Of a stretch of DNA of 64,000 nt, positions 1-64,000 are shown in pieces. The notes beneath the pieces were generated by a model. The model saw only the letters and a program-made list of their open reading frames with translations, was not told the DNA's origin and ran no database searches. The number at the start of each line of letters is the position of its first letter. Position 1 is the stretch's first letter. A program made the position numbers and the translations under genes. The DNA is from Phorcus lineatus (Eukaryota; Mollusca; Gastropoda; Trochida; Trochidae): positions 384,501 through 448,500 of the forward strand of contig OV121087.1 in NCBI GenBank assembly GCA_921293015.1, in the 5' to 3' direction.

Positions 1-399
1 GTAAACATAGTGAGCTAATGTCTCGAGCAATAACTTTTTTTCTCTCCTTATGATTTTATTCTATGTCTAGATACTGTTACCTGAAAAAACTGTAAAATAT
101 TTGACAGATATACAAGCGAGTTGAAATGAATTATCATTCGGGATACGTGCAATAGTGAATATATACGTGCAATAGTTAATATATATGAGTCAATAAGTTC
201 ATATAAGTGAGTATTGATACTTCACTGAAGACATCACCCTTGATGTCATTATAGGCAATCTGATGACAGTTAACAGACATAAACAACCGTTCCGAATCAT
301 TTACTTGATATTTGCAGTCTGTTGAACACAGGTACCCTCATGTCATCTGAGATGCAAAAGATGGACAATAGACAGTTGAATCCAGTGACTGCTGGAATG
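1..399. other. AT-rich intergenic sequence, no gene seen
   Basis: I see no coding region, RNA gene or repeat structure in this stretch. A short direct repeat ('acgtgcaatagt' at about 146-176) is the only local pattern. Confidence 0.6.
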
Positions 400-748
400 C
401 TGACTTGTTGGAGCATTTGAGAGAAGAAGAGGCTTGGCATGTTGACTGCTGGAGTTATGCTTCTTCAGGACAATGCTCCAGTGCAGAAGAGTTATATTGC
501 AAAGGCTGCACTTCAACAATGTGGCTGAACGACTTAACCATCCCCCATACATTCCAGATCTGGCCCCAAGTGACTCACACTTGTGCGGTACAAGATTTGG
601 CGATGATGATGATGATGATGAACTTAAGACAGCTACTGAGGTGTGGCTGAAGGGCCAGATAGCAGACTTCTACCACAATGGCAATGACAGTCTCAAACAT
701 ATATTGGCAAAGTGCATTGAGTTGCAGGGAGATTACATTGAAAAATGA
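400..748 (+). mobile_element. Decayed mariner-type transposase fragment
   Basis: This is the C-terminal half of a Tc1/mariner-superfamily transposase, broken over several frames. Pieces visible in order are LLQDNAP (around the second catalytic Asp), then LNHPPY.PDLAPSDSHL (the hallmark mariner motif around the third catalytic Asp), then ELKTATEVWLKGQ, and the end CIELQGDYIEK before a TGA at 746-748. Frameshifts separate the first and second pieces. A GAT trinucleotide run (about 601-620) adds a poly-Asp stretch just after PSDSHL that intact transposases lack. The N-terminal helix-turn-helix half and the terminal inverted repeats are not recognisable. It is a dead fossil copy and not a functional gene. 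Confidence 0.85.
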
Positions 749-853
749 AATCAGTATTACAACTGTTAGCTTCTGTCTTATATCAACATCTATGAATTTA
801 TTGACTTCCGCTCATTTGGTTCTAATATCCTTTGTAATTAGGGACAGACTGAC

Positions 854-858
<5 letters not shown>

Positions 859-893
<35 letters not shown>
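859..893. repeat. (TA)n microsatellite
   Basis: About 35 bp of uninterrupted TA dinucleotides lie just downstream of the mariner remnant. Confidence 0.95.
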
Positions 894-896
<3 letters not shown>

Positions 897-2119
897 ATAT
901 ATTATATTGCCTATATAGACATCAATATGGTCTTGAGTAAATGATGTGTTCATTTGGGTCTTGGACCATAAGCTTCCTAAATGAATTATATTATACAAAA
1001 CTATCTTGGTATTACTCCACAAGAAATAACAACAATTGGAACAGAATCAATATACCAGATTTATTTGCACTCCATCTAACACTCCACAACTGTTTCTCAT
1101 ATATACATGGTATATCTACACATCTGGTCCTTTCAATAGGTCATGAAAGCCATGGTTGCAATTCTTCATGACACACATCTAAAAATGTTATGTGGCGATC
1201 CGATTAGGTTTTGAAGAAAACACTTAATAGCTTAAACTTGTTAAAAATGATGAAGTAAAATTTAACATATTTTACCTTTTATCATACATACTTGAAGTAA
1301 TAGACAATATAAGAAATAAATGATTAGCCAAAAGAAAACTTGATTTTTAATCAATTTATTCATTCTGAAAAAGCCCTAACAAGTGTGTTAGTTAAAACGA
1401 TTTCCACAAAAACAGTCAAAAGCAATTAAGCGAACTTGTTCACTTTACTTTATGTTTTACATGTAATGTGCCTATTCAAATAATTTCCAGACATTTTCCT
1501 ATCGCTATACTTTGCCAAAAATTCTGGAGTGAAATTTTTAATGTAGTTCGATGACTTTGATGGAAGAAAGATTGACATTCATATCATGTTTTAAGTGAAA
1601 CTACCGAGGAAAATCATGACTGATAAGTAATGAAAAGTGGGCACTATTTAGTAAATTTAAAAACATTTTTATGGGGCCATAGAGAATAAATTAGACTTAT
1701 GGTGTCAAAAAGGTATTTTAAGTCTGAGCATGATACTCTCAAAACTATGTCAAACTCAAACATATTCTGAAAACTGTAAACTTTCATTTCTAAATCAAAC
1801 ACATTTTAAAATTCTAAATTCGCCAAAATCCATATATAAACAAAAAAATCCAATAAATAATAATCATTATTTACATCTTATGTATCAATCCAAACTTATA
1901 AATAATATTTGTAAGAGACACCAGCTAGGTTATGATTCAAAACTTAATATTCCTCAAAATCAAACACGTTTTAACTTTTATTCAACTACTACAAATTGGA
2001 GAAAATCTACCTGTATATACTGGTAATCCACAAGTATGTTTATGGCCATGGGATCTGGCTTATCGTCAACAGGAAGTTCATTTCAAAACAATAATATTGT
2101 TGGTATTATTTGTAATTAA
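894..2119. other. AT-rich intergenic sequence, no supported gene
   Basis: Several short open frames exist, but none shows family motifs or coding-like composition. The part from about 1730 may belong to the decayed LINE that is recognisable just downstream, but I cannot prove this from the translation. Confidence 0.5.
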
Positions 2120-2345
2120 GGAGCAATTGAAGAAGAGTTTAATTTTAATGTTCCTTTTGTTCTTGTATGTCCATTTTATCAAGAAAATAGGACAGAGCTT
2201 ACACCAAATACCAAGACAGCAACCTTAGTTCAGCTCTTGTCTTACACAAATGTAAACATAACTGAAGACTTAGAAATTTACTTGAAAAGAAACCTGTCTC
2301 CCACGTCAAAATGTACGTGCATGTTCATGTTTTGTACAATATGAA
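2120..2345 (+). mobile_element. LINE 3'-end remnant (same family as 46.3-48.0 kb)
   Basis: Translation gives EEEFNFNVPFVLVCPFYQ, later LVQLLSYTNVNI and EIYLKRNL. This lines up with the last about 70 residues of the LINE reverse transcriptase at 46,352-47,878 (VEDEFHFVLVCPFFRDSR, FVELLSCKNENV, LYLKRNL). The noncoding tail also corresponds: both have 'catgttcatg' and 'tttttgtattt' soon after the frame ends. No reverse-transcriptase core is recognisable upstream, so this is a short 5'-truncated or eroded copy. It ends about 440 bp beyond the SLX4 stop codon. Confidence 0.7.
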
Positions 2346-2783
2346 TAATTTTTGTATTCGGCTTAACAGCTTCAAATATTTAATGCAGTCTTTGTCTCAT
2401 TTCAAACCACCTCTCTATTACTAACCAAAGAATTCAATTCTCCAACCAGAGATGTAATGGTTTACAACTACAGATACTGAACTGCAGGTTTTGTTTGATC
2501 AGTACAGGATGCATTAACATGTATATTTGATATATACAGCTTCAAGATTTTTAGAAGGTTATATTTGATAATTTATAAAACCAGGAATATTTGTTAAAAA
2601 AATCAATGGTAATTTATCATTGAATGTTTGAAGAGAAATCAGTGTCTAACTAATATAATTCTAAATAATTCCCTTGAATAGAAATACAACTTGTAAACAG
2701 TGGAATAATCCTTCAACTAAGTTAAAATCCCAGAATATTTTTTAACCGCAGATGAACGGTTGACACTTCAACACTGCCAGAGA

Positions 2784-5507
2784 TTATACAGGCACATCAA
2801 TCTTCCTCCTCTTCTTCGGCTTTCTTCTGTTAGCATTCCTCTTAGTCATATTCTTCATCGTAAATGTCAGACACTGAAAGAATTAAAAATATCTTTAAAA
2901 AATATAACATTCTGTATCAAAACAAATTTAGGAAATTTATTAATTTTCAATATTGAGAATGACTTTAAGATTGTTTTGCAATAATTGACAATGTTGGTGT
3001 TGGTAAAGATGAAGTATTACTTTAAAAATGTATGTCCAAGAAATCAGTACTTCTGATTGACATAGTATAAATCTATTGGAACTTTTGTATTATTCGGGTT
3101 GACAGGAAAGCAATTGCATCCTTATTAAAAAGGCATTCATCATGTGAATGAAACAAAGTTTTGTTAAGCAGTCAAATATTTATTTGAGAGCCCCTGCAAG
3201 TCATAAGTCAAACTTTGGTCAATGACTGGCTGACATTGCTGCACTCTGTAATTTTAAACTTAAATAACAGGGATTATGACTGAAACTAGCTGATAGTGAC
3301 CGACGCAAATTATGACTTCTATTTGAAGGTGATTAGAATTGTAGAAGACAGACCTTCTCATCAAGGAAGTCCATGAGTTTCTGGGTGGAACACTTGATAC
3401 CAGAGTCCTGCACTTCCTTCTTCAGCCAGTCCAGTTCCAGCGGCTTAAACACGAGTTATTGAAGTCAAGAAGTGTTAAAGAAAGCTGCCTTCTATCACCC
3501 AAGTGTTGGTTAGTTTGTTAGATGGGCCAGTTCAACATTGACCAAAACCCTGCCAATAATATCCTGGTGTACTCAGTAAGTTCATCTCTATTTTGTGAAA
3601 TAAAAGGTTTGAGTCTAGCAAAATATAACACAAAACGAATGAATATTGATCAACTCTCATTTATGAGAATAAAAATACACAAGGAGAATAATGTATATTT
3701 ATATGAAACAAAAAAACTAATTATTTTTTAAGATTTTTCCTCATATCCAATCAAGTATACTAAGTGCTCAATAGACATTAAAAATTGACATCACAATTGT
3801 GTAGTGACATGGAAATGTAGCTCATTAGTCTATAAGTGAAAAGTTATATCTACAAAAATTAACATAGAGAAAAAAAATATCAAGTATTGGAGGTTCTTTA
3901 CCTAACATTGTTGCAATCTTTGAATGTACTAAACCGAGGGTTCTGTGAGGCAATAGATGAGATGAGGTGAGATGGGATTTTAACGCCGCTTTCAAGATTA
4001 TTTCACTTATATCGCGGCTGCTAGTATTATGGCAGGGAGAAAGCCCGCAACACCATCGTGGCAATGCATTGCGGTGAAACCTGTGAGCATCGGCTGGAAC
4101 TAGCTAACCATGGGTGGTACTGCGCTGAAATTCAGTGTAGCATTGCACCCAAACCTTACTGCGTGTAGAACAGTTCTCTACTGCAGATAAAGTTGCCGAG
4201 CCCCTGGGGGGATTCAAACCCCGGACCTCTTGATCTAAAGCCGATCGCGCTAACCACTGCGCTATCCCGCCCCCTGTGAGGCAATAAACACCAAAGTGAG
4301 ATTGAATATAAGAAATTTGACAATCCCCAATAGCTACTTAATTGATTAAACAGAATTTTATCTCTATATGTCCTCCAACATTTATAGATCGTCAAGATAC
4401 AAAAACTGAAATAATTCCAGGTTTTCTCACCTCGTACATCATCATGCGTGTGTGGATATCTGGGCGTTTCTTCACAAACTGCAGCATCACAGCATTGAAA
4501 TCAACCTGATTACACTGCAAGTGACAATTTCACGTCATTACATCGCAAATCAATGCCAATCAAGTATCATTCATTTCAATAATAATCTAAGGGATAATAT
4601 TTCTATACTCTTTGTATTTACATATTAATCAGCGTAATACTTTTTTGGGATTCAGCTCAGATTTAAAGGTTTCAGAACTTGATGTATTGATAATTATATA
4701 TAGATAATATTGTACAGACAAGGATTTCAAGCAGGGATGAAACAGTTTGTTGCAACATTGATAAAAGCACAATTTTGGTTTATATTGTATAATATTTTTA
4801 TGTTATCAAAGGTTTTTTCCCCAGAATTTTCAGTTTCACATACGTATGGTTTCATATTTATTTTTTGTGGTTATTTAAGTCTGTTGCAATCTTTGAATGT
4901 ACCAAATTGAGTGTTCTGTGAGGCAATAAACAACAAAGTGAGATTGAATATAAGAACTTGTTCATGCAAATTTTCATGAATCCTGTTTTTCATCAGTATA
5001 TATATAGAGAATCTCACCCACATATGTTCTGAAATCAAATACATAAACAAAGATTGATAAGAATACAAACATGCCAAGGATATTCAAAGTTTCATCAAGA
5101 AGTCTCTTTACAGTTGATATCAGAAGACACAAGGATGAGATTCTATATATGATCCAAAGTGATTCTTCATTGCATTTCATCGACAAATGTCCATCCATAA
5201 AAACAACTCAGCCAAAAAGTGCAGTCATGATATAACAATATGACATAAAGATGTTTATGACGACATGGCATTGTGATGTCATCATGTTCATGAGGTCATA
5301 GTATTGTGATGTAATAATTGGATTATGTAATTGTGATGTCATATAATTTACCATGGCCTAAGAGATATCGCTTCATCTTATTCAGGCGATATCTTCTGTG
5401 GAACAAAATTTTGGAAGAAAAATAATCATTTGCTACAGACCTGCTGTGATGCTGACAGATTTTCCTCCTCCTCCTCCTCATGTAGAAAGCTCTCCTCCGG
5501 AACATCA
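2784..5507 (-). CDS. SLX4: SLX4 exons 20-23: C-terminal CCD (SLX1-binding) domain
   Basis: Exons 5507-5441, 4514-4431, 3443-3354 and 2873-2784 read SDVPEESFLHEEEEEENLSA, then CNQVDFNAVMLQFVKKRPDI, then RMMMYEPLELDWLKKEVQDS, then KLMDFLDEK CLTFTMKNMTKR, and a basic tail to the stop TAA at 2786-2784. Human SLX4 ends with the same plan: KVLLYQPFEL..L, LLDFLD.HCITFT and a basic tail. This conserved C-terminal domain binds the SLX1 catalytic subunit. All four exons join in phase, and the last exon is only 30 codons including the stop. Confidence 0.95.
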
Positions 5508-8500
5508 CTGGAACACAGAGAAGGTGAAGTGATATGGGGTTCAACGCAAGAGTATTTCACTTATACAGCATTGTCTTGTATCTTAACAACCCAAAGTGAC
5601 ATAGAATATGTTTGCTTGGCTTTGATTCATGTCAAAATACCATACATCGTGATTTGAGTGCAAATCACCTTAATTCACTAATATAGTCATCCCTTTTGCC
5701 AAATTTATGACAATAGTTTTCAATGAAAATAATTAAAAACAGGCTTAGTGCTGAGAACATATTGTATCATGGCATGTGTCAATATAAAATAAACTTAAAA
5801 GCAGTGTCCCTTTACAAATGATTTAACAAAATAAAGGCCTCTCTGCTTTTTAAGACTTTGATTACCCAGAGGTGGTAATCTATGACTTGCTACATTGTTT
5901 TGGAAAGTTGGTCCATGACATGGTAAATAGTTATTTAAACTCTAGCCGATGCCAGTTACCTTCGTCCAGAGTCCTGTGAAGAAGAAACACTTCTGTTGCT
6001 ACTCCCGTCTTCTGATGCTGATGTGTCAGAACTAGCTGCGGATGGGATCCTTGTGGTCACATGACTAGAAGACACTGAGGATTTTGAGGTTTGGACTGAG
6101 GATTTTGAGTGTTGCTCTATTTTCCTTACTGGTTTTGATGATGTCTTTGTAGCTGTTACAGAAGACTTTGCTGATGGTTTAGAAGATTTCTGTTTTGAAA
6201 GATCAGGTTTGGTGTTAGCGGAAATTTGTTTGATAGGTGAGTCTTGGTCATAGTCACTGTCAGTTTCATCTGAAAAATAAAAAAATATGTCAGTCAATAA
6301 CAGATTCTGAAATATTATCTAACAGGAGGCGCTACACAACCTGAAGAATGGCAGGAATAGTCCCATTGTGCTTGTCAAACACAAATTTTAACTGGTTAGC
6401 AGCATGGTTTAAATTATCCTTTGATTAAGACTGTGGGAAGACATTGAGACTGTGATAAGAGATTGAGATTGTGGGAAGAGATTGAGACTGTGGGAGAAGA
6501 GATTGAGACTGTGGTAAGAGATTGAGATTGTGGGAAGATATTGAGACTGTGGGAAGATATGGAGACTGTGGTAAGAGATTGAGACTGTGGGAGAAGAGAT
6601 TGAGACTGTGGGAAGAGATGGAGACTGTGGGAAGAGATTGAGACTGTGGTAAGAGATAGAGACTGGGGGAAGATATTGAGACTGTGGGAAGAGATTGAGA
6701 CTGTGGGAAGAGATGGAGACTGTGGGAAGAGATTGAGACTGTGGTAAGAGATAGAGACTGGGGGAAGATATTGAGACTGTGGGAAGAGATTGAGACTCTG
6801 GGAAGAGATTGAGACTCTGGGAGATGGCATTAGTACTGACACTGATGAGTCTGTTGGTAGATGTCCTTCAGTAGTATCTTCATCCTCTTCTTCCCCACTG
6901 GACGCACTCCGTACTTCGTTACAGCTTTCTGTAACCAAATCATTTGGTTAATTTCTCTCTGGGTATAACAGATCAAGGTGACAAAAATCTTACTGCAATA
7001 AGCTTACAAATAAGTATCATTTTTATAGTCAACATATTCTGCGACACTTGCTTGATATACTTATTATTTATCTTTAAAGTGTCTTCTGTCTTCGTAAATT
7101 TAGATAATGTCAATCAGTAACAGATCAAAATGAATAAAAACCTACGTCTAAAAAATCGAACAGACACCAAACCAAAATGGCAAACAATTACAACAGAAAC
7201 CACTTACCAGGAAATTGACAATGACAACTGACAATGATTCCACAATCTAGCTGTTTCCATGAGAGAAAATGAGATAATTGGCATCTGTAGTTAGTTACCT
7301 TCAACTGTGGTGTGTTCATGGAATCGTAGTTCGGCATCGGGGTGAAGGGCGAAGGGGGAACCCACTTATTGCTCTTCTTTACTGGTTGCCGGGACACAGG
7401 GGTCTTGAAGGTGGTTGTCTAGAAATAAAATGCATTCCATGAATATGAAGAAAAGATAGATTTTATGGGCAAAACCTTCTTTATTCATAAATCACATCAT
7501 TTCAGAGTATATGTTTACTTTTTCATCCTGTGTGATGTGCGGAATAACAAAATATGTATCAACTTTACAGCATCGAAAAAAACCATACATGTTAACAAAA
7601 CTGAGGAAACCTTATCAGAGAGACTGAATAAGTTTATACAATAGGGATTTGCAAAACAAAGATGATCTTTATATACAAAATCTTGCTATTCTTGTATATG
7701 TCACTTCTAAATGCCCTTCTTAGACTATGGTGAAAATGCATGATCATACATGGTAGCATGTGGGTCTAGGCATACTTCAGGACAAAGTTGCAGATTTTGT
7801 ATATTCTATGACACACGTTTTTTTTTATTAAACTTTGTTTAATGGCTCATAATAAAATATACAAATTAAACAAGTGTTTGCCACTAACATGGCAATGTCC
7901 CCCGCTGTTATGAGATATTTGGCATCATTAAAAAAATTAAGACTCAAGGTGCTAAGCTTCATTAGATATTGCGTTTATAATATATTACAAATTGTCAAAG
8001 TGTCATGGTGACCTTGACCTTATTTTCAATATCTCTGAGTCATTGGTTGTTGTAGGCTGTCGTCAAATATGATAACTGTAGGTGCTAAGTTTTACAAGAT
8101 ATTGCATGAAAAATGTATTACATAGTGGTCAAAGTGTCATGGTGACCTTGAAAATGAGGTCAGGGTCACCAATGTCAACTGGCGTCTGAGTCTTCCTCCC
8201 TTGAAGGCTGTCACCAAATATGAACACTCTAGGTGCTAAGCTATAAGCTTTACGACATATCATGTTAACAATGTATTACAAAATGATGACAGTATCATTT
8301 AAAGTCCACTGGTGCCTGAGTCATCCGCTGTTGTAGGCTGTCGTCAAATATGAAAACTCTAGGTGCTAAGCTTTACGAGATATCGCGTTAACAATGTATT
8401 ACACAGTGGTCAAAGTGTCATGGTGACCTTGAAAATGAGGTCAGGGTCACCAGTGTCGACTGGCGTCTGAGTCTTCCTCCATTGAAAGCTGTCACCAAAT

Positions 8501-11500
8501 ATGAACACTCTAGGTCCTAAGCTTTACGAGATACCGCGTTAACAATGTATTACACAGTGGTCAAAGTGTCGTGGTGACCTTGAAAATGAGGTCAAGGTCA
8601 TCAAAGTGGACTGGCGTCTGGGTCTTCCGCCATTGAAGGCTGTCAACAAATATGAACACTCTAGGTGCACGTTAACAATGTATTAGAAATTGGTCAAAGT
8701 GTGGTGGTGACCTTGAAAATGATGTCATGGTCACCAATGTCGACTGGCTTCTGAGTCTTCCTCCATTAAAAGCTGTCACCAAATATGAACACTCTAGGTG
8801 CTAAGGTTCACAAGTTATCGCGTTAACAAGAATCCGGACAGACATAGTGTCGTGGTGACCTTGATAATGACATCAAGGTCACCAAAGTCGACTGGCGTCT
8901 GAGTCTTTCTCCACTGAAAGCTGTCACCAAATATGAACATTCTAGGTGCTAAGCTTCACGAGTTATTGCGTTAACAAGAATCCGGACGGACGTATTGTCA
9001 TGTTGACCTTGAAAATGATGTCAAGGTCACCAAAGTCGACTGGCGTCTGAGTCTTCCTCCATTGACATCTGTCACCAAATATGAACACTCGAGGTGCTAA
9101 GCTTCATGAGTTATTGCGTTTACAAGAATCCGGACATACGTACGTACAGAGGCCGCTGAATTCATAGTCCCCCGTTCCGTGTTGCGGCGGGGGACAATTA
9201 CACTGAAATCTCCAAACTGATGTTTTAAACTGCAAAATTTTATTCCAGCTAAGGTCAAGGTCAACAGTTGAGCATGTCACTCTTAACAAATTTGCCCATC
9301 AGAATTCAACTAATTTATTTCAATGGTCATCAACATATTGGTATTTTTAGAATGGAAACAAAACATATAATCCGAGTATGACATGGACCCTCGATACATT
9401 CTATCAATTACCAAAATCATGAAAATGAGGGAAATGTGCAATGTCAAGGCTATGATTGCCCCTTATAAGTCATAAGTAGTTTGTAAACAGATAAAGCGAT
9501 TATTCCCCAAGAAACTGAAAGCGTTATTTTTGCAAGAGTGAATTTTGTATGACCCAAGATAGTCATTAGGTGACTTTTGAATGACTAATCGGCCTGTTTT
9601 TCTCATGACCATATGCTTTAGAAACGTCATAAACATTTGCCTTAAGATTTCAGATACCAAAATAGGCAATCTCATGCTGCAAAAAACTGTTGTGTACACT
9701 TGATAAATATGACACCACTTATGTTTCACCATATGGTAATAAAAGCCACACTTACCCCGGTAGACTGTTCCTCCGCCTCTTCTCCTTCTTTCACTTCCTG
9801 TTCCCCAGCCACGATCCCTTCTGCAAGATCGTTTTCTTCATGCCACAGATAGCTGTCCCCGCCTGGCACCTCAAACTCAATAGTTACCTCCCCTTGGTCT
9901 GCCTTCTCTGGGGACGGTAGCTTGTCATCTTCCTGTCATAGAAAATAAGATAATGTCTGTGACAGGAGTGTCAGCAAATTCTTTCTCTTTTCTATCACTT
10001 CAGGCATTCATGCAGATGCTAAAACTTAGGGTATGAATAAATGTTTGGTAGTAAGAAGTGCATGCTTAATAGTATTGCAAAAATCTTTTTATTACAATAT
10101 ATTATGAATAACAGCTCATGTATGTATGAATATATTGAATGAACTCTACAACATCAACTTTTTATACTTCTGTATACAGTTTCAACATTATACATTTGAT
10201 AAAATTATTGTGGTAACATTGAACAGAGCTAATGATATAAGTTGTTACTAGCTTTCAGAATGTTTTGATAAACTGATTTGTTGTGGACCAAATTAAGTTT
10301 TTAGAAATTACACCAAGCAACATAAAATTAAATAAACCTAATGTTGAAATGTGGGTAAAATAAGAAATGTTCACAACTAACCTCGAGACTAGTCGGCCGT
10401 TGATCGTCATGGCTCCCCCGCTGTGGAGTAGGTACATGACCTACAGCCGCTCTAGCAGCTGAGTCATCCAGTGAGATACGCCTCCTGTGTGTGTACTTCT
10501 TCTTCTGTGCTGACCCCGGAATCTCTGGTTCCTTCTTCCTTGGAGATTCCTCCGTATCAGCATCACAGAACGGCTCGTACATGTAGCCTGCGTCAATATC
10601 GTCAAAGCCTTCCCACACATCACCAGGAGCTAATGGACTCTCTGGGAGGATAGAGAAATGGTTACAATATATCTAAATCTAATAGGAACATAAATTTGAT
10701 AGAAAAGTATTTGGAATTTTTAGAATAAAATGGGACAAGAGATCTTTGTAAAGGCCAAAATCTTTACATAAAAAGATGTTTGCAGACTGGCAAAGAGTGA
10801 ACCTATCATTATCTAAATTTGTGGTTTGAGTTTAGTGCCCTCATCTACAACAAGTATTCACCTTTTAAGTTTTGCAGCCGTACGCTTAAAGGCCGGGGTA
10901 AATCTCTAAGCACAAAGTGGGTGTGGTCAGATATGCTTGTCCAAGTGGTAGTTCTTAGTATGCAGCACCAACATCCACATACATTTCTTAAAATATATTA
11001 AAAACTACTTACCACTTTGTGATGATATTTAGCCATGGCATACAGAAGAGGATGGTGAAGACACACTGAGAAGATGAATTATGTAAAAAGTCCAGAAGTC
11101 CTATGTCTATGAAATATTTTTTACTAGTTGTTTTCAAAATTTGAATTTACCACTGTAGCAGTCAGGTGACCGGAGGGAGGTCTGTTTCCATAGCAACATG
11201 CCTGTAAGACCTCTCCCAGTGGACAGGAGGGATTCATTCATGATATAGAATTACACTCTCTGATCCTGCCCAGCGAGGTCTTCTTACCCCCTCCCTCCCC
11301 GGGGCCCCTACCCTTCTCTCTCCTCTCCCCTATGCACATATGTGGGGATTGTAAACTATCATGACAGGCGTAGGAGGAACATACCATTTCCCTTAGGGAA
11401 TAGAAACAAGGAAATGATTCATATGTCATATTCCATTTTATCTCCACTATCATAACTAAATAAAATAATGCCCCTTACAACTCCTACATTTCCTACATAA

Positions 11501-14500
11501 TGTGTCATAATGAAATAAATATGATATTGGAATGATAGGTTTTCATTAAAAATATCATTGTACCTGATGTCACAATGAACCCTTCCTTTTTAGGGTATAC
11601 TCCATTCAGAAAATCAGAGGAATTCAGAACTAAGGAAGGCCCATTATAAGAGATTTTGGACTATGTTATTACATCGCGGGGTGTGGAGAGACCCACGTTA
11701 TCAAAACAGAAAAAGACAAGCACTGGAAATGCATGCTCACAGACACAATTTTGTTTGAAGTTGTACAAAACATAGACGTGATCTTATGCCTGACTGTGTG
11801 ATAACTATGGTTCGAACATGGCTACCAAATCCACCCAACAAACCTTACATGGGACACACATGGAGTTATCAAAGACAATGACATTCGTATCATCAAGTGG
11901 GACTTTTTCAATGTGAAGTAGGTACCATTCCAGTTTATACTCAACTAGGGAATTTAATTGAACAATATGTTGTGAACATAATTATCAATTTGTACTTAGA
12001 TAATTACAAGTAATAGCAATATAGTTAATTATTATTTATCATATTCACATTTTTTAAAGTCTCATAAGTACTCTTGAATAAACCAAATATCATTGGCAGA
12101 CAAATGATTCTCATAACTCACAATATTTTGAACAAGCTTAGATGAAGAGACTTTACTATAAGACCACATGTGAACACTGGTAGTAAATTCCAATCTTAAC
12201 CTTTGACCTTCCACAGCCCTAGATGGGCTGTTTAGCCGTTACAAGCCTGCCAGTCTACAGTAGATAAAATCTGGTTCTCATGGGAGCAGCCAATCAGCTG
12301 CGTTTAGGAAACCCATGGGGATTTTGCTCACTTTTACTCCGGCCTTTAAGATCTTAATACTTATGCAAAAATTATTAATTAGGGTAAATAAGTGAGACTG
12401 AAGCAATAGAAGCTTTGAGGAGGAGGTTGGCTTGATCAGAGTAAATGACTATAGACTGGGAAACATTTTGGGAGACAAGGATAATATTATTTTATTGTTC
12501 CTACCTTGAGCAGTTGTGGAATCCTCTTCAACCAGAGGACCTGCATCAGCAGGGACATCAACATCAGCATCACCCTCAGCAGGGACATCAGCATCAGCTG
12601 AATGGGAGGAGGAGCGACTGGTGTTCAAGCTCAGTCTCCTGGATGACCTCTCTGAGCTTATTTTCTTTAGACAGGAGATGCTTTTAAACTTGGGTGAGAT
12701 AGAGTTGGAGAGTTCGGCCACCAGCTGTAAGTTGTCACTGGTGATCTCCACATCAGAATCAGAGTCTGTGGCACACCCCGATGGTTTTAGTGTATCTCTG
12801 TCTTTGGATGGATTCTCTTTGAGTCCCCTATCACCAATACTTGCAAGTCCAACTTTCATCGATGAGTCTGACAAATGTGGAAGTCCTGGCCTCAACATAG
12901 ACTCTGATAAGCATGAAATGTCTGCCATCGGAAAAACAGGACTAACATCACCATCATCATCACTCCCATCAAAAGGTTTACCCTTCCTCAACTCTCCCCT
13001 GTCTGAAGCCTCTTCTTCACTCTGTAAAACTGCTATCTGACCCCTGACTTGAGCGAGCAACTTCTTCCTTATATCTCCATAACCATCACCTTTATCAGAG
13101 AGTCTCTCATCAGATCCTGGTCTGTCTGTCACCAACACAGACTCTTTGTCACTATTCCTCTTACTTCCATCCTCAGTTTCAGAATGTCTCTGTCTTGTTC
13201 CAACTCTCCTATTAGTTAATGTCTTTGTTTTCATCTTTCTCTTTCTTGTATCCCTATCATCACTGTCAGAACTTGTTGGGTTATTAGTAAACCTTTCAGA
13301 TTCCTCCTCTGGCTCCCTCCTCCTTCCAGCTTTCTTTCTGTCCTTGTCCATAGGAAGAGAAGAAAATTTTATGGATCCACCCATCTCCTGCTCCTGCAGA
13401 GGAAGGATTCCTTCCTGTCCCTCCTCAGTCAGGACAATCCTGCCCACAGGAATCGCCACAAAGTCACCTGCACCAGTTGCCATCGGGTTCTCATTGGGAC
13501 TGTCTGGTGTTGCAAACATGAAAGTGGACCGCTGACGTTCTTTAGGTATTGGGGTGATGTACAGGGAGTCCTCAGCCACAACCGAAGAGCGACTTGTTGT
13601 CGTTGACGATCTTTCTACTGGTGTGGACATCTTGTTAGGATCAGCTGTGTTGTACCTATTCTGTTCTGTTGACGGTGTCCCAAGTCTAACTCTTTTCCTT
13701 GAACTCTTTTCCCTCGGTGTCTCAAAACTTGTTGATGATTTTCTGAACACTGGAGAATTCAAAACATCTGAACCGGATGGTGTCCTCTTGCGTTTGGTCG
13801 GTTCAGATGTTTTCTGGAGAGAACTATCAATAACCTCAACATCTGAAATTTCCGAAGAGTCTTGATTTTTATGTCCTTCATTTGGCTCTTCAAATGAAGG
13901 TAGAAGATCTTTACTACCCTCAGGTTCAGGTTCATCGTTGGCACAACTATCTGAGGTTGACGTCCCACTTTTAATGATAACAAAATCATCAGATTGCCTT
14001 TTGGAACCTGTTTCAGAATCACTTTCATGTTCCTGAACAGAGTCTGACCTTTCTTTTATAAATTCACTCTTAGAACTGGAATCATCCTTACCACGTCCAG
14101 ATTCAGATTTATATTTGGACTGTCCCTTTCGACTTCCTCTGCTATTATCTACTAAAGATGCTGATTCTGCATTATATTCAGGTTTCATTTTGGATTGTAG
14201 ATTCATAGATCCTGCAATATCATCAGATTTCTGACTTTCTTCCTCCATTCCTTCCTCTTGCTCACTGCTGTCAAGAGCCAGGTGAAGGTTCTGGGACATC
14301 AGCTCGTCCTCCGAGGGGAAGAGTTCTTCTTCTCCACATGTCAACTTCCCCACATCAAACTCCTCTTCCTCTTCTTCTTCATCTTCCATCTCCTTCATAT
14401 ACCTCGGCACAACTTCCTTCTGTCTGTCCGTGTGCTCAGTTTGTTTATGGCTTTGGTCTCTTGTTCTGGTACTAGATATTGTCGTCCTGTCATGAAGGTC

Positions 14501-17500
14501 CACTTCTTCGTCTTCAACATCCTTCAAATTGCTCTGAATAACTTCCTTCTGCCTATCCTCCTTGGCATGTTTATTCGCTCCATCTACAGTTCTAGTTGTA
14601 TCTTCAACAGCATTCTTCTTTGAGGGCCTACGTGTCTGCTTATGACTTTTGCCTGTAAATCTTGTACTTCTAGTTCCACAAGTCGCTCTGCTGTGAATTT
14701 CTTCTTCTCTTTCATCGCTACATTCTGAAGGTTCACCTGATCTTCCATGATTCATGCCAACCGCATCTTCTCTCACATCACATTCTTCTGACATGTCAGA
14801 GTCGACATCTTCTGGCAGTGGTCTACAGCCTTCTTCTACTTCCATGTCCTGATCTGATGTCTTATCTCTCTCTGAGGATGTCCCCTGTTCATCTTCTAAA
14901 CTGTTCCTCCTCTGCAATTGCTGTCGTTGAGACAAATATATCTCGCGCCAATCATCTTCATCGTCGTCACTCTGGTTCTTCTTCAAGTCCTTCTCCTCTT
15001 CCTCCCGGGGAACTGCCGCCATGTTGAAGTCGTCATCACTCAGCAGTTCCTTGAACATGTCGTCAATGCTCTCTCTTCTCTCCCTCTCTGCTCGTTCTAC
15101 CGACTCAACATCCGGGTCTGTGTCGGTCTTGACATCTTTAAGAGCAGACTCACAGTGATGTTCTAACTCCTCCACACCAAATCTGAAAAATCAGGTAGAT
15201 ATTTGGCATTTTGGAAACATAGTGAAAGAAGGTAAAATCTAAAAGACACATGACTTTTCTTGCTAAATTTTTCACTTATTTTTTTTAGGGATATATGGTA
15301 CTTGGAAAAGAAATGCATATGCTTTGTGGACACTTTATTTTTGTGCATGATTCTCAAACTATATTCATCAATATGTTGGAGTTCGTTGTTTTCTTCACTA
15401 TGTTATATATGTATCCCATATTGTTATTAACCACATCCAAACTGTTGAAGGAGTAAGCATACACTTTGAAACATGACTTTCACAATAAAAAAGCTGTTAT
15501 TCAGAAAAGCTTGCCTTTGTTATGTATACCTTTTCTAGATGCCCTTCAAGGACTCAAAATAAATTGGATAACATTTGAAGTATGTTCAAGTGAAGCACAA
15601 ACTTTAACTAAAAAAGAACATAAGGAAAGAATTACTATTGGAGTATAGGCTTGTTCAAACCGATTGAATCAGCCCCCTCACCTTGCAGCCAGAGCGTGAA
15701 CATCTGAAAGACTACTGTGTTGAACTTGAACCTTTCCTGCATACACAAACTTTAACAGGGATAGCACAGCCTCTCGTGAACTGCTTGGAAGGGAGATAAC
15801 TCCTGTCTCTGTCAACTGGAGGATTGAATATTGATAGGATGATTTATATATGCAAAAGCTTGAGAATCCATGACATATTATTCTTAACCTTCTTGGTTGT
15901 AATTATTCATAAGTTATATTTAAGAAACACTTCTAAAATGCATTACCTGCTTGACTGTTTTTTAAAAAAATGCAAGATATCATTTGCATACAAAAAATTT
16001 AGTATCAACACTGAAACTGAAAGATGAGCAGGTGCCCTTGGTTCATACCTCCAGCAATGCCGGACATCTCAGCATCAATATCACCCGGTGTGCATGAATA
16101 AGACAGTTATCACAGGTCTCTAGGGTAACATCAGAATGGCTTGGGTTATCAACCAAACTCAAGTAGTCATTCTGGATTAGTTTTAATCTTCCTGAGGAAT
16201 CATCATCCTGCAATTTGGTATTACATGTATATTTGTGAGTTTTAGGAATTTTGAATCATAAATGTTATAACATTAAGTTGATGCAATTACATGTAGCCAT
16301 ACTAGGTACAATGGAATAATATACAAAATAAACTGTAAGTAGTATACTCAAAAAATATTTTCAAAAAGATTTCAATGCAGGAAAAAGTCTGAAATACCAT
16401 TGTGCCTTTATTCCTTCCAACAAACATATTTTTTTCTAATTTTCAAAAAAATCTTACCTTCACCTCAAAGACTTCTTCCACACAGAATCCACTTGCCTGT
16501 TCCAAAACATCATCACCATCCTCAACATCAACACCAGCTGCTATACCAACACGACTGGGATCATCACACAAAGCACTTTCATGATTTCTAGAGTTTGTCA
16601 CTTCTCTTTGACTTAGTTGTTGGTCTCCTCCACTTCTAGTCCTAACTTCCCTATCACAGTTACTTCTCTTGAGCTCTCTCCTGCTGTCAGCTTGCTTCTT
16701 AACAAATACATCAGTTTCAACATCACTGGCATTTGTTTCCCTATTGCAACTTGTAACTTGTCCTACTTTAACATCACAATCGTCAGAGTCTTTTTCACAG
16801 GTGCTCAAACCTCTAATACTGGTTGTAGCTTGAGGTAGGATGTCGCCCTCCACTGCCCTCAGGGCAGAGGGCATGTAATTTTGTTGGGAGGTTGAGTCAC
16901 CTTGTTGTGAGTGGGCGTCGTCCTCCCCTGCTAGCTCTGCTAGGACCAGTGCGGTAGGGGTGGAGGCAATGATGGGCGTGGCTGGATTATCATCTTCAAT
17001 GTCACTGTTAGGCTAGAGGTAAAGATGATTAAATGAAATATAAAGAACTATCAAATCAGATTTTTAAATCAAATATCAATGATATCCATATCTATTTCAT
17101 CATCATCAACATCAGTCATCAAAACCAAAATACCTATGTCATAAAGGTCTAAATTTTGGAATTGTTCTGTCTGATCAGTTACCTGTATTCATATAGGTCT
17201 ATATGTCATTATGTGTCATTATATGTCTATATGTCATTCACTGTCAGTGGCAGTATTGGGAAATGGTCAATTTACATGGCAAATTATTAATCTATCTACA
17301 AGCATGAATGACTTGAGAATTTTTTAAATATCCCCTTCTTTTTTAAACCAATTATTATTTTTAGAGTATTTTTTTCTTCACATTGTCAAATTAAATGACA
17401 TTTCAAAGGAAATTTTTAACTTGAAATGGAGCAAACAATAATTTCTAAACATTGAGCAATTTTACAATAATTAATCAGGGTTACAGATAAGGGTCGTACA

Positions 17501-20500
17501 TGCGTAATGTACGCCTATAAAATTACTATATACGGCCCTAAAATAAATTTCATGCGTATCGTGTATGCACATACATGTCTGTTTACTCTTGGACATTCAT
17601 TTCCATGCGTATCATATTTCTAAATTTATCATGGATGTTCTGATTCATGATTGATGAATATAATAATTTAATGTTCAGGTTCATTTGACAAAAAATTATC
17701 GATTGTTGATACCTTGTAAAATGTACTTCTAAAATTATGTACAGCTTCGCTAGTTTCAGTACAGCTCCACTTTATATTCAAGGTGTATGTACACTCACAC
17801 CTAAAAAGTTATCTGTAGCCCTGTTAATTTCTACATAAAATATGCCTTTCTTATAGACAACTCTTTGTACATGTTTTCCTTTCTTATAGACAACTCTTTG
17901 TACGAGTTTTCCTTTCTTATAGACAACTCTTGCACAACATGAAGCTGCTTGTACTGACCTGGTTCTCGGCACCCCCCTTTTCCTCTTCAGATTTCCTCCT
18001 CCCGGGGATCTGGGAGAGTCTGCGTAGCTTGCTCCCGGGGGGTACTCTGGACATGGTGACCGGTGGCATGAGGGCTGATGTGTAGTAGACGGACTGAGGT
18101 TGGGTGTGGTCTTCTAGGGAGGTCAACCCCCACAGCTGCTCTTTGCACTGTAACAAAGAAAGGTAGCTGCTGATATACAGCCTTTAATCTCTAAGAATGC
18201 ATTTACGAGCCTGATTTTAGACCTGAAGGGGTGAAAGGGGTAACATCATCCAATCATTCACTGAGAATAACCAGGAGAGAAGTCCAGTAAAACTGATAAT
18301 TATGAGCACAGATCTTCTTTAAAAGCGTGAACTTACCTTCTCCTTGACAGCTGTGTAGTCCACAATCTTAGTTCTGGGAATACCATCGAGACATGATTCT
18401 CGAGACAATGGCGGAGTCGAAGTGATTTCATTATCTTGGGTCTGGAAAGTAATGATCAAAATGCAAGGTGATCTCACACAAACGATATCTCTTATCTCTT
18501 AACGACCCTGTGATATTTTTTTATAAGAGACCACTGCTGACAATACTATCACATAGGTTGATGTATTCATGGATTTGATGATGATGATGATGTCAGGTGA
18601 CTGTTATTCAAGTGGTGTTTTTTCTGCTTTGAAGGGATCATTCCATTTTGTTTTCCTTTAGATTTTGTGGAACAATTAAAAAAAATGCTGTAGTTTTACT
18701 TTTTAGAACATTTGACATGGCTAATATTAAACCTCACCTCATGAAGAAGAAATCATATTTTCACATTCATGGTTACTTCACTCAATAATGTGTACAGGGT
18801 ATTCAACAGGAAATGCCAAATTATCCTCTATTGAATTTACAAAAATTTCCCCTTGAAATACAGCTAAACCCCTATACTATACCCACCTGACTCTCTATGT
18901 ACTGTGTGACCCTCTGGGCTACTCTGCTATGAGATTCCTCCTTGGTCAGCTGGAGCAATAGGGGAGGGGCACCTGCAGCCCTGCAACATAAATACTGTCA
19001 TTTCATTGACTCATCTATCAAAGGTGTATCGAATACTTGAATCTGATTGGTCAAAGTTAAAATTTCTTTCAGGAGTGTAGATTGCACCTTATCATGAGTT
19101 ACTAGTGACTTGCATGAAGTGGTACTTTCTGTCAGGCATTCAGTAACACCTTTTTCATATAAAGAAGTTGTTATCCATAAGAACTGTCTAGTATTAAATT
19201 TTTCACAGTTGATATATCGTTGGTAATCATTGATTGTCCCTTATTGCAAAATCCTGGGTAAGTTTTGTGATAATGAAATCAAGGTAAATTATTCTTTAAG
19301 GGCATATTTCCCTTGTCAAAATTTTGAGGAGCACGACAAAGGTGAAAAGAAAACAGTCCTTTCAGAAATCACATGTAACAAGAAAAAAGTGAGAATGGCT
19401 CACATACCCCGCAGCCCGTCTGATTTCTTCTCCCTCTAGTCTGAATTAATATTATTCTGGATAACCTGATTTACTAAAAGTTACTGTAATAGATTAAGAG
19501 TAAATGTGTCCCCATTGGAACAACCGATCTGTTAATCGCTACAAGTCCAATTGCGCAATCAAGGGCCATAAGTCTGTCAAAAACAATATTTCGGAAATGG
19601 CTTTCGAACTTGATCAAGAGCATCAACAGATGTGTCCAAAACCAAAATTTCATTCACCTTAGTGTGATACTGTCTGAAAAAACTTGTCCCCATTGAAGCA
19701 TCAGATCTGTTAATCGCTCCAAGTCCAATTTCAGAAACAAGGGGCCATATCTCTTTAAAAAATAAAATTTCAGAAATGGCTTTCGAAGTCGATCAAGAGT
19801 ATCCATAACCAAAATTTCACTCCTCTAGGTGTAATAGTGTCTGAAAAAATCTGTCCCCATTGGAGCAACAGAAATGTTAATTGCTCCAAGTCCAATCATA
19901 GCAAGCGGGGGTATATTAACCCTTAAGATGCGGGTCCCGGAATATTCCGGGATGAAATTAGCTTTGCCCGCAAGTCCCCTTAGCGGGATGCGAGTAGCAC
20001 ACTCTATTTTTCTCACGCTAACTAATTATGACCGCGGGTCTCGGTAGCGGGGCCCGGAAATTTATTGCCTAGCAGTAGTCTCAGTTCAACGCTTGTATTT
20101 TCGTTCCGGCTGTCGCTAAGCAACCGTGTTTTGTTTCGTTGGTGTTCTAAATAATGCGCGAACATGCTCCGAAAGTTATGAGAGTATTGATAATGTTTAT
20201 CGTACCGAAAATAAACGTTAAAATCACTCAATTTTTCCCCACTCCCCGCCGCACGTGCTAATAGCCTGTGGGCACTTTCTACCCTCTCGCACGAGCTTAC
20301 CGACCCGCGCATGCTATCGTTTACTGAGACGCGTGCATTTTGACCCTATGCACGCCTTCCTATCGCACGCCCTATGCTCTGAACCCTTGGGCGTATTACA
20401 ATACCGGTTGGATCTTTTGAAAGAGCAGAAAATTGTCTTCAATTCAATATAAAATACATAACTACGCCACCTGAAATGAAGATACAGCATGTGCCGCAAA

Positions 20501-23500
20501 AAAGGTGATTTTTACATATTTTTAGTTTTACACCATTTTGTCACACCAATCTTCACATGATGTGGTCAACTTATTTTGACAATTTTTATATTATAAGATA
20601 GAGAGAAAGATTGTCTTTCATTCCATGTAAAATTTGTACATGCGCAAAAATAAATAAAGACACAGCAAGCGCCGCACAAAAAGCTAATTTCTCTATTCAA
20701 ATCATGTAAACTGAACGGCGATTTTGACATGTGCCTTTATTTCGTTTATATCTTCTCAACAGCTAGGCGTATTTTGAAATTGATTACCTCGTGATAAAGA
20801 GGAAATAATTGTCTTCGATTTGATGTAAAAAAGTTATATGCAGTATATAAAATAAAGATACAGCAAGTGCCGCAAAATTGCGACTTTTCTTTATTCTTTG
20901 TATTTTTACCATTTTCTCGCACTTTATATCACATAAAGTTCTCGGGACATTTTGAAATTTCATATATCAAAATATAGAGAAAAGGATGATCTTTATTTCC
21001 ATATAAAATTTGTATGTAAACGAAAATCAGTAAAGACCCGACGAGCATTGCGCAAACAGGCAATTTCTCTATTCATATCTTGTTAACCGAGAAGCGATTT
21101 TTTCAACTGCTTTTTACACTTCCTATCCATTTAACGGCAGAGCGCATTATCAACATTTTTATATCACAATAAAGAGAAAAGGATCGTCTTCAATTCTATG
21201 TAAAATTTGCAAATTACAATGAAACAATAAAGGAGCGGTAAGTGATGTCGCAATTATCAAAATCTGTTTTCAAATACCTGAGGGTACAATCTTTGCAAAC
21301 TATATATATTCCAAACCAAGCGGTACATATTTATCATTTTCATGTCAACGTAAAGAGGAAATAAATACCTTCATTTTCATGTGTAATTTGCCCATATTTG
21401 CATCAAAATAAAACGTGTGGAAATTATGCGACAAATGTCGCGGTAAGGCGATTATCAAAGACTTTATTCACTAGCTATACCCACATTACGTTGGTAATAA
21501 CTTCTAATTACAGTGCAAAAGATTGTTATGATTTATTTTTTCGTAAAGAAGAATAAATTGCCTTCAATTCCATATATAATTTGCATGTATACAAAGCGAA
21601 TAACTTGAATTATAAAATTGGAAATAAAGACAATTTCTGTTAAGTGTGAGTGTATTTTTCAGCGGGGATACCCCGCCTGCACGCGAAGAGCGCGTGCGTT
21701 TGCCCGGGGCTACTAGCTTAGTAATATTACTGTGGGGGTCAGAACGTTATCGGGATTTATCACTACCCTGCTTTCGTTATTTATATCTTTCGTTTAGGAT
21801 GGCGTATCGTAATAAAATTTATCGTGAAATATAGAGCAAGAAATTAGCTTCAATTCCGTATATAATTTGCATGTGTGCACTCAGTGATTAAATGATTTTA
21901 TAATGTTTGAAATGAAGACAATTTTTAAAATTTAGTAAAATTCGTTCCAGACATATTATAAAAATAATTTTTATATCGATGTGAAAAGGAACAATTCATC
22001 TTTAGTTTCGTTTTGATTTCGCGCATGCGCTCTTGGAATTTATTGAGTTATGGCGCCCGAATTGAAAACAAGTTTACTTCGGTTGTAGAAACCGTTCCAG
22101 GGGTGATAGAAATTTCATTCAAAGTGTCAAGTAAGTATCATCCATTTATAACACGGGATTCGCCGACTAGCTTTGTATAAAACGACGATAACGTCCGTAT
22201 TCCGCCATGTAAACACGCCATATGTTGTAAAAACGGTCGCATCTGGCGGCGCTGGAAAATTCGGCCACAGGGGCTAATTGCGTTATTACCGTAGCGAGGC
22301 GAGTGCTGGAAAATTCAGCCACGGGGGCAAAACTGGTCAAAATAATATTCAGCAACGGAAGGGTTAATTCAATAGAATTCCCACATCCTTTCAAAAAAGC
22401 GAAGATTTGTAATTTGACACACACCCCTTCTTTTTGCGACTTTTCTTCCCATCTAGTGCAGACAGTTTTTCCACGTCCCCAATACCACGCAGGTTAAGTT
22501 GACCAATCAGAGCCTTTTCTCTCTTTTGTTGCTCATCTGCTAGGGAGGAGGACAGCGCCATCGCCAGCTGGGTGGCTTCATCAGTCGGACTGTCAAATAC
22601 ATAATCTCAACATGAACATTTGACACATGTAATTCAGATATTCTACAAAAGAACAAATTTTATGTGACCAGTGGCATTATAAGATCTGTAAAGGATGGAA
22701 TAGTAAAACATTTTGTACTTTTTTTGGTCAAATCCCTTTTGAAAGTGGAACCATTTGAGTCAGGCTACAATTGCCATATCTCAAGATCTTTCATTTGTCA
22801 AGGGGAAGAGGCTTGGATGCGACTTTAATTTCTCCCCCTCCCCCCAAGATGCTACCGCTATGCTTTGTGTCCCTACTACCTGTCTAGTTCTAATTTCTAG
22901 CATTTGACTTTGACTAAAACATTCATTATTGAGCATGTTCAACTCAGAACAAATCTGATTTTCAAAAATGCTTTTGAAAAACAAAAGTGGCATAAAAAAT
23001 TAAAAAAACGAGATCTGACATTGCTACACAGATGCATTCTAAATCTAATTTAGTTTGCTAACAGCAGGCAGCAATTGACAGATGATTAACATAGAGAAGA
23101 CATCAGACTTGTTATTTGTTGTGACCCAAAATTGTTATTGCAACAGAGGATCATAATAGTCTATAACTTCTTGATAATAGCTTGCAATCAAGGTCACAAG
23201 TCACCCTTACAGTGAACACTGGCATCAGAACTGCTCCACACTTACAGTTTTGGTTTTTTTCTCCTTGTAGTCGTGGTGGTAGCCTTCTTCGCTTGCGCAG
23301 TCCTGCATGAAAAATATGGCCATGAGCTAAGGGGGTAACGCTAATTAACTGTATTGAAAAATTTTGGCTTATCCACAAAACAGCTTTGGCGTCTACTTAA
23401 AACAATGATTGGGAGATATCATTTAGGAGATAAACCTAGTGTGTTTGAAACTCAGTGACATGTTATACTGGACTGATAGCGAGTATAATTTTAATTTAAA

Positions 23501-26500
23501 CCTAATGCGTAGCTGATGTGGGATAGTTTGATTCAGCACAAAGTCGACTCTGATCCCCTAGGTGCAGCAGGTTTGGAGGAGCAGTCGAGAATGAGAAAAA
23601 TTTATGGACAACAGACAACCGATGAAAGCCAAAGCACAATGCCTCCCTTTCACTAAGGTGATTGTACGTCAATGTGAGTCAAGGATGCCCTTGGAATAAT
23701 GGGGGCTTCATGAAATTAAGTCTAAAAACATTAATCTTACCGCTGCACAACTGATACTATCCCGAGCTGTGCCTCCTTCTCCTGAGCCTTCAGGGCTGTC
23801 ATCATCTGATCTGTCGTCACCCCCAGCGTCCTTGCACACTTCTTTAGGTGGACCTTGCGACTCTGTGGGTATCAGAGAGTGGAATTCATGTATACATGTA
23901 TACATATGGGTGTGATGAACAGAGATCACACTTCTTCAAGAGGACCTTATGACTGTCGGTATGCGTAATGAGTGGCAATAAAGGAATGATAATCAGGCGT
24001 GATAGAATTCACAATGACATTAGGTAAACTGCAGCTTTTAGCTTTCATTTTGGTGCACTGTTCATCAAGAGTGTTTTGGGTTTATACATAATTTATGTTC
24101 TATAATGTTAAATGTGAAATTTTATTTATCAAATATAATTCTATTCCTCTTATGCATAATATCTATAAGACATATATATATAATATGTATATTTAGACAT
24201 TTTAAAACATCTCGATGTTTAGTGTAAATCAACATAAATATATAGACAATATCACAATGTAGGCAAACCATTCCATACACATATTGTCAGATTATGTACC
24301 ATGATAATCAATACTGTGGAATATTACCATCATAAATCTAAACAATGCAAAACTTGAATTAATGTTTGGCAGCCTTTTGATGCATGATATTCATAGATAT
24401 TCCTATGTGATACTATCAAACAAGCATCCCTTACGGCCTCAGTCTTGAGAGGTTTCCCACACATTGGACAGTCAGGGACCCCGGACCTCACCGGGGGCTG
24501 GACTGGACCAGTCTTCTTGGACTCCACCTGTCAAGAACAAGTAGCAAAATACAGACACAAGAACACATTGCATTGTGACGTAATGAGAATTGTGATATCA
24601 TAGCATTGTTCACAGTGTTCACTATTCAGTGATGCCAATTTATTATGAGGTCAATGAAGTCAGTGAAGTCAAAATGTAAAAACTTTACAAACAACGGGCC
24701 AGGCTATAGGGCTATCTGACCTTAAGGATTGATGCAGCCCTTGATACAAAACTTTAAACACTTTCGTCACAAGACTAACCTGATCTATACAGTTGTTGAC
24801 ATGTTCCGCCCGACCAACGGCATCCAAGGGAGATAAGTCTGTCTGACATATCTGACAGAGATAGTCTGAGTCTTCATTGTGGTCCTCGGACAGCGAGATG
24901 CCGAATGCAGATTCCTCCTGTTGTTTTTTTCGCTGTTTTTCCCTCAGCACTGACTCCTTCTGCACTGAAAGATATTTGAATTTGAATAAAACACAATAAA
25001 GTTGACGGATTGCTTAGAAATCATGAATAAAGCAGTCATGATTCTTGGGATTTTTGTACCTTTTCAGTACACACAAATAGTTATTCACAAGGAAAATAAG
25101 AATTTGATGTTTTGTTGGCTTTATATAAAAATTCATCAATAATGTAAACAATTACCTTTCTTCCTTTTCTCTTCTACATTCTTCTCAAAGCTTTCGAGAC
25201 AGTCCTTCAGGTGTTCCACGAATATTTCTCTGGGAAAATGAATTTGACAGGTAGGACATTTGCGGATCTTGGGGGGATGCTCCATTAAATCTTCCCCCTT
25301 CTCTGATGTTGATGGATGGAAATCATCAACGTCCTGTGAGGTTGACTGACCAGCTTGATGGATCTCTGTTGCCGTGCCACCATGTTGAAGTTTCTGCTTC
25401 TCAGCACGGCCAAACCTTGAAGAAAGACTTTTCCCTATTTTGGACTGTTCTGGTAAGTTTCCTTTAGTTTCCCTCTTTGCAGAAATGTTTCCAGTATTCG
25501 TTTCTCTTTCAAACTTTGAAGATCTAGACATAAATTTGTTAGTGGTTGTCGTGACGTTTTCACTCTCATCGTCAGCTGTTCTCCTTGGCTCTCCTTTGCC
25601 GTAGGTCCGCCGCACGTATATCTTCCCATCCATGCAGTCCTCATCAGAGTTGTCCCCCTTGATTGTTTTAATTCCCACATCATCTTTATTTGTCACTGGA
25701 GCAAGGTCATCTACCACTTCAACCTGTCTCTCCTTTTTACTTTTAAAACTCTTAGTAGCTTCATTTTCATCTTTCGGATCAGTTTCTGAACCAGCACATT
25801 CCCTTTCTCTTTTGCTTCTTTCTTTTCTTTTTAAAACTTCTTTACCCTCAGTCTTCGATTTGCCACCTTTAACAGCTGGTTTCCTTGCAAACAATCTACA
25901 ATCTTTGAAATCTTCTGTCTCGTTTAAGTCGACTGCTGGTACAACTAGTGTTGTCTTTCCACTCTCCTTTCTCTGAAGGGACAGTTTCGCTTTCTTCCCA
26001 CCTGATTTGCTACTACTCTCATTTCCAGACAGTTCCGAGCCCGACGCCAAACTTGCAACTTTCTTCTTCTTTTCCATTGATTCAGTCTCTAAAAAGTTAA
26101 CTATTCGATATAAAATATCTTCATCAACTTTCAATTTTCTTTTGAGCAGTAGGAAAACTTAAGCTAGGTCTTAAAACAAAATGTGTCATTCCATCTTAAA
26201 AAATTAGGATAAAAGGGTTTAAGGAATAAAAGAGGGAAAGAAATTGCAACTAACTCGAAGTAAATGAGACCTAATGTTTTACACCTTAGTCAAAACATGG
26301 ATTGTTATCTACTATTATGATATAACAAGAAATGCAAACTCAGGGCAAAGCTAAATCAAAACAGAAGTAACAACAAGGTCTATAAAACTTTGTTTTCTTT
26401 AATTCCTGATTGAGATATTAATGCATTTTCAAAATAATATGGTTAAGTGTAGACGATCCTTAAGAATTATCTAATGGACTCTTACTTAGTTTAGATTTTT

Positions 26501-27014
26501 ATATCCAGACCAATAAGTTTATGCTCCATCAAGGCTTAAATATGCTCTTACTATCCCAATTGTCTTGTCACCTTTTTTTTCATATGCTCTAAAGATTTTG
26601 AAATTAACTCATGTCATGCAACATACAATGCCCTGATAGCAAGGATCGTTGAGCAACGTCTCCCAACAATATTTAGCTATGAGCTACCAGTGGGATGATG
26701 AAGTGATTGTGGCGGCAGTGATTGTGGCGGCAGTGATTGTGACGGCAGTGATTGTGACAACAGTGATTGTGACGGCAGTGAGAGGACTGACAGCAACTGG
26801 GAGTTCTAAACAGCCATGAGTAACCAGTCAGTAGGCAATAGGAGGCAAATGCTAACAAGACAATGAGGGAATTGTAGAAGCAATGAGCCAACAGATACCG
26901 AGATGGAGATGGATGAAGTGACGAATGAGCTGCACTCACCTTGGTGTCAGTTTGGTGCTCCTCAACAAGCCAACTTGACACACACACATGAGAATCAACA
27001 ACAACTTTTCCCAT
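2784..27014 (-). CDS. SLX4: SLX4 (FANCP) structure-specific endonuclease scaffold, 23 recognised exons
   Basis: SLX4 is the nuclear scaffold that tethers XPF-ERCC1, MUS81-EME1 and SLX1 for interstrand crosslink repair and Holliday-junction processing. Exons, 5' to 3': 27014-26940, 26086-25156, 24964-24780, 24527-24435, 23862-23741, 23302-23246, 22589-22425, 18980-18887, 18441-18337, 18147-17959, 17012-16458, 16207-16049, 15815-15682, 15182-12505, 10641-10382, 9932-9756, 7418-7299, about 6928-6830, 6269-5960, 5507-5441, 4514-4431, 3443-3354, 2873-2784. Junctions are GT-AG and the reading phase closes at every join except around exons 17-19, where an exon is missing. The product is about 2,280 residues, against about 1,830 for human SLX4. 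Domain order UBZ4, MLR-like, BTB, SAP start, CCD matches the family. The first exon and the exon 18 limits are the weak parts. Confidence 0.95.
3956..4273 (-). mobile_element. tRNA-derived SINE with 13-bp target-site duplication
   Basis: Read on the minus strand, the element starts with a tRNA-like head: box A TAGCGCAGTGG (4264-4254) and box B GGTTTGAATCC (4220-4210), the internal RNA polymerase III promoter. The body follows, and it ends in a short GAGGT/GATGA-rich tail at the plus-strand left end. It is flanked by 'ctgtgaggcaata' at 3943-3955 and 4274-4286. A similar sequence at about 4883-4955 has the same flank without an insertion, which fixes the boundaries. It lies in the SLX4 intron between exons 21 and 22. 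Confidence 0.95.
4883..4955. repeat. Local paralogue of the SINE target (empty site)
   Basis: The sequence from 'gttgcaatctttgaatgtac' to 'agattgaatataagaa' repeats the two flanks of the SINE (3910-3955 and 4274-4315) joined together with one copy of the target duplication. The duplication therefore predates the SINE insertion. No coding content is seen. Confidence 0.85.
5960..6269 (-). CDS. SLX4: SLX4 exon 19: Ser/Lys-rich linker
   Basis: The 310-base exon starts after TTTTTCAG (phase 1 in) and ends CGAAG|GTAACT (phase 2 out). It encodes DETDSDYDQDSPIKQISANT followed by Ser/Lys-rich low complexity ending SVSSSQDSGR. Its last two bases join exon 20 to form a Ser codon. Human SLX4 has a similar Ser-rich linker between SAP and CCD. 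No fold is recognisable. Confidence 0.85.
6418..6830. repeat. Minisatellite, 16-19 bp units, in SLX4
   Basis: More than 20 units close to GATTGAGACTGTGGGAAGA (plus strand) are arrayed with variants such as GATAGAGACTGGGGGAAGA. On the gene strand each unit reads TCTCTTCCCACAGTCTCAA, a pyrimidine tract followed by CAG that resembles a splice acceptor. One gene-strand frame is open across the whole array (Ser/Leu/Pro/Gln-rich). It could be exon extension or intron; I cannot decide. Confidence 0.9.
6830..6928 (-). CDS. SLX4: SLX4 exon 18 (acidic; 3' limit uncertain)
   Basis: After a GGTTACAG acceptor the frame reads ESCNEVRSASSGEEEDEDTT then EGHLPTDSSVSV. The acidic, serine-rich composition matches the segment after SAP in human SLX4. 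It needs phase-1 entry, whereas exon 17 leaves in phase 0, so an exon is missing between them. The frame stays open into the minisatellite at 6418-6830, and I could not find a convincing phase-1 donor. The 3' limit given here is an estimate. Confidence 0.5.
   Translation of the reverse strand, partial: KAVTKYGVRPVGKKRMKILLKDIYQQTHQCQY
7299..7418 (-). CDS. SLX4: SLX4 exon 17: start of the SAP/MUS81-binding region
   Basis: Forty codons, AG|ACA at 7418 to AAG|GTAACT at 7299, read TFKTPVSRQPVKKSNKWVPP then FTPMPNYDSMNTPQLK. The element TPMP.Y..M.TP.L immediately precedes the SAP helix pair in human SLX4 (ITPMPRYSQMETPVLK). The SAP core (LK+ELDRFGV+PLPK++MV in vertebrates) should follow in phase 0, but no such exon is visible between here and the next recognisable coding block. 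Confidence 0.92.
7896..9196. mobile_element. 150-bp tandem array between inverted tgtcccccgc ends
   Basis: About eight diverged units repeat with spacings of roughly 130-151 bp; the marker 'ctggcgtctgagtcttcc' recurs at about 8180, 8461, 8612, 8745, 8893 and 9041. Each unit has 'caaatatgaacactctaggtgctaag' style sequence and a dyad, GGTGACCTTGA...TCAAGGTCACC. The block is bounded by TGTCCCCCGC (7896-7905) and its inverse GCGGGGGACA (9187-9196). This looks like a non-autonomous transposable element with an internal tandem core, as in the pearl-type elements of bivalves; the family assignment is a guess. It lies in the SLX4 intron between exons 16 and 17. Confidence 0.7.
9756..10641 (-). CDS. 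SLX4: SLX4 exons 15-16: SLX1-side linker
   Basis: Exon 15 (10641-10382) reads ESPLAPGDVWEGFDDIDAG and later KKKYTHRRRISLDDSAARA. Exon 16 (9932-9756) reads EVTIEFEVPGGDSYLWHEEN and ends STG|gtaagt. The phase-1 join to exon 14 rebuilds a Glu codon. This segment precedes the SAP region as in human SLX4, where MUS81 and SLX1 bind in the C-terminal third. No separate domain is named for it; the conserved-looking hydrophobic islands (VWEGFDDID, YLWHEEN) are candidate partner-binding motifs. Confidence 0.88.
10642..12504. other. SLX4 intron 14, no other gene seen
   Basis: Phase 1 on both sides and a rebuilt Glu codon show that this is a single intron. It contains a C/T-rich stretch at about 11,280-11,335 and otherwise unremarkable AT-rich sequence. 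No RNA gene or coding exon is apparent. Confidence 0.7.
12505..15182 (-). CDS. SLX4: SLX4 exon 14: giant acidic, low-complexity exon
   Basis: A single 2,678-base exon (about 892 residues) is open from AG|A at 15182 to CAAG|GTAGGA at 12505. It completes the BTB domain, then is very rich in Asp, Glu, Ser and Lys with no recognisable fold; it carries many Ser/Thr followed by Asp/Glu or Pro, of the kind phosphorylated by CK2 and proline-directed kinases. In human SLX4 the corresponding linker carries PLK1 and SUMO-interacting motifs. Stretches such as SDVEVIDSS and DSDVEITSD have hydrophobic cores flanked by acid, like SUMO-interacting motifs; this is inference. Complementary-strand open frames across this exon are shadows. 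Confidence 0.9.
15682..17012 (-). CDS. SLX4: SLX4 exons 11-13: acidic linker and BTB domain
   Basis: Exon 11 (17012-16458) is a 185-residue acidic and Ser-rich linker. Exon 12 (16207-16049) begins the BTB domain with LVDNPSHSDVTLET...IHAHRVILMLRCP. Exon 13 (15815-15682) continues with SREAVLSLLKFVYAGKV...LSDVHALAA, and the domain ends in the first residues of exon 14 (RFGVEELEHHCE). The pattern NP.LSDV, AHK/R.VL..RCP, and (R)FGV.EL matches the human SLX4 BTB. In human SLX4 this domain mediates dimerisation and contributes to nuclease recruitment. Phases join cleanly, including the split Arg codon between exons 13 and 14. Confidence 0.95.
17959..23302 (-). CDS. SLX4: SLX4 exons 6-10: MLR-like, XPF-ERCC1 binding region
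   Basis: Exons are 23302-23246, 22589-22425, 18980-18887, 18441-18337 and 18147-17959. The product reads RRKKPKLPTDEATQLAMALS, then KSRKKK, GAPPLLLQL, TSTPPLS, and CKEQLWGLTSLED...VYYTSALMPPV. Human SLX4 has the same ordered landmarks (LLVAMALS, KSRKKK, PPLLLVQ, STPPLP, then an aromatic xLVPP motif) across the MUS312/MEI9-like region that binds XPF. The five small exons chain without any phase break. The 3.4-kb intron between exons 7 and 8 contains the piggyBac-like element. Confidence 0.92.
19508..19914. repeat. Tandem repeat, about 170-bp unit, 2.3 copies
   Basis: Three occurrences of 'tgtccccattg' at about 19,508, 19,684 and 19,852 start similar units ('gttaatcgctccaagtccaatt', 'atggctttcgaa', 'aaccaaaatttca'). 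The third unit is cut short near 19,900, just before the TTAA end of the adjoining element. It is intronic in SLX4 (between exons 7 and 8). Confidence 0.85.
19916..22367. mobile_element. piggyBac-like non-autonomous element with satellite interior
   Basis: The block is bounded by TTAA at 19916-19919 and 22364-22367, and reads TTAA-CCCTT at the left and AAGGG-TTAA at the right. TTAA targets with CCCT-type termini are the signature of piggyBac-superfamily elements. Inside the left end is a perfect 16-bp palindrome, CCCGGAATATTCCGGG (19936-19951). The interior has no transposase and consists largely of diverged 180-200-bp tandem units. The terminal inverted repeats match well for only about 5 bp, so the assignment is moderate. 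Exact limits rest on the TTAA pair. Confidence 0.6.
20465..21640. repeat. Diverged 180-200-bp satellite units inside the piggyBac-like element
   Basis: The marker 'aataaagacacagcaagcgc' and variants recur at about 20,468, 20,651, 20,847, 21,026 and 21,225. Each is preceded by 'aaagagaaaagattgtcttca' and 'atgtaaaatttgca' style sequence. Divergence between units is high, which implies an old array. Confidence 0.75.
23741..24964 (-). CDS. SLX4: SLX4 exons 3-5: tandem UBZ4 ubiquitin-binding fingers
   Basis: Exon 3 (24964-24780) carries YLCQICQTDLS...AEHVNNCID, a C-x2-C-x14-H-x3-C finger matching the first human SLX4 UBZ4. Exon 4 (24527-24435) has VPDCPMCGKPL, and exon 5 (23862-23741) completes the second finger with RKVHLKKCARTLGV, so this C-x2-C-x12-H-x3-C motif is split by an intron. 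The helix after the second finger (TTDQMMTALKAQEKEAQ) also matches the vertebrate sequence in pattern. In vertebrates the first finger binds Lys63-linked ubiquitin and is needed for recruitment to crosslinks; the same role is inferred here. Confidence 0.95.
25156..26086 (-). CDS. SLX4: SLX4 exon 2: basic/serine-rich N-terminus with an extra UBZ4-like finger
   Basis: The exon encodes about 310 residues, mostly Lys/Ser/Glu-rich and probably disordered. Near its end is a C-x2-C-x11-H-x3-C zinc finger (KCPTCQIHFP...EHLKDC, about residues 302-321 of the model), followed by a charged helix (ESFEKNVEEKRKK). That spacing is the UBZ4 (Rad18-type ubiquitin-binding) pattern. It lies upstream of the two fingers that align with the human UBZ4 pair, so it is additional. 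It ends with one base of a split Val codon at GAAAG|GTAATT. Confidence 0.9.
26700..26780. repeat. 15-bp minisatellite (AGTGATTGTGGCGGC)n
   Basis: About five units of agtgattgtg(g/a)c(g/a)(g/a)c are tandemly arrayed in the intron between proposed SLX4 exons 1 and 2. A frame through it encodes His/Asn/Cys-rich low complexity and is not coding. Confidence 0.9.
26940..27014 (-). CDS. SLX4: SLX4 exon 1 (probable start)
   Basis: An ATG at 27014-27012 opens 25 codons (MGKVVVDSH...HQTDTK) that end in phase 0 at a strong donor, AAG|GTGAGT. Exon 2 can be entered in phase 0 at an AGAG|ACT acceptor, so the join is consistent (TDTK then TESMEKKKK). Family N-termini are poorly conserved, so similarity cannot confirm it. 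The alternative is that translation starts at the Met of MEKKKK in exon 2 and this exon is untranslated or unrelated. The stop of the upstream same-strand gene is only about 230 bp away. Confidence 0.5.
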
Positions 27015-27244
27015 CAACTTGATGAAAATGGAAGTCCCTTCAAATTTTACTTATCTTCCTTCTTGAAGTCCTTGCTTTAGATTTAATGAATAACTCTGCC
27101 TTCTCAGAATTAAAAAATTTCAAAATGATTCATGTTCGATATACTTTAAGGGCAGTTCAAGCAACTATCAGAAACAAAATAATTAATGACCTATTAAGAA
27201 AGAATCCTACACTTTCATAACAAATTCAATGGCTGCACAATGAA

Positions 27245-27943
27245 TTATTTCTCTGCTTCCATCCTAGCGTTAGCCTTGCGTTCATATATAGCTCGTAAAC
27301 GTTTCCTCTGTTCCTCTTCTGCCTGTTTCTCCTCTTCAAATCTTTCAACAAATTGGTTCATTCTGTCTCGGCCTATGTACCTACAAAAATGTACAAAATT
27401 TCTTTATAAGAGTGCTTTCCTATAATTGACACTTATACACTTCAGTTGAAAAAATTAAAAGTCCTATATCATCAAGAAGTCAAATAATTTCTGTTTCTTT
27501 TAACTTACCCAAACATTTTTAGTTTAATAACAAATAATTGTGAATTAGAGTTACTTCTATAAACTAATGTAAATAAATCTTAAATAAAGAGATTTTATTT
27601 ATGATACAAAAGCATTCTTCAGTAGCTATCAGTAATAATAATGTAAGTTTTTAAAATGAAACTGCCATAATTAAGATTCCTTGAGCAGGGCTAACTTTGT
27701 GATGTCCTAGCATTGCCATCTGTGTTTTCAGTGAGGGGAATGCATCGCTTGTAATCTCATGATCTAAGACAAATATAAATGATTTTGATGTTTCTCATTT
27801 CTCACTGACGTTGATTCTTACATCATTCCGACTCCTGTGAGGATGCTGATCGACATTGAGACAAAGATGAACCAGTTTCTTGCACGGAAAGCGTTTGTTC
27901 CTCGATATCCACGACTGCGCTTGATCTCACGTCCACTGACCAT
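27245..27943 (-). CDS. Unrecognised 85-residue single-pass membrane protein, two exons
   Basis: Exon 1 (coding 27943-27822; exon begins 27955 after TTTACAG) reads MVSGREIKRSRGYRGTNAFR then ARNWFIFVSMSISILTGVGM. Exon 2 (27380-27245) reads YIGRDRMNQFVERFEEEKQA and a Glu/Arg-rich helix ending MEAEK before TAA. The join is AT|GTAAGA to TTTTTGTAG|G, rebuilding a Met codon. Layout: basic N-terminus (residues 1-23), one hydrophobic segment (about 25-43), then a charged coiled-coil-like tail. The basic flank before a short membrane span resembles small mitochondrial inner-membrane assembly factors, but I recognise no family. The ATG has a good context (AGAATGG). Its stop is about 230 bp upstream of the SLX4 start on the same strand. 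Confidence 0.75.
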
Positions 27944-27955
27944 TCTGTAGATAAC

Positions 27956-29056
27956 CTGTAAATAGAGATTATGATATCATTACGGTTGATCTTGAAATGT
28001 CCTTCATGATTCAATTGTTAAATTCTAAAATTTTTTATAAAATATGTAACATTAATTAATTGCGATCCCATTATCTGCAATAGTACAAAATCTTGTACTT
28101 TTTCAGGGTCAGGTTGTATCAGGTCGATATCAAGGCAATATAAGCAAGCTAGTTGTCGATGCTAGCAATATTTTGAATGCATGCTTTCGAAAATCACATC
28201 CTACTGCGAAAACGTACAAGAATTGTTACAAATTAACATAGTGTGATAGCTAACATGACAATGTCACATCGGTCACTACCTAAATGGCAATGCTTTGTGC
28301 ACATTCTGACTGAGAGCTACATTCGATCGTTATAATTCCAATATAGTTTAGAGATTGAATTATTAATAATAAAACAGTACAAATTCCATTTGTAATGGAG
28401 TCCTTTGTATGTCAACTTGAGATGAGGGATTTCCATAATTTTGCAAAGAAATTCAGTTTTATTTTCACAAATTTATGTTGTTATCTGGTGATCGAAAACC
28501 GGACAATACAGTGTAACACAACCGGCAAGTCCTTACCGATTTGCAGTGAGTGAGTGAAGAGATAATCAAAGTCCGGTGGTCACCTTATTTCACAGTCATG
28601 TACATATTTCATTGATATCATACCAGTTTTGGATGAAAATCTTAGATTTCACAACTCTGATGACCTTCGCACATTTTCATCAGCCATGTGTCCTCAATCT
28701 CAAAACATTGCAAGCAGATGAGAGCTTTACTGCCATTGGCTGCTTTCATACGAGATACCCAATGAATAGGCGTGTTACATTTTTCATTGCGCGGGAAAAT
28801 ATGAATGGTGATAGTTTTCAGAAATTTTTCCTCAGTTAATTTCTAAATCTATTATGGAAGGAAATGCGCCGATGTGGCACGATGCAAATGGTGTCATTTC
28901 TAACGATTCATAGTCTGTGTATTAGGCCAAAATGAGCATGTCAAGCATTCTAGCACTATACACAATTCATTTATTCATGCGCAACATCTTTTGTAAGTGA
29001 ACAAAGTTTCCCAGGCGATTCACACTCGCACCAGGCCCGTAGCAAGCGGGGGGACC
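27956..29056. other. Upstream of the small membrane-protein gene, no further gene seen
   Basis: Probably contains the promoter and untranslated 5' exon of the downstream minus-strand gene, since its first coding exon begins with a splice acceptor at 27956-27957. No TATA box or coding exon is convincing. Confidence 0.4.
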
Positions 29057-29080
29057 GGGGGGGGGGGGGGGGGGGGGGGG
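29057..29080. repeat. Poly-G homopolymer
   Basis: Twenty-four consecutive G follow 'cccgtagcaagcggggggacc'. It can form G-quadruplex and is prone to sequencing and copy-number error. Confidence 0.95.
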
Positions 29081-29454
29081 AGGGGAAAAAAACACTTTTT
29101 TCGCTCTTTATTTCAATGTTAGTATGAAAAAATAGAATATTATAAGTTTCATGAGGCATCTGACCCTCCGACGTTGTAAGCGGGTGTTTTTCTTAAAAAA
29201 ATAATCTGTCATGACCCATAAAGTATAAACGTTATTCTTCTTCCGTTATTCTTCTTCTACCAGTGCTTAGATAAACGATAGCCTACACCTGCTCCGCCAT
29301 TTTTCTGGTGCAATCAAGAAGTACAACTTTCGGTTTATAATTTAAGTGCATTTTACGTTTCTAATCTTTAAAAATTACACATAAACAGTTAAATACCTTT
29401 TCTACTTTATATTTTTGATAGCAGTAGCCTAATTCTTTTGTAAATAGGTCGCCA

Positions 29455-30385
29455 CCAAGCAGGCAATCTGACGTTTTATCAACGTTGAAACGACGTCGCG
29501 TAGCAACGTTGAATTAACGTGGAAATTTGATTGGATTTGAAATTTGCGGCGACGTCGAAATCTGACGTTACTTCGACGTTGGTTCAACGTTGACGCCAAA
29601 ACGTTGTATCGACGTTGAAAAGACGTCATTTCGACGTCAAGACGTGTAGCTCATTCTCGTTGTGTTAGCTTTATAACGTTATAAAATTTCATGCAATGCA
29701 TCATCTGTGAGGCTATGCACTTTTCTTCAGCTCTTTTTTTAGACCTTCATGCATCAATTGAGTAGCTGCTCATGTGTGGTTATCCATGTATGGGATATTA
29801 AATTGGCCGTGTGGGCATTCATGTTTATATAACACTGCAACCATTTAAATAAAAGTGTAACCAAAGACATGTTTGTTACAAATGCGCAATTACCGTTTTG
29901 TAAGAACTACTAACTTTATTCAAATCGAAAATGTATGTTGTCAGTTGTGAACAATAACTGAAAAAATAAAACCTGTTGAAAAATACCATATACTAGTACC
30001 TTGTTAACTCTGATTAAAATAGGGACATAGTTACCCCCATTTATTGTGAAATTGAAAGAGATTAACTTTTATCTATCTTAATCCAATATATCAAATGTCA
30101 ATGATAGATTTTCGTTTTTGCATTTTTTTTTATTTCATTCTTTAATACAATCCATAACTTATGTAATGTTAATATGATAATGAAATTTTATAAAAGTAAT
30201 CAATTGTCACTTGTAAGTTGTTCTGATGACGTTAAAACAACGTCAAAAAAAACAACCAAATTTCAACGTCAGGAAACTAACGTTGTTCCGACTAACGTTG
30301 TTCCGACGTCGAACATTGGTTGATCGACGTCCTGACCTGAAACCAACCAAATTTCGACGTCGAAATGACGTCAGATGCCTGCTGG
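29455..30385. mobile_element. MITE with ACGTCG/AACGTT-rich inverted ends
   Basis: The left end CCAAGCAGGCAATCTGACGT and the right end (complement) CCCAGCAGGCATCTGACGTC are inverted copies. Both subterminal zones (29470-29645 and 30226-30375) are crowded with ACGTCG, AACGTTG and GACGTC, many palindromic, in opposite orientations. The middle is plain AT-rich DNA with no transposase. The size of about 930 bp and the inverted ends fit a non-autonomous DNA transposon. The superfamily is not identifiable from the sequence alone. Confidence 0.75.
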
Positions 30386-30539
30386 GCAAGTTCCGAAAGG
30401 ATTCATTGGGAATTTCGGAAGTGAGATAACGAAGTTGAAACACAGATTGGCGAATGTTAACATCATGCGAGCGCTGTATCTTATAGACATTTTTCGATGA
30501 AAATAAGTATGCTATCAATTATTAAACTAAACTAAACCT

Positions 30540-30725
30540 TCTTGATTAGTATTTGATTGAAATATCGCGATTTGTCGATGTCAAAATTTAAACATCGATG
30601 TATAATGGACTGTTTAAAATATTGCATCGGGATACATTTTAAAAGTAAAATTTCTATCGATTCACTGTATCGGCAGCTCATAGATCGATGCATCGATGGA
30701 TATCGATGAATCGTCACACCACTAA
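30540..30725. repeat. ATCGATG-rich repeat, possibly a hAT-like MITE end
   Basis: Multiple CATCGATG/ATCGATG palindromes occur, and at the right the complement reads GTGGTGTGACGATTCATCGA, which resembles hAT-type element ends. No matching left terminus or target duplication was located. Confidence 0.35.
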
Positions 30726-33326
30726 CACCCATCCACTGCCCCCTCATCGTATTCCCCGCGTACACATATACATAACATACACATGGCAGATCTCCAGGCT
30801 CATTTGACTCTGGGGTCAAAACACTCTATAGAGTCAATTAAATGGGACGAGCTTCAAAACACCATATGGTTCAAAATAAGTTATACATAAAAAAAAGTTT
30901 GCTTTGATTTTTGGAATAGTTCTCTTGAAAACGAGCGTTTTCAACCACAATATAAATTATACAGTGGATTCAGTCATGATAAAAGATTTTGTCTTTACCT
31001 TTCATGTTACAGGTGCACAAACGTCTATCTTTTAGTGATGAGGTGATGTTTACAAATCTAGCCAGGATGACATAAGAAAAATTGCTGAAGGTGAGTTAGA
31101 GTCATTTGAGGCTCCATAAAGTCATTGGGACAGAAATGAAAATCCCTGAGTTTGAAGCCGAATTGTCCATTCTCACTTGGCTCTAGAGTTCGGGTTGGCC
31201 TCTAAATATTTTAGAGTTTATGAGGCCAGCCTGAAATAACTCTTTTTATTTAGCTGGAACTATCTCTGTCGGTTTCATTAGAAATTAAAATAAATTGATA
31301 AACGGTTTCATATGGAGTTCCTTAACCATGGCTAGATTTTACTTTATGAAAGAACAAGGCAAAACAATTCACAGGGTTCAGTCTGAAGCCCACTCAAATG
31401 TAGTCTTACCGTACCGACTACATGTAGGTATGGCGTTTATATCACCGGTGTCGTTGCTAAGAGAACCCTGTTCATGAGATAAATCCTTAGCCATGGCTTC
31501 GTTACTATCAGTTTCAGCGCTGTCTTTGCTTGGTAACTGACCGCATAGTTATCCTTTCATAAAATAACACAACTGATTCATCAACCATACATTTGTTCAT
31601 GTTTTAGTGTCGTTCATCACACGAAATGATCAATCAAATTAGATGAACTAGTACTTATATACGATAGAATGATAGAACAATTCTAATATTAATACAATTT
31701 ATGAAACAATTTAAACTTTAATTTGTCCTATCTGAATATGGCGAGTTTTAAAATATCGTTTAAGTAATGTGGTGGTTCTCTGTCTACCTTTGGATGAAAA
31801 TCATAACTTAATTTATACTTTTATTTTGTCAACAGCTAAACCGACTATACTTAAAGATACTTTTCAGAAAAAGTTATTACTTTTCGATAAAATGACTACA
31901 TTGGTGACATTTTGCGTATTTGATTCGACCTACACATGCCTTCGAAAGTTGAAATGTATTGTATGGATGGCAAATTTGCCAAGGCGAATATCTATATCGA
32001 ATTTGATGATTGTGACCTCTTACAGGGTAACACAAATTCTCATAATGATTTGCAGGTGGTTTAAAGATGGCTTTGAGACAAGCCAAAGTATCATAAATCC
32101 TGATATGATTTGAAAATATCTCACATATTCATCCTAAGAAGCTTAATTTATGACAAGAAATAGTTTTCAATGAAAATTTAATTTCATTGTTAAAATTGTA
32201 AAAAGGCCGAGATCAAATTCCAATTTTCATGAATACTACTTATTAAACGCATCAGACACTATTCACTTCCATCCGTACTTCTGTCTACTTTGGATAAAAA
32301 TATAAGTTTCCAAAATTATGTTTGAGTAATTGGTGCGCGCCAGCAACGGTAGGCCTACACTCGGTATTCCAACGAAAATACAACTTTAAACCGGTATATT
32401 ACCATTAAGCTGAACCCAAGCTGAATCTTTAAATAAAACTTTTCATCAGTTCTTCTCCATTTGATAACACCTTTCCGACAACTCCAACGACTTATACATT
32501 GAGCGTTTGATACAGGGAACAATCTCTCCTTACACCGATTATATGGTAAACACCCACAACGCGGATAACCCTCTCCGGGAATGTGAGTAAGTAAGTGTTG
32601 TCACTAACAGAGTAACAGTCTGGTATTAGATCTATCTATTAGATCAATCGGAAAGGCGACTGTGAAATTGTGTAAAATTGATGAAAATGTCAAGTAAACT
32701 TTTATTCAACTCCTTTCAACATTAGTGTTTCTAACAATTTTAGTTTCGTTTTCGAATGATTTTGTGTGCATTATTCTTAAACATACTATATTCACTTCTG
32801 CCTCTAAACATAAAACAGCCAAAGTCGCTCCAACAATCAGGTTTACATAATACTTACTACTGGATAACATTACTATTAAACTATATAAGTTGTGTTTTAT
32901 TATCGAGAATTTGCTGTTGTCTCTCAATCATTACTTTGTTGCTGATCAGTTCATCAATAAACACGTTTAAGTTCTAATTTATGATCGAAAACCGAACAAT
33001 AGCGCGCACCAATGACTCAAACCTAATTCTAGAAACTTATTCACAGCAGATAAAAAGGAAAAATAGTTGTCGATAGTGTTAAGTATTCGTGTTAATTAGA
33101 TGCAAAAATTCTGACTTATTAACATTTTATGGCGGCTGTTCTATTATCATTGAAAACGAGAAGAATATAAAAAGCAAATATTTGAATTAAACTGTGGACA
33201 GATTGTATTTTGGCTCTCATTTCAGCCAAATAAAAATTTTATAAACATATTCTGTGTCACTTTAATCAAACGACCTTTAAATAATTACGTGGCACTGAAC
33301 TTTTTGCCAGTTATAAAAACGACTCT

Positions 33327-33343
33327 ACTTTCACTTTCGTTTT
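33327..33343 (-). promoter_or_regulatory. ISRE/IRF-like element upstream of TRIM copy A
   Basis: The minus strand reads AAAACGAAAGTGAAAGT, which contains GAAANNGAAA, the interferon-regulatory-factor core. A TATAAAA lies just before it (33312-33318). The same motif occurs upstream of copies B and C. The position is about 660 bp before the ATG, so a 5' untranslated region or intron would intervene. Function is inferred. Confidence 0.55.
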
Positions 33344-33998
33344 GTTAGTAACAACTCGAGGCATACCATGATGTTAACCACACAGTAGCAAGTATATGAT
33401 ATCATAAATGTTAAATATGTGAACAGCCAGCATCTAATAAAACGTTAGTGGTAAAAGAATAACTAACATCGATTTCCCCCTAAATCTTATGTCTACATTC
33501 AATTGATTCTTTGTTAAGTTAATTTGTTTTGTTTGATTAAAACATAGATTATATCGATATCCCACCTGATGCAAGAATAAGTATATCCTCACGATATCCT
33601 CCCGAATTTCACAATTAAGTAGGCTTTATCCGGAAAATGTCGAAGATAACATGCCTCTGTTATTCAATTTATTTCTTCGTGTAAATGAAAAAAAACACAT
33701 CATAGGTTTTGTTTCGAGAAATCAGTGGCAGGACTGACATGTCGGCGAGGCCGTTCCTCCTTTCCTTCCCCCGTTACCTCCCCTCAGGGACAAAGAATAA
33801 ATGTTTTGTCAGTTTCCAGCCCTATACCTAATTGTTACTTCCTCAATCTAATCAAGAAAGCTTTATGAGCCTGAGTGCCAGTGACTTATTTCTCATTTCA
33901 TTCTTATTTAACATAAAAAAATAATGACCTTAGAGCCTATTCTATATTCAATAAAAAGGTTACAAAGAAGCTAATTATTTTTATTTCATTTTTTCAAG

Positions 33999-36078
33999 AT
34001 GGCGACTGCCGAGAAACTAACTGACCATTTTTTGACGTGCACTGTCTGTCACGAGGTCTACACTGACCCGTCCACTCTGGCTTGTGGTCACTCCTTCTGT
34101 GGTCAGTGTATTCTTAGATTCACCAAAACCAGAGATGATGCCATCAGATCCAAGTCGATTCCATGTCCGTTCTGCCGGAGGCTGACGAGAGTACCGGACC
34201 CCTCCAGACCCATGGAAGAGTGGGCGGGGCAGATGAGACCAACCCTCCTACTTAAGGGTCTCCTCGACACTATTGGTCCTGGCACTAAAGGTAGGCTGAT
34301 AGATTATTTATTAATAAATTGACATCAGTCCAATACTTATACAATTCAAAGTCCCTCATATTTTTAAGGAAATTTTATAAGATTTTGTGAATTTGTTTCA
34401 AAATTTGAAAAATTATTATTTTGCAGACACAACCAACTGTAATTGGTGTCATGCTGAAGGGGAGACAACTCCAGCAGTAAGTTGGTGTTCAATCTGTGAT
34501 GCCTCTCTCTGCTCGAGTTGTAACAAGGCACACAGACAGAGTCCTTCAACTCGACATCATGACGTCGCTGATGTAAATGATGAGGTCAAGGTCAGGAGGA
34601 GGACAAAGGTCACATGCCTTGAGCACAAGGAAGAGTTTGTTAAGTTCTTCTGCAGAGACTGCAAGATGACCTTGTGCCAGACCTGTTGCATCCTCCACCA
34701 CCGGAAGTGTGAGTCGGTCGTGACCCTGGAGTCCATGTTGCCGGAAATGAGCAAGTCTTTGAAGGCGAGGAAGGAAACACTGATGAACAAAGCCAGAGTT
34801 GAGGAGGGGCAACTGGAGTCTCTGAAATTAAGAAGCAGGGAAATTGATGAGACAAAATCATCTGTCCAGTCTCAGATTCGTTCAACAGTACAGATAGTTA
34901 TTGACGCTGTGAAGAAGAAGGAGAAGGAACTACTGGACAGTCTGACTGAAATCACAGAGAAACAGATGGATCAACTTAAAGATGATATCAAGACAGGAGA
35001 TATGGCTAGAGACATCTACAGACAACAGTACGAGTTGATTGATCAGGCTCTGAGCTCTGAGGGTGAGATGGACATGTGTGATATATACCAATCAACTAAG
35101 TCTGAGGCTGCAGAATCTGAAGGACACGTGAAGAAGAGAAGAATGAAAACAAGGATAGAGTTCTCACATGATGTGGACAGACTTGACAGAGTGCTGAGCG
35201 ACCTTTCACTGGGAGAGATCCAAGTCCTTGATGAAGTGGATCTGGACACTGTATCTACACCTGTACTCAATCACACTGTGGACTGCAAGACAAAAGAGGA
35301 TGAATGTAATCCAGAACTCTATGATATAGTTGGAATGAAAGTGAATGGATCAGAAACACTTATCGTCGCTGATGATGGAAACAACTGCATTAAATCTTTC
35401 TATTCAAGAAACAATCAACATCATTACAGCCGACTGAGTATGAAATGTAGCCCAATACGGATTGCCAAGTTTGATGACGACAAGGTAGCTGTCAGTCTTG
35501 ATCAATCTAAACAAATAGCGATAGTGTCAGTGTCCCCTGACCTGACCCTCGACTCTTCCATAATAACACAGAAGGAGTACACTGGTCTGACTGCCCTGAC
35601 ACCAACAACACTGGCAGCAGGTTCTGTCTCTCCTCGCTGTGTAGATATCATAGATCTGAGTGGGAACGTGATGCACTCTTTCAGTCCAATACACAATGAA
35701 GAGAAGATCATACAAGCTCCAAACTTCCTCTGTACTACAACACAAGGGAACATCCTGATATCTGACCTTGTGACCAAGTCTGTGACGTGCGTGACTCCCC
35801 AGGGAGAGATTGTATTCAACTACTCCCCGACAGGAAAGAGAGCACTGATAGGTCCTCGAGGCATCACTAGCACTGCTACAGGACACATACTCGTGGTGGA
35901 TTTTGGTGGAGACAAGTTAACTGTGTTGAAGGATACGGGAGAGTTTGTCAGAGACTTGCTGACATCACAGGAGGGGATCAGTGGACCTTTATGTATAGAC
36001 TGGGATGCGAGAGGACGACTCTACATCACACACTGGAATGAGGGTATTGACACCGTCCAAGTGTTTTCATTAAAGTGA
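33999..36078 (+). CDS. TRIM copy A: RING, B-box1, B-box2, coiled coil, NHL-like propeller
   Basis: Exons 33999-34290 and 34427-36078 join in phase 1 (AAAG|GTAGGC, TTTTGCAG|AC) to give 647 residues. RING C3HC4: C14, C17, C29, H31, C34, C37, C56, C59, so a probable E3 ubiquitin ligase. B-box1 is about 102-142 (CNWC...CSIC...CSSC...HH) and B-box2 about 161-195 (CLEH...CRDC...CQTC...HH). A Lys/Glu-rich coiled coil spans about 200-330. The C-terminal about 280 residues show propeller-type repeats (GNILISDL, GHILVVDF, GRLYITHW) as in TRIM2/3/56-like proteins. Molluscs have large expansions of this class, often linked to innate immunity. The substrate is unknown. All of the protein except the RING is in one exon. 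Confidence 0.93.
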
Positions 36079-37924
36079 AGTTTCCAAGTTTATGGACCTA
36101 TAAATAGTGGTTTATGTAGTTAAAGAAGGTAAACTTAAGTATTTTCATAGCACAGTTTTCTATAGTTTGTGTAAGTGTAATACGACAATTGTGTTTAAAG
36201 TATGTGATTGAAGGGATAATTCAATGAGAGATCGTGCTTTTGAGTCAAACGGTTATTATTGAAATGACGTATGCATGCCATATAAAAGGAAACTCTTGGT
36301 GTGGACTTCGAACCGAGACCTTCTTTTCGCTTTCACTATTTACAGTTATATCAAATATTGATGAGTATTGAGTGTATGTCGTAAGAGTTATAATGTTTGG
36401 GTACTGTACATTGTACGAATTTTAATGTTAATGTTTTGAACAAGATGATATTTTTGTACCATTAGATATAGTGTGAAAATATACTTAACATTAATACCCA
36501 CTCTTCTAATTCCAGCTTTGCACTCAGAATTGAGTTTATTTTCAGTTTGATATTCTGCTGCTAAGAATAGCTATAGATATCATTTCGAATAACACATCAT
36601 ACGTAAATCAATATACCTCTGTAAGTTTCAGGATTACCTTAGCCCTTTTTATTCAGTAACATCGTAATTGAAGAAGACTAGCTTTCTACAAAAGAATCTT
36701 TCTTACTAACTGTATTTGCAGATTTCATTGTTATGTCCCCAGCAAACTTGTGGTTAGGTCAAGTGGTGGCGTGGTGGCTTTTGCTGTTTTGGTTATTCTG
36801 ATTTTGTTTTCTGGTTTCCATGGAAACAATTTGAACATTGTGCATATGGCTGTAGGGTTATTTTCCAACCTGTATCTAAAATTCTAATGATTATCATTTT
36901 ACTCAACCTGGTATGTTGTTAGTTCTAGTGCTTGGATGGTTCCTTTTGCTACTTGAGTTATTCTTAATTTTTCATTTTACTTGGTTTCAGTGGAAACAAT
37001 TTGAACTTAGTGCATATTGGGGGCTGTAGATGCTAATTATGATATTTGATGACTGTGTGAGTATCAAATGTGACAGTCCCTACAATAAAGAAGTTGGCAA
37101 ATATATTAAACTCTTCCTTATGAACCATTGAACTTGTTGAACAGTTGAATGATGATATCACAACCGACTAAAATTTGAAGAAGATGTTTTAATTATGACT
37201 CGTTACATGGGTATTACACAAAAGTGGCATTAAGATAATTAGGTTGGATTTAAAGTTTGGAAGGGGGACATCACTGTGCATCATTTGAAAAATTAGCTTT
37301 AGAAAAACCTGTATTGATTTTGATCCGTCACTTAAAAATATTGTTTCAATTTACAAAAATGATTTCCTTTTCATGAGTGATTGTCCAAACTGTAACATTT
37401 AGGTATCTCCTGTATGACGTGTACAATCAACTCCATGGTCTTGTTAAGGTGTACAAGCAAGCTAATCACAGCTTCTTCTCTGGATTTTTCAACAAGCACT
37501 AAATAAATCCTAATTATTGTTTGGTTTTAGTTTATCTTTTTTTATGGATAGGAAAGATGTATTTGACACACACGATGCAAAATGGTATTGACAACGTCTA
37601 TATGTTCGAATCCAAGTAATATATACAGGTTTTTATCGTTAGATGATTGATGTAGAACGAGAAGTTGAAATTGATTTTTTATCTCACTTTAACTTATACA
37701 ACCTGTTTAAATTGCCATTCTTTCCCTAGATGGTCAACATGTGTCATCTTATTGCAGAAAAATGAATCACATAGAACCTCACTGTATTATTTTAGATTTT
37801 TTTAACACTTACCAACACATTCACATCATGCAAATGTGTAAACACTGACGTCCGACACCATTAGTTTTGTATGTAAATTTATTTTGTGTCACACTTCAGT
37901 CAAGGTTTCGGCACAGTCCCGAGC
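36079..37924. other. 3' flank of TRIM copy A, no gene seen
   Basis: The first about 650 bp align with the flank of copy B. The rest is AT-rich without coding signals; part of it (from about 37,400) aligns with sequence beyond the LINE insertion in the copy B flank. Confidence 0.6.
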
Positions 37925-38018
37925 CTAGATTTTCGAAGCTCTCTTAGATAGACGTATGTACCATACGTTTACATTGGTCTACGACTATCTCAACTCTGAG
38001 AGAGCTAAGAAAATCTAG
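37925..38018. repeat. Short hairpin repeat (MITE-like)
   Basis: The ends CTAGATTTTCGAAGCTCTCTTA and the right arm gagagagctaagaaaatctag are inverted copies, with a further inner CGTATG/CATACG dyad. A second copy lies at 48,372-48,478 in the equivalent flank position. Confidence 0.8.
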
Positions 38019-38084
38019 TCCAAGGTCTATACTAATAGACGGTTTATGTAAAAATCAAAATAAGATTTGAATATAAGATTCAAA

Positions 38085-38275
38085 TAAACGCGCTGAAAAC
38101 CAGCGAGCATAGGCTGTAACTAGCGAACCATCGGCGGCACTGCGCTGAAATCAGGATAGCATTGCACCAAGACCTTATTGCATGTAGAACTGTTTCAGAC
38201 AAAGTTGCCAAGCTCTGGCGGCAAAACCTAGACTTCTTGATCCGAAGCCGAAAGCGTTAACCACTGCGCTTTCCA
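38085..38275 (-). mobile_element. Old copy of the tRNA-derived SINE
   Basis: The minus-strand head GCGCAGTGGTTAACGCTTTC and 'aagaagtctagg' correspond to the tRNA-like region of the SINE at 3,956-4,273, and the body follows ('ttctacatgcaataaggtc'). Box B is degenerate and the tail is missing, so the copy is eroded. Confidence 0.8.
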
Positions 38276-38399
38276 TTTATCTAGTTATCAAATCTAAATC
38301 AATCAAACTGAAACCCTCAGAAGCATGTTTCAATAGAGTTGTGTTATAATGATGCACTAATGACATACATGTATACCCCGATAGTATTGGCCTTTTAAA

Positions 38400-40434
38400 T
38401 ACAGTCAAGATCATCATCACACCAAGTTTTTGCTTTATCAAACAAGATGACAAAACAATTGACAGTATTCAGTCTTTAGTAGCTAGTCCACTTCAGTTTA
38501 GTCTTATCGACTCCTCGAAGGTATGCCATACCACCGGTGTCATTGTTTAGAGAACTCTGTGAAATAAAATCTTAGCCGAGGCTCAGGCTCAGATTATAGT
38601 CTTATCAACCACTCGTTCCTATACACATACAGCGACGTCAATCTATTGTGTTTGGGGGACACTATTTTAGGTTATTTCCTCAAACCTGATTCACGCTTCT
38701 TCGGGCAGTTATCCTAATAATGTTCCTCCACCCCGGGCAATTATCTTGATATTATCCTCCACACATTCTTCTCCAAATAATATAAGATTGTTGCATGGTT
38801 ACAGTCTGAGTCAAAATGTTAACTCACAATCACGTTCGAAAATTAATCCAGCTTTAAATTTAAATCTATTTTGATCATATGCCAGCTTGAAACCGGCTTG
38901 TACTGTATACATCTCTATGCCGAATCTCGGACCTGTATACTTCATATATCTCTAGCCAAACCCTAACGATCAAACAATTGGACTTCAGCAGCTGAATTGA
39001 CAGTCATGCAATCTTAGAGCTTTATATAATTTAGGTATGATTTTGATTTATGATTAAACGTAATCATATCTATTTCACACTTTATAAGTATACAACCAAA
39101 ATAAAACATGAGTCGCTCACAACCCGTCTCTATGCCCTTATTCGGGTAATCAGTCAAATCAGCGAAATTAAAGATTTTATTGTCAAATTACAAAAATAAT
39201 AAAACATTACTGTTCATAATCATCCACAACCCGCAACTGACATCATGACCCCATCACCCCAAGGCTGCTCCCTCCCAAATTAATTAAAACATCTTTATGG
39301 CCCTCGAAATGTACACTCTTACCCACGAAGCTAGACATTACAATGTTACCAAGTTTGTCATTAATAAATACCTCTGTTTGGAAGTGATGGCAATGTTTCA
39401 AATAACTATAAAGCGCTTGATCAGCTGTTGTTTTTCATATTCCTTAGAAGTTGATAATGTAAAAAAGGTTTTTTGTCCTTACACCAGGGTAATAATGTGT
39501 GTGACACTTTGAGCATGCCCTTGTGGTGTGGAATCCAGCAGAATATAAGTATCCTCATGATTATCATTAACAAGATTGTCAAATTGATAAATCTAGAGAT
39601 TTACATTGTATCCATTTTTTTTAAAGGAAACACTAAACTGGGATTTTACAGGTGAGAAAAGGAAAAATATTTTACAATTTCATCTTGTAAAAACGCTTTA
39701 ACTATAAAATCGTAGTTTTCAATAAAATGGAATTACGTTTACATGATGCAAATATGTAAGAAGCCGAAATGATAACGTATCAATTGCATGAACAATCTTC
39801 CCCCGCATGACTTATAATGAACCAGTTTCTGTCTAATTTAAAATTCGTGTTTTGAGTGCGGCACCCTCTTCGGCGATAATTAGGAAGAAGGAACTGATGA
39901 AACGCTATGAGCTGTCCTATTTGATTATTTGAAGTTTAAAAAAGTCTCTTAGGTAATGTGGTGGTTCACTGTCCTAAAATCAAAACTTTATACTTTTATT
40001 TAGTCTAAAATGACTACATTGGTGACGTTTAGCGTATTTGACTCCAACACCTGCCTTAAAAGGTTGAAATGTAATGTACTGACATATTGGTCAATAGGGA
40101 ATATATATGTCAAATTTGACCATTGCTTCCTCTTGCACAGTAACACCAAATTCTGAGAATGATGTGCAGTTGCTTTAATAAGGCTATACAGTCCGCCATG
40201 TTGTCCTTGTCCTTTAACCAATCTCACAACATTATAAAAATAAACTACATGTATGTATAGAGTATCTACAAATTAACAAAAGATACATGGTAAGACTGAT
40301 CAACAATCCTTGTAATTCCGAAGGTAGAAATCAAATGTCTAATTTCCATAATTACTAGTTATATAACGCATGAGACACTTTTCACTCCAACTGTACTTTT
40401 GTCTGCATAGGATAAGTTTCCATAAATCCTGAGC
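38400..40434. repeat. Older partial duplicate of the TRIM upstream region
   Basis: Segments at 38,440-38,590 and 39,950-40,170 align imperfectly with 31,345-31,495 and 31,760-32,070. Part of 39,380-39,530 aligns with 48,950-49,100. This shows earlier rounds of tandem duplication without a surviving gene. No coding exon is apparent. Confidence 0.6.
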
Positions 40435-42973
40435 CATGGCTTCGTTACTATCAGTTTCGGTGTTGTCTTTGCTTGGTAACTGACCGCATAGTTATCCTTT
40501 CATAAAATAACACAACTGATTCATCAACCATACATTTGTTCATATTTTAGTGTCGTTCATCACACGAAATGATCAATCAAATTAGATGAACTAGTACTTA
40601 TATACGATCCGAGGTTGCACGTGGCAGTGAAATTCAGCAACATCAGACGTGGCTCGCCAGATAGGTGGATTACCCGATTTATCGCTGAGTATACTAAGCG
40701 CTTGACCAGCTGCTGTTTTGCTTACTTCTAAGCAGTCGAGAATGTAACAAGTGTTGATGGGTGTCCTTACACCAGGATGATAATGTGTATGCCGCTTTGA
40801 GTATACTCTTGTGGTATTGAGACCAGCGCAATTTAAGTATCCTCATTATTATTAAATTTGTTTTTAATTAGATTATCAAAAGGACCTAGCGAAAGATTTA
40901 CATTGTATCCATTTTCTTTAAAGGAAACATTTCATTTGATTTTATACGTGAAAAAAATAAAATGTGTCACTTTTTGATCTTGCAAAAAAAGTTTTCAATA
41001 GAGAGGAATAACGTTTAAATCATGTTGATATGTATAGAAGCCGAAATCATGACGTCCCGTTTGTTGAACAGCAAAATCTTTCTCGCATGGAATAAATTGA
41101 ACCTGTGTCTGCAAATGGCTAATTCAAACCTTGCTGCCAAACAATCAAAACTCATGCAGCGCTCTATTCGGCGAAAAATTGCTATTCTCATATGATTTCT
41201 CATTGGACTATCGGGATCCATCGCAACAGCCTGGACGACGAGCACAGAAAAGCTAGGGAAATGCAGCAAGGCCTTGCAAGTCATTGGGGCTGGCGCAATA
41301 ATAGGTCATGCACAGAATGATAGAACAATTCTAATATTAATACAATTTATGAAACAATTTAAACTTTAATTTGTCCTATCTGAATATGGCGAGTTTTAAA
41401 ATATCGTTTAAGTAATGTGGTGGTTCACTGTCTACCTTTGGATGAAAATCATAACTTAATTTATACTTTTATTTTGTCAACAGCGAAACCGACTATATTT
41501 AAAGATACGTTTCAGAAAAAGTTATTACTTTTCGATAAAATGACTACATTGGTGGCATTTTGCGTATTTGATTCGACCTACACATGCCTTCGAAAGTTGA
41601 AATGTATTGTATAGATGGCAAATTTGCCAAGGCGAATATCTTTATCGAATTTGATGATAATCTTACCTCTTACAGGGTAACACAAATTCTCATAATGATT
41701 TGCAGGTGGTTTAGAGATGGCTTTGAGACAAGCCAAAGTATCATAAATCCTGATATAATTTGAAAATGTCTCACATATTCATCCTAAGAAGCTTAATTTA
41801 TGACAAGAAATAGTTTTCAATGAAAATTTAATTTCATTGTTAAAATTGTAAAAAGGCCGAGATCAAATTCCAATTTTCATGAATACTACTTATTAAACGC
41901 ATCAGACACTATTCACTTCCATCCGTACTTCTGTCTACTTTGGATAAAAAATATAAGTTTCCAAAATTATGTTTGAGTAATTGGTGCGCGCCAGCAACGG
42001 TAGGCCTACACTCGGTATTCCAACGAAAATACAACTTTAAACCGGTATATTGCCATTAAGCTGAACCCAAGCTGAATCTTTAAATAAAACTTTTCATCAG
42101 TTCTTCTCCATTTGATAACACCTTTCCGACAACTCCAACGACTTATACATTGAGCGTTTGATACAGGGAACAATCTCTCCTTACACCGATTATATGGTAA
42201 ACACCCACAACGCGGATAACCCTCTCCGGGAATATAGTAAGTGTTGTCACTAACAGAGTAACAGTCTGGTATTAGATCTATCTATTAGATCAATCGGAAA
42301 GGCGACTGTGAAATTGTGTGAAATTGATGAAAATGTCAAGTAAACTTTTATTCAACTCCTTTCAACATTAGTGTTTCTAACAATTTTAGTTTCGTTTTCG
42401 AATGATTTTGTGTGCATTATTCTTAAACATACTATATTCACTTCTGCCTCTAAACATAAAACAGCCAAAGTCGCTCCAACAATCAGGTTTACATAATACT
42501 TACTACTGGATAACATTACTATTAAACTATATAAGTTGTGTTTTATTATCGAGAATTTGCTGTTGTCTCCCAATCATTACTTTGTTGCTGATCAGTTCAT
42601 CAATAAACACGTTTAAGTTCTAATTTATGATCGAAAACCGAACAATAGCGCGCACCAATGACTCAAACCTAATTCTAGAAACTTATTCACAGCAGATAAA
42701 AAGGAAAAATAGTTGTCGATAGTGTTAAGTATTCGTGTTAATTAGATGCAAATATTCTGACTTATTAACATCTCTATGGCGGCTGTTCTATTATCATTGA
42801 AAACGAGAAGAATATAAAAAGCAAATATTTGAATTAAACTGTAGACAGATTGTATTTTGGCTCTCATTTCAGCCAAATAAAAATTTTATAAACATATTCT
42901 GTGTCACTTTAATCAAACGACCTTTAAATAATTACGTGGCACTGAACTATTTGCCAGTTATAAAAACGACTCT

Positions 42974-42990
42974 ACTTTCACTTTCGTTTT
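42974..42990 (-). promoter_or_regulatory. ISRE/IRF-like element upstream of TRIM copy B
   Basis: Identical to the copy A element (AAAACGAAAGTGAAAGT on the minus strand), with the same preceding TATAAAA at about 42,959-42,965 and the same distance to the ATG. Confidence 0.55.
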
Positions 42991-43644
42991 GTTAGTAACA
43001 ACTCGAGGCATACCATGATGTTAACCACACAGTAGCAAGTATATGATATCATAAATGTTAAATATGTGAACAGCCAGCATATAATAAAACGTTAGTGGTA
43101 AAAGAATAACTAACATCGATTTCCCCCTAAATCTTATGTCTACATTCAATTGGTTCTTTGTTAAGTTAATTTGTTTTGTTTGATTAAAACATAGATTATA
43201 TCGATATCCCACCTGATGCAAGAATAAGTATATCCTCACGATATCCTCCCGAATTTCACAATTAAGTAGTCTTTATCCGGAAAATGTCGAAGATAACATG
43301 CCTCTGTTATTCAATTTATTTCTTCGTGTAAATGAAAAAAACACATCATAGCTTTTGTTTGGAGAAATAAGTGGCAGGACTGACATGTCGGCGAGGCCGT
43401 TCCTCCTTTCCTTCCCCCGTTACCTCCCCTCAGGGACAAAGAATAAATGTTTTGTCAGTTTCCAACCCTATACCTAATTGTTACTTCCTCAATCTAATCA
43501 AGAAAGCTTTATGAACCTGAGTGCCAGTGACTTATTTCTAATTTCATCTTTATTTGACATAACTAAATAATGACCTTAGAGCCTATTCCATATTCAATAA
43601 AAAGGTTACAATGAAGCTAATTATTTTTATTTCATTTTTTCAAG

Positions 43645-45647
43645 ATGGCGACTGCCGAGAAACTAACTGACCATTTCTTGACGTGCACTGTCTGTCACGA
43701 GGTCTTCACTGACCCGTCCACTCTGGCTTGTGGTCACTCCTTCTGTGGTCAGTGTATTCTTAGATTCACCAAAACCAGAGGTGATGCAATCAGTTCCAAG
43801 TCGATTCCATGTCCGTTTTGTCGGAGACTGACGAGAGTACCGGATCCCTCCAGACCCGTGGAGGAGTGGGCGGGGCAGATGAGACCAAACCTTCTACTCA
43901 AGGGTCTTCTCGGCACTATTGGTCCTGGCACGAAAGGTATATTATGACAAAGAATTGATAAATTGGCTTTAGTCCGAAAATCTAATGATTAACAGTTACT
44001 CATATGTTTATGTAATTCTAATATGTTTTTGTGAATGTGTTAGATATATCTGAAAATATTTATTTTGCAGACACAACCAACTGTAATTGGTGTCATGCTG
44101 AAGGGGAGACAACTCCAGCAGTAAGTTGGTGTCCAATCTGTGATGCCTCTCTCTGCTCAAGTTGTAACAAGGCACACAGACAGAGTCCTTTAAGTCGACA
44201 TCATGACGTGTCTGAGATGACTGATGAGATCAAGGTCAAGAGGAGGACAAAAGTCACATGCCCTGAGCACAAGGAAGAGTTTGTTAAGTTCTTCTGCAGA
44301 GACTGCAAGAAGACCTTGTGCCAGACCTGTTGCATCCTCCGGCACCGGATGTGTGAATCAGTCGTGACTCTGGAGTCCATGCTGCCGGATATGAGATGCT
44401 CCTTGAAGGCGAGGAAGGAAACATTGATGAACGAAGCCAGAGTTGAGGAGGAACTACTGGAGTCACTCAAATCTAGAAGAAGGGAACTTGATGAGACAAA
44501 ATCATCTGTCCAGTCTCAGATTCGTTCTACAGCACAGAGAGTTATGAACGCTGTGAAGAAGAAGGAGAAAGAACTACTGGACAAATTGACTGAAGTCACA
44601 GAGAAACAGATGGATCAACTGAAAGCTGATATCAAGACAGGAGACATGGCCAGAGACATCTACAGACAACAGTCCGAGTTGATTGATCAGGCTCTGAGCT
44701 CTGAGGGTGAGATGGACATGTATGACCTGTACCAGTCCAGTGAGTCTGAGACTGCAGAGTCTGTAGAAGATGTGAAGAAGAGAGGACTGAGAACAAGGGT
44801 TGAGTTCTCCCAGGATGTGGACAGACTGGACAGAGTACTGAGCGACCTTTCACTTGGAGAGATCCAAGTCCTTGATGAAGTGGATCTTGACATTGTATTT
44901 ACACCTGTACTCAGCCACACTCTTGACTCCAGGACTAAGGAGGATAAATATAATCCATATATCTATGATATAGTTTGTATGAAAGTGAATGAATCAGAAA
45001 CACTTATTGCCGCTGATTTCGAAAACACGTGCATAAAGTCTTTCTATTCAAGAAACAATCAACATCATTACAGCCGACTGAGTATGATATGTAGCCCAAC
45101 ACGGATTGCCAAGCTTGATGACGACAAGTTAGCTGCCATCCTTGATGACTCTAAACAAATAGCATTAGTGTCAGTGTCCCCTGACCTGACCCTCGACTCG
45201 ACCATAACAACACAGAAGCAGTACATTGGTCTGACCGCCCTGACACCAACAACACTTGCAGCAGGTTCTGATTCTCCTCCCTGTGTAGATATCCTAGATA
45301 GGAGTGGGAACGTGATGCGCTCTATCAGTCCAATACACAATGGAGAGCCTATCATACGGGATCCGAACTTCCTCTGTATTTCAAGACAAGGGAACATCCT
45401 GATATCTGACCTTGGGACCAAGTCTGTGGCGTGCGTGACTCCCCAGGGAGAGATGGTATTCAACTACTCCCCTACAGGAGAGAGAGCACTGATAGGTCTT
45501 CGAGGCATCACCAGCACTGCTACAGGACACATACTCGTTGTGGATTATGATGGAGAAAAGGTAATAGTGCTGAAGGAGACGGGAGAGTTTGTCAGAGACT
45601 TGCTGACATCACAGGAGGGCATCAGTGGACCTTCGTGTATAGACTGA
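43645..45647 (+). CDS. TRIM copy B: RING/B-box/propeller protein, truncated by a nonsense codon
   Basis: Exons 43645-43936 and 44071-45647 join in phase 1, giving 622 residues. RING, both B-boxes and the coiled coil keep all zinc ligands. The frame stops at TGA 45645-45647 where copies A and C have the TGG (Trp) codon of the 'IDW' motif. Beyond it the frame is intact for 26 more codons (GRGRIYVTHL...TVQVFTLK) to the ancestral TGA at 45726-45728. The loss removes the last propeller strands, which normally close the ring, so the propeller may be unstable. Intron 1 and exon 2 differ clearly from copy A, unlike the upstream region. It could be a young pseudogene, a truncated allele, or a functional shortened form. 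Confidence 0.85.
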
Positions 45648-46344
45648 GATGGGAGAGGACGAATCTACGTCACACACTTGCATGAGGATGATTATATTGA
45701 CACCGTCCAAGTGTTTACATTGAAGTGAAGTTTCTAAGTCTATTTAAGGCCTATTTATAAGTGTTTTGTAGTTAAAGAAGGTTCATTTAAGTATTTTCAT
45801 AGCACCGTGACATGAAAATTGTGTTTCAATTATGTGATTGAAGGGATAATTCAATGAGAAAACGTGTTTTTGAGTTGAAAGTCAAACGGTTATTATTAAA
45901 AATATGCATTCAATATAAACAAAACTCTTGGTGTGGACATCGTTACGAAACATTCGTTTCGCATTCACTATTTACAGTAATATCAAATATTGATGAGTAT
46001 TGAGTGTACGTTGTAAGTTATATTGTTTGGGTATTGTACATTGTACGAATTTTAATGTTTATGTTTTGTATAAGATGATGTGTTTCTATCACTAAATATA
46101 GTGTGAAAATATACTAAGCATTAATACGACCTCTTCTTATTCCCGCTTAGCACTCAGACTTGAGTCTTTTTAGTTTGATATTCTGCTGCTTAGAATAGTT
46201 GTCGATATAATTTCGAATAACACGTCTGTGGTACGTGAATTAAAATACCTCTGTAATTTTCAGGATTAACTTAGCCCTTATTCAATAACATAATAATTTA
46301 ACAAGACCAGCTTTCTAGGAAAGAATCTTTCTTTATTTTGTACT

Positions 46345-47998
46345 GCAGTCATTGGTACAAAAGTATGTAAGAAAACCTAAGCATCGCTTTTATGCAGCAT
46401 TTATTGATTTTCGCAAGGCATTTGATTCTGTTGATAGAAGTAAACTGCTTTATCAACATGGAATTCATGGTAAACTATATCATATTTTGGAAAGTATGTA
46501 CAAGAATGTTTGTGCTTGTGTTAAAATCGGTAACTGTGTCACCGATATATTCAATACATCAAGCGGAGTTAGACAAGGTTGTATGTTAAGTCCTCTTTTA
46601 TTCATATTTTTCATCAACCAGTTGGCTGTTGATTTACAAAATGACGACTCTAGAGGCATTTTTGTAAATGATGCAACCGAAGTCATAAAACTGCTACTCT
46701 TTGCAGATGATATAGTATTAGTTGCAGATTCCGTTGCTGATTTACAAAGGAAGTTGAACGTTTTAGAAAAATTCTGCAATAAATGGGGATTGGTTGTAAA
46801 TATGGAAAAATCAAACATAATCGTTTTTCGTAAAGGTGGAAAACTCAAGAAGGTAGAAAAGTGGTACTATAAAGGCATTGAACTGAAAACAGTTTCTTAT
46901 TACAAATATTTAGGAGTTATATTTTCATCACGACTATGTTGGTCTACAGCCTGTGAAACCCTTGCTAACCAAGCCTCTAAAGCATGTTTTCCTATTTACC
47001 AGTTGATGAAATGTTACCCAAATCTTTCAATGAATGTTATTTTGTCTATATTTTATACAAAGATTTCTCCAATTGCTTGTTATGGTAGCGAAATATGGGG
47101 GTTTAAGTTTCGAGAAAGTGTGGGAAAAGTCCAGAGTAATTTCTTCAAAACCTACCTGGGTATAAGTAAAAGATCTTCATCAAAAGCGGTTCTGGGTGAA
47201 ATGGGGCGCTACCATCTCTCTATACGTTATTTTTGTCGATGTATAAGATACTGGTGTAGGTTGATTCATATGGACTCGTCACGAAATCCCCACGCCTGTT
47301 ATAACATGCTTAAAGCACAGGATGAAGCAGGCAGTGTAAACTGGGCTTCGCATGTTAGATTGTTACTATTTCAGACTGGTTATTCATATGCCTGGATGTT
47401 TCAGGAATGTGGAAATGTATCTCAATTCCTGAATTTGTTCAAACAAACTTGCATAGATTTAGACATCCAATCTTGGTATGGGCAAATAGAATCATCAACA
47501 TTTCTTAAAACATATTCATCCTTTAAAACGATATTTGGACAAGAAAAGTATCTAAGTTTTGACATTAATAAGGATTTGAAAAATGTACTTGTGAAGTTTC
47601 GATGCATGTCACACAATTTGAAAATTCAGAAAATGCGTTTGACCAAATACACTTCTTATTCTGAATTATTATTTGAACGTTGTAACTTAAGAACTGTCGA
47701 AGATGAATTTCATTTTGTTCTTGTTTGTCCTTTCTTTCGGGATAGTAGAACGAAACTCATACCAAATCGATTTTGTCAGTTTCCAACGCAGCAAAAGTTT
47801 GTTGAACTTTTGTCTTGCAAAAATGAAAATGTACTTAAAGGTTTTGCTTTATACTTAAAAAGAAATTTGTATGTATGAAATTAAGCTCGCACACCAACAT
47901 GTTCATGTACATTAACATTAGTATAAATTGTACATTATTTTTGTATTTGTACTCTGATCCACGCGGCCTCCAATGCTGAATAAAATCTCTCTCTCTCC
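46345..47998 (+). mobile_element. 5'-truncated LINE inserted in the TRIM B flank
   Basis: The insertion breaks the similarity between the 3' flanks of blocks A and B at about 46,345; similarity to block A resumes near 48,020. It contains the reverse-transcriptase frame and a short 3' tail ending 'aataaaatctctctctctc'. The 5' endonuclease portion is missing, which is typical of LINE truncation. A remnant of the same family is at 2,120-2,345. Confidence 0.85.
46352..47878 (+). CDS. LINE reverse transcriptase, 5'-truncated but open
   Basis: A single uninterrupted frame of about 508 codons. Reverse-transcriptase motifs in order: AAFIDFRKAFDSVDR (motif A), SGVRQGCMLSPLLF (motif B), LLLFADDIVLVAD (catalytic FADD), WGLVVNMEKSN and YKYLGVIF. 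A C-terminal region with CNLRTVEDEFHFVLVCPFF follows. There is no endonuclease and no RNase H. The frame has no ATG start because of the 5' truncation, so it is not an autonomous gene. The intact frame implies a recent insertion. Confidence 0.9.
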   Translation: MVQKYVRKPKHRFYAAFIDFRKAFDSVDRSKLLYQHGIHGKLYHILESMYKNVCACVKIGNCVTDIFNTSSGVRQGCMLSPLLFIFFINQLAVDLQNDDSRGIFVNDATEVIKLLLFADDIVLVADSVADLQRKLNVLEKFCNKWGLVVNMEKSNIIVFRKGGKLKKVEKWYYKGIELKTVSYYKYLGVIFSSRLCWSTACETLANQASKACFPIYQLMKCYPNLSMNVILSIFYTKISPIACYGSEIWGFKFRESVGKVQSNFFKTYLGISKRSSSKAVLGEMGRYHLSIRYFCRCIRYWCRLIHMDSSRNPHACYNMLKAQDEAGSVNWASHVRLLLFQTGYSYAWMFQECGNVSQFLNLFKQTCIDLDIQSWYGQIESSTFLKTYSSFKTIFGQEKYLSFDINKDLKNVLVKFRCMSHNLKIQKMRLTKYTSYSELLFERCNLRTVEDEFHFVLVCPFFRDSRTKLIPNRFCQFPTQQKFVELLSCKNENVLKGFALYLKRNLYV

Positions 47999-50345
47999 CA
48001 TTAGACAATAGACGATGTGTGTTGTCTTGTTAAGGCCTTAAATCTAGGGTTTTTTCTGTATTATTCAGCAACCACTAAATGATTCCTAATTGTTTTAGTG
48101 TTTTAGATTTACTGTTACTTAAACATGCCGTTCTTTGCCTAGATGATAAACATTTTACTGTTGCAGGAATGGAACATGCAGTTACATGTGTCATCTTAAT
48201 GCATAAAAAGGAATGACATAGAACCTCACTGTATTGTTTTAGAATTTTTTCACACTTATCATCGCATTCACATCATGCAAATGTGTAAACACCTACGTCC
48301 GACACCATTAGTTTTTCATGTGAATTTATTTTGTGTCACATTTCAGTCAAGGTTTCGGCACAGTCCTGACCCTAGATTTACGAAGCTCTCTTAGATAGAC
48401 GCTGATAGACGTAAGTACCATACGTTAACATTGGTCTACCGCGACTATCTCAACACTAAGAGAGCTTTTAAACTCTAGTCCAAGGTGTTTACATTAGAGT
48501 TATGTTTTCAAATCTATACTAATAGGCGGTTTATGTAAATATCAAATAAAGCCTCAGCCATAGCTCCGTTACTTATCAGTTTCAGTGCTGTCTTCGTTTA
48601 TTACTTTCTTGAAATAACTCAACTAGCCACTTTCATCACTCAAGTTTCAGTGTCGTTCTTCACACGAAATGACCAATCAACTTTGATGTGACAGTATACT
48701 TCCCTAGGTGGCACGGGGTCATGTGCTTTTCTCAGGTGACCGCTATCAGTGAAGTTCAGCAACATCAGTCGTGGCATGCCACATGGGTAGGTTACCCGAT
48801 TCATTTCTGTGTAAACTGAGAGTTTGGAGGGTGATTCCCTGCCCTCCACTGAGACACCGGTTGTAAAATTTGTGTTGTCCCCGTCGGCAAGAGACTTTAT
48901 TCGCAATGTTCCTCTATTCATAAGACAGTACAATAAGGTTCTGGTTTGGAAATGATGGCAATGTAACAGATAACTATAAAGCGTTTTATGTAACTATGTG
49001 TTATATTCCTAAGCAGTTGAGAATGTAAAAAGGGTTGACGTTTGTCCTCACACCATGGTAATGATGTTTGTGGCGCTTTGATCATGCCCTTGTGGCATGG
49101 TGAAAAGCACAATAGAAGTTTTCTCATTATTATTATACTAGTTTTAACTAGACTGTCGAAATGACATAACTACAGATTTTTATTGTATCCATTTTCTTTA
49201 AGGGATACATTTTTTATTTATTTTAAAGGTGAATTTTAAAAAAATATTTCACATTTTCATCTTTTAAAAACACTTAAACCATAAAATCATAGTTTTCAAT
49301 AAAATGGAATAACGTTTACATCATGTTAACATGTTTAGAAGCGAGCAACGGTACACTCGGTTTTCAAACAAAATTGCAAGTTTAAACCTGTATTTTGCCA
49401 CTATGCTGAACCTATTGACCTAGAATAAACTTTTTTCATCAGATATCAGTACTTCTCTATTAGATAACAGTTTGCATATCAGACTCCAACAACTCACGGC
49501 GTATCTCTCAAATGACATATAAATTTGGTCTATGATACAGGAACAATTTCTCCATACGCCGTAAGAAAATAAATCACAACTTGGAAGTGTCTCTCTCCGG
49601 GAATACAGTAAATGTTAAGCAAAAACTAATGAAAATGTCAATCAAAACCTTTATTCAACTCCTTTCGACATCGGTTGTTTTTTTAATTTCTGAATTTCGT
49701 TTTCGAATGATATTTGGTACATTATGCTACTTAGCAACATGGTTATCTGTACTGTCTTCTTGGGGCTGCCCCTTTACAATTTATTCAAAATAGATTTCAA
49801 AATCATATCAACAATTACGTTTATTAATAACCTATTGGATTACATTACAACTAATCTGCCTGTCCCCATAGTTTTGTCCAATGGCAATACGGTATAATAG
49901 TCACATGATGTACCGTCAGTGACAAAAACATTCCTTTTGGTGGTGGTTTTGTACCACTGTGCCTATAGGTAAGTGAGCTTGGCGAATAGTTCGCGCTATA
50001 AATCTCAGCTAGCAATCTCTCAGCTATCATCGGCGTCTCACTACACGTGAACCAATGATTTGTAGGTTTTTGAACCCTCATAAGCAGCCACTGTCCTGAT
50101 CTACCTAACATGCCTGCTTTTGTCTCCTTCTGTTAAGGTGAATATTCATAACCACGCCTACTAACATACCGTGAGTACAACAAACACTGAGGACAGCAAG
50201 CTAAGACTTATCAGTACAAACGTCGTTCTAGCAACGAAACAGATTCATATCAGATACTGTATCTTAGTAATGAAGATAGAATTTTAAAACTTTTCAAATT
50301 CGTGGCATTGAATTGTTCGTTACATCAGGTTTTAAGATAAAACTT
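47999..50345. other. Flank and older duplicate of the TRIM upstream region, no gene seen
   Basis: Alternates between similarity to block A flank (48,020-48,550) and to the ancestral upstream region (48,555-49,600). It contains the second hairpin repeat (48,372-48,478). No coding exon is convincing. Confidence 0.6.
48372..48478. repeat. Short hairpin repeat, second copy
   Basis: Inverted arms 'ctagatttacgaagctctct' and 'agagagcttttaaactctag', the same element and relative position as 37,925-38,018. The two copies therefore arose with the segmental duplication. Confidence 0.75.
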
Positions 50346-50361
50346 ACTTTCACTTTCGTTT
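50346..50361 (-). promoter_or_regulatory. ISRE/IRF-like element upstream of TRIM copy C
   Basis: The minus strand reads AAACGAAAGTGAAAGT, the same core as in copies A and B, although the surrounding sequence has diverged strongly. It lies about 1.7 kb before the copy C ATG, because an extra duplicated segment lies between. Confidence 0.5.
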
Positions 50362-51003
50362 CCTTACACCGGTCATACACTATAATGTAACCATAAATAT
50401 CACTACATGTAACTGAACAATCATCGCAGTGCAGAAATGCATGTTTTATATGTCATTAGTTTAAAGCTAGTCTTTACATGAAAATAGACAATCATTGATT
50501 ACAACACAGTGACACGCATATATGATAATGTTGAACAGCCAGCTATTATCAAACATGAGTGCTGAAATAATAACTAACGCCGATTTGCCCTTACTTCTTT
50601 CAACTATTTCCCTCAACAGTGTATATGAAGACACGTTCATATAGCGATTCAAGTATGCCTGCATTTAATTAGATTTATATTCAATTATGGATTTTGTTTA
50701 AAATTGAACATAGATTACATCGCTCTGTTATCCAATTTATTTCTTCTTATGAAGGAAAAATCACGTCAGAGCTTGATATAGCGATTCAAGTGTGCCTGCA
50801 TTTAATTACATTTTTATTCAGAGCTTTTGTTTGGAGAAATAAGCCCTGGCAGGTTGGAAAAGTGTCAGGGCTGACATGTCAGTGCCCATTACTGTTTTCG
50901 CAGTTCATTCATTTGACATACAAAATATAAAACTTTAAACTTATTTCATGTGAATAAAAAGTTTAAAGTGAAGCTCATTATTTTTTTTTGCATTTTTTTC
51001 AAG

Positions 51004-51039
51004 ATGGCGATTGCCAAGAAACTAGCTGTCTTTGTTTGA
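51004..51039 (+). pseudogene. Fossil of a TRIM exon-1 start
   Basis: After 'tttttttcaag', as in the real genes, the frame reads MAIAKKLAV and then FV-stop. It matches the first eight codons of the TRIM copies (MATAEKLT/MATAKKLT) and then runs into duplicated upstream sequence. This marks the edge of an aborted or rearranged TRIM duplication 1 kb upstream of copy C. Confidence 0.75.
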
Positions 51040-52049
51040 AGAAAAAAGCCAGGGAAGGTTGTTAAGACAGAGCTGACATGTCAGCGAGTCCCTTCCTTCT
51101 TTCCTTACCCCGTTATTTACCCTCAGGGGCAAAGAATATATGTTTTGTCAGTGTCCAGAACTATACCTACTCAACCTAATCAAGTTAGCATATTGAAAGC
51201 TTTATCAGCCTGAGTGCCAGTGAATAATTTATCTTTTCATTCTTATATTTGACATTTAATAATATGAACCTTCAAGCATTTTTGAAACCCAACAAAAAGC
51301 TTAAAATGCAATCTCATTATGTCGAACTGCCTGAATATCCGACTAAATGTATTTTATGTACTTCCAATTTACCCTAGCTCGGTTTGTTGTTATCTTTCAC
51401 AAAGCAAACTCTGCATACATCAACGTAATGCATAGTAGACGGGACAAATCCAAAATGCCATTTCTATAACAAATACGCTGAATACACGTTTCGTCATTTA
51501 GATTGTAATAATCGTTGAATATTTTTTAATTTTCGTGAAACAAATTAACCATAAACTTGTTGAGAAACGAAAGCAACAAAAACATGTACAAATACCAATA
51601 AGACTTTTCTTAATAATTATATATTAGTCATATGTGACCTACATCTTATGGCTTATGAGATTGAACCTTGTTTTGTCAAAGACTGACATGTTATAAGTAA
51701 CTCTGCCGGGTTATCATGCAATTAAAGGACATTATGCAAATAACTTCGATTTCAACTTGTTCTCTGTTAATTCGAAAATTTATAAGATTTCAGACTGCCA
51801 CATAAGTCATGACTCGCCGTCTCATAGATGGCCATGAAGTCACGCTCATTGTGATTGCTTGAAGGTATCCGCGGCAAGCCAATGAGATTTAGAGGTCTAA
51901 TTGAGGCAAAGGTTAACATGACGGCTTGAGTAAAGGAGCATAGTGAGATCTATAATCTGCGTAACGTAGTGCAGCAATATTAGATTTCATTTTAATGAGA
52001 TTGCTTAAAATGAAGCTAATTATTTTAATTTTTAATTTTTTTATTCAAG

Positions 52050-54126
52050 ATGGCGACTGCCAAGAAACTAACTGGCCATTTCTTGTCGTGCACTGTCTGT
52101 CACGGGGTCTTCACTGACCCGTCCACTCTGGCTTGTGGTCACTCTTTCTGTGGTCAGTGTATTCTTAGATTCACTAAAACCAGAGATGATGCCATCAGGT
52201 CTAAGTCAATTTCATGTCCGTTCTGCCGGAGACTGACGAGAGTACCGGATCCCTCCAGACCCGTGGAGGAGTGGGCGGGGCAGATGAAACCAACCCTCCT
52301 ATTCAAGGGTCTCCTCGAAACTATTTGCACTAAAGGTAGGTTGTAAATGCACAATGATCAATTATAGATAAATCCGTTTCAGTCCAAAAGTCTTAAAATT
52401 GATTGTCAATAACTCATTTCTACAAGACCATTGTAAACTGCTCTTTTTAAAGGGGTTACATGCAGTGAATATCTGTTTCGCAGACACAACCAACTGTAAT
52501 TGGTGCCATGCTGAAGGGGATACAACTCCAGCAGTAAGTTGGTGTCCAATCTGTGATGCCTCCCTCTGTTCTAATTGTCACAAGGCACACAGACAGAGTC
52601 CTTCAACTCGACATCATGACGTGTCTCAGATGACTGATGAGGTCAAGGTCAAGACAAGGTCAAAGGTCACATGTCCTGAGCACAAGGAAGAGTTTGTTAA
52701 ATTCTTCTGCAGAGACTGCAAGAAGACCTTGTGCCAGACCTGTTGTATCCTCCACCACCGGAAGTGTGAGTCGGTCGTGACTCTGGAGTCTATGCTGCCG
52801 GAAATGAGAAAGTGTTTGGAGGCGAGGAAGGAAACACTGATGAACAAAGCCAGAGTTGAGGAGGAACAACTGAAGTCACTCAAATCTAGGTGCAAGGAAA
52901 TTGATGAGACAAAATCATCTGTAAAGTCTCAGATTCGATCTACAGCACAGAGAGTTATTGATGCTGTGAAGAAGAAGGAGAAGGAACTTCTGGACCAACT
53001 GACTGAAGTCACAGATAAACAGGTGAATCAACTGAAAGCTGATATCAAGACAGGAGACATGGCTAGAGACATCTACAGACAACAGTCCGAGTTGATTGAT
53101 CAGGCTCTGAACTCTGAGGGCGAGATGGATTTGTATGATCTGTACCAGTCAAGTGAATCTGAGTCTGCAGAGTCTGTAGAAGACGTGAAGAAGAGAGGGA
53201 CGAGGACTAGGATAGAGTTCTCACAGGATGTGAACAGGCTCGACAAGGCACTTAATTATATGTCACTGGGAAAGATCCAAGTCCTTGATGAAGTGGATCT
53301 GGACATGGTATCTACACCTGTACTCAGCCACACTGTTGACTGCAGAACCAAAGAAGATGAATGTAATCCAGATCTCTATGATATATTAAACATTGAAGTG
53401 AATGGATTAGAAACACTTCTTATCGCCGATTTCAGTAACAAATGCATCAAATCTTTCTGTTTACATCGTAACAGCCGACTGAGTATGAAAAGTCACCCAA
53501 TGCGAATTTCCAAGCTTGATGACGACAAGATAGCTGTCACACTTCTTGACTCTAAACAAATATCAATAGTCTCAGTATCCCCTGACTTGACCCTCGACTC
53601 GACCATAGCAACACAGAAGCAGTACTGGGGTCTGACTGTCCTTACACCAACAACACTGGCAGCTTCTTCTTTCTCTCCTCTCGGTGTAGATATTATAGAC
53701 AGGTGTGGGAACGTGATGCGCTCTTTCAGTCCAATACACAATGGAGAGAAGATCATACAGGAACCACACTTCCTCTGTACTTCAAGACAAGGGAACATCC
53801 TGATATCTGATTGTGGGACCAATTCTGTGGCTTGCGTGACTCCCCAGGGAGAGGTGGTGTTCCACTACTCCCCTACAGGAGAAAGAGCATTGATAGGTCT
53901 TCGAGGCATCACCAGCACTGCTACAGGACACATACTCGTGGTGAATTATGACGGAGAAAAGGTAACAGTGTTGAAGGAGACGGGAGAGTTTGTGAGGAAC
54001 TTGCTGACATCACAAGCGGGCATCAGTGAACCTTATGGTATAGACTGGGGTGCGAGAGGACGACTTTTTGTGACGCACGCGAGTCAAGACGAATTTGACA
54101 CCGTTCAAGTGTTTAAATTCAAGTGA
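52050..54126 (+). CDS. TRIM copy C: RING, B-box1, B-box2, coiled coil, NHL-like propeller
   Basis: Exons 52050-52335 and 52484-54126 join in phase 1 (AAAG|GTAGGT, TTTCGCAG|AC), giving 642 residues. All RING ligands are present (CTVC, CGHSFCGQC, CPFC), and both B-boxes keep Cys/His ligands (CNWC...CPIC...CSNC; CPEH...CRDC...CQTC...HH). The coiled coil and propeller are full length and the IDW tryptophan missing in copy B is kept (IDWGARGRLFVTHA). Two residues are lost before the splice site relative to A and B. A polyadenylation signal AATAAA lies at about 54,672. It is the most diverged of the three copies, so it probably split off first. Confidence 0.93.
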
Positions 54127-56424
54127 TATACACCAACAGGTGGTTGATGTAGAAATAGAAGGCAGGTTTGAGTACATGCAAATGATTTAAATGAACTGAA
54201 ATATTTGGAAATTCTTTACTAAAAGAAACTATAAAAATGGAACAAAACTATATTCTTATGAATTAAGGGTTAAATGAATGAATTATTGAAAGAAAGGTCT
54301 TTGTTTCCTCGGATTTACAAAGTAGTAACTAAATTACTGAAATACCGTTTCCTTTGTTTAATCAATGATCACAGTGAGGTTTACAGTTTATACATTCTCG
54401 TGACGTTTTGCCTCGTGAATTTACCTATATTGAAAGTTGTATATCAGTTCTATTTTCCGGGGTAAATATTAATCTTAATTAACATTAAAGTGTGTACTTA
54501 GCATATCTCGCCAAATTCAGGCCTTTGAGGATGTGATAGCCTTAGTAACAAAGTTGGGCCATGCTTTTTTGTGGGAAGTACCCATAACGTACGTAAATCA
54601 TAGTTTCTTGTTGGGATTAGTAGGTAATCACAAATGCTTCCTGTCTTATTTAACGATTCAATGTTGAATGAAATAAATGCACGAAATAGAAACTTTGTTT
54701 ATTAGTGACATAGATTATTACAAAGCCGACCAAGATATAATAGTCTTGATTTAAAAGTATAACCAATATTTGGCCGGAGATCAAGATTGCTTATTACAAC
54801 TATTGAAAATCTTTTGTTGAATCCCTGGAATAAAACGTGCAAAAAACCGTTGAGTATAAATAAATGATACTGATTAAGTAAATATGAATTGGTGAATTAA
54901 TTAGGATGTTTAAGTGTAATTCAGGCAAAATTTCACACCAATCTGGTATCCGCTTCCATATGTTTTAATATAAGTTAATGTAGTTCCTTACTGTTCAAGC
55001 CAAATGATTTGAATGAACTCACAGCTTGTCTAGCTTTTTGACAACCAATATAAGTTCTATCTCTATACTTCATTTCTGACGATGCCGTTGTACTTTACGG
55101 AGTCAGTATTGGTAATGCTAGCCTTCTTTAGAAACGGAAAACAGATCTTCACAACAGACCACAAATGCACTAAAACAAAACACATATCAGCCAAATAGGA
55201 ATTCAAACCATGCAAAACTGAATATCCTACCAACAGGAAACAACGGCGTGAAAACCAAACGCGCGAAACAGTGACAAGAGCGTGTGGAACGGAACACATA
55301 TCACCCCAAACGATCGACAAATCACCTCAAAACCTCACTTCTAGTCTAGCAAAATGGCGGTCAGGGACTACGAACAGGCTTTTGACATATGTTTTCTCTC
55401 ACCACAAGTCCATAACACAGAACGCATAACGCATAAACATAAACCTCGAACTGTACTAAGTTTCAAAGCTATGTGTATAGTTACCTCTGCTAGACTCAAT
55501 TTTGTACACTTTGGTCCTTATAGTGTTACAGAACGCGGTTTGCTGCTTGACTCAGGTTCGATTTTGATATTTCGTATCAAAATATTGGTTTTAGGACACG
55601 GTTTCCTTGCTTTTTAGCGAATTTGTTTCCAGAATTTAGACAGATTCGAGATAGCATTATTAATCGATTTACAAAAATGATTTACTTTCATGTCTGATCG
55701 AAAAGCGAAAACGTTTAAGTCCTTTGCGAGCATCTCTTCTATATGAGATGTGCACAATTCAATTCTCTTGTTATTTTATTTTTGAGCAAACTAACCACGG
55801 ATATTTCTCTGGATTTTTCGACAAGCAACTAAATAATTCTAAAATTCGTTGTTTGAATATATTGTTATTGGATATTTTGAAATATTTTGGACACACGCGA
55901 ACCAACATCGTAATGACAACGACAAGGTGATCGAATTGAAGTGATATTTCCAGGTCTTTACTTATAGACGGTTAATGTAGAAGTTGAGATAGATTTTATC
56001 TCAATCGAACTTAAACAAGCTCTTTAAACATGTTTTTCTTTCCACACTTCAATGTTGCAGGAATGAAACAGTTACATGTGTAATAAAAAAAAAAAGGATA
56101 TGCATAGAACCTCACTGTTATTTCAGATGTTTTACGCTCATCGACACATTCACATTATGCAAATGTTTAATCAGTGAGTTTAGATACCATCAGTTTTATA
56201 TGTGAAATAAGTTATGTCACACTTCAGGCAAGGTGTTGGCACCGTCCAGGTGTTTGCAATAGGGAAATACAGGTCTCCAAGTCTATATTAATAGATTTTT
56301 TTCTGTAAAAATCAGGTTCGGTTTGATTATAAGACTGAAGTGAACTAAACTATTAAATTTTTTTAAAAGTGAGGTTGGGTGATTCGAGCTTTAATACAAC
56401 TTTAAATTGTATTATATTTATACC
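54127..56424. other. Intergenic, no supported gene
   Basis: Contains a short ATG-initiated frame at 55,354-55,617 (MAVRDYEQAF...) with a good start context but no recognisable family or splice partner. Part of 55,990-56,250 resembles the downstream flank of the TRIM duplications ('ttgcaggaatg...cagttacatgtgt'). Confidence 0.5.
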
Positions 56425-56690
56425 GGGATAGTGCAGTGGTTAGCGCGTTCGGCTTCGGATCAAGAGGTCCGTGGTTCGAATCTCAGTCAGATTTGGGTGT
56501 AATGCTACGCTGAATTTCAGCGCAGTACCACCCATGGTTCGCTAGTTCCAGCCGATGCTCGCAGGTTTCACCGCAATGCATAGCCACAATGGTGTTCCGG
56601 GCTTTCTTCCTCAAATAAAACTAGCAGCCGCGATATAAGTGAATTAATCTTGAAAGCGGCGGTTAACACCAACTCACCTCACCTCACCTC
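56425..56690 (+). mobile_element. tRNA-derived SINE with 9-bp target duplication
   Basis: The head reads GGGATAGTGCAGTGG (box A) and GTGGTTCGAATCTC (box B), followed by the same body as the SINE at 3,956-4,273 and a tail of (ACCTC)n. The flanking repeats are 'atttatacc' at 56,416-56,424 and 56,691-56,699. Its pol III boxes are near consensus, so it is a relatively young copy. Confidence 0.92.
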
Positions 56691-56880
56691 ATTTATACCA
56701 CGGCTTCTGGTATCGTTGCAGGGAGAAAGTCTGCAATACTATTTTGATCATGCTTTTGAGTGAAAACCTCCAAGCATCGGCTGGAATTAACGAACCGTGG
56801 TTGGTAATGCGCTGAAATTCAGCGAAGCTTTCCACGAAGGCGTTGCTGCAGATACAACAGTTCTCTACTGCAGACGAAAT
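56691..56880 (-). mobile_element. Older SINE copy abutting the younger one in opposite orientation
   Basis: 'gttgcagggagaaag', 'agcatcggctggaa', 'gcgctgaaattcagcg' and 'acagttctctactgcagac' follow the order of the plus-strand sequence at 4,028-4,190 of the minus-oriented SINE. The tRNA-like head is lost. The younger SINE inserted at its left edge. Confidence 0.75.
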
Positions 56881-57196
56881 AGTGGGTAGACGGCGGTTGT
56901 TGTTTAAATCACGTTCCAGTGGCAGACAGACTTCAACAACACTAGACAGATATCATGTGTATGTTCCTAATATTGATAAGTTCTCTGTTAACGCTCAAAA
57001 TCTGCAAACAAACGAGTGCAATCTAAGGAGATTTTTTTATCGTTGCCAAGGCAATGATAATCCCGATCGTTGTGAGAACTTCTCAAACCCCAAACCCCTT
57101 CCCGGGCCAATCCCCCGTCCTTCCTTTAAACTAGCTTTTGGTGTAGAGCACAGTAATCATAATATTTCTAAAAATCATAATGTGTGTGCAACCTAA
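56881..57196 (+). other. Open frame of unknown status
   Basis: An open frame ending at TAA 57,194-57,196 includes DRYHVYVPNIDKFSVNAQNL and CNLRRFFYRCQGNDNPDRCE, followed by a Pro-rich tail; AATAAA signals follow within 100 bp. It could be a 3'-terminal exon entered at 'tctactgcag', but that acceptor lies inside SINE sequence. No family is recognised. Coding status is doubtful. Confidence 0.25.
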
Positions 57197-58569
57197 CTCT
57201 GTAACTTAACTTTGTAAATGTAATGGTTATTATAACTGCGTTGTAATTGACTTGTAAAAATAATAAAATCTTGATAATAAACTTCTTCAATATAAATTCA
57301 GTCTAAAGTCAGCAGTTATTCATTTCTCTGCATAACGTTTTTATGAGGAGATAAGAAGCGTAATGAGTGAATTGATATTTAACTTATTCAGTTCGTTCAA
57401 ATTAATCGTTCTTCTAACATTCAACCCCGAATTAAACTTTAAGATAGATTTATGTTTTACGTTATATTGAATTTTGATTTTTTTTAAACAGAGTCTTTAC
57501 CAATGCCTCTGATGAAATATTTCACTTTATAAGATAGTTCTGTCTGTTTGCCATTATGATCACCTGAAACCAAAATATCAGTCAACATCAAAATACCGAA
57601 GCATTTAAAGCTGCATAATTTGTCACCATATATATGGGAAATGGCGACGGTTCAAATCATGATTTACAATCTGTGTTAGGATTTTAACCATAGAGGTCCT
57701 GTTGAATACACGTCTTCAATATAAAGAGAAGCGTCATAAAAGTTCCATGTTGCGTTGGAATGATAAGAGCAGAATACAGTCATTAATTTCAAAACAATTT
57801 CTTTTTCAACTATAATACGGAATGAGCAACTGTGTGTGAATAGATATAGCGTTCGATCCACCTCTAAACACTCCATTTTCTGTATTGTATTATATTCATT
57901 GGGAAAAATTCGATTAACAGCCTTTCAAATTACTAGAATTACAGAAATAACTAAAGTTGAATCTATTTCCTTTGTAAATAGATCAATTGATAAAGCAGTT
58001 GTTTGTGTTTGCGTTTATTGTTTTTCACAATTCAAGATATTTTAAAATTATTATGTTCACACCTAAAGTCTGTGAAATAACGAATTGTATGAATGAGCGA
58101 ATTACAGAAAAGTCAGACAAATAAATCAGACAAATAAACAACATTTCACGTCTCCTCAAACTAACAAGTACGTTTTTGCTTCAAGGTATATTTCACGACT
58201 TCTCCGTGATATGCACGTGTTGTTCGTGATTTTCAATAAATGTTTTTATTTCTTCCCCTGTAGTCGAGACACTTTACTGCCAACTGTTATTCAGAAAGGT
58301 TGTTCACAGAATTTCTTTGTTACCAGTCATTCGGAAACACCTCCATTTAATTTTATTTCAAGGTCATATTCTTCCATCTCATATATTGTGCAGTTAAGAA
58401 TCATCATCACTAAACATCGTAGTAAAAATTATCATTATATTTTGCTGAGCGTGACGTCCATAGAAAGAGATACCTTGCATTTCATCAGCATTCATCAACA
58501 CTTTTATAATTATAATCATCATACTACAAAATCAGGGAGACACCTTGCTTTCTTCCTAAATAACCAGCA
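57197..58569. other. AT-rich intergenic sequence, no gene seen
   Basis: Upstream region of the His-Cys box ORF. No TATA box, splice-linked exon or repeat is convincing. Confidence 0.5.
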
Positions 58570-58965
58570 ATGATTAGATTGGACTTTATAAAAAATAAAT
58601 ACATTGAGAAACTGAGGGACAACAGCTCTCAAGTCAGCGAGTGCAGACTCTGGACCGGGTGCACGATCACAAATGGTAACACTCAATACGGCGTCATGAA
58701 CGTCAAGCTCCCTGGGCAAAACTGGCGTACAATTCGGATACATCGTCTCGCATACACCTTGGAACGATGCGGTCCCTCCCTGGTTCCCCCTCCTCGCAAC
58801 CTCGACGTCTCGCACCTGTGTGGGAACAGCCTGTGTATCTACAAAGAGCACCTTGTGCTTGAGTCACATATGGTCAACTTGTCTCGGGGAAGATGTTTCC
58901 GAATTGGAGTGTGTGTTGGACACGGTGAAAATCCGGATTGTTTAGTGAAGTGTAAACTAAACTGA
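58570..58965 (+). CDS. His-Cys box (His-Me finger) endonuclease, I-PpoI type
   Basis: A single-exon frame of 131 residues, visibly more GC-rich than its AT-rich surroundings. The first zinc site is formed by C25 (ECRLWTG), C84, C89 and H94 (SHLCGNSLC...EHL). The second is formed by C109, C115, H118 and C124. The predicted catalytic base is H82 in DVSHLC, the metal ligand is N103 in LES..VN, and an Arg lies in the RTIRIHRLAY strand. In I-PpoI the ligands are C41, C100, C105, H110 and C125, C132, H134, C138, with H98 and N119 catalytic; the spacings H-C, C-C, C-H, H-N and H-C are the same here (2, 5, 5, 9, 15). Every active-site and first-site residue is kept, so it may be an active nuclease. 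No intron, rDNA or transposon frame surrounds it, so its role (domesticated or mobile) is unknown. Confidence 0.87.
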   Translation: MIRLDFIKNKYIEKLRDNSSQVSECRLWTGCTITNGNTQYGVMNVKLPGQNWRTIRIHRLAYTLERCGPSLVPPPRNLDVSHLCGNSLCIYKEHLVLESHMVNLSRGRCFRIGVCVGHGENPDCLVKCKLN

Positions 58966-60180
58966 TCAGGCATAAAGGCCATCTTTACTTATCATTTGAG
59001 AAAATCGTTTTTCTTATACTTTGAAATAGTAATACATTCAGTTTCCGATTATTTTTATCATTGGCAGTAATTTCCCATAGATACTGCTATATCCTGTGCA
59101 AATTGCACTACCTTACGTTTCAACTTTTGTCGACTGCGTTTCATTTACTTTTATTGGATAACCTTCCGTTATTTTGTGAAATCTTTGACTTTAGAAACAG
59201 ACTTGCATAGGGCAGGGTAAGGTCATCAATGCCCTCGTATCTCTTTTCAGAAGGTTTTATAAATCCAAATTGATCCAAAGGATGTATTGTTTTACGTTAG
59301 TAAGTTAGTATGGATTTTTTATTGGTTTATCATAACATATATCCATGGGTGTAGATATTCAAGTTTTTTCCCATATTGCCATATTACAGCATTTTTTCAA
59401 TGGTGCAGATATCCAATTTTAAAACATACTTCAAGTTTTAGTGGCAGAAGTATAGATTCTAACGAAGTAAAATAATCAAGTATTGGTTAATTTGGAGAGC
59501 AATATGTACAATGGTGTTGATGTTTTATCCGCTATGTTTCACGTCTCAGTGGTAGTGAAATGTCTCCAATAAAAGTTTTGATAATTCTAACAAAGATTGG
59601 ACATTCTGAAGAAAGCAAAAACTAATCTGGTTCGAGGCCCTCGTGAGCGCTGTAGACAGCTGAACGCGGCAAGTGGAGAACCAGTGAGTGAGTGAGTGAG
59701 TTGAGCTTTAACGTGTTTTGAACAATATTTCAGTTATTAAACGCGTCGATGACAAGCATCCAAAAGAGAGTGGACAGATAAGGGAGAAAGAAATCGACAG
59801 GATAAGGGAAAAGACGGAAAGAGGGCATATCGAGAGATAGAGAGCAGGTTTTAGAAGAACTCAAATTTGGTCTGGATTCTACCCATCGACCTGTCCATGC
59901 GTAGCTGAATAGCTTACACTGACCAATATACTACTTCTGCCCCGATTTCATCTAGACAGTAGACCAGTTGGCCCGGTTTGGTCAATCGGCTGGTCATGCC
60001 AAGCACTTGGTTGCTTAGTTCTTCTCTATCCCTCTGTTTCTACATAATCTTCTCTTAGCCTAAATAGTTTATATCCCTCTTCTATGCCTCATTTCTCCAT
60101 TTCTTCTCAATTATTTCCTATCCTTCACGTTGCATTCACCTTCTTTCCCTGTTCTGTTGTGTCTGCTCTCTTGCAGATAT
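58966..60180. other. Intergenic, no supported gene
   Basis: Contains a (GTGA)n microsatellite at 59,684-59,700 and an AATAAA at about 59,568 that could serve the upstream ORF. No coding exon is seen. Confidence 0.55.
59684..59700. repeat. (GTGA)n microsatellite
   Basis: Four GTGA units followed by 'gttgagctttaacg', a style common in molluscan dispersed repeats. Confidence 0.8.
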
Positions 60181-60289
60181 TTTTCACTCTGCTTACAAGA
60201 TAGCGATGGCTAATAGGTCAATCTTGGTAAGAACTGGCAACTCCTACTGGGAGTACATCATCCTGGTATCCTCGGTGCTGCTAGCTGGA

Positions 60290-63200
60290 GTCTCGCTGGC
60301 ATGTAGCATCGCCCTTGTTGGAGCTCCGTGATGGGTCGGGACCCAGGGTGATGAACCCTTTTTTGCCTAAATATGGGTCGAAAAGGAAAAAAGAAGATCA
60401 ACGGATGATAGTTCCTCTGATTAGGAGGTTGCTCCATCAACTCCAACATCAAACGTTACAGCATCAACATCAAAAGTTAAATCAAATTCTCAATCATTAA
60501 ACAGCTGGCCACGGTTCTTGGTCATATCATCAGTTGATTGAGAAACGTTACGACTGAATCAATTTGCCACCGCCAAGACCATTCAAGGACTTGCTGGTGA
60601 TGTCCAGAATGTAAAGAAGATAAGGAATGGGTACCTTCTTATTGAATGCAAAACTAAACAACAGCCAATCACTCTTCAAACTCTTAAAACAATAGTTAAC
60701 ACTCCTGTTTAAGTTACTCAACACTCAACAGCAGCAAAGCCATCATCAGGGATAGGGATCGTTGTCTTGAAGATTCCTCAGAAGATGAGCTCCTTGCCAA
60801 CCTCAAGGACCAGGCAGTGACAGCTGTTAATCGCTTGCAGTCTGAGGGGATGGGGAAATCATTAAAACTCACACCAATCTTCTAACTTTTTCTTTGCCAC
60901 AGGCTCCTAAAATCGTCAACGCAGGCTACTACAAATTCAAAACCAACTCTACATTCCAAACCCACTCCAATGTTACCGTTGCCAGAAGTTAGGCCATGGA
61001 AGCAACTCCTGCAGGGCTGATGAGCGTGTCTGTCCCCGGTGTAGCAAGCCCGAGGATGACGACCACTCTGATGACTGCAAGGAGTCGCCCAAGTGTGCCA
61101 ACTGTGCTGGAGAACATTTGGCTTCCTCTAAGGAATCTCCAAAGTAGCAGCAGGAGTCTCAAATTCTCAAACTCAAATAGACTCAAAACATTCCCTTCCC
61201 TGAAGCTAAACGTCTGGTTCTTGAGGGTCCCAAAAAGCCTCTATATTCTTCCATAGTTTCCTCTGCAGCTGTTTCAAAAACGACAGTATCAACTCAAACA
61301 GACAAACAATGGGTGTCACATCCGCCTACTTAAACCACATTACGCAGCTAAACATTTTCAACAATAGGTACAATGACATTCCCTCTTCTTTCTGTTACAA
61401 ATCCTGGCAGTCAATTAACATCACTAAAAACTAAATCACAACCAACCTCATAGTCAAAAGATGCTTAAAAACAAAACAGAAAACATCAGATCGCATTTCA
61501 AAAGGCCAGCGGGATGTGGTCGAGGTCAATAATAAATTCAATTGTTTGGACCTAGAATCTGATGTCTTGATGGACACATCAGACATGCGGCAATCAGCCA
61601 ATACGCCTAAGAAGGGCCATAGGCCACGGTCCTTGGATCGTCGCCTTTCTCCAGTTAAAGCACCACCTTGAGGCCTTTTCTACTTTACCCTCTTATTTTT
61701 ACAATGGCAATCCTTCAGTGGAATTGTCAAAGTTTTAGAGTCAATTATAATGAATTATAAGCACGAAAATACAATCCTCAAGCAATTTGTCTTCAAGAAA
61801 CACATCTTAAAGACACGGATACAGTCTCAATGAGACCATTTGTTATCTACAATTCCATCCCTCCCCCCGCTGATAGGGCGAAAGGAGGTGCATCTATTTT
61901 GCTGCGTGATGATATTATTCACAGAGAAATTTCACTCACAACTCCCTTACAAGCTGTTGCTGTCAGCTTATCATTATTCAAAACTGTAACCCTGTTCTTT
62001 CTACATTTCACCATCTCAAGATCTTAATATCAAAGATCTTGACCAACTAATTAGTCAACTTCCAAAGCCCTTCATATTTCTTGGTGACTTTAATGGTCAT
62101 AATCCCCTCTGGGGTGGGAACACCTTTGATTCAAGAGGAAAACGACTTGAAAATTCTCTTGTCCAAAATGATTTATGCCTATTCAATGATGGTTCTAATA
62201 CCTATTTGCACCCTGCCACAGGTTCATACTCTGCAATAGAGTTATCAGTAACTGATCCATCCTTCTTGGAGGATACATTTTGAAGTGATCACTTCCCCAT
62301 TGTCTTAAAACACTCTTCGCCGTCCCTGAGGGTCACAACCCTCGTTGGAAATTTACTAAAGTCGACTGTTGCCTTTTGCCACAAACATCTTATATATGAT
62401 AAATTCAGCTGAACTGGTTGAGGCCTTTTCCAAAGGTCTCATCAATATTGCAAATGAAACTATCCCTAAAACCATCTTCTTGGCATAATGCTACTATTGT
62501 GTCTATTGCAAAACCAGGAAAGGATCATACAGACTCTTCTAATTATCGTCCCATAGCCTTAACAAGTTGCTTATGCAAAACTATGGAACGGATGATCAAC
62601 GATCGTCTCGTTTGGTACTTGGAAACCAACAAAATACTCACTGACATTCAATGTCCGAAAACAACGAAGTACCATTGATCATTTTGTACATCTAGAAACT
62701 TTTATTCGGGATGCATTTATAAACAAACAACATGCAGTATTCATATTTTTCGATTTGGAAAAAGCATATGATACAACATGGAAGCATGGCATCCTAAAAG
62801 ATTTACATGAATTTGGCATGCAGGGTCGTACAACTTTGTCTCAATAAAATTCGTAGATGGTCGTTGGAATATGGCTTTAAATTTTCTAGATAAAACTCCA
62901 ATTAAGGTCGTTCTGGAGGCCAAATTTCTTGGCGACCTTTTTGACACTAAACTCTCTTTTATCCCACATATAAAAGCACTTACAGCTAAATTTTTAAAAT
63001 AATTAGACCTTTTAAAGGTCGTCTCAAATGCTAAATGGGGTGGAGATGAGGAACCCTTCAAAACTGGACTATGGATCAATCATCTATGGATCTTCCCGTC
63101 CCTCATACATCCAAATGTTAGATACAATCCACCACCAGGGTGTCAGACTTTGACTTGGGGCCTTCAGAACATCTCCCGTTGAAAGCCTTTACATTTTTTG

Positions 63201-64000
63201 TTGAAAGGCTTTTACATCGAAGCTGATGAGCCATCTCTTGCAGATCGGTGCATCATGTTAGCACTTCAATATATAACTAAGCTCAAATCCAATCCTTCTA
63301 ATCCAGCTTACAACTGCGTATTCAATCTTGAGTAACAGCATTTGTATTCTTTAAAACCAAAAGCAATTACACCTCTCGGTATCTCTATTCAACAACATGT
63401 TGAAGAGTAGGATATCGACCTCTCAACTATTGCAGAACACGGTTTACTGACCACTCCGCCATGGCAGTTGGTCAAGCCCCGTGTTGCAATCAGCTTAACC
63501 ACTCATAAAAAATCTGACACCAATCAGTTAATATTCCAGGAGCCTTTCAACGAACTCAGAGATTTTTATTCTGACTACAAACCAGTAAACACTGATGGTT
63601 CTAAGGATGGCATGACAGTTGCTGCAGCAGCAACTGTTACACCTTCAACAACTTATGCTTCAAGGCCACATGATGGAAGCAGCATCTTCACTGCAAAGGC
63701 CATCCATTCAGCATATAAAAATCATCTCCTAACAACTACATAATATTTTCAGACTCTCTCTCTTGCTTACAAGCAATCAAAATTGTTAAAGTGATCACCC
63801 AATTATTAGGGATATTTTAACTGTTCATAATACATTTCTCGAATGCGACATCGTCTTTTGTTGGCTTACTAGCCACGAGGGTATAAGTGGCTGATTCAGC
63901 AGCTAAGTCAGCTCTCAAACTCAAACATGTCTCTCAAACTAAAGTTCCATTTACAGATTCAAAACCTGCTATCAAATCTTACATCAAACAGCGTTAGCGG
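60290..64000 (+). mobile_element. Decayed LINE (ORF1 zinc knuckles, APE endonuclease, RT, RNase H), cut by the window end
   Basis: Fragments in order: WPRFLVISS and ATAKTIQGLAGDVQNVKKIR (ORF1 core, 60,510-60,640); three zinc knuckles CYRCQKLGHGSNSC, CPRC...DDC, CANCAGEH (60,970-61,135); AILQWNCQSFR...PQAICLQETHL and FIFLGDFNGHNPLWGGNTFD (APE endonuclease, 61,705-62,200); IAKPGKDHTDSSNYRPIALT and FFDLEKAYDTTW (reverse transcriptase, 62,500-62,780); LDYGSIIYGSSRPSYIQMLD (thumb, 63,065-63,125); NTDGSKDG (RNase H start, 63,588). Many stops and frameshifts occur, and the RT segment that should hold the catalytic xADD box is deleted near 62,830-62,900. This layout belongs to the I/Jockey group. It is not functional. 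Confidence 0.88.

What the first reader, a model, noticed from the sequence alone, without database searches (positions are those of the whole stretch)
58570..58965. Compact His-Cys box homing-endonuclease-like gene in an animal genome
The sequence shows a 131-residue single-exon frame with the full I-PpoI-type ligand set: C25/C84/C89/H94, C109/C115/H118/C124, H82 and N103. Spacings across the first zinc site and active site equal those of I-PpoI (established knowledge of that enzyme). The residues are all kept while the surrounding DNA is plain AT-rich sequence, so the frame seems to be under selection or newly arrived. It is not inside rDNA or a group I intron, where such enzymes usually sit, and no transposon frame flanks it. 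It may be a domesticated nuclease, a new mobile-element component, or a recent transfer.
Basis: partly seen in the sequence, partly recalled or inferred. Interest (0 to 1): 0.8.

Follow-up and report, generated by a model that had tools for sequence, protein, structure and literature searches.

The report
Orphan nuclease gene from KolobokP transposon
A small, intact DNA-cutting enzyme gene in an animal genome looks like the nuclease half of an already described "jumping gene" (KolobokP), found here on its own without the rest of the element; whether it still does anything is not known.

Summary

The same genome largely explains it. It holds ~4.5-kb elements with 441-451-bp terminal direct repeats, 4-bp target duplications, a PF20700 transposase and a related nuclease on the opposite strand; some lie in tandem. 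That is KolobokP, described by Kojima & Bao in 2022 (PMC9587614).

The window copy is not such an element: no transposase or terminal repeat was found, and its surroundings recur in the genome only as one broken 89%-identical 3' fragment and two short weak matches. I read it as an orphan KolobokP-type nuclease gene. It keeps its signature residues where the fragment lost two and its frame. That hints at past constraint, but weakly (4-7% neutral chance under stated assumptions). Host co-option is not excluded and not demonstrated.

The parts
58570..58965 (+). Intact single-exon ORF, 131 aa, His-Cys box (I-PpoI-type, PF05551) nuclease
58642..58644 (+). Codon of C25, presumed ligand of zinc site 1; codons of the others begin at 58819 (C84), 58834 (C89), 58849 (H94)
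   Evidence: conserved columns; zinc role by homology to I-PpoI
58813..58815 (+). Codon of H82 (I-PpoI H98, catalytic); N103 (I-PpoI N119) at 58876-58878
   Evidence: both columns at 1.0 (rounded) conservation; I-PpoI numbering from PMC9587614
58894..58941 (+). Presumed zinc site 2: C109, C115, H118, C124
   Evidence: conserved columns; zinc role by homology
58804..59146 (+). Segment shared at 89% with C25:3747009-3747349: the 3' part of the ORF plus 181 bp downstream; the C25 copy has a 2-bp frameshift, H82N and C115W
57000..59660 (.). Surroundings: apart from the C25 fragment only two short weak matches in the genome (70% and 73%, at 57204-57328)
   Evidence: no flanking direct repeat in 55000-63500 beyond chance-like ones

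Best explanation
The ORF is an orphan copy of a KolobokP-type nuclease gene. In KolobokP, a Kolobok DDD/E transposase moves the element, and the I-PpoI-like nuclease is proposed to cut double-stranded DNA in or at the ends of the long terminal direct repeats, provoking unequal exchange and the tandem arrays (published model, called speculative by its authors). The window gene should encode the same kind of enzyme: by inference a homodimer with two structural zincs per subunit, H82 as general base and N103 helping to hold the metal, making a staggered cut in a semi-palindromic site. It has lost, or never brought with it, its transposase and repeats. It could therefore act only in trans on other copies if expressed, and most likely is a stranded relic whose reading frame is still whole. 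Shown: homology, predicted fold, preserved residues, isolation, related elements in the same genome. Inferred: origin from such an element, enzymatic activity, lack of mobility. Not known: expression.
For: 29 places in the own genome for the window protein, itself included; at 19 of 29 a KolobokP-like transposase match lies in the stretch examined. Complete elements with 441-451-bp direct repeats, transposase on + and nuclease on -: L032 (4509 bp) and L034 (4563 bp). Matching 4-bp flanks in 6 of 12 loci scanned: L032 ACAT, L033 AGCA, L034 ATTT, L041 AGAT, L043 AGAT, L047 ATCT; in the other six the outer ends could not be paired. Transposase PF20700 E 5.6e-74 and 2.2e-74. Window protein 34-39% identical to the element nucleases aligned, with shared signature residues (L033 alone has F for C89). 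Nuclease copies without a clear transposase match: 10 of 29 places. In the 42-row tree the window groups with P0033, P0100 and P0114 (94/83) apart from I-PpoI.
Against: No transposase or terminal repeat is left at the window copy and no target duplication could be looked for, so descent from an element is inferred from homology alone. In the 126-row trees its exact place has no strong support, and the bootstrap had not settled. The nearest database relatives have no genomic context here, so it is not shown that they lie in KolobokP elements. A full-length frame surviving where everything else of an element has vanished is slightly surprising for a dead relic (3.8-6.8% at half the non-coding divergence; but 37-44% if only 2% has accrued since it stopped being mobile).
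Confidence: 0.75

Rival explanations
1. The nuclease has been co-opted by the host, for example to cut or restrain KolobokP elements or for another DNA transaction, and is kept by selection.
For: Intact frame; 22 of 24 columns conserved at >=75% kept; the sister fragment has lost H82, C115 and its frame while the window kept them; neutral survival of the frame and ten residues estimated at 3.8-6.8% at half the non-coding divergence; surroundings nearly single-copy. A second intact orphan nuclease frame exists on C39 (L040).
Against: Coding and non-coding divergence from the sister fragment do not differ much (13/160 against 23/181), with 8 non-synonymous and 5 synonymous changes; only 160 coding bases can be compared. 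No relative found with the window sequence alone. The window departs from the conserved columns more than most rows (2 departures, median 1, rank 116 of 125; H85G where 94% have H). Selection may have acted while the lineage was still part of a mobile element; with only 2-4% divergence since then, neutral survival is 12-44%.
Confidence: 0.15
2. Part of a separate, undescribed mobile element family whose ends and second gene were not recognised.
For: The lineage has two copies in the genome, one of them a fragment, both sharing 181 bp downstream of the stop. Transposases beside such nucleases can be very diverged (23% in L022).
Against: The own-genome DNA search of 57000-59660 finds only the C25 fragment and two weak short matches. 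The PF20700 search lists nothing in the window at E<=1. No direct repeats of note flank it.
Confidence: 0.07
3. Transfer from a protist, fungus or group I intron, independent of KolobokP.
For: The enzyme family also sits in rDNA introns of fungi and protists (published); a contig in a Verrucomicrobia MAG carries three similar stretches with no convincing transposase match.
Against: The tree separates I-PpoI and L050_c from the other 40 rows at 99/94, with the window among the 40 (both outgroup branches are long, and most of the 40 rows are metagenomic without a named source). No Rfam intron or rRNA in the window. A diverged fragment copy elsewhere in the genome argues against contamination or a very recent arrival (inference).
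Confidence: 0.03

Closest known systems
KolobokP DNA transposons (Kojima & Bao 2022, PMC9587614), nuclease component
   Same: [quoted passage not shown] KolobokP elements with transposase, terminal direct repeats and arrays are present in this same genome.
   Different: The window copy stands alone: no transposase and no terminal direct repeats found; 34-39% identical to the element nucleases of this genome that were aligned; H85 replaced by G.
I-PpoI (Physarum rDNA intron homing endonuclease; PDB 1cyq, 1a74, 1evw)
   Different: 19% identity over that alignment; not in an intron or in rDNA; shorter (131 against 162 aa); different spacing in the second zinc site (I-PpoI numbering for that site recalled).

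Membership tests
His-Cys box (PF05551) nucleases | Match to the family profile above its cut-off | tested here: met
   34.9 bits against 27
His-Cys box (PF05551) nucleases | Eight zinc-binding His/Cys and catalytic His and Asn | tested here: met
   residues present; zinc binding itself not tested
His-Cys box (PF05551) nucleases | I-PpoI-like fold | tested here: met
   [not shown]
His-Cys box (PF05551) nucleases | Sequence-specific cleavage by a homodimer | not testable with these tools
   needs purified protein
KolobokP element (the window copy) | Kolobok DDD/E transposase in the same unit | tested here: not met
   no match in the window: tblastn E<=1 with two transposases, PF20700 E<=1
KolobokP element (the window copy) | Long terminal direct repeats with own inverted ends | tested here: not met
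KolobokP element (the window copy) | Target site duplication | not testable with these tools
   no element ends recognisable
KolobokP (elements elsewhere in this genome) | ~450-bp terminal direct repeats, transposase on one strand, I-PpoI-like nuclease downstream on the other, 3-5-bp target duplications, tandem arrays | tested here: met
   L032 and L034 anatomy; transposase and nuclease profiles; matching 4-bp flanks in 6 of 12 loci scanned; array of period 4056
Domesticated host gene | Orthologous, constrained and expressed across species | not testable with these tools
   no other animal genomes or RNA-seq at hand; within-genome comparison inconclusive
Group I intron homing endonuclease | Located in a group I intron or rDNA | tested here: not met
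   0 Rfam matches in the window at gathering scores

The most novel reading that the evidence does not exclude
The window gene is a host-retained (domesticated) KolobokP nuclease: a site-specific DNA cutter kept as a chromosomal gene after the transposon decayed, perhaps acting on the terminal repeats of live KolobokP elements in the same genome. In the one search made for this (10 of 19 papers listed, seen as titles and abstract beginnings) no domesticated KolobokP nuclease appeared; one listed paper (PMC7593156) reports a mitochondrial homing-endonuclease element moved into a nuclear genome, which I did not read.
Probability: 0.15. Interest if true: 0.6.

Novelty: new member of a known kind. 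Interest (0 to 1): 0.22.

Why it matters
It turns an apparent oddity (a lone homing-endonuclease-like gene in an animal) into a recognisable piece of a described transposon. It also marks this genome as a place where the role of the KolobokP nuclease could be studied: elements with both genes open, tandem arrays, and at least two intact orphan nuclease frames are present. If an orphan proved to be expressed and constrained, it would be a case of an animal keeping a transposon's site-specific nuclease.

Tried and rejected
New kind of element: rejected after finding the KolobokP paper (abstract, background, all Results and nearly all of the Discussion read; Methods and supplements not read). Protist transfer: disfavoured. 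Intron or rDNA setting: no Rfam match. A hidden transposase or terminal repeat near the gene: not found. Relatives in IMG/VR: 8 stretches matched a pattern, none confirmed. Phage tblastn: 325 records, all below 60% identity, lowest E among the 20 listed 3e-4: HNH superfamily likeness only. Single-sequence protein search: none at E<=1. NCBIfam: nothing for the nucleases or for the L032 transposase. Paper searches gave no other description of such an element in their listings. KolobokP appears in one paper of the held library; a paper that cites it (PMC12750733) was seen only in passages and concerns Kolobok-like lncRNAs in Mytilus. PF05551 across the own genome by profile did not complete, so the 29 places are a lower bound from one query.

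Errors of mine: in the tree the row L040 was translated in a wrong frame; it was redone and only that version is used for L040. In one search two of three L050 rows were in a wrong frame, contained stops and were dropped, leaving one; and only 36 of the 120 listed proteins were used, chosen by hand. The L036 nuclease has a stop near its start and was left out of the alignments. The neutral estimate assumes equal rates in both copies, a split after both stopped being mobile, and a frameshift rate from a single event.

Full report

What it belongs to. The own genome (958 Mb, 74 contigs) has 29 places for the window protein, the window included; this is a lower bound. I fetched 20 stretches of 10 kb around them. 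All-against-all BLAST showed repeated units (part of its output was cut). L032 is 4509 bp, with 451-bp direct repeats (100% identical) at 1684-2134 and 5742-6192, a 666-aa frame on + and a 145-aa nuclease frame on -. L034 is a diverged relative of 4563 bp, with repeats at 1040-1480 and 5153-5602, 97.6% identical, a 688-aa frame and a nuclease on the other strand. Both long frames match PF20700 Mutator-like transposase at E 5.6e-74 and 2.2e-74, and both nucleases match PF05551. L041, L043 and L047 are shorter relatives (repeat to repeat about 3.65-3.67 kb) whose transposase lacks its middle. In C1, nuclease copies follow one another every 4056 bp, an array sharing repeats. In a scan of 12 loci with exact end patterns, both outer ends were found with matching 4-bp flanks in six: L032 ACAT, L033 AGCA, L034 ATTT, L041 AGAT, L043 AGAT, L047 ATCT. 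In the other six (L030 and L031, two parts of one array; L035; L036; L039; L048) the outer ends were not both found or could not be paired.

This anatomy is that of KolobokP, described by Kojima and Bao in 2022 (PMC9587614). I read its abstract, background, Results and nearly all of its Discussion. It reports paired ~450- or ~660-bp direct repeats with short inverted ends, a DDD/E transposase, an I-PpoI-like nuclease on the complementary strand, 3-5-bp target duplications, solo repeats and multimers, in seven animal phyla and especially in bivalves. The authors propose, without experiment, that the nuclease cuts in or at the ends of the repeats and so induces unequal crossover.

What the window copy is. 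It is not a KolobokP element. With two transposases as tblastn queries at E<=1 the window gives no match. The PF20700 search of the genome lists 116 matches, none in C12:384501-448500. BLAST with three element sequences gives only short matches in the window (best E 0.005, around 40925, far away). No direct repeat of note flanks the gene. The stretch 57000-59660 matches elsewhere in the genome only C25:3747009-3747349 (89%) and two short weak places. Further right lies a frequent repeat from about 59680 on. Nuclease copies without a clear transposase match are not rare: 10 of 29 places, nine copies, against 19 of 29 with one (L022, L027 and L029 were examined in about 3 kb only, L029 being one of the ten; L044 has a 30-residue match at E 0.11).

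Selection or decay. The C25 relative covers 58804-59146, the end of the ORF and 181 bp beyond. Coding differences are 13 of 160 (8 in non-synonymous, 5 in synonymous codons), non-coding 23 of 181. The C25 copy has a 2-bp frameshift, H82N and C115W. A simulation in which the window frame decays neutrally by half the non-coding divergence keeps start, no stop and all ten signature residues in 6.8% of runs, 3.8% with frameshifts. If only 2% had accrued since the copy stopped being mobile, the figures are 44% and 37%; at 4%, 19% and 12%. This is a weak hint of constraint, and the constraint could date from a mobile ancestor.

Relatives elsewhere. The window sequence alone found no protein at E<=1. 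A six-sequence profile found 298 at E<=0.01, of which 120 are listed, the listed ones carrying PF05551. Names given include Tegillarca granosa, Branchiostoma lanceolatum, 'invertebrate metagenome', and a MAG of Candidatus Thiodiazotropha (ex Ctena orbiculata). Of the 120, 29 have a longest contig of 4.0-4.75 kb, and 4.0-4.5 kb is the fullest 500-base class with 22 (next 20, at 1.0-1.5 kb). The published length range of autonomous KolobokP in the Pacific oyster is 4,022-4,748 bp. I infer that many are whole KolobokP units in assemblies, but their context could not be read. In a 42-row tree (36 hand-picked of the 120 proteins) the window groups with P0033, P0100 and P0114 (94/83; 99/86 without P0033), and I-PpoI and L050_c are split off at 99/94; the bootstrap had not settled. 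In the 126-row tree the window's place has no strong support and its end branch (1.08) exceeds the median (0.45).

Verdict. An orphan gene of KolobokP-nuclease type in a genome that also carries KolobokP: a new member of a known kind. Function at this locus is open. A stranded relic with a whole frame is my best estimate; host co-option is possible (about 0.15).

Noticed in passing
L040 4828-5196 (-), C39 near 6044821: A second orphan nuclease frame with no transposase match in 10 kb, open from its ATG; 55-56% identical to database protein P0039.
   Followed up: partly
L041 4764-4773 and 8443-8452: Two terminal repeats lie directly head to tail with only 8 bp (TAATATCA) between them, a repeat-repeat junction that is not among the arrangements in the two tables of insertion patterns of the KolobokP paper.
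   Followed up: no
L050 (contig of a Verrucomicrobia MAG): Three PF05551-like stretches on one 5.8-kb contig without a convincing transposase match; possibly eukaryotic DNA binned with a bacterium.
   Followed up: partly
P0008 and other hits: KolobokP-type nuclease reported under a Candidatus Thiodiazotropha MAG (ex Ctena orbiculata), possibly host transposon DNA; 29 of 120 listed hits have a longest contig of 4.0-4.75 kb.
   Followed up: partly
[not shown]
   Followed up: no
window 33999-36078, 43645-45647, 52399-54126: Three similar TRIM-like genes: RING plus B-box/NHL frames in the first, B-box/NHL in the other two (the RING-like frame at 43645 was not scanned).
   Followed up: partly
window 46352-47878: Reverse transcriptase frame (RVT_1, E 6.8e-25) of a LINE-like element.
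   Followed up: no
window 56497-56835: Inverted repeat with 72-bp arms, 86% complementary, with similar stretches in L037, L041 and L044.
   Followed up: no
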